From IMG/VR virus record IMGVR_UViG_3300036820_000626, positions 1-38,177 of that record: a stretch of DNA of 38,177 nucleotides; one strand, given 5' to 3'. This DNA comes from a virus. The translations under genes were made by a program, and so were the position numbers. Below, piece after piece: positions 1 through 38,177 of this stretch. Under the pieces are notes generated by a model. The model saw nothing but the letters and a program-made list of their open reading frames with translations, had not been told where the DNA came from and did no database searches. How positions within the stretch are numbered: the first letter of the stretch is position 1; each line of letters opens with the position of its first letter.

Positions 1-1260
1 ATGCGTGAAGTCTCTGTAAACCTCAAATGCAAGCTGAAGGTCGCTGGCAAGTGGACTTTTGTTCCCGTCGTCCGTCGCGGAGAATCCTTCGCCAACGGCC
101 TCGTGCTGGTGCAGGGAAGGCCGGCGAAGCCGGAGGGTGGCACCTACTACATCGAGTGGCATGAGGGCGGCAAGCGCCTGCAGCGGCCCGTAGGATCGAA
201 CTGGCGAGCTGCTATCGACGGGCTGCGCACCCAGAAGCACGTTCTGGCACTCCGCGCCGCCGGCGCGCCTGTCGAAGACGCGCCGCAAATCTCATCGACG
301 GGACTCCGGATAAAGACGGCGATCGACCGTTACCTCGAAGAATCAAAGGTCGCGCTTCGCAGGAAAAGCCACTTGAAATACCGGAGCGCCCTGCGCGAGT
401 TCGCGGCTTTCACCACGCGCACCCTTGTCAAGTCCGTCCAGCGAGAGGACATCCTTGCCTTCCTGCGCAGTGAGGTCGAACGGGGCAACGATCCCTCCAC
501 GGCGAAGGACAAGGCCGTCGTGGCGCTCGCTGTAATGCGCCAGTTCGGCGCCGAGATCCAGATGCGCCGCGGCGACTGGCCGCGCCTGGTGGAGCGCCAG
601 CCGGACACCTACCGTCCCGACGTTCTGGGAAAACTGTTTGCGGCTGCGGATCGGGAAGAGTACGAACTCTTTCAGACGTTCATGGGCACCGGCTTTCGCG
701 AACAGGAGATTGGCTTTCTGTGGTGGGATGATTTCGACTCCGACGCCGGCACGCTCCGCGTGCGGAAGAAACCGGAAGCCGGCTTCCGGCCGAAAAACTA
801 CCAGGAGCGGACGGTCCCCATCGTCCCGGACCTCGCGCAGATGCTTGCTCATCGCCACGGGCGCATGACCGACGCCCGTTTTATCTTCCCCACCAGCGAC
901 TTTCTGAAGGCCCAGGGAAAGGCCGGCGGGATGCGAGATCGTCACATGCTGGATCGATTAAAGCGGCTGGCGCACCGGGCCGGCCTGAACTGTGGCCAAT
1001 GTCACGCGATCGCTCAGAAGCGTGAGGTAACCTGTCGAACCCATCCGGTTTGTCGGCAGTTCGGGTTGCACCGGTTCCGGCACACTTACGCCACCCGCCT
1101 GCTGCACGACGGCATAGACTTGCTGAGCGTCCAGAAGCTCCTCGGCCACAAGGATCTGGAGAGCACAAGGAAATACGTCCGCGCACTCGACGAGCGAGCT
1201 CTCGGCCATCGGGTAAGCGCGACCAGTTTATCCTCTATGCTTGACCCAAAGCGTATCTGA
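1..1260 (+). CDS. Tyrosine recombinase (phage integrase) with four-cysteine insertion
   Basis: Site-specific recombinase that would integrate and excise the element. The catalytic set is visible: Arg233 (GFREQE), likely Lys265 in the beta hairpin, His357 and Arg360 (HRFRH), His383 (LLGHKD) and the nucleophile Tyr392 (RKYV). An N-terminal YYIEWHEGG segment (about 49-57) and a SAM-like core-binding domain (about 105-190) precede the catalytic domain. Between the Lys hairpin and the His/Arg box sits an insertion with Cys331, Cys334, Cys345 and Cys351, arranged like a zinc site and ending in THPVC. I have seen this layout in Acidobacteriota integrases (recollection, not a search). The ATG is the first base of the window, so an upstream start cannot be excluded, but the N-terminus looks complete. 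It is encoded opposite to the virion operon, as usual for an integrase at a prophage edge. Confidence 0.95.
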   Translation: MREVSVNLKCKLKVAGKWTFVPVVRRGESFANGLVLVQGRPAKPEGGTYYIEWHEGGKRLQRPVGSNWRAAIDGLRTQKHVLALRAAGAPVEDAPQISSTGLRIKTAIDRYLEESKVALRRKSHLKYRSALREFAAFTTRTLVKSVQREDILAFLRSEVERGNDPSTAKDKAVVALAVMRQFGAEIQMRRGDWPRLVERQPDTYRPDVLGKLFAAADREEYELFQTFMGTGFREQEIGFLWWDDFDSDAGTLRVRKKPEAGFRPKNYQERTVPIVPDLAQMLAHRHGRMTDARFIFPTSDFLKAQGKAGGMRDRHMLDRLKRLAHRAGLNCGQCHAIAQKREVTCRTHPVCRQFGLHRFRHTYATRLLHDGIDLLSVQKLLGHKDLESTRKYVRALDERALGHRVSATSLSSMLDPKRI

Positions 1261-1266
1261 GTCGCC

Positions 1267-1333
1267 AACGGTTAACGTTAGAATTTGCTTGATCCAGAGA
1301 ATATGGTATACGCTTAAATACAGAACGGTTAAC
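1267..1333. repeat. Pair of direct repeats AACGGTTAAC downstream of the integrase
   Basis: AACGGTTAAC occurs at 1267-1276 and again at 1324-1333, in direct orientation 57 bases apart, in the short noncoding stretch between the integrase stop and the next gene. Each copy contains the palindrome GTTAAC. A related GCGGTTGA follows close after the second copy. The location fits integrase arm-type sites, a regulator operator or part of an attachment region; the sequence alone does not decide which. Confidence 0.5.
1285..1312 (+). promoter_or_regulatory. Weak candidate sigma70-type promoter
   Basis: TTGCTT (1285-1290) and TATACG (1307-1312) are 16 bases apart and point toward the small gene at 1392. 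The segment is AT-richer than its surroundings and lies between the two AACGGTTAAC copies, so those copies could act as operators. The match to consensus is poor and this is a guess from pattern alone. Confidence 0.25.
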
Positions 1334-1391
1334 CCGGAGCGGTTGAGCCACCACGGCCAACCCGCATCCCGGTTAGCACATCAAGGTGGTC

Positions 1392-1826
1392 ATGGTTGTA
1401 GCTCAAGATATCGACCTGGAATCTTTACGGGACGCGACTCGTCACCAGCTTGAGAAGACGAGGCAGCAGTTGGCGCAACTCGAAAGAGCCTACGCAGCGC
1501 TCAATCCCGAATCCGATCCGAAGGCCGGTCGATACGCTCGGCTTCGCATCTGGATGGCCGTCCGCGAATACCTCCGCGAAGTTGGCAAAGCGAGCGTCAC
1601 CGATATCCTCGACGCTCTGGATCGTGGCGGCGCGCGCCTCGGCAAATACCCGCTGCGCACAGTCCGCATCGCCCTGAACTCTCCATACATGAAGAACACC
1701 TTCCGCATCGAGACGGTGGGGAATGATGATGTGGTAAGCCTCAAGGGCGAAGGCCCTCCAGGACGATCTCACGACGGCGCGAGGGCGGGACCTGGTTCTG
1801 GTAGCAAGCGTCCACAGAAAGCATGA
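1392..1826 (+). CDS. Small winged-helix-like protein, putative regulator
   Basis: About 144 residues. The ATG at 1392 is preceded by AAGGTGG at the right distance, so it is preferred over the GTG six bases upstream. The N-terminus is a charged helix or coiled coil (about 5-38). The middle (about 50-115) has the pattern of a winged helix or HARE-type helix-turn-helix: a helix (VREYLREVG), then ASVTDILDALDRGG, then a third helix and a beta wing ending in DDVVSL. The last 25 residues are Gly/Pro/Ser-rich, look disordered, and overlap the 3' end of the opposing gene. It follows the integrase on the same strand and may control lysogeny or excision; that role is inferred. No precise family was recognised. 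Confidence 0.7.
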   Translation: MVVAQDIDLESLRDATRHQLEKTRQQLAQLERAYAALNPESDPKAGRYARLRIWMAVREYLREVGKASVTDILDALDRGGARLGKYPLRTVRIALNSPYMKNTFRIETVGNDDVVSLKGEGPPGRSHDGARAGPGSGSKRPQKA

Positions 1827-2079
1827 TCAGTTCCAGGAGCGTCTCCGAGTCGAGACGGTCCGGGTCGATAGCCTCCACGGCTTCCTCGAGTGCCATCTGC
1901 GTACCGCCCTCAAAAAAATACAAATTCCCCTCGCGTCGTACGAGTCGCAGCCCTTCGTACATCTCAAGATCACAAAGGTGATCGGCTATTTCATAGCTAC
2001 AGAAGGGGTCAAGGCCTATCTCATCATTGACGGAGACGCGTCTTTCCGGCTCCGCACGGTACACAACAGTCCGTGTCAC
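1741..2079 (-). CDS. Small acidic hypothetical protein
   Basis: 112 residues starting at GTG, with only a weak ribosome binding site. The protein is acidic with natural-looking composition: an FFEGG beta turn near residue 58, then helices containing ALEEAVEAIDPD and LLELIMLSVDAC, and an Arg-rich end. No family was recognised. It converges on the winged-helix gene and their 3' ends overlap by 86 bases. It points the same way as the terminase but is separated from it by the opposing ribbon-helix-helix gene, so it probably has its own transcript. Confidence 0.55.
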   Translation of the reverse strand: MTRTVVYRAEPERRVSVNDEIGLDPFCSYEIADHLCDLEMYEGLRLVRREGNLYFFEGGTQMALEEAVEAIDPDRLDSETLLELIMLSVDACYQNQVPPSRRREIVLEGLRP

Positions 2080-2167
2080 TGATAGTAGCTTTCCGGGCAG
2101 CCAGCCCGTGGGAAGCTCGCTGCGTCTAAGGGGGATTTATCATCAGGATACCTCTCCCGGACTTCGA

Positions 2168-2236
2168 ATGCCCAACTATTTTTGTGCCGATTGTGGGCTG
2201 AAGTGGCCCATCTTCGCGTCCGTACGATTTCCCTGA
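2168..2236 (+). other. Possible 22-residue leader peptide coupled to the next gene
   Basis: A short reading frame MPNYFCADCGLKWPIF... ends in TGA, and that TGA overlaps the ATG of the ribbon-helix-helix gene (TGATG). The downstream gene lacks a clear ribosome binding site, so translational coupling would explain its expression. The peptide has a CxxC pair. The leader itself has only a weak binding site and could be chance. Confidence 0.2.
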
Positions 2237-2466
2237 TGGCCAAACGACGGGTACACATGAGCTTGGCGGCGCCAATCCTCGACCGCCTGGACGAACTCGC
2301 ACAGCGGTTTGGGTGGGACCGGAGCGGTGCCGCAAGCTATTGCATCTCTCGCGTCTACGAGGAGGAGGGACAGCGGCCAGCGAAGCCGCAGCGATCAGGC
2401 GCACGCACTAGTAAGGACGCCGCGGGCCCGGGCGGCCGAGCCGGGAAGCCTTTGAGCGGCCAATGA
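2236..2466 (+). CDS. Ribbon-helix-helix (CopG/Arc-like) DNA-binding protein
   Basis: 76 residues from the ATG at 2236. The short beta strand RRVHMSL (about 4-10), followed by helix PILDRLDELAQRFG, a turn WDRSGA, and helix ASYCISRVYEEE, is the classic ribbon-helix-helix layout. Such proteins bind operators as dimers, with the strand pair in the major groove. The C-terminal 28 residues are basic and low in complexity. No good ribosome binding site precedes it; the start sits in a TGATG overlap with a 22-codon frame. Its 3' end overlaps the end of the large terminase gene, encoded on the other strand, by 59 bases. It is probably a phage regulator or antitoxin-like repressor, but no toxin partner is adjacent. 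Confidence 0.7.
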   Translation: MAKRRVHMSLAAPILDRLDELAQRFGWDRSGAASYCISRVYEEEGQRPAKPQRSGARTSKDAAGPGGRAGKPLSGQ

Positions 2467-4138
2467 ACACCGGCTGTTGTTCTTCCCGTTCCTGGATCTC
2501 CAACTGCTTGATCGAAATCATCGCGTTGGTCGGGTCGAGCGTCTCCAGTATCTCCTGCACCTTTTCCTCTCGCGGCTTGACAGCTACGGTCTGCCACGTC
2601 ATCACCGCATATCTCAGGGAGTCGGCGACATCATCCAGCGGATCGCCGGCCACTTTCAGGATGTCGTCGAATTTCTTCGGATCCCGCACCCGGCTCATCA
2701 GCATATCGCGCGTCTTGCGGCAGTGATCCGCGATAATCAGTTCTCCGTCGCGGAGCATCTGATACATCAGCATCCAGCCGCTCTTGCGATCGTCGTTGGC
2801 GCGAATGAAGTTGAGCCCATAGGGGCTCAGAACGTCGTTCATCTGCTCGATGCGCGAGAATGGAACGTCCACATCGTTCACTGAGCCATCCTTGCGGAAG
2901 GCATCAGGAGAGACGGCCCACATCTGGAAGTTGCGCGGCAGTTCCGGGACCATCCCGTTTTCGAGAAACCAGCGGTTCAGCAGTTCGGCAGCATAGTCTC
3001 TGGCCGTGACGCCGGGCTCCGCAAACTCATCGAGCACCAGCAGGCGGCCGTTGGGGAAATCCTCTGTCGCCGGTAGACGCACCAGCAAGTGAGCCGCGGC
3101 CTGGGAAATGGTGAACCCGTAGTCGCCGCCCACCAGATGCGAATACCAATGCTTCACCTGCACGTCGGCGATAGGAAGGACCTGCCGCAGATCCGGGTGC
3201 TTCAGCACGAGCCGCCCGTTATCGTCCTGCTCAAACCCCCTGGTCTCCTCGTAGCAATCGAAGTACTGACCCTCCCACTGCTTCCAGCAGCCCGACAGCA
3301 GGACGGCTGCCGTCGCCGCGCTCTGCGTCTTGAGGTTGGCAATGTAATCGTTGCCGAGCAGGTTGTGGTCTGTGACTTTGCCGGCGATGAAGCAGACCGT
3401 CTTCTTTACCTCTGTGCCATCGTCCAGCTTGACCGAGACCGACTGCTTGTCGGAAGGCCACACCGCATCGTCATAGATGCGCCCCGTCTCGACCGCCATA
3501 TCTGGCGTGCAGTGAGGGCAATACCCACGCAGGAACAGCTTGAACAGGAAGTCGTGTCCTGAGCCGCCCGGGTTCGCAGTCAGGCGCATACGGAGCTTCA
3601 GCGTCTTGTCGGTGGAACGCAGGCGCGTGAGCATGTAGCGCACGCGAAATTCATTCTGGTGACCGGCTTCATCGAACCCGATGAAGGTATATTCCTGTCC
3701 CTGGTGTTTAAAAACATCCTTGTCCCGCGCCAGATAGGTGAAGGTGATTCTCGCGCCGCTCGGGAATTTCCAGATTTTAGGGTTGCCATCGACAAACTCG
3801 CCGCCGAGTGGCCGATAGAGCCGCTGCGACTTCATCACGATGTCGGCCAGTTCTGGATAGCTGGCGCGGAAAATCACGGCGTTCAGGTTCGGATTGTCGA
3901 TTTCGGCCGCCGCATCGACCAGCAGCGTCTCCGTCTTGAGGCTGCCTGCAGCGCCGCCGTACAGCAGGATGTCGGCTTCGCACTCGAGGGCCATGCGCTG
4001 AGGTTTCGATCGCACTTCCCAGATGCGCTTTTCGACCTTGCGCAGCAGAACCTCGTCGCGTTCGGAAAGCTCGCGCTTGAACTGTGAATCCGGGCGGCCG
4101 CTTTTGGCAACCGCTTCCCCTGCGACAACCGGGTTCAT
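2408..4138 (-). CDS. terL: Terminase large subunit (DNA packaging ATPase/nuclease)
   Basis: 576 residues, a normal length. It pumps DNA through the portal and cuts concatemers. The ATPase half shows a Walker A variant GGAAGSLKT (61-69) and Walker B with the catalytic pair FIGFDEAGH (Asp156, Glu157). The nuclease half has an RNase H-like acidic set: GGDYGF (Asp339) and, near the end, DPLDDVADS (Asp502, Asp503, Asp506). The region 205-240 contains CPHC and another Cys further on. The start ATG overlaps the small-subunit stop as ATGA, so the two are translationally coupled. It is the last gene of the long minus-strand operon, an unusual place, since terminases usually lead the packaging genes. 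Confidence 0.95.
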   Translation of the reverse strand: MNPVVAGEAVAKSGRPDSQFKRELSERDEVLLRKVEKRIWEVRSKPQRMALECEADILLYGGAAGSLKTETLLVDAAAEIDNPNLNAVIFRASYPELADIVMKSQRLYRPLGGEFVDGNPKIWKFPSGARITFTYLARDKDVFKHQGQEYTFIGFDEAGHQNEFRVRYMLTRLRSTDKTLKLRMRLTANPGGSGHDFLFKLFLRGYCPHCTPDMAVETGRIYDDAVWPSDKQSVSVKLDDGTEVKKTVCFIAGKVTDHNLLGNDYIANLKTQSAATAAVLLSGCWKQWEGQYFDCYEETRGFEQDDNGRLVLKHPDLRQVLPIADVQVKHWYSHLVGGDYGFTISQAAAHLLVRLPATEDFPNGRLLVLDEFAEPGVTARDYAAELLNRWFLENGMVPELPRNFQMWAVSPDAFRKDGSVNDVDVPFSRIEQMNDVLSPYGLNFIRANDDRKSGWMLMYQMLRDGELIIADHCRKTRDMLMSRVRDPKKFDDILKVAGDPLDDVADSLRYAVMTWQTVAVKPREEKVQEILETLDPTNAMISIKQLEIQEREEQQPVFIGRSKASRLGRPGPRRPY

Positions 4139-4827
4139 CCTGCGGCCTCAGACTCCACAACAGGAGTTTCGCCCGGAAGAGCCGGCTGCTGCCGCGCCAG
4201 TTTCCACGCTGGCTGATACAGGAAAACGTTCGTCGGCGCCGGCGGCTTCGATTCGCTCGGTTTCAGCGGGAAGCCTGCCTTCCGCTTGTAAGTCAGATCG
4301 ATCGCGCGAATGAGGTCTGCATCCTCGATAGGCGCAGCCCCTTCAAGGGACTTCTCGAACTTGTCAGACTTATTCAGTTTGATGGTCGGCTTTCCCCTGC
4401 CGCTCGGCGGGGGCACAATTTCAATGGACACCCCGCCGTCCTGCAGTTCCCGGGTATCCCGGGTCAGCATCTCGCCACGGGTGCGCCGCCGCGTACGAAT
4501 CAGTTCCGCCAGTCTGCCATCAGCCTCGTCAAGGGTTAGCAGGAGCGCCCGTGCGGACGTTTCCGCAGCCCGATCACGCATCTTCTCAAGGATCAGGCGA
4601 TTCTGATCCCTGATCTCCCGGTGCTTCATCAGACGCGAAGCGCCCGTATGCGGATTTTTGTCATCAGGCCAGACCGAACGGAACGCCTCTGCCTGATTGC
4701 CCGTCTCGCAGTAGTTCTGGCAAAACAGGAGTTCCTCGGCGGTGAGAGGTTTCTGCACCGCAACGCGAGCCATCTTGTCTTTCGCGCCCTTTGGCCGTCC
4801 GGTCGGCTTTTTCTTATTGCGCGGCAT
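4135..4827 (-). CDS. terS: Terminase small subunit
   Basis: 230 residues. The N-terminus is basic (RNKKK, GRPKGAKDK). It is followed by a helix-turn-helix typical of small terminases: LTAEELLFCQNYCETGNQAEAF (about 28-49) and a second helix GASRLMKHREIRDQ. A long helical segment (about 70-115) probably oligomerises. The remainder is a basic, Pro-rich tail of about 100 residues that is longer than usual. It recognises the packaging site and hands DNA to the large subunit. It overlaps the 3' end of the giant gene by 14 bases and the large-subunit start by 4. Confidence 0.85.
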   Translation of the reverse strand: MPRNKKKPTGRPKGAKDKMARVAVQKPLTAEELLFCQNYCETGNQAEAFRSVWPDDKNPHTGASRLMKHREIRDQNRLILEKMRDRAAETSARALLLTLDEADGRLAELIRTRRRTRGEMLTRDTRELQDGGVSIEIVPPPSGRGKPTIKLNKSDKFEKSLEGAAPIEDADLIRAIDLTYKRKAGFPLKPSESKPPAPTNVFLYQPAWKLARQQPALPGETPVVESEAAG

Positions 4828-7800
4828 CGGCTTCCCGAACCGCCAGGGGATTACGCCGCAGCAGCGAATAACGCTTCTCCTGGAGCAGCAGCCCCAGAAT
4901 CCGGCGTTCTTCAGGGGTAGCGTAGTTCTCGAATGTATCCCGAGCCTGCAGGTAGGTCAGCTTATTGAACAGTCGTTTCAATTCCGGCTCTCGGGCCTTG
5001 GTGCGCGCCTGGAAGCCAGCGGCCGTGTGTGACCCCAGGAGAGCCTGGCGCTGCTTGAAAGATTGTTCGATCTGCTGCTCGGTGCGCGGTATCTCCTGCT
5101 CCTGCGCAAGTGTGAGCATGTGCCGCTCGGCGCGAGAGAGACCCATCTCGTACGGCGCATTCGAGAAGCCTGCGCCGGTCAGCAGCCGCTGTGCAAGGGG
5201 CTGGCCTTCTCTGCCGCCGCGCAGTATGTTCCCCACGCCAATAGGAGAGCCGACGATGTGCTCCGCGTCGTCCAACCGCTGCTTCCAGAAAGGGTCCTCT
5301 GGATTGTGGATCATCGCGTGGCGGAAGTCCTCGTTCTCTAACACGTCGGCGAAGCCACGGACGAGGTCTGATTCCTTGCCCTGGAGGTAGTTAGTCGCAC
5401 CGTTGTACCAGAGCGACATAGCGTCCTTCATCACGATGGCGGGCAGCACAACGCGGCGGGGTCGGTTGTATTGGTCATATCCGCCGATCCGCGCAGCGAC
5501 GTAATCCTCGGGATCCTGCGGATTTTCGCCCGTGAGCAGCTTCTGCAGCAGGATGTTGCCGAGCACGAAGGTGCCTACCAGGCCCAGCAGCTTCGCCATA
5601 TCCGGATGCAGCCGCGGCATGGCTTTTGTGCTCGAAAACTCCGGACCCCATTTCGTATCCGAGTTGAACTGCTGGTTCAGATACTTCATGGACTCCAGGA
5701 TCTCCGCCGCCTGCCCGGTGAACGCCCGGCCGACCAGCCGGATGTTGCCAGCAAACCACGTGAAAGCCCGGAAGGCGAGCTGTACGATGGCCTTGAATGT
5801 GTTGTGCCAGAAAAACTTGTCCCAATTCATCTGGCCAAACACGTCCTCGACAGAGTCCCAGGTTTGCCGCGCCAGCCGAGGAACGGTCGTCTGGCCAGTG
5901 CCGAGATCTGCGTTGCGATCGGCGATGCGCTCAGACAGTTCCCGCACGAACCCAGCGAATTTGACCCGGGGGATGTAGTACTCGAATAGCGGCGTCATCA
6001 GGAACTGGTTCAACGCCGGTGCCGTGTGGAACAGCGCAGCGACGGCACGCTTCTCCGCGATCGCCTGCCGGAATGCTTCGAGCGAATGCAGCCGCTCGTC
6101 TGGGTGCAGGGCCAACTTTGCGCCGCCCGTGAACGCGGCATCGATCAGGCGATTAAGCCCCGGAAACTCGTTCAGCAGGTCCTGGCCACGGCTGCTGCGG
6201 ACAAAGCCCTGTGGATCGGAGACGTAGCGCACCAGCGATGTTCCCATCCGGTAATCAAGCACCGGAGCGGCTGGCGTCTTCGCAATTTCCTTCAGAGCGC
6301 GGCCGGCAAGCACCGCGTCCATCTCCCGCGCGGCGCGGCTCATCATCGAGAGTCCCAGGCCAGCCTGAGACGCGATCGACGAGACGCTGGTCGTGAGAGC
6401 GTGGAACGGGGAAAATCCGAGCCTGAAAGCCGTAAGTTGGTTCTTCGCCCACATCAGGCCGCGCCCAATGACGTTAGCCCGAATCCAGTCCTTCGACAGG
6501 AAGTGATTTAGCGCGAGTGCGTAATCCTTCCGCAAATACCATTTCCCCGCTTCGACCATCCCCTCGCCGGACGCCGCCGGGAACCGTACATCCCCAATGC
6601 GGTCCTCGACCTGCTCAAAGCCGTCCGGTGCGGTGCGCCCCTTAGGGATGAACACTCGTGCGCCGTCGTCCAGTGCATCGCGCCAAATCTGCATGGCGGT
6701 GATGTACCGATAGTGGTCCGCCTGCGTCCGCTCGAACATCCGAATCGGGTTGTAGGACCACGGAACGCCTCCGCGCTCGATGCCTTCGGCCATCGTGGGG
6801 AGCGTCTGCATCTTCAGAAAGCGCTTCGAACCCGCCAGCGGCCCCCGTCCCACGCCAGACGGTCCCGCCGGCACCGGCGCCGCAGCCTGCGCTTCCGCAC
6901 CCTCCTTTTGTGGGGGCACCTTCCAGATACGCCCAAAATAGTCCTTCTTGTAAGTGAGTGCGCCTTCGGAGATTTCCTGCAGGTGCTCGATCGCCGACTT
7001 CTGCGGCTTCTCCTTCGCCGGCAGGTCCCGCAGCAGATCCTGATACTCCGGATCGGTGCGAATGATATCCAGAAAGTCCTTCTCGCTCACGCCATCCGGC
7101 TGCCGCAACTTCGCGCGCTCGTGCAGGTCGAAGAAGGCCCGTTTGCCTTCAACCGACAGACGCCGCCAGGTGCTCGCCACCGGCTCGCGCATGTTGAGTG
7201 CCTGCACGTTCACGACGGCACGGTAAGTCTCATCCGATGCCCGCCGCATGAACTTGGCGAGCTTGTCCAGCTCCGGCGTGGGCTGCGCCTCGCCAAGAGA
7301 GATGCGATCGCCGATGGCCACCTGCTCTGCCTGAGTGAGATTCCCAACGGCTTTCCGAAAGCCATTGAGGATCTGCTCAAGGATAAAGGCCCGTTTCTCC
7401 CGCTCGCCGAGAGCTGACATGATATTGTCGAGGGCGCGCGGATCGATGAGAGACCTCGGCACCACCATGCCGCGGAGTTCGTCGAGGACAGCGTCGAGGT
7501 TCCTGCCGAGCTTCTCCAGCAAGGGCTTTACCTCCACGCCGTATTCGTGTACCAGCACCTTGCCGACAGCCTGTGCCGCGAGATCCAGGCCGAAAGCCGA
7601 AGCGCGGAGCGTCGTCCCGCCATGCGGCTTCGGGTTCGACTTCTCAATCTGGTCGGCCTGCGCGTCGACATCGTCAACGGCTTCGGCTTCGCCCGGATCC
7701 TCGTCGTCGCTGTCCTCCAGCAGGTCATCTTCGGGGTCATCTTTCACTTCAGCGGAGACAGCCTGCGCCATAGCGTTCTCCACATCGGAGCGCATCCCGA

Positions 7801-10800
7801 GCCGCTTCTCGACTTCTTCCAGTTCCTTGTGCACCTTGTCGAGCTGCGCCTGTTCGGGGAAGTCCACGCGCTCTGCAAGCTCCTGCAGCTTGCGGGCTTT
7901 TTCGCGTACCCGAGGCAGTTCCAGCTGTATCTCTTCGAGGTTATCGGGGACATCGCGGAGGCGGGACTCGATTGACCGCCCGAGCGAGACCATGGAGCGG
8001 CTCGGCACCGTGAAGTAACCGTTGGAATACTCGGGGGTGTAATCCATCCCGGAAAGGTTCCTGGCCTCCTCCGGGTTCAGGGAACGCACTTCGACAGCGA
8101 TGCCAATGCCGTTCCACGTGAGATGGAAGTTGCCCGGCGGGACCTCCATCGCGTCCAAATGCTCATAGAGTGACTTGCGATCGGCGAAAGTCTTGCCATC
8201 CACCTGGACGTGGATGCCCTTGCCGTCTTCTCCCTGCGCAGCTTTGATCTTGTCGAGGGCCTGGGACAACTTTTGGACATCGCCCTCGTACTTCGCGGCG
8301 CGCATCGCCTCACGCTCGGCGTTCTGCCTGTTGGCGGTGCGCTGGCTCTCCCAACTGCGCCTGATGGCCTGCAGTTGCGACTTCTGCATCTGCAGATTGT
8401 ACTGGAGCTTCACATCTGGATTGCCCGACGCGGCGATCTTCATCTCTTCGAGCGAAAGCACCATCTCGCTGGCGATGTCCGACATGACGCGTTCTTTGCT
8501 GCGGCCGCTCATCACCTGGGAGATAAATTCGGCTTTACCCTGGAGGGTCTGCGCCATGTAGGCGTCAAAACTGCGCTCGGTGAGGTAGTTATAGATGCGG
8601 ACACTCGGGTTGAGATTACCCTGCCGCATGATGCGCCCATTGCGCTGCGCCAGGTCTCCCGGGCGCCACGTCAGATCGATGTGGTGGAGCGCCTTCAGCA
8701 GTCGCTGCGCGTTTGTACCGGCGCCCATTTTGAAGGTGGAACCGAGCAGGACCCGGACATCGCCGCGGTTCATGGCTGAGAACAACTCCTGCCGCTTCAT
8801 GCGCGTATCGTGTTCCCCGATGATGGCGATCTGCTCTTCGGGGATTCCGCGTCCCGCCAGCTTCGCCCGGATGTCCTTATAAAGGTTGACCGTCTCCCGG
8901 TCACTCTCCGGCTCCGTCGCGCGGTAAAGGTCCAGGAAAGCCATCTGTGTGGCCGGCCCCTCCAGGTTGTCTCTCCCCTCCCGCCATTCCTCGTACATCT
9001 TGTCGACGGCGAGATTGATCTTCGAATCTGCGTCGTCCGGCAGCGTGGGATCGATGAGCCGCATATCCGTTGCGGCTTTGCGGCCATCCGTGGTGATGGC
9101 CAGCATGTTGTCGTCTTTCGGCTCGACCTTGCCGCTGCGCACCGCCTCGGCCCGTTTCATCAGGCTTTTGACAAATTGCTCGAGACGTGGCGATGCGGGG
9201 ACGGGGACGACGATAGGCTTGCCCGTCTCCAGATCGGGTGTAGGAAGGTCCAGATCCTCGGCTGTCTTGATGTCCGCGAACGAGCGGAACATATTCATCA
9301 GCTCGGGAACGTTCTGGAACTGCGCGAATTTGGAGCGCGCCTTGTAGCTGCGCCCGTCGGCCGAAAGCTCCATGGCCGTAATGACGCTGCCAAAATTGGC
9401 CGCCCAGTCGTCGAAGAAACGGATGCCGGCTCGCTCCATCACGTCGGGCGCAACGTACTTGAACATGGTGTACAGTTCGGCCATGGTGTTCTGGATCGGC
9501 GTCCCGGTGGAGAAGATGACCCCGCGGCCGTTCCCGCGGTCCTGCAGATACTCGGTTTTCATCTTCAGCCGCAGTGCGCTTTTGGCCTTCGCCTGCTGCA
9601 GCCCCGCGACCCGCGTCATCTTTGTGTAGAACGAGAGGTTCTTGTACATGTGAGCCTCATCCACAAAGAGCGCGTCCACGCCCGTGTCGTCGAAGTAGAT
9701 GGCCCTGTCTGCCTTCAGATCGGCCAATTTCTTCAGCATGGCATCGAGCTTCGCCATCCCGGTCTCAAGCTGCTTGATGGTGCGCTTCTCGCCTTTCTCT
9801 GCCTTCAGCGCATCGACAGTTTCGCGCAGCTCCTGCTTCTGTTTCTGGATGGTCACCCGCTGCCGTTCCGGCGAAATATCCATTAGGTTGAACTGCGAAT
9901 GCGGCAGGATGATCGCATCGAAATCGCCGGTGGCGATGCGGGACATGATGCGCTGCCGGTTCTTCGCGTCGAAGTCCTTCTCCGTCGGCACGAGCAGATT
10001 AGCGGCCGGGTAAAGATGCAGGAACTCCTTTCGGAACTGCTCGACAATATGGTTGGGAACCGTAACCATCGGCTTTTTAAAGGTGCCGACGCGACGCCCC
10101 TCCATGATGGACGCCGCCATCTCAAAGGTTTTGCCAGCGCCCACCTCATGCGCAAGGAGAGCCCGGCCTTCCTGCAGAACGCGCCACACAGCATTGAGTT
10201 GGTGGGCCTTCAGCGTGATCGATGGGTTCATGCCGGGGAAGGTCAGGTGCGACCCGTCGTATTCCACCTGCGCCAGATTGTTGTAAGCGTCGTTGTAAAG
10301 CCGCTGGAGTTCGGGCTTCCAATCGGAGCGAGCGGACCACTTCTGGAACTGCTGCCGAATCTTCTCCTGCGCTGCCTGCGCCGCCGTCGTGGCGTCCGCG
10401 TTCAGGATGGAATTGCCAGCCAAATCGGTATCGTAGACCGTTGCCTGCTTCTGGTTCAACGTCAGTTCGAGCAGAGTTGAAGCATCCACGCGCGGAGTTC
10501 CGTATTCCCCCTGTGTCTCAGCGGTACGCTGTGCGACCGTCACCTTCCAGTTTCCCATCAGGTATTTAACTTCGCCGCCGGTCCGGAACACGTCCCGCAT
10601 GAAATCCCGAATCGCGTCTGTCGGGATCCACGTCGAGCCCAGGCGTACGGCCAGCGATGAGCGGGGGTCGTCGCCTATCTCAATGTCGGCCGGAATGACT
10701 TTTTCGAGAGCTGCGACATTCGGAGCGTACTCCTTCACGCCCTGCGCAACGGCCTTCTTCGCGTCGCGGAGCTTGTCGCGGACATACCCTGAGAGATAGG

Positions 10801-13800
10801 TCTCGCGGGTCTGGTACTGGCCGCTCGCCGGATTCCGGTAGATGAGCCCCTGATCGCGCAGGGTCTTGACGGTATCCTCGACCGAATCGCCTCTGAGCCG
10901 CGCCATCATCTGCACGTCGGGGAATCCACGCTCTGCAAGGACGAGCTGCAACGCTGCCTTAGGGTCGTCGGGGAGGGACTTCAGTTCCTCGCGCGGGAAG
11001 ATTGTGCGCCGGCGGAAGATATCTGCCCTGGTCCCCTTCCTCGCAGCCCTGTCCCAGTTCTCGAGAGCCAGAAGCCGCGGATAATGAGGATCGTCTCGGA
11101 ATGCATTGTTCGCTATGCCGTTGAGATATCCGTATTTTACGGCGAAAGCGTTGTATTCCTTCTCCAGTGCTCCGCGCAGCTGTGCGACTCTCCCATTGCC
11201 CTCGTCGTCGCCCGGCTGAGTCAACATGGCGCCAAGCAGCCGGTTCATCGAATCGCGCACTCCAACGAGTGCCTTGAATCGCTGGATCTTGCTCAGGACA
11301 GGTTTGCCGGCTTTATCGAGGACAGCCTCGGGCGCAACGAGTTTGCCGTCGATGCGTTGTTTCAGATTGTCCCTGGCATCGATCGTGTACTGGCCCTCTT
11401 TAACGTTATCTGGCGCGAACTCAGCCGCCGTCTGTGCGAGCGCCGAGCCTGTTGGCTCCTGAATCGCCGCATCGCTGATGATCCCGCGCGGGAGCTTCTT
11501 CTGGGCTTCCTTCAGCAGTTCTTCGATGTTGCTTCCCTCGTGCGCTTCGAGCACGAATCCCATGCCGCCATACATTTTGGTGGAGGCAGTCGGCTTCCCA
11601 AGCATCATCTCGGGGTGCTGCTGGAAATACTCGTTGACGTTCAGCGTCTCCATGCTCCCGTGCTTGCCCGGGAATTTCTGGGGCACGGCATTCAGCCATT
11701 CCGCCCTGTGGTTCGGCTCCTGGCCGGCCGCACGCTTCAGGAGGAAAATCAGGTCCGTTGTAACATCGGTCCCGGCGTTCGCCTTGAATGCGCCGGATGG
11801 GAGACGGATTGCCCCGAGGAAATCTGATTTCGACGCGAGCAGGGTGCGGATACCCGAGTCGGCTTTGTCCATGGTGCCCGTGGATGTGATAAAAGCGAGC
11901 ACGCCTCCGGGGCGCACCTTGTCCAGCGACTTCACAAAAAAGAAGTCATGCACCAGCGCAGTCAGTTTTTTATATTTGGGGTCGTACAACTTGTAGCCAC
12001 CGAACGGCGGATTGCCGATCGCCAGATCCACATCATCATCTGGCAGGATGAGGTCGGCGAAATCTTTGTTGAACGCAGTGGCTTCCGGATAGAGGAGCCG
12101 GGCGATGCCGAAGCTCACAGTATCCATCTCGTTGATGACCGCATTCACCTTCGCGCGGACAGACTTCGGCATCATGCCAAGGAAGTTGCCGGTGCCCACG
12201 GCCGGTTCGAGGACGTTTCCCGCCTTGAAGCCGAATCGCTGCGCCGTGTCCCACATGAAGCGGACGAGTTCTGGAGAGGTATAGTGGGCATTTTTCGTGG
12301 ATTCCTGGGCGCGCGCCATCTCATCGGGCGACAGAAGTTTTTGCAGTTCGCTGTTTGCGGCCTTCCACCGCGCCTGTTCCGCGACGGGTGCCATCCACGG
12401 GTCGAAGGCGTGCTGAAGAGCGCCCCATCCGACATAGTTAGCGAGCGCGTCACGCTCCTCGTCGGCCAACCTGCGCGGCTTCTTCTCAATGTCGCGCAGG
12501 ATGCGAATGGCCTTGAGGTTGGCCTCGAGCCGGCCGACAGTGCCGCTGGGCGGATGCCAGTTGTCGGGATGGACATACCAGCCGCGGTTGAGAGCCTTCG
12601 GCCTGGTCGTCTCGCGGACGGCCTTGCGGACTACTGCGCCGCCGGGGGTACTATCAAGTTCTGAATCGCTTCCCGCCCCTGATCCGGATTCAGGCCCCGA
12701 TTCTGGTACTGATGCAGGGTTTCCACGCACATCAGCGCGGTCTGGTGGATTTCCTTCTTCAGCGTCCCGTCCGCTTCCAGCTTCCGGTAATACTTCTTGC
12801 GGAACCTCTTCCAGTCCGTTTCGATCCGCGCCTCCAGCACGGGCAGCCGGGCGTCCTCCTCCGGCTTCACCGTCACCTGCGGAATGGGCTCTTTCGTCTC
12901 CACTGTCGTCATTTTGCGCCTCTTTCTCCGGGCTTGCAACCGTCTCCTGCGGCTGCGCGGCCTCGTCGAACACGTCCAGGTTCTCCGGCGTGCTCTCGGC
13001 GGGGCCAAGCACCTTCTTATGACTGACGTTGTACTCTTTGCCGTCTTCGGCTTTGATTCGCGCGACCAGCGCGTTCGAGTGTTTTACGGTACCGCTGCGC
13101 TCGTTGCCGTCCCTGTCGAGGAAACGAACAACATCGCCCTTCCGGGTGCGCGAAAACTTTACTTCGGCTGCTGCTCCAGGTCTTTCAGGCTGTTCGCCGG
13201 CTGGATGTTCTCGCTGCTCTGGAACCGATCCGGCCACAGGTTCCCCGGCGCGAAGAGATGGCTTTTCTTCGGCAGCGGCGTCCCCTTCTCTTCCATCCGC
13301 TTTTCCAGTCCCTCGACGAAGTTCTGCATCTCCTTCGCCATCTCGGGCGACCTGGTTTTCTGGCTCTCCAGAGCGTTCGCTGTCAACCGCTCCCACTCTG
13401 CCAGCCGTTCCGGTGACACTGGCATTTCGGTTCTCCTCTTTCAGTTTCGCGGCATACTCAAGGTACAACCGCGCCTGTTCCTTCTGTACCGCGATGTCTC
13501 TTTCGGCATCTGTACGCTGTTGCTCATCGCTGCGCCTGGATGCCGGATTGACCTTTCGAGCCGCATCCATCGTAGCGTCAACGCTCTGCTCGGACAAGGA
13601 CGCGGGGCGCGTTTCCGCGCCCACGGCCAGCTCTGGCGATTCTCCGCGACCTCCTTCCTGTTTGGTGGGATTTGCTGCGGAATTCTCGGCAGCTTTGTCG
13701 AATACATCGCCGCCCTGGCGCTGCAGCCGGTCCTTGATGACCTGACCCGTCGGCTTGACGCTGATCGCCGCGCCCGGGTGCCGTTCTGCCAGCGTCGCGG

Positions 13801-15859
13801 CCTGCGCATGGACCGCCTGCGGATTCGTGAGGTCTACTTCGCTGTCCTGGATCGGCGTGCCATCGGGAGCGGAGGCCTGCACGACGGTCGTACGCTTCCC
13901 GGCCAACTCTTCTTTCGTCTGGACATGTCCGAGCAGGTCGCCATGCGTGCCGTTCTCTGCGGCGCGGCGGATCGTCGCAGGCTTGACGGCCTTCGGGTTG
14001 TAAACGTACGTCCCGGCGCCTGGACCCTTCCGAACATCCATCGCCTTGAAGCCGTCCGGAATGGCCGGCTTGTAGCCAGACCCCTGGGGCAGCATGACGA
14101 CGCTGATATTGCCGCTCCTGAGCGCGGACATCTGCGCATCGACCGTGGCGCGCGATTCCTCGACAACAGGTTCCTCTTTTGCGCCGACGGTCGGAATCGA
14201 TGCGGCGGATTTTTCCTGTTGCCACTGATTAATGAGAGCCTGCGCCTTTCCATATCCCACCCGCAACTGGCGCTGAATCAGAGCGAGGGAAGGTCGCTTC
14301 CCAGCTTCCGCTGACGAATCCAATAGCGTCTGAGCCCGCTGGTAAAGCCGCCCCTCTGGTTCCTCGGCTGGTTCGTTCGGCTTCTGCTGTTCAACGGCTT
14401 TCGCCGGCTGCGCTGCTGGTTCCGGTTGCGGCTGATTTCGAATTGTGTCTTGCCGGGCCACTTCCGTGTTCACCAACTTGGCCGCGAGAGTCTGCGCCTG
14501 CTCGGGAGTCTTGACGATGTGAATCTCGCCATTGACGATGACGCGGCCCTGCTGTGCCATCCATTTCGCCAGATTCTCGTGCGCTTCCATCACCAGACCC
14601 GGACGGTCACCCGTCGCCGCCATCGCAATGGCTTTGGCGACATTCTGGATGGTATCCGGCGTGAGAATGCCCTGATCCATCCCCTGCGGCATCGGAGGCG
14701 CCGGGGGCTTCGGCGTCACGGAAGCTACAGCTTCGGCGGGCGGCACTCCCTGCACGATGGCCGCCGCTGCGGCTTCAGTGCGCTGCCGCTCGGCCATGGC
14801 TGCGGTGGCATCGCTGATCTGCCGGACAGCGGTCAGCCGCACCGGATCGACGGGACCACGCGGAACGCTGATGCTGACCTGCTTGCTCCCCACGCGAGCT
14901 CCGGCCGCCATCTCGGAATCCGTCGCGCCGAAGCCGGCCTGCACACGGCCGCCAAAGAGCGAGAGAGCTTTCCCCCTGATTCCCCTGGTGTTGACGTCGC
15001 CGGTCTGGATCCCACTTACGACCGCAGCAGCAGTCGGCAGGAAGAAGGCCAGCGTATTGGCGAACTCCTGGGCTTCCGGGCTCAGTCCCGCAGCCTTCGC
15101 CGCCAGGGCTGCGCCTTTCCCTGCATAGACGCCAGCATAGTAGCCGGCGAACATCTTGATTGGGGCAGCCGCCACTCCTTCCGCGAATAGCGGCGTTCCC
15201 AAGCCCATCGCGCCCTGGATCATTTCCGTGCCGCCTCGTTCCATCTGGCGAACGTTCGTGCGGCCCGGCTGCTCGATGGGCTTGCCCAATGCGATCGCCT
15301 GCAGCGGTGTCAGAGAGCCGCCGGCATTCGCACCCTCGACAACATCTCCTGTGCCGCGCCACAACTCACCGGCCGCCTGCCGTGGCCCCGCAGCGAGTCC
15401 CGTTGGACGCACAGCCTGTTGTTCGGCATACAGTTGTTGCTCCTCGGGAGTCGCCTGCCGCATCCCCGCCGGGACGCCGGAGAGCGCGGTCCCCCATGGC
15501 TCCTCCCGCATGGGTGCTGGATTCGGAGTCTCCGGTCCGCGCAGCGTCGGCGTTACTGGCTCCAGGGCATTTTTCTCGTTCGGTATGTCCGCAACGGTCT
15601 GCGGCGGAGGCGTAGTCTGCGCGAGCCGATATCCGCCGTCTCCTGCGGCTTCGGCCGCCTGCTCCGCCGTCGTTGCTCCCTGCGGCCTGGCGAACCGCTG
15701 CAGGATTGATTGACCGGGATTCTGATAGTTCGGCTGCAGCGGCACGCTGGACATCGCCCGCATTTGCGCGAGGGATTGCGCCTGCTGGTCCTGCTGCGCC
15801 ATATCGAAAACATCCGGCTGCGCAGGTGCAGCGGCAGCCTGGTCAAAGACATCCGGCAC
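4814..15859 (-). CDS. Giant polyvalent virion protein: N6-adenine methyltransferase + SF2 helicase + ejection-type C-terminus (DarB-like)
   Basis: 3681 residues, uninterrupted. GTG start with GGGAGG five bases upstream. Order: disordered Pro/Ala-rich N-terminus with DVFDxA motifs (3, 16, 718, 962); hydrophobic segment 210-285; FtsK-gamma-like winged helix 504-549; small domain 570-650; SH3/KOW-like segment 902-952; methyltransferase about 1090-1400 (motif I EPAVGTGNF from 1218, NPPF 1283-1286); SF2 helicase about 1880-2480 (GAGKT 1907-1911, DEAH 2067-2070, QRNGRIMRQGN from 2405); coiled coils; acidic cluster near 2707; C-terminal region 3000-3681 with a membrane-like helix near 3424-3443. Methyltransferase plus helicase is the architecture of phage P1 DarB, packaged in the head and protecting injected DNA from restriction. 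The C-terminus resembles domains in phage polyvalent proteins. Position between ejection proteins and terminase supports packaging in the virion. All catalytic motifs look intact. Confidence 0.9.
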   Translation of the reverse strand: MPDVFDQAAAAPAQPDVFDMAQQDQQAQSLAQMRAMSSVPLQPNYQNPGQSILQRFARPQGATTAEQAAEAAGDGGYRLAQTTPPPQTVADIPNEKNALEPVTPTLRGPETPNPAPMREEPWGTALSGVPAGMRQATPEEQQLYAEQQAVRPTGLAAGPRQAAGELWRGTGDVVEGANAGGSLTPLQAIALGKPIEQPGRTNVRQMERGGTEMIQGAMGLGTPLFAEGVAAAPIKMFAGYYAGVYAGKGAALAAKAAGLSPEAQEFANTLAFFLPTAAAVVSGIQTGDVNTRGIRGKALSLFGGRVQAGFGATDSEMAAGARVGSKQVSISVPRGPVDPVRLTAVRQISDATAAMAERQRTEAAAAAIVQGVPPAEAVASVTPKPPAPPMPQGMDQGILTPDTIQNVAKAIAMAATGDRPGLVMEAHENLAKWMAQQGRVIVNGEIHIVKTPEQAQTLAAKLVNTEVARQDTIRNQPQPEPAAQPAKAVEQQKPNEPAEEPEGRLYQRAQTLLDSSAEAGKRPSLALIQRQLRVGYGKAQALINQWQQEKSAASIPTVGAKEEPVVEESRATVDAQMSALRSGNISVVMLPQGSGYKPAIPDGFKAMDVRKGPGAGTYVYNPKAVKPATIRRAAENGTHGDLLGHVQTKEELAGKRTTVVQASAPDGTPIQDSEVDLTNPQAVHAQAATLAERHPGAAISVKPTGQVIKDRLQRQGGDVFDKAAENSAANPTKQEGGRGESPELAVGAETRPASLSEQSVDATMDAARKVNPASRRSDEQQRTDAERDIAVQKEQARLYLEYAAKLKEENRNASVTGTAGRVGAVDSERSGEPENQVARDGEGDAELRRGTGKADGREGDAAAEEKPSLRAGEPVAGSVPEQREHPAGEQPERPGAAAEVKFSRTRKGDVVRFLDRDGNERSGTVKHSNALVARIKAEDGKEYNVSHKKVLGPAESTPENLDVFDEAAQPQETVASPEKEAQNDDSGDERAHSAGDGEAGGGRPAARAGGADRNGLEEVPQEVLPEAGSGRDAEEGNPPDRADVRGNPASVPESGPESGSGAGSDSELDSTPGGAVVRKAVRETTRPKALNRGWYVHPDNWHPPSGTVGRLEANLKAIRILRDIEKKPRRLADEERDALANYVGWGALQHAFDPWMAPVAEQARWKAANSELQKLLSPDEMARAQESTKNAHYTSPELVRFMWDTAQRFGFKAGNVLEPAVGTGNFLGMMPKSVRAKVNAVINEMDTVSFGIARLLYPEATAFNKDFADLILPDDDVDLAIGNPPFGGYKLYDPKYKKLTALVHDFFFVKSLDKVRPGGVLAFITSTGTMDKADSGIRTLLASKSDFLGAIRLPSGAFKANAGTDVTTDLIFLLKRAAGQEPNHRAEWLNAVPQKFPGKHGSMETLNVNEYFQQHPEMMLGKPTASTKMYGGMGFVLEAHEGSNIEELLKEAQKKLPRGIISDAAIQEPTGSALAQTAAEFAPDNVKEGQYTIDARDNLKQRIDGKLVAPEAVLDKAGKPVLSKIQRFKALVGVRDSMNRLLGAMLTQPGDDEGNGRVAQLRGALEKEYNAFAVKYGYLNGIANNAFRDDPHYPRLLALENWDRAARKGTRADIFRRRTIFPREELKSLPDDPKAALQLVLAERGFPDVQMMARLRGDSVEDTVKTLRDQGLIYRNPASGQYQTRETYLSGYVRDKLRDAKKAVAQGVKEYAPNVAALEKVIPADIEIGDDPRSSLAVRLGSTWIPTDAIRDFMRDVFRTGGEVKYLMGNWKVTVAQRTAETQGEYGTPRVDASTLLELTLNQKQATVYDTDLAGNSILNADATTAAQAAQEKIRQQFQKWSARSDWKPELQRLYNDAYNNLAQVEYDGSHLTFPGMNPSITLKAHQLNAVWRVLQEGRALLAHEVGAGKTFEMAASIMEGRRVGTFKKPMVTVPNHIVEQFRKEFLHLYPAANLLVPTEKDFDAKNRQRIMSRIATGDFDAIILPHSQFNLMDISPERQRVTIQKQKQELRETVDALKAEKGEKRTIKQLETGMAKLDAMLKKLADLKADRAIYFDDTGVDALFVDEAHMYKNLSFYTKMTRVAGLQQAKAKSALRLKMKTEYLQDRGNGRGVIFSTGTPIQNTMAELYTMFKYVAPDVMERAGIRFFDDWAANFGSVITAMELSADGRSYKARSKFAQFQNVPELMNMFRSFADIKTAEDLDLPTPDLETGKPIVVPVPASPRLEQFVKSLMKRAEAVRSGKVEPKDDNMLAITTDGRKAATDMRLIDPTLPDDADSKINLAVDKMYEEWREGRDNLEGPATQMAFLDLYRATEPESDRETVNLYKDIRAKLAGRGIPEEQIAIIGEHDTRMKRQELFSAMNRGDVRVLLGSTFKMGAGTNAQRLLKALHHIDLTWRPGDLAQRNGRIMRQGNLNPSVRIYNYLTERSFDAYMAQTLQGKAEFISQVMSGRSKERVMSDIASEMVLSLEEMKIAASGNPDVKLQYNLQMQKSQLQAIRRSWESQRTANRQNAEREAMRAAKYEGDVQKLSQALDKIKAAQGEDGKGIHVQVDGKTFADRKSLYEHLDAMEVPPGNFHLTWNGIGIAVEVRSLNPEEARNLSGMDYTPEYSNGYFTVPSRSMVSLGRSIESRLRDVPDNLEEIQLELPRVREKARKLQELAERVDFPEQAQLDKVHKELEEVEKRLGMRSDVENAMAQAVSAEVKDDPEDDLLEDSDDEDPGEAEAVDDVDAQADQIEKSNPKPHGGTTLRASAFGLDLAAQAVGKVLVHEYGVEVKPLLEKLGRNLDAVLDELRGMVVPRSLIDPRALDNIMSALGEREKRAFILEQILNGFRKAVGNLTQAEQVAIGDRISLGEAQPTPELDKLAKFMRRASDETYRAVVNVQALNMREPVASTWRRLSVEGKRAFFDLHERAKLRQPDGVSEKDFLDIIRTDPEYQDLLRDLPAKEKPQKSAIEHLQEISEGALTYKKDYFGRIWKVPPQKEGAEAQAAAPVPAGPSGVGRGPLAGSKRFLKMQTLPTMAEGIERGGVPWSYNPIRMFERTQADHYRYITAMQIWRDALDDGARVFIPKGRTAPDGFEQVEDRIGDVRFPAASGEGMVEAGKWYLRKDYALALNHFLSKDWIRANVIGRGLMWAKNQLTAFRLGFSPFHALTTSVSSIASQAGLGLSMMSRAAREMDAVLAGRALKEIAKTPAAPVLDYRMGTSLVRYVSDPQGFVRSSRGQDLLNEFPGLNRLIDAAFTGGAKLALHPDERLHSLEAFRQAIAEKRAVAALFHTAPALNQFLMTPLFEYYIPRVKFAGFVRELSERIADRNADLGTGQTTVPRLARQTWDSVEDVFGQMNWDKFFWHNTFKAIVQLAFRAFTWFAGNIRLVGRAFTGQAAEILESMKYLNQQFNSDTKWGPEFSSTKAMPRLHPDMAKLLGLVGTFVLGNILLQKLLTGENPQDPEDYVAARIGGYDQYNRPRRVVLPAIVMKDAMSLWYNGATNYLQGKESDLVRGFADVLENEDFRHAMIHNPEDPFWKQRLDDAEHIVGSPIGVGNILRGGREGQPLAQRLLTGAGFSNAPYEMGLSRAERHMLTLAQEQEIPRTEQQIEQSFKQRQALLGSHTAAGFQARTKAREPELKRLFNKLTYLQARDTFENYATPEERRILGLLLQEKRYSLLRRNPLAVREADAAQ
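12631..12912 (-). CDS. Nested small gene inside the giant gene (93 aa, shifted frame)
   Basis: 93 residues starting MTTVETKEP at an ATG preceded by AGAGG at good spacing. The frame is shifted one base downstream of the giant gene. The product has natural composition: a helical core (LPVLEARIETDWKRF, KKYYRKLEADGTLKKEI, then a helix with LHQYQNRGLNPDQG) and an end in IVPPAAQ. It vaguely resembles small mobile-element proteins that follow large phage or plasmid genes, but no family was established. By hand count only 16 of 93 codons end in A or T in this frame, against about 59 of 93 in the giant frame over the same bases, where the giant protein is low-complexity Gly/Glu/Asp/Ala. This codon signal says the small frame is, or was, a real gene. 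Confidence 0.65.
   Translation of the reverse strand: MTTVETKEPIPQVTVKPEEDARLPVLEARIETDWKRFRKKYYRKLEADGTLKKEIHQTALMCVETLHQYQNRGLNPDQGREAIQNLIVPPAAQ
13159..13425 (-). CDS. Nested small gene inside the giant gene (88 aa, shifted frame)
   Basis: 88 residues starting MPVSPERLAEWERL at an ATG preceded by AAGAGGAG with seven bases between, a strong ribosome binding site. It uses the same shifted frame as the other nested gene. It is helical and charged (residues 5-48), then has a Pro/Phe-rich segment (HLFAPGNLWPDRF). No family was recognised. By hand count 14 of 88 codons end in A or T, against about 54 of 88 in the giant frame over the same bases. There the giant protein reads as a Gly/Glu/Arg/Ala-rich linker between the region ending near residue 812 and the SH3-like segment at 902. 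A real overlapping gene, or a captured former gene, is likely. Confidence 0.65.
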   Translation of the reverse strand: MPVSPERLAEWERLTANALESQKTRSPEMAKEMQNFVEGLEKRMEEKGTPLPKKSHLFAPGNLWPDRFQSSENIQPANSLKDLEQQPK

Positions 15860-15871
15860 TCGCGCCTCCCG

Positions 15872-17161
15872 TCAGAACTTCCAGTTATTTCGGGCAGCAA
15901 GCTGCCGCGCCCTTGCTTTGTCGCCGCCAGCAGCCGTGAGGAATTGCTGAGCCGTCTGCACATCCAGAGCGCGCCCTTTGCCCATCGGAAGATTGCCGGG
16001 TGCACCTTGCGGGGCTACCGCCGGCTGCAACGCTCCAGGCACCGCACCATTCGAGTTATTCAGCGGCTTCCCGTCAGGACCATAACGCACTGGCTGCACC
16101 GGATAGCCGAGCCCCTGCATCTGCGCAGCGTAGTTGCCCTCGATCTGTTGCTTCGCCGCTTCGTGCTGCGCGTTCAGTTCGTCGATTGCTTCCTGGCGCT
16201 CCGCATCCGTGTAGGGCTTGCTTGTAATGGGATTCTGGGGCGCCGTCTGAATGTCCTTCAATTGCTGCCGGTATCCCTCATTCCCCTTGCTGTCGCCGTT
16301 CTCCAGAGCGTCATAGGCCTTCTGGCGCTGCTGGTCGAGCGTGTTGGCCGCGAGTTGCCGGCGAAGCTGCGATGCCTGATCGGCATTCTGCCGGGTGCCG
16401 GTATTCTGCCGCTCGACGGAAAGCCGCTCTTCGCCAAGCCTGTAGTTGCGCTGGTCATTCGTTTTCTGCTCGCTCAGCTGGGCCGCGTCATTGGCCTGCG
16501 CATTTGTGTCGCGCGTGACCTGCTGCTCGTAGGTGCGGTCAGTGTTCTTCTGACCCTGCGCCGCCTGCCCTGTGCGGAAATTTTGATCCCAGTTCTGCGC
16601 GTCTTCCTGATCCTGCATCTCCCGCTGCCGTGCCTGCGCCTCATAGCCGCGCAGGTTATTGCCGAAGTCCTGCTGCGCGAGATCGTTCTGGTCCTTCCAG
16701 TCCTGAATTGCTCCCTCGTCGGCGGAGACCTGTTTGCCCTGGGCCGCATCGGTGGCTTCCTGACGGCGATTCGTGACCGCACTGCCCGCCTTGATGCCGG
16801 CCAGCGGTCCCTCGCGATAGCCCGTACCGAAGCCGACAAGGCCTCCGGCCAGCCTGTCGTACCACTTCGGCGCGACGGTTACGGGCTGGCGGTCCTGCTC
16901 AAGCCTTCCCTGGAGCGTTGCCAGTGCACCGCCATCCGGCGAGTAATTTGCCGGCGGCGTTGGGGCTCCCGACGGCAACGTGGGAAGCACGGCTTTCTCG
17001 TATGCCGACGAGAGAATCGCCTGAGATACCGCCGGCGGCACCACAGACGTGGCTGCTGATGCGGGGACAGAGCCACTGCCAGCGGCTCGCACGAGTGGGC
17101 TGGTAGGCTGGTCCTCATCCTCGTCGTCCGGCACTTGCACTGCAGTGATGGGCGATGGCAT
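15872..17161 (-). CDS. Gln-rich coiled-coil virion protein, putative ejection protein
   Basis: 429 residues. Pro/Ala/Ser-rich N-terminus (1-85); a short hydrophobic Gly-rich segment GGLVGFGTGYREG near 105-118; then a long Gln/Asn/Asp/Arg-rich helical stretch (about 130-330) that should form a coiled coil; and a small C-terminal unit (about 395-429) with ALDVQTAQQFLTAAGGDKAR ending in NNWKF. No enzymatic motif. The composition and the place between another Gln-rich protein and the giant virion protein fit an internal head protein delivered with the DNA, comparable in position to gp14-gp16 of T7 or gp7/gp20/gp16 of P22 (analogy, not homology). The ATG directly follows the upstream TAG (TAGATG), with GGAGGTGG just before it inside the upstream gene. 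Confidence 0.75.
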   Translation of the reverse strand: MPSPITAVQVPDDEDEDQPTSPLVRAAGSGSVPASAATSVVPPAVSQAILSSAYEKAVLPTLPSGAPTPPANYSPDGGALATLQGRLEQDRQPVTVAPKWYDRLAGGLVGFGTGYREGPLAGIKAGSAVTNRRQEATDAAQGKQVSADEGAIQDWKDQNDLAQQDFGNNLRGYEAQARQREMQDQEDAQNWDQNFRTGQAAQGQKNTDRTYEQQVTRDTNAQANDAAQLSEQKTNDQRNYRLGEERLSVERQNTGTRQNADQASQLRRQLAANTLDQQRQKAYDALENGDSKGNEGYRQQLKDIQTAPQNPITSKPYTDAERQEAIDELNAQHEAAKQQIEGNYAAQMQGLGYPVQPVRYGPDGKPLNNSNGAVPGALQPAVAPQGAPGNLPMGKGRALDVQTAQQFLTAAGGDKARARQLAARNNWKF

Positions 17162-17722
17162 CTACCCACCTCCATACGCTGCGCCGGCTCCTGCCGCTGC
17201 GCCGCCAATGATTTGGCCCCACATGCCCATTTCCGCATCGTCGGCGTTCGTGAGATCCCCGAGGGCTGCGTCGCTTCCCTGTGTCGTCGTCCCCAATATC
17301 CCGGCCTCGGAATCCGCTCCGGCCAGCCGATCATGCAGCAATCCCTGCTCATACTGCAGGTACTTGTCCTCGTTGTCGTTGGCGGCCTGAGCGTTGTATT
17401 GATCCATCGTCCGCTGACCCTGCCGCGCACTGTCGGCGATGGTGTCATTGATCGCGGCCGTATTTTCCCCGGTGCGCAGCGCGGTGTCCTGCAACTGCTG
17501 CTTCGCCTTCATATTGTTAGCGTTCATGGCTCCGGAGGTGAGGAGGTTCTGATTCGTGAGGAAGGATTTAGACGTGTAGGGATTACCCTGCCCCTCCATC
17601 GTCGAGAGGTTGTTGTTATAGCCCGACATCGCCGTGTTGTAATTGCTGAGCGCGGACTTTTCCCATTGCTGGTACTGGTTATTTGCCGCGGAATCAGCAC
17701 TGCTCGCCGAACCACATGCCAT
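17162..17722 (-). CDS. Small Gln/Asn-rich internal virion protein candidate (T7 gp14-like features)
   Basis: 186 residues. ATG preceded by GAGGTGAGG. Polar, Gln/Asn/Ala/Ser-rich with helical repeats (NNQYQQWEKSALSNYN; MDQYNAQAANDNEDKYLQYE), ending in a Gly/Ala-rich hydrophobic tail (MWGQIIGGAAAGAGAAYGGG), as in small ejection proteins that insert into membranes. There is no signal peptide. The Gly codons of the tail double as the ribosome binding site of the next gene. It is the first of three consecutive putative internal proteins ahead of the terminase genes. The ejection role is inferred from composition and position. Confidence 0.7.
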   Translation of the reverse strand: MACGSASSADSAANNQYQQWEKSALSNYNTAMSGYNNNLSTMEGQGNPYTSKSFLTNQNLLTSGAMNANNMKAKQQLQDTALRTGENTAAINDTIADSARQGQRTMDQYNAQAANDNEDKYLQYEQGLLHDRLAGADSEAGILGTTTQGSDAALGDLTNADDAEMGMWGQIIGGAAAGAGAAYGGG

Positions 17723-17752
17723 ACCTCACCTCGGGCTGCATTTTCGCAGCAA

Positions 17753-18187
17753 TCAGAAGATCCTGAAGACGAATTGCGCCATCTCCCGGTCTATCCGTTT
17801 CATTCCCGGAATAAACCGGCTCACCAAAGCCGCCAGCCTGCGCGGCACATTCACGCGGCAGAGGCGTACGCTGCGCTCCCCACAGAAGCGCTCAAGGGCA
17901 GGGAAGAGTTCCGAGACGGTTTCGAGGGCGCCACGCTCCAGCCCGATCGATGCCCACTCGACTGTCGCCTCCCCGTAAAGCGCCTCAACGATCTCGCCAG
18001 CATCGTTCTCCGCCACGAGTGTGAGGACTGCCGGCATCTTCATCAGGTCGAGCCGCGCTGCTTTCCCGACTCGCTGTTCCTGCTCAAACCACATCTGGTG
18101 AACCCGAAGCAGGTCCTCGATCCGGGCCAGCCGCCAAACGTAGCCGTTCGAGGTTCGAAGCCGCCACTGGAGGTCTAGGTCTGCCAT
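17753..18187 (-). CDS. GNAT acetyltransferase-like phage protein
   Basis: About 144 residues from the ATG at 18187 (MADLDLQW), which overlaps the upstream stop by 13 bases. A GTG 33 bases earlier would add 11 residues and is less likely. The pattern is RLARIEDLLRVHQMWFEQEQ, then AVLTLVAENDAGEIVEALYGE, a helix containing LETVSELFPALERFCGE, and a final strand pair. This matches the helix and strand order of a GNAT fold, although the classic Q/RxxGxG/A acetyl-CoA loop is not clear, so catalysis is doubtful. Similar small proteins occur beside podovirus tail genes (recollection). It could be a structural derivative of the fold. Confidence 0.5.
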   Translation of the reverse strand: MADLDLQWRLRTSNGYVWRLARIEDLLRVHQMWFEQEQRVGKAARLDLMKMPAVLTLVAENDAGEIVEALYGEATVEWASIGLERGALETVSELFPALERFCGERSVRLCRVNVPRRLAALVSRFIPGMKRIDREMAQFVFRIF

Positions 18188-19638
18188 GCGATCGCCGCCC
18201 ACGCGATACTGCCGGTCCACTCGTTGCCAGAGCCGTCGGCGTAGACGAGAATCGTCTGGCCAGCTGCGTTCACGGCGCAGAGTTGAATCCCGTGAAGGTC
18301 GTTACCGCCGCTTCCGGTGGTGCTGACTGGCGTGCAGAAGCCGATTGCGGTGACTCCCCCTGCCGAATCCTGCCACGCGAATCCCGCTGGAAGAGGAATC
18401 GTTGCGCCGCTCGCACAGGTGCCCGTCCCGAAGGCCAGTTTGCCGCTCGGGGTCTCGATAATGAGGAACTGGCCACCCGTAACCGCCTGCACATGGGACT
18501 GCAGAGCTGGTGACCATGCGATGCAGAACCACTGCGCGTCTGCTGACCAGGTCGCTCCCTCGGAGACGGAATCGCCGTCACCCCATTTGAAGGCGACGGC
18601 CATTTCGGTCTGACTCCCAGCCTTTGGGGTGATCGAAGCATTGGCGACGCCGTGAGCTGTGTTGCCGTTGGCCGTTTGAACGCTCGCCGCCGACGGTATT
18701 GCCATCGCGTTCGTGTTGCTGAATCCCGGCGGCAGGGAAAAGCTGCCGCCGTCGGCCGTGATCCCGGACCCGAAGGCGATGAGATTTCCGCCGGACAGCA
18801 TGAAGACAGCGAAAGTCCCGCCGGTGATGTCCGAAATAACCGGCTTCTGTCCCTGAGAGCCCCACCCGAAAACCAGACAGTTCGCCGTCGCCGGCCATGG
18901 AGTCGCGCCGTCTGTCCACTCGCAGAGGACCGTGCCCTGCTCATTGATCGAGGCGTTCAGGCCGATCGCATGGCGTCCTGCGTCCTGGAAGCTTCCGGGC
19001 GCGGCAATCCCGACCGAGTTCTCGATAGCCGTCCCGGGGCCCGGTGCAACCGGAAGCCCGTCGCCGACGGCTGATACTCCAATGCCGGCGGTGGTAGAAC
19101 CGGGGAGCAGGAACATCGCATACAGGCCGTCACCGGCTGGCTGCACCGAAACGCTGTCCACCGCAGCGTTTACAGGTTTTCCCCCGTTGATCGTTTTCCA
19201 TGCGTTCCACGTATTGCCGTCGTAGCTCGATCGCACCTGAAAATACCAGCCCAGGGACGGGTCGAGGTCGGTGATGACAAACTGGGACTGCGCAGCACCG
19301 TTGTCTCCGCCGTAGAGGGTCGCATTGCTCGCTGCGTCGAACAGCCGCGTCGTGGCAGCACGGACCTGGTTGTAGATGATCATCGCCCCGGCGCTTGCTC
19401 CTACTGATGCCTGCTGGGCCGCCTGCTGTGTAGTTGCCGCCTGCTGTGCAGTGAAAGTGACCACGAACAACGGATTCTCGAAAGTGACGCTCGCCGCCTG
19501 CTGCGCCGGAGCTGGTGTATTGCCGGTTGCTGTCGCCTGCTGCTGCTGGCTCAAAGACGATGCGAGTTGCCGCAGCATATTCCTCAGCGCCGGATTGCCG
19601 CCGCTGGCCTCCTCGATATTGAAGCGGGGAACCGCCAT
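18175..19638 (-). CDS. Tail fibre-like protein with tandem beta repeats and an FnIII-like domain
   Basis: 487 residues. The N-terminus is helical and Gln/Ala-rich (1-85), suited to trimerisation or attachment. Residues about 90-155 look like a fibronectin type III domain (RLFDAASNATLY, then ITDLDPSLGWYFQVRSS). From about 225 there are two full copies and one partial copy of a roughly 112-residue unit. Matching landmarks are LCEWTDGATPWPATANCLVFGW, AFKWGDGD...WFCIAW and VYADGSGNEW...AIAW, and between them GGNLIAFGSG...LPPGF and SGKLAFGTG...LPAGF. It is probably a receptor-binding or decoration protein. The ATG directly follows the stop of the Ig-domain gene (TAGATG), with GAGG upstream. Confidence 0.75.
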   Translation of the reverse strand: MAVPRFNIEEASGGNPALRNMLRQLASSLSQQQQATATGNTPAPAQQAASVTFENPLFVVTFTAQQAATTQQAAQQASVGASAGAMIIYNQVRAATTRLFDAASNATLYGGDNGAAQSQFVITDLDPSLGWYFQVRSSYDGNTWNAWKTINGGKPVNAAVDSVSVQPAGDGLYAMFLLPGSTTAGIGVSAVGDGLPVAPGPGTAIENSVGIAAPGSFQDAGRHAIGLNASINEQGTVLCEWTDGATPWPATANCLVFGWGSQGQKPVISDITGGTFAVFMLSGGNLIAFGSGITADGGSFSLPPGFSNTNAMAIPSAASVQTANGNTAHGVANASITPKAGSQTEMAVAFKWGDGDSVSEGATWSADAQWFCIAWSPALQSHVQAVTGGQFLIIETPSGKLAFGTGTCASGATIPLPAGFAWQDSAGGVTAIGFCTPVSTTGSGGNDLHGIQLCAVNAAGQTILVYADGSGNEWTGSIAWAAIAWQT

Positions 19639-20727
19639 CTATCCGCGCCTCGCTGCAAAGAGTTTTCGCTGCCAGAGAATCGCGTTGTGGATCTCAAACC
19701 ACGCGTCGGCGACGCCGCCGTTATCGAAAGACGGTCCCCATCGCTCGGAGTGGGCGGCTCCGCGGCAGACGAAATCCTTTTTCGTCTCCACCGGGTTCCC
19801 GTTGGCGTCGGACTGGAAGAAGAAAGGCCGCTGCGGTGTCGTCACCGAATACACCTTCCCGGCATCGTCGACAGCGGTCACATTGAGTTGGCCCGACCCC
19901 TTCGCGGAGATGCTGACACCGCCAAGCTGCATGACCGCGAGACCGGGATTGGCTGCTGGAACCCCAGTCCACTGCGAGAAATAGCCCTGCGGATTTCCGT
20001 TCACGTCGTCGTCGTGGTACTGGCCTTCCTCGATGCAGTAGATCGCGCCATCTTCTCCCGCAAGAAGCAGCGCAGCGTCGGCCGAAGCCACCGTATCTGT
20101 CACCGGAGCCGGGGACACGGTGATCGCGTAGACAGCGGTGCTGCTTTCCGGCGGATTGCCTGAGTCCGTCACAGTGACGATGAACTGAAAGCCGCCCTGC
20201 GCGGTAGGGATGCCCGAGATGCCGCCCTGATCCGCCAGGGCGAGACCCGGCGGCAATGCGCCACTCGTGACCGCGAAGGTAAAGGGAGGGTTTGCACCCT
20301 GCGCGGACAGTTCCCCGTTATAGGCAACACCGAGGGTCGCGTCCGCAAGCGAAGAGGTGATAATGGCCGGGATACCGGTGACTTCGATGGCGAAGGCGCC
20401 CGTCGTGATGAGCGCTGGGTTGCTGGAGTCGGTCGCTTTGATCGTGAAATTGAAAGCGCCCAGGGCCGTTGGAGCGCCTGAGATTACTCCCTGCGCCGAC
20501 AACGCAAGGCCAGGGGGCAGAGCGCCGCTGATGACCGAGAATGCGTAGGGTGCCGTGCCGCCGGTGGCCGCAAGCGGCGCGTTGTATTGCTTTCCAAGGA
20601 TGGCCGGGGGCAGCGATGCTGTGGCGATATAGAAGTCCGCCGTAGGGACTGGCGGCCGATAGGGAGTTCCAGGCTGCCCCGTCCCTCCGCCGTCTGTTCC
20701 CCCGCCGCCATAGGTGATATAGACCAC
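19639..20727 (-). CDS. Virion protein with two putative Ig (He_PIG-type) domains
   Basis: 362 residues. GTG start with AGGAGG; the A and first GG also form part of the upstream TAG stop. The N-terminus is Gly/Thr/Pro-rich. Two tandem Ig-like domains follow (about 35-118 and 119-205), each with the landmark ISGALPPGLAL or VTSGALPPGLAL, then ISGxPT, then a closing strand with TIKATDSSNP or TVTDSGNP. The C-terminal 145 residues are a separate beta domain with GSGQLNVTAVDDAGK and an aromatic end (AWFEIHNAILWQRKLF). It lies directly after the tail nozzle, so it is probably a tail appendage that binds the cell surface weakly through its Ig domains. Confidence 0.75.
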   Translation of the reverse strand: MVYITYGGGGTDGGGTGQPGTPYRPPVPTADFYIATASLPPAILGKQYNAPLAATGGTAPYAFSVISGALPPGLALSAQGVISGAPTALGAFNFTIKATDSSNPALITTGAFAIEVTGIPAIITSSLADATLGVAYNGELSAQGANPPFTFAVTSGALPPGLALADQGGISGIPTAQGGFQFIVTVTDSGNPPESSTAVYAITVSPAPVTDTVASADAALLLAGEDGAIYCIEEGQYHDDDVNGNPQGYFSQWTGVPAANPGLAVMQLGGVSISAKGSGQLNVTAVDDAGKVYSVTTPQRPFFFQSDANGNPVETKKDFVCRGAAHSERWGPSFDNGGVADAWFEIHNAILWQRKLFAARRG

Positions 20728-20736
20728 TTTCGCCTC

Positions 20737-22980
20737 CTATGCGTACCGCTGCGGCATGTAGCACGCGTCGCTGGCCGCAATGTCATCGACGGACCACTTG
20801 CGGCCGTTGGGGTTAGGAATCCAGGCATGTGCGCGAACTGAAAAGATAATCGGCTCCTCGAAGCCCATGAAGTAATTAACCGTGTACGTCTTATTGTTGG
20901 TCGTCGAGTTCCCGGCAGGGACGTGGAACCGAATCTCGCGGTGTATCGGATCGATACACACACGGATCACCGAAGCGGCCCTCCAGTTGATCGATTCCCA
21001 GTCCTCCAGGATCTCGCGTCCAACAAATTGCGGCGCGCCGCTTTGCCAGACGAAGGCTCCACTGCGGTGCGCAAGCGCGATGAATGCGTTGCCTGCGTAG
21101 CCCGGCGAGAGGTCGGCGGTGAAAACATCCAGGGCGCGCGGCCCGCACGGTCCGACGCCCGTCCACAGCGGCTCAGATTCCCAATCCGTCGGATTGCCGT
21201 CGTCGGGAGTAATCGCGTGAGCCGAGTTCTCCTTGAAGCCGATTTGTATCTCGCGCAGTTCGCGCCAGCAGATACAGCGATCGCCGTCTTCAGGCGCCAC
21301 ATCAAGATTGCTGCCCGGAACCTCGATGCCTTCCGGGTCTTCGAGATCCCCAACCAGGAACGTGGACGGGAACCCTTCAGCCCCTGTGTAGATCACCCGA
21401 TTCAGCTTCTTGCTGAAATAGATGTCGGTGCAGGCTGGGATCTGGATTCGGTTGAAAAAATCGGTGACATCGCTGGCTCCTTCAAGGTAGGTATCGATGA
21501 AATCGAAGTACGCCGTGGTGGTGACGTTGTCGTTGATGAGGGTCGCAGTCTGCAGAATCTTCGCCTCGCCCTCGCCCGGATCGACGTAGTCGTCCTGGTA
21601 GATGTAGTAATATGGCCCCGCCGAGGACTGCCCGGCTACCGTGAACGCGCAGATCCTCGCCACGCAGTTGTAGGGACCGAGTGGAAGCCCCTGCACGAGC
21701 ATCTTGCGGCCGTCGAGCGAGATGTCGCAGCTGATCGGCACCGGGCCACCGACGCCGCAGATGTACCCCGTCCGCGTCTGGTAGAGCACGATCATGTACC
21801 GGGTGCCCGAGGAGACATTTCCAGCCGGTGTCGTGTATGCCGTGTTTTCGGCGGCAGGTGTCGCACCGGTTGGATAGGCGCTCAATGTGATCTGCTGCCC
21901 GATCGCATAGCTGCCGACCAGCGCGTAGTAAGTGGGATCGGTGTATTGAGCCGCCACAGGCGCGCCTGCGCAAAAGAAAGCATAGACATTCGAGCCCGTC
22001 GCCTGGTACTGGCCGGCGAGCTGCGCCATCTGAGGCGAGACGGCTAGCAGCAGCACGTTGAGGTCTACCGCACCGCCTGTGTTATTGGTCCACTGCAGCA
22101 CCGAAGCCGAGAGCGTCCCGTCGGGGTTAACGATACTGGCGAGAGATTCGCCATATTGGTTCGTCCAGGTGCAGACGAGAAATACCGTCATCCCGGGGGC
22201 GATCGAGGAATTGACATCAGCCGCGGTGCCGGCCACAGTCGGAGCCATCGGGGAGGGAAGTCCGGAAGTAACCGTTATGGAGAATTTCTCCCAGAGAACG
22301 CCGCCTTCCGCCGGGCCGTCCTGCACGGTCTGTCCGTCACCCGTTGGCCACGCTGGCTCGCTGTTGCCGCTCGTCCCCGGATTCGTGGCGATAAACAGCA
22401 TCCCGGCCACAGCGCCGTTCTGATTCGTGGCTGTGACGGCGTGGCCTTTGCGATAAGCCTGATCGGGAGACCATGGCGCGCCGAACGGAAGGTCTGAAGC
22501 CGGATCGATGGCCTGTGTGGCGCCGTCGATGATCAGGGGTGGCATAGAGCCCCTCATCAGGTCGCTCTGCGCGGCCATCATGCGGTTGTATGCCTGGCAA
22601 AATTGAGTGAAGAGGCCAGCCTGCAGAGCCACATTGGCCGTGGCCAGAAATTCAGCCGTCGTGAGTTTCTTCAGCGACGCCTGCGACCATGGAGATCCTA
22701 TCCACAGGTTCCCGTCATTCTGTGTTGAGGCGACAATGGATACGTTCGATTGCCCCGTGTTGCTCGGCGAGAGATAGCGCAGAACGCCGAGACCGCCGAC
22801 GGGGCCCGCCAGGGTTAGCAGCCGCTTCTTGCCGTAGCGCGTTGCGATCGATTGGCCGAAATACCTTACGTTGCGCGCGGACGATGCCAGCCCGAAAGCA
22901 AGGAGCGTGGGATCGTCCCACTGCACCTTGCTTCCGAAGCGGGGAACCGCTTGAGGCTGATATCCGGTGAAGTTCGCCAT
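20737..22980 (-). CDS. Tail nozzle / packaged-DNA stabilisation-type protein
   Basis: 747 residues. The N-terminus has the typical nozzle pattern (SARNVRYFGQSIATRYGKKR, 35-54), where a strand bearing N-x-R and a basic turn begins the beta-propeller-like platform. The rest is mostly beta, with many Gly/Pro/Thr turns, KLNRVIYTG near residue 520, and WESEPLWTGVGPCGPRAL near 600. In podoviruses such proteins (P22 gp10-like, T7 gp12-like) form the distal tail tube that closes the head after packaging. The assignment rests on size, the N-terminal motif and the gene order adaptor, small protein, nozzle. Its ATG directly follows the upstream TAG, with no clear ribosome binding site, so translation is probably coupled. 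Confidence 0.75.
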   Translation of the reverse strand: MANFTGYQPQAVPRFGSKVQWDDPTLLAFGLASSARNVRYFGQSIATRYGKKRLLTLAGPVGGLGVLRYLSPSNTGQSNVSIVASTQNDGNLWIGSPWSQASLKKLTTAEFLATANVALQAGLFTQFCQAYNRMMAAQSDLMRGSMPPLIIDGATQAIDPASDLPFGAPWSPDQAYRKGHAVTATNQNGAVAGMLFIATNPGTSGNSEPAWPTGDGQTVQDGPAEGGVLWEKFSITVTSGLPSPMAPTVAGTAADVNSSIAPGMTVFLVCTWTNQYGESLASIVNPDGTLSASVLQWTNNTGGAVDLNVLLLAVSPQMAQLAGQYQATGSNVYAFFCAGAPVAAQYTDPTYYALVGSYAIGQQITLSAYPTGATPAAENTAYTTPAGNVSSGTRYMIVLYQTRTGYICGVGGPVPISCDISLDGRKMLVQGLPLGPYNCVARICAFTVAGQSSAGPYYYIYQDDYVDPGEGEAKILQTATLINDNVTTTAYFDFIDTYLEGASDVTDFFNRIQIPACTDIYFSKKLNRVIYTGAEGFPSTFLVGDLEDPEGIEVPGSNLDVAPEDGDRCICWRELREIQIGFKENSAHAITPDDGNPTDWESEPLWTGVGPCGPRALDVFTADLSPGYAGNAFIALAHRSGAFVWQSGAPQFVGREILEDWESINWRAASVIRVCIDPIHREIRFHVPAGNSTTNNKTYTVNYFMGFEEPIIFSVRAHAWIPNPNGRKWSVDDIAASDACYMPQRYA

Positions 22981-23337
22981 CTAGAACTGGCCGAGCGGTC
23001 CCGAGATGTCGAATTTAAACGGCTCATTGGCGCCGAGGCCCCCAGGATAAGCCTGCGCTGCGGTCAGTTCCACGCCGCCCTGGTAGACTTTCACCGAGCA
23101 AGCGGCCAGCGTCGCGCCGAGCGTCAGTTCGGCCGTGTAGCCGAGGGGCTGATTCGTGGCGGCGACTTTGTCGGGCAGAGAGCCGGGTGAGCCGCCAGGC
23201 ACGAACTTTGGATTCGTGAGGGCCGTGAGGTCCACGGGCTCCGGGCTCGCGTAATTGCCGGCTGGGGTGAATGCGATCGACAGCGTCTTGCGACGCCGCG
23301 AAATGTCTACCGACTTGACTGCGCCGGTCAGGGCCAT
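22981..23337 (-). CDS. Small conserved-looking virion protein, unknown
   Basis: 118 residues. ATG with AGGAGG upstream. A compact beta protein: KSVDISRRRKTLSIAF at the start, a Pro-rich middle, and YTAELTLGATLAACSVKVYQGG. No family was recognised. It sits between the head-tail adaptor and the nozzle and ends in TAG directly before the nozzle ATG, so the two are likely made together. It is plausibly a tail or neck component. Confidence 0.65.
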   Translation of the reverse strand: MALTGAVKSVDISRRRKTLSIAFTPAGNYASPEPVDLTALTNPKFVPGGSPGSLPDKVAATNQPLGYTAELTLGATLAACSVKVYQGGVELTAAQAYPGGLGANEPFKFDISGPLGQF

Positions 23338-23371
23338 GAGGGAACCTCCTGCGCTCCGGGAGCGGGTTCGG

Positions 23372-24070
23372 TTACGGGTTATTGGTTGGCGCGATGATCA
23401 TGCCGGCCGCGACGAAACGCGGGTGCATGGGCGGAACTCGGTTAAGCTTCGCCTGGTCGCGCATGACAGCAGCTCGTTCAAAGGTGTCCAGTGCGTCATC
23501 CCCGTCCTGCTTCCGGGTCTGAGCCAGTTCCTGATTGCCCCGGAGGTCGTACACCAGGCTCGACAGGTTGTAGGCGAGGATGTTGGTGACGCCCCGGATC
23601 GTCTTGTCTGCAGGGTCGACCAGGGTGGTGGACATCGCATTGAAAGTCACGCGAAGGTCCACGGCAACGGCGGAAGGCGCGAGCTGGATAGAGCCGCCTG
23701 TCCACGCCCATTCAGGGATGCCGATGACGCCGGCCGGATAGTCGTCCAGATCCTCGACGAGGATGGCGTCTTTGTATTCAGTGTCCGAAGCGCCAAAGGT
23801 TTTCCACTCGATGCGCCGCGGCATCATGAGCGACTGGAGCGGTTGCCCGTCCCTCATGTAGTCGTCGAGCGAGGTTGTCCCCGCGGCGACGTTGGCGAGC
23901 ACCAGGCGAACTTCCTGATAGTCAAGCCCGAGCATGGACAGCTCGGTCGAGAGATCATCCCATTTCTGATTTAGAAATGGCATCAGGTAATCCTTATCGA
24001 ACTCAGATCCCGCCGGGTCGTCCAGCAGGGCCTGAGTGCGCCGGATCACGTCGCCAACGTTCCAGAGCAT
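23372..24070 (-). CDS. Head-tail adaptor-like protein
   Basis: 232 residues, the length of podovirus adaptors. The N-terminus is MLWNVGDVIRRTQALLDDP, then a helix containing YLMPFLNQKWDDLSTELSM; the middle is beta (PRRIEWKTFG, GSIQLAPSAVAVDLRVTF); the C-terminal half is helical, ending in an extended arm (PPMHPRFVAAGM). This helix, beta, helix, arm order fits the P22 gp4/T7 gp11-type connector that binds under the portal and receives the nozzle. The start lies four bases after the upstream stop. Assignment is by layout and neighbours. Confidence 0.7.
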   Translation of the reverse strand: MLWNVGDVIRRTQALLDDPAGSEFDKDYLMPFLNQKWDDLSTELSMLGLDYQEVRLVLANVAAGTTSLDDYMRDGQPLQSLMMPRRIEWKTFGASDTEYKDAILVEDLDDYPAGVIGIPEWAWTGGSIQLAPSAVAVDLRVTFNAMSTTLVDPADKTIRGVTNILAYNLSSLVYDLRGNQELAQTRKQDGDDALDTFERAAVMRDQAKLNRVPPMHPRFVAAGMIIAPTNNP

Positions 24071-24073
24071 CGG

Positions 24074-25039
24074 CTACTCCGCCTTTTTGGTAGTCGCCTT
24101 TGCGTCAGCCGCTCCGGCTTTGGCATTGATGCGACCGCGCAGCCGCGCGTCACGCTCCTCGATGGTTTCCGGTATGTCCTCTTTCGTGATGCCCAGGCCT
24201 TCCAGCACCTTTCTTGCCAGCCTGGCCAGCGAGTTATGCTGCGGATCGGCTTGCGCGCCGATGGTCCACGCCTTCAGCGGATCGATCACCCAGCCACAGG
24301 TTGCGCAAAGCGCAGCGCCGTTCCTGGGTTCGCTGCCGCAGCTCGGGCACGGTTCGGCAATCTGCGCTTCCTCCCGTGTCGCGTCCAGCCATTCCTTTGG
24401 ATTAGCCAGCCGGCGCTCCCGCATCAGCAGCCGGCACGAGGACCGGTGGCGATCCGTGATGTTGCGCGCCCCGGAACGGTGGGGGCTGTGCCACTCGTTG
24501 TCGGCCTCCTGGACATCCTTAACCGCTGTGGTGATCAGTGCGGCCTTTGCCTGCGCATACTGCGTGGCGATTTCCGGATCATTCAGCAAGCTGCCGTCGA
24601 GCTTCCATTCGAGGGCCGTACCATCCCCCCGGATGACAAAGAGGCCTCCGGTATTGGAGTACTTGCTCTCGAACTCCTTAGCGAGCAGCATTGGCAGGAG
24701 GCAGACCGGGCTGAAGGATCCCTCATTGTCCTTCGACGTGTAGCGAGGTTCGCGGATGACAAGCATGGTGTACGGCTGATCGAGCGGACATGCCGGCACG
24801 ATGAGATTCCTGAACAACGCGGAGTGGACCTTCGCCCGCCGGGGCAGCAGGCTCACGATGGTGGCTGCTTCGACGCCCATGCGCTCGTTCTGGATCGCCA
24901 GCCCATACAGTTCAGTGCGGTACTGTCTCGCGTTGGGGGTGGCGCCGTCGCCAGCGCCGTGAAGGGTGCGGCCTGCCACTTCCTTTGAGATAATCGTCCG
25001 CTGTTCTTCGACGCTCGGTGCGTGAAAACCTGTTTCCAT
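24074..25039 (-). CDS. Phage protein with C-terminal zinc ribbon, unknown role
   Basis: 321 residues from METGFHAPSVEEQ. AGGAGAGG lies directly upstream and overlaps the TAA of the preceding gene, so the longer open frame reaching 25408 is spurious (its first 123 residues are Arg-rich shadow). The middle has a beta-rich fold (YTMLVIREPRYTS, NTGGLFVIRGDGTALEWKLDG). A zinc ribbon with Cys231, Cys234, Cys245 and Cys248 (CPSCGSE, CATCGW) follows, then a charged helical tail ending in Ala/Lys. It lies between the capsid and adaptor genes. Structural role or head completion is possible; no function is assigned. Confidence 0.7.
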   Translation of the reverse strand: METGFHAPSVEEQRTIISKEVAGRTLHGAGDGATPNARQYRTELYGLAIQNERMGVEAATIVSLLPRRAKVHSALFRNLIVPACPLDQPYTMLVIREPRYTSKDNEGSFSPVCLLPMLLAKEFESKYSNTGGLFVIRGDGTALEWKLDGSLLNDPEIATQYAQAKAALITTAVKDVQEADNEWHSPHRSGARNITDRHRSSCRLLMRERRLANPKEWLDATREEAQIAEPCPSCGSEPRNGAALCATCGWVIDPLKAWTIGAQADPQHNSLARLARKVLEGLGITKEDIPETIEERDARLRGRINAKAGAADAKATTKKAE

Positions 25040-25050
25040 AAAGCCTCTCC

Positions 25051-25761
25051 TTAGTTGCCGACGTGCTCGGTCATGCCGCATCGTCTGGCGAGTTCGTTTC
25101 GGATCCGGCCCGCAGCCAACGACGTGCCGAAGAGAATGCCGCGGTCCTTGCGCAGGCGCAGCAGGATGTTCTCTGTGTCCCGTTGCTGTCCGCGCTCGTA
25201 CTCGTCCTTCGCCGCATTGGATCGAAGGAGGATTTCCTGCTCCACCGAATGCCGGTGGCGGTGCTTGATCTGCTCGCACTCCGATATCGCATCGTCCAGA
25301 CGCGAGAGCGACGGAATCTCGGTCTCGCCGGGCATCCCTGCAGCCATCTCGTAATCGCCGCGTTCTGGATAAGGTCCGAGCAACGGGATGTTTGTGCCGG
25401 GTACGCACAGTTCAAAGGCTGCGCGGGGATACATAGCCTGCGGGCACCACCGTTCGAGCACCCAACCGTCAAATCCATACTTCCGCGTCAAGCGCACCTC
25501 AACGACAATGCGAATCGGCTTGTGCGTGTGGGGCAGAACAATGCCGCCTTCTGTCCGCAGTTGGATGCCGCCGCGCTGCTCAACCGGAATGTTGTGATCC
25601 CAGTCGTGCCAGCGGCCGCCCTGCTTGACGACGCGATTGGGAGCCCAGATAAGCCGGTACATCGGCTCACCGTAAGGGTTCCGGCCGCCGCGGCGCGTGA
25701 TGTGTTCCTGAACCGCGTACGGTGCCCGCTGCTCGCCCTGGATGTCGTCTCTCTGAATCAT
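25051..25761 (-). CDS. Hypothetical phage protein next to the capsid gene
   Basis: 236 residues. It contains YRLIWAPNRVVKQGGRWHDWD (35-55), a beta region including RIVVEVRLTRKYGFDGWVLERW (82-103), PGTNIPLLGPYPERGDYEM, and then a long charged helix (about 155-215) that could form a coiled coil. No cysteine cluster. I recall similar proteins downstream of podovirus capsid genes but know no function. The ATG has only a weak upstream GGGG, and a GC-rich hairpin precedes it, so its expression may be lower than that of the capsid gene. Confidence 0.7.
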   Translation of the reverse strand: MIQRDDIQGEQRAPYAVQEHITRRGGRNPYGEPMYRLIWAPNRVVKQGGRWHDWDHNIPVEQRGGIQLRTEGGIVLPHTHKPIRIVVEVRLTRKYGFDGWVLERWCPQAMYPRAAFELCVPGTNIPLLGPYPERGDYEMAAGMPGETEIPSLSRLDDAISECEQIKHRHRHSVEQEILLRSNAAKDEYERGQQRDTENILLRLRKDRGILFGTSLAAGRIRNELARRCGMTEHVGN

Positions 25762-25780
25762 TCGGTCCCCGGATGGCCGA

Positions 25781-25801
25781 GGCGGCTCACGGGGAGCCGC
25801 C
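25781..25801 (-). terminator. GC-rich hairpin after the capsid gene, without U-tract
   Basis: An eight-base perfect stem, GGCGGCTC paired with GAGCCGCC, with a five-base loop, 24 bases after the capsid stop. No run of T follows on the minus strand, so it is not a complete intrinsic terminator. It could attenuate transcription or protect the 3' end of a processed capsid mRNA. Confidence 0.45.
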
Positions 25802-25824
25802 TTCAGCTTCGTCGCATTTTTGGG

Positions 25825-27111
25825 TTATGCCGTGTAGCCGACCGGAGCCTTGCAGTCGTAGATCGAGCCCTGGGCGGGGAAATTGTCGCAGTAATAATCG
25901 GTGGTATCGATCAGGAAGGACCGGGCGCCGGCCGTCGGCGAGCCATTGCTCCCGTAGATCGGGAACACTTTGATCCCGTCCTGCGTGAACCAGAATGGCG
26001 GCTTGCCGTACTGCACCTTGCCCCAGGCCTTGATGACCATGTAGTCCCACCGGCCGATATGCGCGTGGATGTTGGGCACGATGGGATGCCCGTCCACGGT
26101 TTTCTTGCCCCGGAACAGCAGGTCGAGATTGCCAGCCTCGCCGCCCGCGAGCGGGATCATGGTAAGTTGCTCACCCAACTCCTCGTATGCGGCCACCTGC
26201 GCCTCATGCGTGTGGATGACCAGGGAACCCGGCTTCACTGCATCCTCGCCGAGCGACTGCTTGATCTGGTTAATCGGCAGCCGCAGCATGGGCAGTGTCA
26301 TCTGCGCTCCGCCGGCGTCCACGCCATTGGCCAGCAGCCAGGGCGCGTTGGCCCGGTTCTGGCCGAGGGTGTAACCCTCGGTCGCATTCGTGAGGTAGCT
26401 CTCGATGCCGTGCAGGAACACGGGAGCGCCGGATGAGACGCCATCGACCACTACCGTATTCCCGGCCGCGGTTCCGGCAGGAACAGTATCGACAGTGATC
26501 ATCTGTGCGGCGCCGAGCTTGTTGGCGATGCTGGTGATCTGGACCGAGTTCCCATAGCCGTTGCCGCTCGGCAACAGGTTCAGACCGTTGAAAATCTGAA
26601 CGAACTGGTTCTTGGTGAGCAGCCGCGAACCGTAGCTGGTGTCGTCCAGGGTCAGCACGTTGCCGGCGACGGCCGTGATCGTGGCCACGACGCCGGTTCC
26701 GTCTCCGGAGCACAGCATCATGTCCCGAAACTGCTTTAATCGCCTGATCGCTTGCGCGAGTTGATGATCGACGGCGTTTGTGATGGCCAGTGGGCCTTTG
26801 GTCACCAGTTCCGCCAGCTTCGTCCACTCAATCGGCACCGCGTAGCTGACCGGAGTCAGAGACCCGTTCTGCCATTCGGATGCGCCGCCGGCGGGGAGAG
26901 CCACGGTGGAACTGTCGAGGTTGATGGCGGCGACCGAACCCGGCAGAGCCGTCTCGAAGGGGATGCGGTAGGCGCGGTTGGAGTCCATCTGGGCGCGCCC
27001 GTTATCCTGGATCAGTCGGTCGAGCGTGTTATCGCTCTCGACGAGCAGGGGGATGTCCTCCTGTACCTGCTCGAGGGTGATGGAGAGGGTCTGCGCTGCA
27101 GTCAGGGCCAT
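25825..27111 (-). CDS. Major capsid protein
   Basis: 428 residues, the usual length for a podovirus capsid protein. It would have the HK97 fold, though no single motif proves it. Supporting patterns: an N-terminal helix with TLSITLEQVQEDIPLL, an extended segment containing RAYRIPFETALPG, a spine-helix-like LAQAIRRLKQFRDMMLC (about 117-133), an Ig-like or loop insertion rich in Gly/Asn/Val (about 140-250), and a C-terminal beta domain with GKKTVDGHPIVPN and GRWDYMVIKAWG. No separate propeptide is apparent, consistent with an independent scaffold gene directly upstream. AGAAGGA precedes the ATG. Placement after portal and scaffold makes the identification firm. Confidence 0.85.
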   Translation of the reverse strand: MALTAAQTLSITLEQVQEDIPLLVESDNTLDRLIQDNGRAQMDSNRAYRIPFETALPGSVAAINLDSSTVALPAGGASEWQNGSLTPVSYAVPIEWTKLAELVTKGPLAITNAVDHQLAQAIRRLKQFRDMMLCSGDGTGVVATITAVAGNVLTLDDTSYGSRLLTKNQFVQIFNGLNLLPSGNGYGNSVQITSIANKLGAAQMITVDTVPAGTAAGNTVVVDGVSSGAPVFLHGIESYLTNATEGYTLGQNRANAPWLLANGVDAGGAQMTLPMLRLPINQIKQSLGEDAVKPGSLVIHTHEAQVAAYEELGEQLTMIPLAGGEAGNLDLLFRGKKTVDGHPIVPNIHAHIGRWDYMVIKAWGKVQYGKPPFWFTQDGIKVFPIYGSNGSPTAGARSFLIDTTDYYCDNFPAQGSIYDCKAPVGYTA

Positions 27112-27127
27112 CTCTTGAAATCCTTCT

Positions 27128-27141
27128 GCGCCCGAAGGCGC
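27128..27141 (-). promoter_or_regulatory. UUCG-tetraloop hairpin just before the capsid gene
   Basis: On the transcript GCGCC-UUCG-GGCGC forms a five-pair stem closed by C(UUCG)G, an unusually stable tetraloop. It sits between the scaffold stop and the capsid ribosome binding site. Likely uses are stabilising or defining the 5' end of a processed capsid mRNA. Confidence 0.5.
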
Positions 27142-27165
27142 GGCAAAAACAACGTGGTCTCGCTC

Positions 27166-28689
27166 TTAGGCCGTCTTCACGCCGGAAGTTCTGAGTTCAC
27201 GGACTGTCCGCAGCAGTTCCATCTCGCTCGGCAGGCGCCCGGTCTTCGCCTGGAAGGTCTCACGAGCCTTCTGGTGAAGCTGTTGGGTCGTCAGTGTTTG
27301 CGGGACGGTATGCCGCATCGAGGCCGCTGGCTCGCTGCGTGAAGAGTTGGCCCGAGCGTCCATCCGGGCTGTTTTATCCTGCTGTGCGGCAATCGTCGCT
27401 TTCCCGGCCTTCGCAAGCGCGGCGCGCGCGATGCCAGGAAGTACCTCGCTGATCCAGTGGCTCCCAAGAGCCGTAAGATCGGCGAGTTTCTTTTCCCCGT
27501 AACCGCTGCGGTTCCAGATCGCGTTTTGCGCGCCTACGAACTGCGGGTTGGAGGTCAGTAGCTCATCGACCTGGTCCTTGATTTCCTGCCGGACCCTTGT
27601 GCTGGCGTCGTCGTCCAGACTCGCCTTCGCCAACACGCGGTCCACCATCTTGTCCATGTGGCCGTAGTAGGCGGAGTCGGCTTTCTGTTCGAAGCCCTGG
27701 CGCTTTTCTGTATCGATTGCCTGCTGCTGCTCGTCCAGCGTTTTGGTCCGCTGTTCGAGTTCCTGCTGGCGCGTGCGCTGCTCCTCAGTCAGATCCTCTT
27801 GCGCGGAGGCGGTCCGCGGATTGAATGCTCTCGCCTGGAGGACGTCGACTGCGGCGCTCAGTTCATCGTCGCCTTTATCTCTGGCGACCTGAGCCCAATG
27901 ATCGAGCCCAAGCCCAAAGCTTTGATGGATGAAGCGTCCCACGGTTCCATCGGTGCGCGGCTGGCCGTTGGCCACCACCGGCTGCCCGTCATCTCCGAGG
28001 ACATAAGAGAGCTTCATCATCTCCAAGAGCACATCCTGCGTGCTTTTGCGGTCCTTGACGGCCCCAAACAGGGAGGCAAGGTTCGAAAACGTCGCATTGC
28101 CCTCGGCGGCCGCGTGCGCTTCCTCGATGCCGCCGGGGAAAACTTCGTCGTACTTCACCGCCTTCTGTGACAAGCGGCTCGCTGCGAACAGGCTGTTGCG
28201 CAGTTCCGGATCTCGCTCCAGTTCTGCGGCGAGCGCGGGATTGCTCTTCAGCTTAGCCTGCAGTTCAGAAGGAGGAAGAGGACCGACGGGCGAAAGATCG
28301 AAATCCTCGCCATCGGACTGGGCTACCTCTCCCTCGCCTTCCTGCCCGTTTTCTGTTGCTGTCGTTTGGGGGGTATCTTCGGGATTCGCCAGGTCGCCTA
28401 CCGTCGGCTGTTCGCTCTCGGATGCGGCGGGCTGCTCTGCGGCAGCGACGGCAGGCTGCTCTGCGGGAGCCTTTGCAGCCTCTTCGAGCGCCTTTGCCAT
28501 CCTCTCGCGCATCCCCGCGCGGATCTCGTTCTCGGTTTTCGGAGCGGCAGGCGCGGGCGCAGCAGCGGGCGTTGCCGGGATGGCCGGAGTTGCCGGAGTC
28601 GACGGGGTTGAAGGCGCAGCGGCAGGCGCGGAAGGAGCTGCGGCGGCTGCGGGTGCGGAGGGTCCGGGCGTAATGGTGGACGTGGCCAT
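27166..28689 (-). CDS. Scaffolding-type protein
   Basis: 507 residues from MATSTITPGP, whose ATG has AGGAGAA upstream; the longer frame by eight codons lacks such a site. N-terminal 50 residues are Ala/Pro/Ser repeats, followed by helix EIRAGMRERMAKALEEA and acidic, Gln-rich stretches (about 75-135). A helical region with NSLFAASRLSQKAVKYDEVFPGG follows, then a coiled coil rich in Glu/Gln/Arg (about 290-340), and a basic helical C-terminus (ending LRTSGVKTA) that would contact the capsid protein. Elongated, charged, helical and directly before the capsid gene: typical of podovirus scaffolds, which guide procapsid assembly and leave. It is longer than P22 gp8 (about 300). Confidence 0.75.
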   Translation of the reverse strand: MATSTITPGPSAPAAAAAPSAPAAAPSTPSTPATPAIPATPAAAPAPAAPKTENEIRAGMRERMAKALEEAAKAPAEQPAVAAAEQPAASESEQPTVGDLANPEDTPQTTATENGQEGEGEVAQSDGEDFDLSPVGPLPPSELQAKLKSNPALAAELERDPELRNSLFAASRLSQKAVKYDEVFPGGIEEAHAAAEGNATFSNLASLFGAVKDRKSTQDVLLEMMKLSYVLGDDGQPVVANGQPRTDGTVGRFIHQSFGLGLDHWAQVARDKGDDELSAAVDVLQARAFNPRTASAQEDLTEEQRTRQQELEQRTKTLDEQQQAIDTEKRQGFEQKADSAYYGHMDKMVDRVLAKASLDDDASTRVRQEIKDQVDELLTSNPQFVGAQNAIWNRSGYGEKKLADLTALGSHWISEVLPGIARAALAKAGKATIAAQQDKTARMDARANSSRSEPAASMRHTVPQTLTTQQLHQKARETFQAKTGRLPSEMELLRTVRELRTSGVKTA

Positions 28690-28752
28690 AGCAAGTTCTC
28701 CTGCCACTGGCACGCTTGGGTACGCGGGGCTTGCCGGTCGTTGTTTGCGCTC

Positions 28753-28965
28753 TCAGCCGGCCTGAGCGATCATTTCAGAACCGCGAAACGCTTCATGCAT
28801 CGGGTTTCGCGGTTCTGCTCCTGAAAGATTTATCATCCTCCGCTGCGAAGTGAAGAGGTTTTCCTGTTTGCACCGTCGGCATCTGACCCGAATGCGGAAA
28901 TTCACGCCCTCCGCTTCAAGCAGAACGCGCCCGCAATCGGGGTTCTTACAGCGGAGGGTCGTCAC
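28753..28965 (-). CDS. Mu Com-like zinc-finger protein
   Basis: 70 residues. The GTG start overlaps the portal stop (GTGA), so the two are coupled; a longer open frame upstream lies inside the portal gene and is rejected. The pattern TTLRCKNPDCGRVLLEAEG...RVRCRRCKQENLF, with Cys6, Cys11, Cys29 and Cys32, matches the Com family of phage Mu. Mu Com is a zinc protein that binds a stem-loop in mom mRNA and allows its translation. No mom-like gene is in this window; the next gene is the scaffold. The gene's own 3' part forms a perfect 14-bp inverted repeat. A translational role on capsid-module mRNA is inferred, not shown. Confidence 0.75.
   Translation of the reverse strand: MTTLRCKNPDCGRVLLEAEGVNFRIRVRCRRCKQENLFTSQRRMINLSGAEPRNPMHEAFRGSEMIAQAG
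28776..28817 (-). repeat. Perfect 14-bp inverted repeat inside the Com-like gene
   Basis: CAGAACCGCGAAAC at 28776-28789 and its exact reverse complement at 28804-28817, with a 14-base loop that contains ATGCAT. In the transcript this is a strong stem-loop within the coding sequence (residues around AEPRNPMHEAFRGSE). A second near-palindrome, CTCAGCCGGCCTGAG, covers the stop codon at 28752-28766. Possible RNA target of the Com-like protein, or a processing or attenuation element. No T-run follows. Confidence 0.7.
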
Positions 28966-31355
28966 GCTGCGACCGCCTGTGCTCCCTGGTCTACCGCCGC
29001 CGGTGGCCCATTCTGTCCAACGGCTTTCGATGCCGCCGAGTTCATGTTGATAGCGTTCGCCGCCTGACTCTGGGCCTGATATTGCGACGCAAGGCGGAAG
29101 TACTGGCGCACATTCTCGAAGCCCTTTGGCTTGAGCGCCTGCAGCTTGTAGTTCTCCTGCGCCCAACTCTTCGCCAGCGTGACGATCATGCCCATGTCGT
29201 CGAAATCCTTGTCGGGCTGGATCGACGGCATGGCGATGGGACCGGCCTGGCCGGCAACCTGAATCGGAGCCTGCTCGACAAGCTGCTGCAGAACCGCCTT
29301 GATCTTGTTGCGCGCCGCGGCACCCGGCACGCGGATACCATCGGGCAGCAGGTACTTCGCCACGACGGCCGCATTGTCGGGATCGTTCATCAGTTCGACG
29401 GCCAGCGGGTTCTCCTGCATGTTGGTGAGGATCTGCTGCAGGCGATCGCGCATCTGCTCGTACGTCGAAGGGAATCCCGGATCGGTTTCCGGGTAGGCCT
29501 CGAAATCGCCCTGGACATCGCTCTCGAGGATGAACTCGTTGCGGTACTCGCCTTCGACATCGCCTGGCACCACGATGCGAAGCTGCCCGATGATGCTCTT
29601 AGCCATACACCGAACCGCGTTCTTCGAACGTCGCGCGTGCTCGGCGCGCTGCTGCGCGAAAAACAGCATGAGCCGGCCCATGGCCGTGTTGAGCATCTGC
29701 TCTTGCCCGCTGGCCGTTTCGACTCCTGCCGTCGTGCCACCACCGAAAATCTGGGGCTGCACGCCGGTGAGGAGCTGCGCGAGCTGGATGAGCTGCTGCC
29801 CGTAGCTATAAATGTTCCCGTCGATGTGATATGTCGGCTGGAAGAGGGCGCTTGACAGGCCATCCCTCATCCCGTTGCCGAGCTTCGTCCGCTTGACGCC
29901 GATCACCTGGCCGGTCTGCGGGTTCTGATTCATGGCCTGGACGTTGATCATGTCCACGTCGGCCAGAATGTTCGGGAACGCCACGCGGTCCATATATGCG
30001 TGGACGTTGTTGGCGGTATCATTGATACGCTCCTGCACATTGAGCGCAACATCACCGATGCCAAACGGGAAGAGTCCGAGTCCTTTTACCGTGGGGCACC
30101 ACGTCCAGCGTTCGAGCAGCGCTTCCGGCACTACCTCGAGCACGGTATCGCCCCACATGACGAGCTTGCAGCCCTTCGGGAACTCCGCCTTCAAACTATC
30201 CGCCGTGGCCTGATCCTGACAATCATTGAAGGCCCACGGCTGAATCCAGCAGCGGGAATACTGGCCGCGGTGTTCCTGGAGTGGCGCCGAAATACGGCCG
30301 CCGGGGCTCGTCACCTGGTCGCGAGCCATCTGATCGAGCGCATCGTCGCCCGTGGTGCTGTTGAAGTTGCCGGCGGCGATCTGGCTGTACATCTGCGGGT
30401 AGGACTCGCGCACAGCCGCCTGCTGCATGTTGCAGGCAAGGTCCAGCAGGGGAGTCTCCTCAAGCTCCTGCGCCTCCGGATCGGCGTCCACGTAGAGCAG
30501 GTTGAACACGTCGATGGCCGTCATGCTGTTGGGAACTTCTTTCTCGTCCACCTGCATGGGCACCTGCATACGCTCCTCGGGGTAGTAGTCCGCCTGCCCG
30601 AGCGGGCTCTGGCATCCGTCGCAGCGTGGCTGAGAGAAAGGATTCGTGTGTTCGGAAGGCACCACATTCCCACAGTTGGAGCAGACGTAGCGATCGGGGA
30701 GAACCGCGACATCCTGCATGGAGAGGATGGGTTCCTTCGACGTTCCGCACTTTTGGGCATCGACGATGTTGCGGACGTAGGAGAAGTAAGAGCCTCCGCA
30801 CCACAGGTTCAGCAGCTCGAGGTTCATCTTGCTGCCGGTATCGTTCCGGCGCTCGATATCGGCCATCATCGTGGAGGCTTTGTCAGCGATCTGCAGGTCG
30901 TCCTCGTCCTGGGGATCGACAGGCATGTATCGGGTTTTGTCCTGATTGTTCTGCCCCACGGCGATAAAGCTCAAAGCGAGCATCTGGTACACGTTGTCGT
31001 TGTGGGCGTACATCTCGAGGTCGTCGGCGTTCTTCTGTCCACCAAGGACCGCGAGGATGGGGTTGTACTCGAAGCTGTCGTACTGAAAAACGGAATAGGG
31101 ATTGTTTTTCAGGTATTCGAAGGCTTTGAGGGTGCGCTGGACGGCCGCGCGACGCTTCGGAGACCATGACAGCTTGAAATTTTGCTTGATATTGCGCAGG
31201 GCGTCGATCAGTTCCTGCGAGACGCCCTGCACGCCGGCAGGCGTGGCCTGTGTGGACTTATCGCTCGGAGTCGCGCTGTCGCCGGTCGGCTGGCCCGGCA
31301 TTGGCTGTTCGGAGGCTACGCCCTGCTGTTCAGGTACGACGGTGGCTGTTGCCAT
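28962..31355 (-). CDS. Portal protein with zinc-ribbon insertion
   Basis: 797 residues, in the range of large podovirus portals. Disordered N-terminus (1-45); helical wing with WSPKRRAAVQRTLKAFEYLKNN; a stem and clip region with MADIERRNDTGSKMNLELLN near 165; the usual portal segment around FPFGIGDVALNVQERINDTANN and RVAFPNILADVDMIN (about 430-465); and a helical barrel-like C-terminus rich in Gln/Ala. An insertion carries a four-cysteine ribbon: Cys225, Cys228 (VCSNCGN) and Cys245, Cys248 (RCDGCQS). The portal forms the dodecameric DNA gate and binds terminase and adaptor. The ATG directly follows the upstream TAG, with GGAGAGG before it. The Com-like GTG overlaps its stop. Confidence 0.85.
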   Translation of the reverse strand: MATATVVPEQQGVASEQPMPGQPTGDSATPSDKSTQATPAGVQGVSQELIDALRNIKQNFKLSWSPKRRAAVQRTLKAFEYLKNNPYSVFQYDSFEYNPILAVLGGQKNADDLEMYAHNDNVYQMLALSFIAVGQNNQDKTRYMPVDPQDEDDLQIADKASTMMADIERRNDTGSKMNLELLNLWCGGSYFSYVRNIVDAQKCGTSKEPILSMQDVAVLPDRYVCSNCGNVVPSEHTNPFSQPRCDGCQSPLGQADYYPEERMQVPMQVDEKEVPNSMTAIDVFNLLYVDADPEAQELEETPLLDLACNMQQAAVRESYPQMYSQIAAGNFNSTTGDDALDQMARDQVTSPGGRISAPLQEHRGQYSRCWIQPWAFNDCQDQATADSLKAEFPKGCKLVMWGDTVLEVVPEALLERWTWCPTVKGLGLFPFGIGDVALNVQERINDTANNVHAYMDRVAFPNILADVDMINVQAMNQNPQTGQVIGVKRTKLGNGMRDGLSSALFQPTYHIDGNIYSYGQQLIQLAQLLTGVQPQIFGGGTTAGVETASGQEQMLNTAMGRLMLFFAQQRAEHARRSKNAVRCMAKSIIGQLRIVVPGDVEGEYRNEFILESDVQGDFEAYPETDPGFPSTYEQMRDRLQQILTNMQENPLAVELMNDPDNAAVVAKYLLPDGIRVPGAAARNKIKAVLQQLVEQAPIQVAGQAGPIAMPSIQPDKDFDDMGMIVTLAKSWAQENYKLQALKPKGFENVRQYFRLASQYQAQSQAANAINMNSAASKAVGQNGPPAAVDQGAQAVAA

Positions 31356-31814
31356 CTATTGCGCCTCTCCGCTGGCTGCGCCGGTAGCGGCGCCTTCGCT
31401 GATTGCTGTTTCGACGGAAGCTACGGCTCGCGCCTTGAGCCGTGCCTCTTCCGGATTCGCTTCATCCCAGAGTTGCCGCTTGCGGCGCTCGACATAGCGG
31501 GATATCTGGGGCATCGTCACGCACCCGGCCCGCTGAGCCTCGCCGACAAGGTGCGCGTCGATTTCAGCCTCGGTCATCGTGGCAAAGCTGAGTTGCGGAA
31601 CAGTTTCGGCGGCGGTGAGCGGCGCTGGATCCCTGGGCTGCTCGGCGAAGATCGGCGCGCCGGCCAGCAGCCGAAGCATCTGAAGTTGCGCTTCGCGGCG
31701 CTCGCTCTCCGCGCGCGTGAGTTGGTCGCGCAGTTCGGCGATGCGGCCGGACTTCTCGTCCAGCAAACGCATCGTGAGGTCATATTTCCTGCGCCATACC
31801 CACGGAAAAATCAA
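31356..31814 (-). CDS. Coiled-coil phage protein, unknown (TTG start)
   Basis: 152 residues. The likely start is TTG at 31814 (IFPWVWRRKYD), because GGAGGA lies seven bases upstream and the TTG overlaps the previous stop (TTGA). The first ATG inside would remove 14 residues and lacks such support. Residues 12-50 are a heptad-like coiled coil (LTMRLLDEKSGRIAELRDQL), the middle is Pro-rich, then a helical region with TMTEAEIDAHLVGEAQRAG, and an Ala/Gly-rich end. No signal peptide or membrane helix. It ends in TAG directly before the portal ATG. Confidence 0.65.
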   Translation of the reverse strand: MIFPWVWRRKYDLTMRLLDEKSGRIAELRDQLTRAESERREAQLQMLRLLAGAPIFAEQPRDPAPLTAAETVPQLSFATMTEAEIDAHLVGEAQRAGCVTMPQISRYVERRKRQLWDEANPEEARLKARAVASVETAISEGAATGAASGEAQ

Positions 31815-32233
31815 CGCGAGGTCCTCCGCTGGGTCTGCGGGCTGTTGGCGCCGATGAGGAGCGGATTTGGGTTGGTGAGCCCAACCGCGAACGGTCCAGC
31901 GATGTTGGAAGGCTCGCTCAGCGCACCGTCCTGAACCGTCTCCACGAAGTAGTAGGCGATTAGCCCCATCGCTGTCGTGTCAGAGTAACTCGTCGCAGAG
32001 GGCCGCGTATCGGCTGTGGTGACCTCTATCCATGCTGAACTGCTGATGTCAGCGCATGTCGACGCCGCCGCGGCACAGCGAAACGCCGCATAGACGCAGG
32101 GATCGGATACGGAACACCCAGACCATGAGCCATTCGCTGCTGGCGCGCTCCAGGTCAGATTAACCGCGCTGGACTGCGCATGACAGCCGATCGCTGCCAG
32201 CGCCACGATAAGAGGTACGATGATTTTCTTCAC
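31811..32233 (-). CDS. Exported FnIII-like protein (putative lipoprotein)
   Basis: 140 residues; GTG start with AGAGGAG upstream. MKKIIVPLIVALAAIGCHAQ is a clear export signal. Cysteine at residue 17 follows AIG, an acceptable lipobox, but cleavage after CHA by signal peptidase I is also possible. The mature part looks like one fibronectin type III domain (VNLTWSAP, then SYSDTTAMGLIAYYFVETVQDG, then SEPSN) with two cysteine pairs that could form disulfides outside the cytoplasm. Such signals are odd for virion proteins, so this may be a host-surface (conversion) protein or a fibre partner. Confidence 0.65.
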   Translation of the reverse strand: MKKIIVPLIVALAAIGCHAQSSAVNLTWSAPAANGSWSGCSVSDPCVYAAFRCAAAASTCADISSSAWIEVTTADTRPSATSYSDTTAMGLIAYYFVETVQDGALSEPSNIAGPFAVGLTNPNPLLIGANSPQTQRRTSR

Positions 32234-32267
32234 AGAACTCCTCTGAATCAGCTGTCGCTTCCCGTCA

Positions 32268-32969
32268 TCATGGCTTCAGCGCCACCAGCACTTCCGCGTA
32301 AGCGCTGCCGCTCCACGTCCACGTCGGCCCTGTTGCCGTGGTCCCCGCGCCGACCACGCTATACAACTGCCCAGTCTGCCCGGAGGTTGCCGCGTCAAAC
32401 CGTTTTGTCCACGTAGACGTGTCTGTCGCCGGTGTTATCCCGTTACTGACCATCGCAAGCAGCGCATCACCAGCAGTCGCAGGCGTAATTGTCGTCCCGG
32501 TGCAGGTGGTGCAGTAGGCGCCATTGTAGAAGACGGGACTCACATCTGCGACGGTCGAGAAACCACTTAGATCGGTGATTGTTCCAAGAAAAGCGGCGCC
32601 GCTGCCTGTCACGGCAAGCGCCACTGAGGACGATGTGCCTCCCGCGCTCCCCACAAACACGCATGCAGAGATTGTCGTGAATGTGCAGGAGGTTGAGGAC
32701 GAGCCGGTCAGATATGCCCAACTCAGGGCCGTTCCGGACGGTGTCGAGATCGCAGTCACGGCAGTGGAAGTGTTGCCGGTCACGATGGCGACGAGCTGGT
32801 CGCCGGAGGCAGGCATTGTCCCGAAGGTAGCCGTGCAGGACGGGTTCGTGCCATATTGCCCGCAGCCTGCCGCCCGCACCACAGTACCACCCCCACCGCT
32901 CGCAGCCGTCGCACCGGTATGCTGCGGGATTGTCCACTGGAGCGCCAGCAAAAGCAGCAGAGCGATCAT
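32268..32969 (-). CDS. Exported beta-rich protein, unknown
   Basis: 233 residues from MIALLLLLALQWTIPQ, whose ATG overlaps the upstream stop (ATGA); a start six codons earlier is unlikely. The N-terminus is a hydrophobic signal sequence with little positive charge. The rest is Ser/Thr/Gly/Ala-rich beta structure with strand-turn repeats (GDQLVAIVTGN, TPSGTALSWAYLTG, AGDALLAMVSNG) and several cysteine pairs (SCTFTTISAC, YCTTC). This resembles secreted lectin-like or jelly-roll domains in Acidobacteriota; no family is assigned. It lies between the collagen-like protein and the FnIII-like protein, suggesting one surface assembly. Confidence 0.65.
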   Translation of the reverse strand: MIALLLLLALQWTIPQHTGATAASGGGGTVVRAAGCGQYGTNPSCTATFGTMPASGDQLVAIVTGNTSTAVTAISTPSGTALSWAYLTGSSSTSCTFTTISACVFVGSAGGTSSSVALAVTGSGAAFLGTITDLSGFSTVADVSPVFYNGAYCTTCTGTTITPATAGDALLAMVSNGITPATDTSTWTKRFDAATSGQTGQLYSVVGAGTTATGPTWTWSGSAYAEVLVALKP

Positions 32970-34294
32970 CGCGCCCCCACATTCCACGCCACGGCAGCAG
33001 GAGTGATGCTCGCTGCCGTCTGGTTGCAGATTTTATAACTCATCGTGTTCGCCGCCGAAGGCCACGCGTCGATGACCAGGCCGCCGCTCGATCCCCATCC
33101 TGTTGACCCGCTCACATCCGTCGAGGGCGTGATCATCAGCACGCTCGACGTCGCCAATCCGGTCATCGTCACAGTCACCGCCGAAGCCGAACAGGAATCC
33201 GCCGCAATCGTCGTCGTCGCATTGGTAAACGTGGTGTTTGCGACGCCTGCCGGAATGTTCAGGGTATTGCCGCTCAGGCTCAGATTCGTGCCCAACGTGA
33301 GGCAGTTTGCCGTTGCGCCACTGCTGGGGTAGTAGAGAAGCTGGCTGGCGCTGCACGAGGGCAGAGCGCCGCCGCTGACCGCGTAGGGCGCACAGCGCGC
33401 ATTCCAGGCTGTACTCGACGTGGATGATGGGTTGAAAGTGCAACTCATTCCCGGCGCGATCGTCAAACTGGATTGCGCCGCCAGCGTTCCATAGTTGACG
33501 GAGCATCCAGACCCAGGAGTAACGACCTCGTTGTATGTCGCCGAATTGTCCCAGGTGGCCGTCACGAATCCAGACACAAAGCTCGAAGGGCAAGCGAGCG
33601 ACAGCGCACCATTGGCAGAAGCTGAGGCGGGGTAGGTCAGCGTGTGGCCGTTGTCGGATGTGGCGACGGTATCGGACGCGCTCAGGGTGCGATCGACAGC
33701 TGCGACCCCGGACGGTCCCTGAAGATTGCCGACCAGCGACCATGCACCACTTGCCTTCTGGTAATAGTTGCCCGTCGTTGAATCGAGCGCCAAGTCGCCG
33801 TCGTTGCCCGTTCCGGACGATGGCGCGCCGGTAGTGATGTGCCAGACGGAACCGCTGGCGCCAGCGGCTCCGTCTGTACCGTTGGTTCCGTCTATACCGT
33901 TGGTACCGTTGGTACCGTTGGTTCCGGAATTTCCAGGGTTGCCTTGCGGGCCCGTGCCGGTTGCATTCGCTGCGCAGGTGATATTCGCCGTGCTGGCGAA
34001 GTTCGCAGTTACGCTCGAAGCGCTCAATGCGCTCAGGCTCGTGATTGTGACTGGAGTCTCGGAGCTTCCGCTGCCCGTCCAGCACTGCACGATGAGCCCA
34101 TTAGTGCTGGTGAGACTCAGGGACGAGAGATTCAGAGCCAACGACGTTACGGCCGTCGAGGACGTGGCCGAAGCGTTCGCCGCTCCAGCCGCGACTGTTC
34201 CCGAACCGGATCCTCCGATCCGGCCGCCAACGCTTTGAGCAACAGCCGGCAACGTGAGCAAAGCCAGAATCCATGCGACCGCAGCCCGGCGCAT
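32966..34294 (-). CDS. Collagen-like fibre protein with signal peptide
   Basis: 442 residues. MRRAAVAWILALLTLPAVAQ is a typical Sec signal ending in AVA|Q. Next a Ser/Thr/Ala beta stretch, then a collagen-like run of Gly-X-Y triplets (about 114-148) rich in Thr-Asn (GTNGTNGIDG). After it, a beta region with GNDGDLALDSTTGNYYQK, a motif frequent behind collagen stalks in phage fibres, and a Cys-containing C-terminal domain (about 365-442; ADSCSASAVTVTMTG ... WPSAANT ... ITPAAVAWNVGAR). Trimeric stalk plus head fits a fibre. A signal peptide on a fibre is unusual. The ATG overlaps the upstream TAA by one base, with GGAG before it. Confidence 0.8.
   Translation of the reverse strand: MRRAAVAWILALLTLPAVAQSVGGRIGGSGSGTVAAGAANASATSSTAVTSLALNLSSLSLTSTNGLIVQCWTGSGSSETPVTITSLSALSASSVTANFASTANITCAANATGTGPQGNPGNSGTNGTNGTNGIDGTNGTDGAAGASGSVWHITTGAPSSGTGNDGDLALDSTTGNYYQKASGAWSLVGNLQGPSGVAAVDRTLSASDTVATSDNGHTLTYPASASANGALSLACPSSFVSGFVTATWDNSATYNEVVTPGSGCSVNYGTLAAQSSLTIAPGMSCTFNPSSTSSTAWNARCAPYAVSGGALPSCSASQLLYYPSSGATANCLTLGTNLSLSGNTLNIPAGVANTTFTNATTTIAADSCSASAVTVTMTGLATSSVLMITPSTDVSGSTGWGSSGGLVIDAWPSAANTMSYKICNQTAASITPAAVAWNVGAR
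33871..33936 (-). repeat. Tandem 9-base repeats coding Gly-Thr-Asn
   Basis: Consecutive near-identical nonamers (GGTACCAAC and one- or two-base variants) encode the Thr-Asn-Gly triplets of the collagen-like stalk. Such repeats can gain or lose units by slippage in steps of three residues, which would change stalk length without a frameshift. Confidence 0.7.
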
Positions 34295-34629
34295 TACTCG
34301 ATCTCCGTCACGCGGACCTTCGTCGCGGTGGCCGTTTTCGACAGGAGCTGGATGTAGGTGTCGGCTGCGCGGTTGACTTGTGTTGGCAGTCCGAGCAACG
34401 CACCTTTGTTGTTGCCGTGAGCTACCGTGTTGCCCAGGATGATGGGCTCAGTGCCAGCTCCCACCGTCTTGATGGACGTGAAATTGTCGTCTGGAGTCTT
34501 GAACTGGAGGCCTTCGGGAGCATCCGACTCGTCCTCCATGACTTCCACGCGCCTGGCCGGCATCGTCGAAGGGATAGACACCCATGCGCCGGCGCTGCCA
34601 TTGACATCGTACAAAGTGGTTCTCGGCAT
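34294..34629 (-). CDS. Small hypothetical virion-associated protein
   Basis: 111 residues; ATG with GGAGGGG upstream. No signal peptide. The layout is beta: TTLYDVNGSAGAWVSIPS, a strand RRVEVMEDES, GLQFKTPDDNFTSIKTVGAGTEPIILG, and a closing strand with ATKVRVTEIE. This looks like a compact sandwich and could be a capsid or fibre decoration protein. Family not recognised. Its stop overlaps the ATG of the collagen-like gene by one base. Confidence 0.65.
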   Translation of the reverse strand: MPRTTLYDVNGSAGAWVSIPSTMPARRVEVMEDESDAPEGLQFKTPDDNFTSIKTVGAGTEPIILGNTVAHGNNKGALLGLPTQVNRAADTYIQLLSKTATATKVRVTEIE

Positions 34630-34632
34630 CGC

Positions 34633-34926
34633 TTACCGTCCCCTCCACGCCATCGGCGATCGCGCCGGCGCTTTGTCCTTCTTCTCTTCCGGCTCACGCT
34701 TGCGCCCAGAACCCTTGTGCATCGGCGAGATCCCGAGTTTGCGACGCGCTGCGCCCTGAATCTTTTCTTCCTCGGACTTCGAGATGTTCCCGGCGTTGAA
34801 GGAGCGCGTCGCGCCACTGATAGCCATGCGATCATGGGTCGGATCGTTCTCGGGGAAGGTCTTGCCGGGTCCAGCGAACTCGCTTTTCGGCATACTCTTA
34901 CGTTTTGCGGCGTTCAGTACGGTCAT
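34633..34926 (-). CDS. Small basic phage protein
   Basis: 97 residues; GGGAGGA lies just before the ATG. The core SEFAGPGKTFPENDPTHDRMAI and the following helix resemble a widespread small phage module of the form F-x-x-P-x-x-x-(Y/F)-P-x-x-D-x-x-H-x-R-x-A, seen alone or fused to other virion proteins (recollection). The C-terminus is highly basic (KREPEEKKDKAPARS). Function unknown; it may bind DNA or the capsid. Confidence 0.6.
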   Translation of the reverse strand: MTVLNAAKRKSMPKSEFAGPGKTFPENDPTHDRMAISGATRSFNAGNISKSEEEKIQGAARRKLGISPMHKGSGRKREPEEKKDKAPARSPMAWRGR

Positions 34927-34935
34927 GATTCCTCC

Positions 34936-35289
34936 CTAGCAGCAGCAGCGGTGTCCGGTGTTAGGGAGAACGCGCACGCAGCGGTCGTCCCAGAGTTCCG
35001 CCATCTCGAAATCCTTGGCGTTGGTGATGGGCAGCACTTCGCCCAGGTGCTTTTGCAGCCAAACCTCGATAACCAGCCGCGCCTTCCGCGCTTCACTGTC
35101 TCGCTCCTGCGTCCCGTCTGTCCAGATGCGGGCCGTGAAGATGCGAACGTCTCGCCCCTCGGCGCGCCACACCTTTACGCGGTGCAGCATCAGCGGAACC
35201 GGTTCGCCGACGTGGTAAACGCCGCGCCACCCGTCGTATTTCGCCAGCGTGCCGTCGAGATCCACGCCGATCCAGCCGGTGTTAGGCAT
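34936..35289 (-). CDS. HAD-superfamily phosphatase-like protein
   Basis: 117 residues from MPNTGWIGVDLDGTLA; the ATG overlaps the upstream stop (TGATG), so a longer frame is rejected. HAD motif I is DLDGT with the nucleophile Asp10 and Asp12; motif II is FTAR with Thr51; a lysine (Lys91) and the acidic pair Asp100/Asp101 (AELWDDR) match motifs III and IV. It is short with almost no cap, like phage HAD hydrolases that act on nucleotides or polynucleotide ends. The substrate cannot be told. It ends in HRCCC. Placement among lysis and virion genes is unusual for a metabolic phosphatase. Confidence 0.8.
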   Translation of the reverse strand: MPNTGWIGVDLDGTLAKYDGWRGVYHVGEPVPLMLHRVKVWRAEGRDVRIFTARIWTDGTQERDSEARKARLVIEVWLQKHLGEVLPITNAKDFEMAELWDDRCVRVLPNTGHRCCC

Positions 35290-35867
35290 CAGGCGGCTCC
35301 CTTCAGCAGAGCGCAGATATCTGCGGTTTTCGGATCGCTGAACAGTTGCTCCGGAGTAGCCCACGGGCGCGACGGGGCTTCATAGGGTACTGTTTTCTCG
35401 GCCTTGACCTGATCGAATCCAGAACAGAACAGTTCATTGGCCGGCTGAATCAGCGGAAACTTGTCCGAGATTTTCCGAGCCACCATGGAAGCAAACTCAA
35501 TGGTGTCGTACTTTTCTCCGATGAAATCAAAGCCGGTCTCAATTTCGGTGCGGACCTGCGAATCGGACAGCGGCCGCCGGCACAGAACAAGGTCGCCGTC
35601 GTAGACGCCGACGTAATCGCGGCTGAGGACGCCCACGCGGACGCCGTGCCCGTAGACTGCTTCCTGCGTAAGCCACGGCGCAGTCGGCCACGGGAGCCAG
35701 AGCTGCAGGACATGCGATGGCCCAGCGGTGAAATCTTCGATGCCGCGGCTGATAAGAGGCTGGCCCCAACAGAAAATGCGATCACCGGGGCGCAGCAACT
35801 GCCAGAACTGCGCCTTGGTGACCTTGGGGAGACTCGACCCCGCGACGCTGTCGATGTGCTGGGCCAT
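35289..35867 (-). CDS. Permuted papain-fold (NlpC/P60, YiiX-like) hydrolase
   Basis: 192 residues. The pattern RPGDRIFCWG...ISRGIEDFTAGPSHVLQLW near the start places a histidine (His52) first, and NELFCSGFD near the end places the cysteine (Cys148) last. That is the circularly permuted order of YiiX/LRAT-type papain-fold enzymes. Between them is GFDFIGEKYDTIEF, the conserved G-x-x-YD segment. Such enzymes cut peptide or amide bonds, often in cell-wall peptides. No signal peptide. Encoded within the lysis cluster, it may help cell-wall degradation during lysis or entry. Confidence 0.7.
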   Translation of the reverse strand: MAQHIDSVAGSSLPKVTKAQFWQLLRPGDRIFCWGQPLISRGIEDFTAGPSHVLQLWLPWPTAPWLTQEAVYGHGVRVGVLSRDYVGVYDGDLVLCRRPLSDSQVRTEIETGFDFIGEKYDTIEFASMVARKISDKFPLIQPANELFCSGFDQVKAEKTVPYEAPSRPWATPEQLFSDPKTADICALLKGAA

Positions 35868-35870
35868 CGA

Positions 35871-36371
35871 TCAGCTCGCGGGGGTAAGCGTCGCTTCTTC
35901 GGTGCTGGCCGGTGCGGCGGAAGTTCCCGTGCCCGACTGGATGACCTGCTCGGTGATGCCGAACACGTTCAAGGCAGCCACGACATGGTCGTTGAACTCC
36001 TGCACCTGCTCCTGCGTAGGAGCACTCAGGCCCAGATCCGCGCAGAACTTCTCCGCGAGCGGCGTAATACCCTGAACCGCCAATGCGGCCTTCTGCGCGC
36101 TGGTGTCGGCAGTCGGCGCAGCGGCGACGGCGGCCTGACCGGCCGTTTCCGCGGCAAGCACGATCCCGGCCGATGTAGACAGCAGCGTGCCCACCGCAGG
36201 GTTGATTGCGGTAATTTCGGGGGCTACTTCCTCAGCGACTTTAGCCCCGATGCCGATGACCTTGAGGATGTCCTGACCGGCTTTCTTCAAAAAGCTGAGG
36301 AAGCCGCTCGGTTGGGGAGCAGCGACAGTTGCCGCTACCGGAAGAGTTGCTGTGCTCATTACATGGCTCAT
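35871..36371 (-). CDS. Amphipathic Ala-rich phage protein, unknown
   Basis: 166 residues if started at MSHVMSTATLP; an ATG four codons in is an alternative. Segment FLSFLKKAGQDILKVIGIGAKVAEEV (about 24-49) is an amphipathic helix, followed by PEITAINPAVGTLLSTSAGIVLAAETAGQAAV (about 51-82), which is mildly hydrophobic. The C-terminal half is helical with QEQVQEFNDHVVAALNVFG. Similar proteins occur near phage lysis genes, and their function is unknown to me. It may associate with membrane; a holin role is possible but unsupported. Confidence 0.6.
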   Translation of the reverse strand: MSHVMSTATLPVAATVAAPQPSGFLSFLKKAGQDILKVIGIGAKVAEEVAPEITAINPAVGTLLSTSAGIVLAAETAGQAAVAAAPTADTSAQKAALAVQGITPLAEKFCADLGLSAPTQEQVQEFNDHVVAALNVFGITEQVIQSGTGTSAAPASTEEATLTPAS

Positions 36372-36391
36372 TTCTGCCGGCTTCCCGGCGA

Positions 36392-36604
36392 CTACCTGGT
36401 TTGTTCGCCGGGCGCGCCCGGCTGAGAAGGGTCTCGTTTATCGTCCGTATCGTGCCGGTAGGCGAACATACCCGTGGTGAACAGCGTCGCGCCCATCTCC
36501 AGCAGCTTGCTGCGCACAGTCGCGTCATGGACAAATACCATCGCACCCGTAAGCAGAATCGAAGCGGCGATGAACACGAGAGAGACTGCGTTCTTTTTCA
36601 CCAT
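36392..36604 (-). CDS. Small membrane protein, holin candidate
   Basis: 70 residues; ATG with AGGTG upstream, sharing bases with the TAG of the endolysin gene. MVKKNAVSLVFIAASILLTGAM forms one transmembrane helix (about 7-26), and MGATLFTTGMFAY (about 37-49) could form a second, shorter one. The tail is polar and charged (DDKRDPSQPGAPGEQTR). Size, topology and position right after the lysozyme-like gene fit a class II or III holin. No family-level match is claimed. Confidence 0.55.
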   Translation of the reverse strand: MVKKNAVSLVFIAASILLTGAMVFVHDATVRSKLLEMGATLFTTGMFAYRHDTDDKRDPSQPGAPGEQTR

Positions 36605-36612
36605 CTGCGCAC

Positions 36613-37119
36613 CTAACCGTCGATAACCGGCAACGGATAACCGTCGTAATAATGGCGTACGTCCTGCCCGTACCGCAAGACTCCTGCGGGTGGATTGGGA
36701 TAAAAATTCCCGGAATTGTACGTTTGAGCCATCTGCTCAAGCGTCTGCGCCCTGCGGAACCCAATCACGAAGCGGTTCACGAACGACGCGAAGGCCTGCG
36801 CGCACTTCTCCGGATTGTCGTCCAGATCCTCAGGAGAGCAGCCAGGCGCGTTGATGAGCAGCATCTGCCACGGCCCAAAGCTCGATGCCGCCAACGAGCC
36901 GTACTTCTCGACAAGCTCCTCATCTTCCTGCGAGTGCAGGTAGTAATAGCCGCCCTTGTCATACGCGACTTCATGCCGCGGCGTGCAGTCGTCGCCAAAC
37001 GTGCTCTCGGCGCCGGACTCTGCCCACATGAAATGAGTGCCATCGAGTCCGGCCGGCATCCTGATCTGTGGGCCGTAGCGGCGGCTCAGTGCGGCCACGG
37101 TGCTGCGCGGAACGTTCAT
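36613..37119 (-). CDS. Lysozyme-like endolysin (transglycosylase fold)
   Basis: 168 residues without a signal peptide. The goose-type lysozyme/lytic-transglycosylase pattern is visible: catalytic glutamate in FMWAESGAES (Glu34), the SSFGPWQML motif (79-87) and the helix with AQTYNSGNF (Asn135). These enzymes cleave the glycan strands of peptidoglycan. The ATG overlaps the upstream stop (ATGA), coupling it to the membrane/coiled-coil protein. The small membrane protein follows eight bases later. It is the main endolysin candidate; a virion-borne transglycosylase is the alternative. Confidence 0.8.
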   Translation of the reverse strand: MNVPRSTVAALSRRYGPQIRMPAGLDGTHFMWAESGAESTFGDDCTPRHEVAYDKGGYYYLHSQEDEELVEKYGSLAASSFGPWQMLLINAPGCSPEDLDDNPEKCAQAFASFVNRFVIGFRRAQTLEQMAQTYNSGNFYPNPPAGVLRYGQDVRHYYDGYPLPVIDG

Positions 37120-37442
37120 GGGCTCTCTCTGGGCATCTCAGGCGGTTTGGGGACTTCGCGGAAGCACAGATATCGCAGGTAGGTCTGGCTGGCCTGCAGA
37201 CCTTCGCGGATGCTGCGCATTTCCGCTTCCAGTTCCCGCCGCGGTACGAACTCATCGCGGAGCGCCTCGAAGCGCGCAGCTGTTTGCTTGTGCAACTCGT
37301 CGTGATCGTTGAGGCGCTTGCCGTGACTGTCGACAATCGTTGCATCGCTGACCCCTCGCTTCATGCTGCCGAGGACGCTTGCGGTGCCGATCACGACTGC
37401 CGTAATACCGGCGTTCACCACAACTGCTGTCCAATCGATCAT
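37116..37442 (-). CDS. Membrane-anchored coiled-coil protein of the lysis cluster
   Basis: 108 residues; GAGGAG precedes the ATG. An N-terminal transmembrane helix (about 4-24, WTAVVVNAGITAVVIGTASV) is followed by a long charged coiled coil (about 40-92; RLNDHDELHKQTAARFEALRDE and RRELEAEMRSIREGLQ) and a Pro-rich end. This is the topology of an inner-membrane spanin or a holin accessory. No partner outer-membrane spanin is evident nearby, though the exported lipoprotein-like gene at 31811 has a compatible end-group. It overlaps the endolysin start by four bases. Confidence 0.6.
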   Translation of the reverse strand: MIDWTAVVVNAGITAVVIGTASVLGSMKRGVSDATIVDSHGKRLNDHDELHKQTAARFEALRDEFVPRRELEAEMRSIREGLQASQTYLRYLCFREVPKPPEMPRESP

Positions 37443-37472
37443 TGCGTCTCCTCGTGATCCTGGCGGCGGTGT

Positions 37473-38177
37473 TTATTGCCTGAACAGCCACGTGCCACTG
37501 GGCGGCGTCCCTCCGGTGGCGTCTGCGCAGAAATCGACCTGGACGGTGTTTGCGGCTGAGACGCGGTGGCCTCCGATCCATACGTGCGCACTCATCGCGG
37601 ATGGAGGGCTCACATCCACGATCTTGCCAGTCTGCACACCCGTTACAGTGACAGCCTGCTCAACGCACGAGGATACCGTCGCCGCAGCGGGCGTCCACGA
37701 GGCGGAATAGCGCACTGGAACCCAATTCGACGAGGTCACCACCTGGCCACCGGGAAGCGTCAACGTATTGGCGGCGTTCAACCCGAGGTTGAAATTAGTC
37801 GGCAGCGAGGAGAGCAGTCCACAGTCCCATTCGACCATCGAGACGGTTGAACTGGCCTGGTTGGGGCCGCAGTAATAGTTGCTCGTATGGACGGTTCCAC
37901 CAACGTTGTACGAGAACTTGTACCAGGAGGGGGCATACCCCATGCTGATGGCGCCGCTCGCAGGGTTCGCGGTCTGGCCTGAGATCTGTGTCGAGCCGCA
38001 GTCCGAACTGTTCTGGTACCGGCCTTTCCCGACAAGAATGACATTGCACGCGGTTGTGGCGGAGTCTAAATTCACGTTGACCGAAGTGCCGAAGCCGATA
38101 AGGTTCACATTGGCCACATTTCCTGTGTAGCCGGCCGGAACAAAATTCAGGGTGGTACTGGCACCGCCTCCGATTCC
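37473..38177 (-). CDS. Fibre- or adhesin-like protein, 5' end outside the window
   Basis: The frame is open to the right edge of the window; residues before VANVNLIGFG read GIGGGASTTLNFVPAGYTGN, so a GTG at 38117 is not the true start. At least 235 residues remain: beta-rich, with NVNLDSATTACNVILVG, paired cysteines, and a C-terminal module SWTPAAATVSSCVEQAVTVTG...SAANTVQVDFC...TPPSGTWLFRQ. That module resembles the C-terminus of the collagen-like protein at 32966. Probably a tail fibre or surface protein; the start and signal sequence cannot be judged. It is the first gene of the minus-strand unit visible here. Confidence 0.65.
   Translation of the reverse strand, partial: GIGGGASTTLNFVPAGYTGNVANVNLIGFGTSVNVNLDSATTACNVILVGKGRYQNSSDCGSTQISGQTANPASGAISMGYAPSWYKFSYNVGGTVHTSNYYCGPNQASSTVSMVEWDCGLLSSLPTNFNLGLNAANTLTLPGGQVVTSSNWVPVRYSASWTPAAATVSSCVEQAVTVTGVQTGKIVDVSPPSAMSAHVWIGGHRVSAANTVQVDFCADATGGTPPSGTWLFRQ

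Follow-up and report, generated by a model that had tools for sequence, protein, structure and literature searches.

The window considered here, meaning the whole stretch of DNA that was analysed, is the 38,177-base IMG/VR record IMGVR_UViG_3300036820_000626. It contains a genuine open reading frame of 3681 residues on the minus strand (4814..15859), beginning with a GTG at 15859 that has a GGGAGG upstream of it and ending with a stop at 4814, which encodes a giant DarB-like polyvalent protein (P0001). Upstream of it, on the same strand, lie a gene for a 429-residue protein (15872..17161), presumed to be an ejection or virion protein, and a gene for a small protein of 186 residues (17162..17722) that is conserved upstream of the giant in the related contig L075; beyond these are tail and head genes (including major head protein-like and scaffold-like genes), and a portal gene is presumed to be present, judging from length and from relatives. 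Downstream, again on the minus strand, are the small (4135..4827) and large (2408..4138) subunits of the terminase. The original prediction, which had the giant flanked by putative ejection proteins (15872-17722) and the terminase (4827-2408), was right as to position, but the word “ejection” here describes position only and corresponds to no family match. An integrase of the Phage_integrase family (1-1260, plus strand) opens the window, and the record starts exactly at its ATG and ends within an open reading frame at 37473-38177; it could represent a trimmed provirus or a partial genome, its closest relatives being contigs of 66-71 kb. A 155-residue ORF at 17753-18220 has 31% identity to an ORF in the same position upstream of the L075 giant; it appears acetyltransferase-like by eye only, Pfam having given no match, and Bcep22-like phages have an annotated N-acyltransferase at a similar position. 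A collagen-like (GTNGTNGTNG), tail-fibre-like protein is encoded at 32966-34294, and its C-terminal end is common to distant relatives in the soil phage contigs G015 and G010.

Residues ~970-2540 of the giant match the PHROG for DarB-like antirestriction proteins with E=0, in agreement with the methyltransferase/helicase core originally proposed. Within this region, profiles, motifs and alignment together define a gamma-class N6-adenine methyltransferase at residues ~1184-1380 (11720..12310, minus strand) and an SNF2-type helicase/translocase at residues ~1877-2540 (8240..10231, minus strand), while alignment places before them an LPD36-like region (residues ~1100-1180; 12320..12562, minus strand) with the motif GWGA, corresponding to the GXGU given for LPD36 in PMC5512222. 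The protein therefore has the composition of a DarB-like dyad, that is, an adenine methyltransferase with SAM and NPP(Y/F) motifs fused to SNF2 with LPD36 before it, a combination that the same source describes in polyvalent proteins. All the motifs that had been named as intact are indeed present (EPAVGTGNF at 1218, NPPF at 1283, GAGKT at 1907, DEAH at 2067 and QRNGRIMRQGN at 2405), and in an alignment of the giant with nine relatives the GWG of LPD36, the SAM-binding glycines, the N, P and F of NPPF, and the helicase motifs VGAGKT and RQGN are all invariant or nearly so. Membership of this family suggests that the giant acts as a methylase and translocase, and the further proposal that it modifies or remodels incoming DNA may be regarded as a conjecture. 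The smaller features ascribed to the protein fared less well. An FtsK-gamma-like winged helix (residues 521-549; 14213..14299, minus strand) is seen with a segment E of 2e-5 but falls below the Pfam cut-off (24.6 vs 30.6 bits); FtsK winged-helix domains do occur occasionally in polyvalent proteins (PMC5512222). The supposed SH3-like segment (residues ~906-927) gave merely a chance-level match to KOW (E 0.22). As for the membrane-like helix near the C-terminus, residues 3424-3442 do have a Kyte-Doolittle value of 1.75, but this is one helix within what is predicted to be a globular helical module; a second hydrophobic stretch of the giant lies at residues 266-284 (15008..15064, minus strand).

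That module, referred to below as the C-terminal helical module (CTM), occupies residues 2960-3681 (~720 residues; 4817..6982, minus strand). It is present in about 80 viral contigs, at the end of giant ORFs (in 67 measured cases it ends no more than 282 residues from the C-terminus), and since just about ten of the ORFs that bear it have a DarB core, it is evidently joined to varied N-terminal parts. Sequence searches found no family for it in Pfam or PHROGs and no match in the PDB. An AlphaFold2 model based on 66 aligned sequences is confident and mainly helical (pLDDT 88.7, pTM 0.85), and in Foldseek it matched 16 phage proteins at E <= 1e-3 (best 5e-16), annotated as large polyvalent protein associated domain, ART-PolyVal or lytic transglycosylase-like, with nothing significant in the PDB. 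With an LPD-type C-terminal module whose fold matches large polyvalent proteins at E values from 5e-16 to 1e-3, disparate domains in one polypeptide and a late-gene context, the giant has the features of a polyvalent protein. LPD38 (PF18857) itself gave no match to the window giant at the Pfam cut-off; there are sub-threshold matches in relatives (E 0.0015, 0.0085 and 0.048), hhalign gave E 0.08, and within the CTM a weak stretch resembling the N..F.G..I of LPD38 occurs at 5297..5368 (minus strand), all of which is suggestive of a divergent LPD38 near residues 3498-3521. The predicted fold is related to those of large polyvalent phage proteins and only weakly to LPD38. The idea of an ejection-type C-terminus is upheld to the extent that this is a module of virion-type giants with the fold of polyvalent proteins, but no link to the ejection proteins of P22 or T7 was found, nor any significant PDB match.

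The architecture of the giant is already known from Vibrio phage VvAW1 and the Bcep22-like phages, and the window protein adds to a known family without founding a new one. Relatives of its core were found in 118 records of phages and 2115 of plasmids, as well as in cellular genome contigs, identities being 32-41% to named phages and 47-77% to environmental phages, while the last 1142 and the first 900 residues have no match among named phages. The core profile also found environmental phage contigs (L073-L079) with 46-75% identity and lengths of up to 71 kb, which is a reason to think that the window is perhaps just part of a larger genome; L075 resembles the window giant along most of the protein, and in L074, L076 and L077 the large terminase follows the giant. 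No close relatives emerged from peptide patterns based solely on the C-terminus, core, capsid or portal, and patterns from the large terminase gave distant ones (~27%) without a DarB core. A close counterpart in overall plan is VvAW1 gp1 (YP_007518343.1), which has 3640 residues and an LPD36-methyltransferase-SNF2 core with 38% identity, and which, in a genome of 38.7 kb (nearly equal in size to the window), comes after a DNA-ejection gene. It differs in having a clear C-terminal LPD38 (E 6.6e-41) with no sequence similarity to the CTM, and in lacking the DVFD header described below; moreover, the VvAW1 terminase genes lie on the other side, across the head genes. The DarB-like proteins of Bcep22-like phages (BcepIL02 gp70, JC1 gp69, and those of PEp14, SopranoGao and Atu_ph08) are likewise late-gene giants with the same enzyme pair and 32-39% identity, but they are longer (4400-5000 residues) and are described as having N-terminal transglycosylase or hydrolase domains and LPD3, LPD38 and LPD39, none of which was found above threshold in the window giant.

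For homologues there are published experiments: JC1 gp69 was detected in purified virions by mass spectrometry with 51 unique peptides (PMC9144972), and P1 DarB resides in the head, its 30 N-terminal residues being enough to bring a reporter into the capsid (PMC9024508). Other workers have thus shown for homologues both presence in the virion and targeting to the capsid by the N-terminus, so that the core idea of the original prediction was largely established there, and is mostly prior knowledge. The comparison with P1 DarB that it drew is apt in that this is a virion protein with the same methyltransferase and SNF2 helicase and an N-terminal capsid-targeting segment (PMC9024508), but it is a distant one: P1 DarB has 2255 residues, is 24-32% identical in three pieces, has neither tandem header nor CTM, and acts together with further Dar proteins (PMC9024508). 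The polyvalent proteins of Iyer et al. (2017) share with the giant a multidomain make-up, late-gene location and an LPD36-methylase-SWI2/SNF2 dyad; the available text of that work (PMC5512222) makes no mention of a tandem header and partner, and the CTM is not in Pfam.

What the original prediction missed is a tandem peptide at the N-terminus of the giant (VPDVFDQAAAAPAQPDVFDMA) and its coupling to the upstream protein. The two copies of this header are PDVFDQA (residues 2-8; 15836..15856, minus strand) and PDVFDMA (residues 15-21; 15797..15817, minus strand), the second using another codon than the first at 4 of the 6 identical residues, and there are two internal copies on the same strand, GDVFDKA (residues 717-723; 13691..13711) and LDVFDEA (residues 961-967; 12959..12979). 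Other giants have tandem headers of their own (PWEEAAQ twice in L073, PPPPxGY twice in L074, PPKGF twice in both L078 and L079), and the copy number ranges from 2 to 4 (L384). When headers were counted as the best self-match within the first 100 codons and compared with shuffles, they were found in 30 of 60 CTM giants as against 6 of 705 other ORFs from the same contigs (p<=0.005; a Fisher value of 3e-31 is merely nominal, because related sequences are not independent). Among DarB giants generally the figure is 6 of 61, and the header therefore goes with the CTM, not with the enzyme. Across 27 giants, of 150 degenerate residues that are identical between the copies, 82 are encoded by different codons, which argues that the copies are held as peptides by selection rather than reflecting recent duplication. 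Extra copies elsewhere in the same protein occur at 0.48 per protein, roughly ninefold more than for foreign motifs (0.05), whereas other proteins of the same contig have the motif at no more than background level. At L239 (4451-12055) the sequence AQKHGLT occurs twice, deeper in the N-terminus, and looks unlike the header class.

Among 79 loci with a CTM, only one, L285, contains a protein related to the upstream protein of the window, and this locus also has a D[VI]FD header, though its CTM is just distantly related to that of the window. The similarity between the two upstream proteins is limited to their C-terminal end, which here reads LDVQTAQQFLTAAGGDKARARQLAARNNWKF and constitutes a UBA-like mini-domain (15875..15976, minus strand), the proposed docking partner; it is predicted to have two confident helices and short flanking strands, and in Foldseek most PDB rows are UBA domains, yet with E>2 (not significant). 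A search of named phages gave no match to it. It was then predicted, ahead of the test, that wherever an ORF opens with tandem D[VI]FD copies the protein encoded just before it should end in this mini-domain, and IMG/VR was scanned for the tandem DNA pattern. Among the matches listed, ten ORFs have a strict header (tandem copies in the first 70 codons), one of them without upstream DNA, and at all nine testable loci the upstream protein carries the same mini-domain of ~35 residues at its C-terminus or close to it. Eight of the nine show the strict mini-domain pattern; the ninth, L446, has the mini-domain 36 residues before the end of the upstream ORF and was counted after relaxing the pattern post hoc. 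Conversely, of 22,249 ORF ends in the loci retrieved, 9 show the strict form of the tail (a pattern refined once the first matches were known), and among the matches listed a header pair follows all nine, although, since most of these loci were picked by their header, this count shows only how rare the tail is elsewhere. Eight upstream proteins that were compared have no mutual similarity beyond their last 45 residues, and the giants with D[VI]FD headers are mostly unrelated to each other outside the header; the distance from mini-domain to header is about 100-250 bp in every case. At L334, L346, L379, L384, L397 and L446 the ORF concerned is a giant or mid-sized phage protein unrelated to the window giant that combines the D[VI]FD header with this tail on the protein upstream, and the L384 giant matches a PHROG for internal virion protein (E 8e-6). 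In the literature searched, with most subscription journals outside its scope, no docking motif on phage giants was found, and the coupling of header and mini-domain appears to be undescribed in the searchable literature.

For other classes of header the picture is only suggestive. Headers such as PWE(E/K), PVxGDPF, NPLDxLD and others likewise accompany similar upstream tails, and a pair test across all classes gave p=0.001, but with just 10 pairs, some of low complexity; tail-similar pairs in these classes are mostly ordinary relatives, and a Mantel test of header against upstream tail over all classes gave r=0.078, with 120 of 2000 permutations as high. As a general rule, then, a lock-and-key arrangement has the backing of a single class that was tested well.

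The reading that we favour, with a probability of roughly 0.6 taken as a whole, is that a temperate, podovirus-like phage carries the giant in its virion as a polyvalent protein, whose tandem DVFDxA peptides, perhaps with the two internal copies, would bind the UBA-like mini-domain of the upstream protein and thereby recruit the giant into the prohead beside other ejection proteins. The CTM would be a common part of such giants that serves in loading or in crossing the envelope, and at infection the giant would enter along with the DNA, where its LPD36-methyltransferase-SNF2 core might translocate on the duplex and methylate adenines, or simply occupy the DNA, so blunting restriction. That the giant is carried in the virion is probable; docking onto the upstream protein for loading and ejection is suggested by the strict co-occurrence of header and mini-domain, and the ejection and enzymatic roles are inferred. 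The header may be compared with the capsid-targeting sequences of the T4 internal proteins and P1 DarB, where a short N-terminal peptide also sends a protein into the head, but unlike these it is repeated, phage-specific and co-occurs with a C-terminal domain of the upstream product; that P1 DarB does without such a tandem header counts against docking. The broader notion of an exchangeable lock-and-key loading system, in which tandem peptides and upstream C-terminal domains form pairs that differ by phage and into which unrelated payloads can be plugged, seems to us an evenly balanced proposition.

The main rival to docking is linkage of neighbouring DNA: header and tail are adjacent, and linkage alone could hold them together. 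On this account the giant would be an ordinary DarB-like virion protein, and header and mini-domain a junction cassette co-inherited by recombination without any mutual binding, as would accord with their lying within about 100-250 bp of each other everywhere and with the tendency of phage modules to recombine at gene boundaries. It is, however, hard to see why header copies in such a cassette should have diverged in codons and not in residues, why their number should vary from 2 to 4, or why further copies should turn up in distant linkers (residues 717 and 961) at about ninefold the rate of foreign motifs, and we consider this explanation rather unlikely. The linker copies could instead be taken to mean that the DVFDxA repeats are protease sites at which a polyprotein is cut at domain boundaries during or after packaging, polyvalent proteins being thought to be processed (PMC5512222); but two copies within the first 21 residues would make poor domain separators, a protease leaves the strict pairing with the upstream mini-domain unexplained, and this is the least probable of the alternatives. 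Finally, the giant might not be packaged at all, being synthesised after infection or in the lysogen as an orphan methyltransferase/helicase, much as homologous cores are common on plasmids (the 2115 records noted above) and occur in cellular genome contigs. Its late-gene position between putative ejection genes and terminase, the module fused to it, which also occurs in polyvalent phage giants, and the occurrence of JC1 gp69 (PMC9144972) and P1 DarB (PMC9024508) in virions all speak against this, and it too is quite improbable.

It is the coupling of header and mini-domain that most deserves to be taken further. It bears on how a phage picks out proteins of 2000-5000 residues for packaging and later passes them through its tail, and a header peptide that reliably predicts the partner domain of its neighbour offers a specific and cheap test. 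The pairing also connects virions with functionally uncharacterised enzyme payloads, and the header peptide could be a possible route for steering cargo into phage heads.

Follow-up and report, generated by a model that had tools for sequence, protein, structure and literature searches.

A DarB-like giant gene with two embedded reading frames

The window, by which we mean the whole 38,177-nucleotide stretch of viral DNA analysed (IMG/VR virus record IMGVR_UViG_3300036820_000626), carries most of its large genes on the minus strand. The gene of interest is a giant ORF of 3681 aa (4814..15859, minus strand) encoding a DarB-like polyvalent protein, in which a core composed of LPD36, an N6-methylase and an SNF2 helicase is accompanied by N-terminal and C-terminal extensions. 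The protein matches phrog_10089 (DarB-like antirestriction) with 1499 bits and the Pfam domains N6_Mtase (aa 1184-1377), SNF2-rel_dom and ResIII; an N6-methylase followed by an SNF2 helicase, the arrangement we use to define a DarB-like protein, is recovered by Pfam and PHROG. The DarB protein of phage P1 protects injected DNA from restriction. The same order of LPD36-like segment, N6-methylase and SNF2 helicase is found in the DarB-like methylase-helicase dyad of polyvalent proteins (Iyer et al. 2017, PMC5512222), a paper whose text mentions neither an overlap nor TnpV. Four copies of a DVFD motif (aa 3, 17, 717 and 961), perhaps a linear docking or processing motif, are located in the N-terminal third of the giant protein.

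Two complete ORFs lie within this gene, both on the minus strand and both in the +1 frame relative to it, in agreement with the original prediction that two nested ORFs, each with an ATG and a Shine-Dalgarno (SD) site, are contained in the giant gene. The first, n1 (13159..13425, 88 aa, ATG to TAA), is preceded by the SD region AAAGAGGAGAACCGAA (13426..13441), which leads directly to its ATG. The second, n2 (12631..12912, 93 aa, ATG to TAG), has its SD region at 12913..12930 (GGAGAAAGAGG, 5' of the ATG), with the sequence CCGGAGAAAGAGGCGCAAA immediately upstream of the start codon. Between the two ORFs is a putative SH3-like segment of the giant frame (12980..13158), which is conserved in the giant frame of another locus (L005), and directly 3' of n2 are the LPD36-like segment and the start of the N6-methylase domain (11700..12560), a stretch matched by 107 phage records.

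Codon usage in n1 and n2 resembles that of real genes, and the giant frame is reversed exactly there. Codons ending in A or T account for 14/88 in n1 and 16/93 in n2, whereas the giant frame has 53/88 and 59/93 across these stretches; the hand count that had been reported earlier agrees with ours to within one codon (53/88 vs ~54/88). In the remainder of the giant gene, 24% of giant-frame third positions are A or T. With a score for synonymous codons that was trained on the other genes of the window and expressed as nested frame minus giant frame, we obtained +0.70 for n1 and +0.74 for n2. Elsewhere in the giant gene, 321 segments of 88 codons had a mean score of -0.43 (sd 0.19) and a maximum of only +0.13, which places the signal of both ORFs far beyond chance and bears out the expected frame-specific codon preference over this region. 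The switch stops at the ends of the ORFs, and the giant frame is again the coding frame between them, in the segment of aa 902-952 that the nested frames were said to flank.

Conservation of n2 and selection on both frames

Searches with the window's n2 protein (tblastn) returned weak matches, several of them inside annotated DarB-like genes, and in local searches these matches were likewise in the +1 frame of the giant genes. With the copy from phage Atu_ph08 as query, the gene was found in 11 cultured phages (Atu_ph08, PBC5, POI1126, VvAW1, Mwe-JY07, Pavtok, PEp14, Stean, LASTA, SopranoGao and Itty13; SJM3, nearly identical to LASTA, was counted with it), and in the cultured-phage records inspected it has no gene annotation of its own. 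In alignment scans, n2 was recovered from 70 viral contigs, from 3 of the same type as the window and from 22 loci in bacterial genomes. After removal of duplicates we retained 105 loci, 100 of which are embedded copies from cultured phages, prophages and viral contigs. The window's clade is divergent, with roughly 16-28% identity to the bulk of the family; however, a family profile built without this clade finds n2 as the best of the window's 666 frames (E 7e-8), and the clade therefore belongs to the n2 family. Padloc, NCBIfam and a sequence comparison with PDB gave only chance-level matches, and a helicase match in V1VFA-S (L008) was discarded as a chance hit, being on the opposite strand and without an embedded gene.

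In every one of the 100 distinct embedded loci, the n2 homologue occupies the same +1 frame and the giant frame is open across it. The start codon is ATG in 99 of them, and an SD-like site precedes it in 92, compared with 14 of the 75 remaining +1 ATGs of the giant gene in the window. As a complete ORF within another, with its own start and ribosome binding site and with both frames conserved, n2 can be classed as an embedded overlapping gene. No sigma-70 promoter was found near n1 or n2, and there is therefore no evidence for a separate transcript.

Substitution patterns across relatives indicate that the nested protein is constrained. In 26 pairs, substitutions per site at nested codon positions 1, 2 and 3 were 0.137, 0.120 and 0.249, and the third position of the giant frame is the slowest inside the overlap and the fastest just downstream of it (0.377). 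Nested-frame identity exceeds giant-frame identity in 26/26 pairs. Because giant-frame third positions are the slowest and nested identity is the higher, we conclude that strong purifying selection acts on the nested protein and that n2 dominates the overlap.

The giant frame is also under selection, which is visible at the level of stop codons. A giant-frame stop arises whenever a nested codon ending in T precedes a codon that starts with AA, AG or GA. At 1977 such stop-prone sites from 61 diverse embedded loci, T does not occur once, while codon choice at safe sites predicts 116 occurrences; similarly, ten plasmid loci (described below) contain 0 giant-frame stops where 24 are expected. From these deficits we conclude that selection keeps the giant frame open. 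Stand-alone n2 copies carry 1, 2, 3, 7 and 15 giant-frame stops, a count that serves as a contrast and not as an independent test, since these copies were set apart precisely because their giant frame is broken or short.

The comparison of selection per frame that had been proposed thus gives a constrained n2 frame and a giant frame held open. The original prediction was to be abandoned if the nested ORFs had no homologues and no conserved start and binding site, with selection confined to the giant frame; for n2 we find the opposite on every count.

For n1, we found no homologues in viral contigs and phages. Nested ORFs at L005, L002 and L090 are similarly placed, but their alignments with n1 are no better than those of shuffled sequences, and kinship was rejected. 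Its codon signal is as strong as that of n2, which can be used as a validated reference within this gene, and is bounded by its ATG, SD site and stop. We consider it likely that n1 is a real gene, and on these intrinsic features it is probably a lineage-specific embedded one. The claim that both small genes are still translated separately is accordingly backed by comparative evidence in the case of n2 and by intrinsic evidence, with no homologue, in that of n1.

Second embedded ORFs that are specific to a lineage also occur in other giant genes. The Erwinia phages Pavtok, PEp14 and Stean have a second +1 ORF of 76 aa with reversed GC3 (L012 3529-3759, L015 3763-3993 and L017 3748-3978) and a conserved GTGGAGGC SD site; its codon-position contrast is weaker. 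A Pro/Gln/Lys-rich +1 ORF in a place comparable to that of n1 is kept between two contigs (L002 1817-2014 and L090 3320-3541), with 69% identity in the nested frame vs 51% in the giant frame.

A TnpV-like family beside methylase-helicase genes

Profile comparisons indicate that n2 belongs with the TnpV-like small proteins. The Pfam family TnpV (PF14198), known from mobilizable transposons and plasmids, is similar in length to the n2 family, shares its helical nature and core pattern, and matches 41/59 of its members, mostly below the curated cut-off. A Fibrobacter member (L113) reaches 35.5 bits, above the TnpV gathering score of 27; other members scanned singly gave 13-19 bits, under the cut-off, or no match, and the window's n2 has no match in Pfam. 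In the reverse direction, the n2-family profile finds most plasmid genes annotated as TnpV (E 1e-10 to 1e-3) and, within a small test set, a strong TnpV (L114) at 2.5e-4. TnpV is known as a free-standing gene, unlike n2, which lies entirely inside a giant ORF, in its +1 frame.

The predicted structure of n2 (pLDDT 79) consists of four helices. Its best structural match is PG0816 (2apl; Z 7.9, rmsd 2.7 over 69 residues; next Z 4.8), a Z value under the level trusted for helical bundles, among which middling values are common. We take PG0816 to be a member of DUF1896 (PF08989). Sequence similarity between DUF1896 and the n2 family was not detectable with the family profile (E above 2), and the suggested link comes from the modelled fold and from gene position. 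In Bacteroidota, DUF1896 genes lie directly before a helicase-methylase of 1772-1829 aa, the same place as n2, and overlap the first few codons of this gene of about 1800 aa; in contrast to the fully embedded +1 arrangement of n2, this short overlap is in another relative frame. Among open-licence papers, nothing on point was found on TnpV with a helicase or on DUF1896.

One annotation that might suggest a different function proved to be an artefact. Matches to phrog_938, obtained for 55/59 members and readable as "endolysin", are confined to positions 2084-2185 of 2185, that is, to the C-terminus of PBC5 orf33, and not to its lysis domain. In this Sinorhizobium phage (L009, AF448724, 5930-6309), a one-base difference runs the upstream half of the giant gene, orf33, into the nested frame; the last 100 or so positions of phrog_938 are therefore TnpV-like. 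A Foldseek search of viral models with the n2 structure gave a single confident match, Q8W6J4 (probability 1.00), which is possibly the same PBC5 orf33.

The family extends to plasmids. No plasmid match was obtained with the Atu_ph08 n2 protein; the Fibrobacter member as query led to TnpV-like genes on actinobacterial plasmids (52 records). All ten of the plasmid loci read have TnpV directly before the same methylase-helicase gene or within its 5' part, in the +1 frame relative to this helicase ORF, whose frame is open through it. Annotations vary, listing either TnpV with a late helicase start or the helicase alone. For instance, six records (L120, L121, L126, L127, L131 and L132) have a TnpV-like CDS called and the helicase start placed near or after its end; these starts are probably wrong because the open helicase frame extends far upstream.

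The position relative to the methylase module is also similar across phages. At most loci, 7-49 or about 135-216 giant codons separate the nested stop from the LPD36-like motif that opens the module. Module-bearing phages without an n2 detectable by tblastn (Burkholderia DC1, Pseudomonas 8P, Pseudoalteromonas Y7 and Bacteroides BKO1-TP3) nonetheless have, in the same place, a +1 ORF (87-107 aa) in which the codon bias is reversed, and the one in DC1 matches the n2 profile weakly (E 1e-3). P1 DarB begins directly at the methylase, with neither an N-terminal extension nor an embedded gene. In a gut phage-like contig (L141, 740-1150), a typical separate TnpV gene of 136 aa with an AAGGAGG site is located about 1.9 kb upstream of the methylase region.

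Stand-alone copies (L101, L102, L109, L110 and L112) have no adjoining methylase-helicase of DarB-like type in the DNA read. L101, L109 and L110 hold an intact small gene without a giant gene, and that of L110 (Pseudidiomarina) is fused to an apparent membrane domain. In two unrelated genomes, HsdM-like type I methylase genes adjoin the small gene on the opposite strand (L112 320-2911 and L113 1-1844), which may be chance. Giant proteins of Fibrobacter and Arthrobacter-type elements (L113 2916, L117 1756 and L129 1129) begin with QLNLF or QLSF, starts that resemble a beta-clamp binding motif.

Origin of the overlap, alternative readings and implications

A tree of 76 n2-family proteins was built from few columns and leaves many forks open. 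It places the plasmid copies in one group (100/99) and scatters the stand-alone copies among embedded ones, with at least 4 changes forced. Given this scatter, the embedded state is probably old and the stand-alone copies secondary; those in Pseudomonadota look like later escapes. Since the +1 overlap is common to proteobacterial phages and actinobacterial plasmids, it is not recent. The proposal that a separate small gene was captured into a fused giant frame is consequently upheld in outline for n2, whose family has stand-alone relatives and whose plasmid counterparts adjoin the methylase-helicase upstream, but not as a recent capture. The simplest course of events would start from an ancestral pair, the small gene followed by the helicase. 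The helicase frame would then have extended 5' through the small gene, with further upstream domains fused on afterwards, and the stretch of giant protein over n2 would have become a low-complexity linker while the small gene remained under selection.

We estimate a probability of roughly 85% that n2 is a real, selected, embedded TnpV-like gene, as its conservation suggests. Its protein would be made by internal initiation at its own SD site and ATG on the transcript of the DarB-like giant gene. Programmed ribosomal frameshifting, which would give a shortened giant protein with the nested domain at its C-terminus, is highly improbable: the one-base difference in PBC5 encodes exactly such a fusion, but in 26/100 loci the last 30 nt before the ATG contain an in-frame nested stop (the last 9 nt in 12 of these), so that internal initiation is favoured, and the conserved elements are the SD site and the ATG. 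The same PBC5 difference, just upstream of n2, could be cited for compensating frameshifts or assembly errors, in which a linker once read as giant protein was shifted in frame by two indels, giving a GC3 switch at both ends. Such indels would not account for the recurrence of one +1 frame, complete with start, SD site and stop, at 100 loci as well as in plasmids from a different phylum, nor for a giant frame selectively held open; this reading deserves almost no credence overall and is already refuted for n2.

Two further readings accept the small frame and question its relation to the giant one. If the giant ORF were two genes in most phages, open by chance in GC-rich DNA, only the small frame would matter; the low-complexity, freely evolving giant frame over n2 and the several plasmid annotations with a helicase start after TnpV agree with this, but the complete lack of stops in 61 diverse loci and their presence in stand-alone copies make it very unlikely. 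It is less improbable, although still rather unlikely, that n2 is a genuine embedded gene whose protein acts freely in antirestriction or host takeover and is kept in place by fusion history. Stand-alone copies without a DarB-like methylase-helicase nearby, the mostly negative net charge of the family (median -5) and the hsdM-like genes near two of its members speak for free action; against it is that phages, plasmids and (judged by fold) elements of Bacteroidota persistently have the gene directly ahead of this one module.

We slightly favour, from this persistent neighbourhood, some functional partnership between n2 and the methylase-helicase. As an embedded TnpV-like gene, n2 would then encode an accessory protein of the methylase-SNF2 helicase, e.g. 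a chaperone or regulator acting until the enzyme protects incoming DNA. In mobile elements, the LPD36-methylase-SNF2 helicase module would have the TnpV-like family as its partner gene on the upstream side, and embedding would guarantee co-inheritance of the two. By a narrow balance of probability, an embedded +1 partner may be both ancient and general among the methylase-SNF2 polyvalent genes of phages and plasmids, and giant genes may host further lineage-specific embedded genes.

A known parallel is provided by the Rz/Rz1 spanins of phage lambda, where Rz1 is contained in full within its partner gene, in the +1 frame, as n2 is within the giant gene. Across phages, Rz1 occurs in embedded, overlapped and separated layouts, in the +1 frame, and is often missed by gene callers (PMC6139136). 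However, Rz1 is a membrane lipoprotein for lysis, whereas the host gene of n2 encodes a giant DNA-protection enzyme, and no lipoprotein signal was noted in n2.

For long overlaps in prokaryotes, n2 is a case in which both frames are shown to be selected. It also explains faults in existing annotation, namely the late helicase starts on plasmids and the wrong-frame sequence that makes up the last hundred positions of a PHROG family, and it offers a model of how separate operon genes become fused giant genes while a small gene is retained. The cultured phages examined have no annotation for the n2 protein, which is carried within a giant gene related to P1 darB; a helper protein of the anti-restriction machinery thus seems to have been overlooked in many phages and plasmids, and the question of whether DarB-like methylase-helicases work alone becomes testable.
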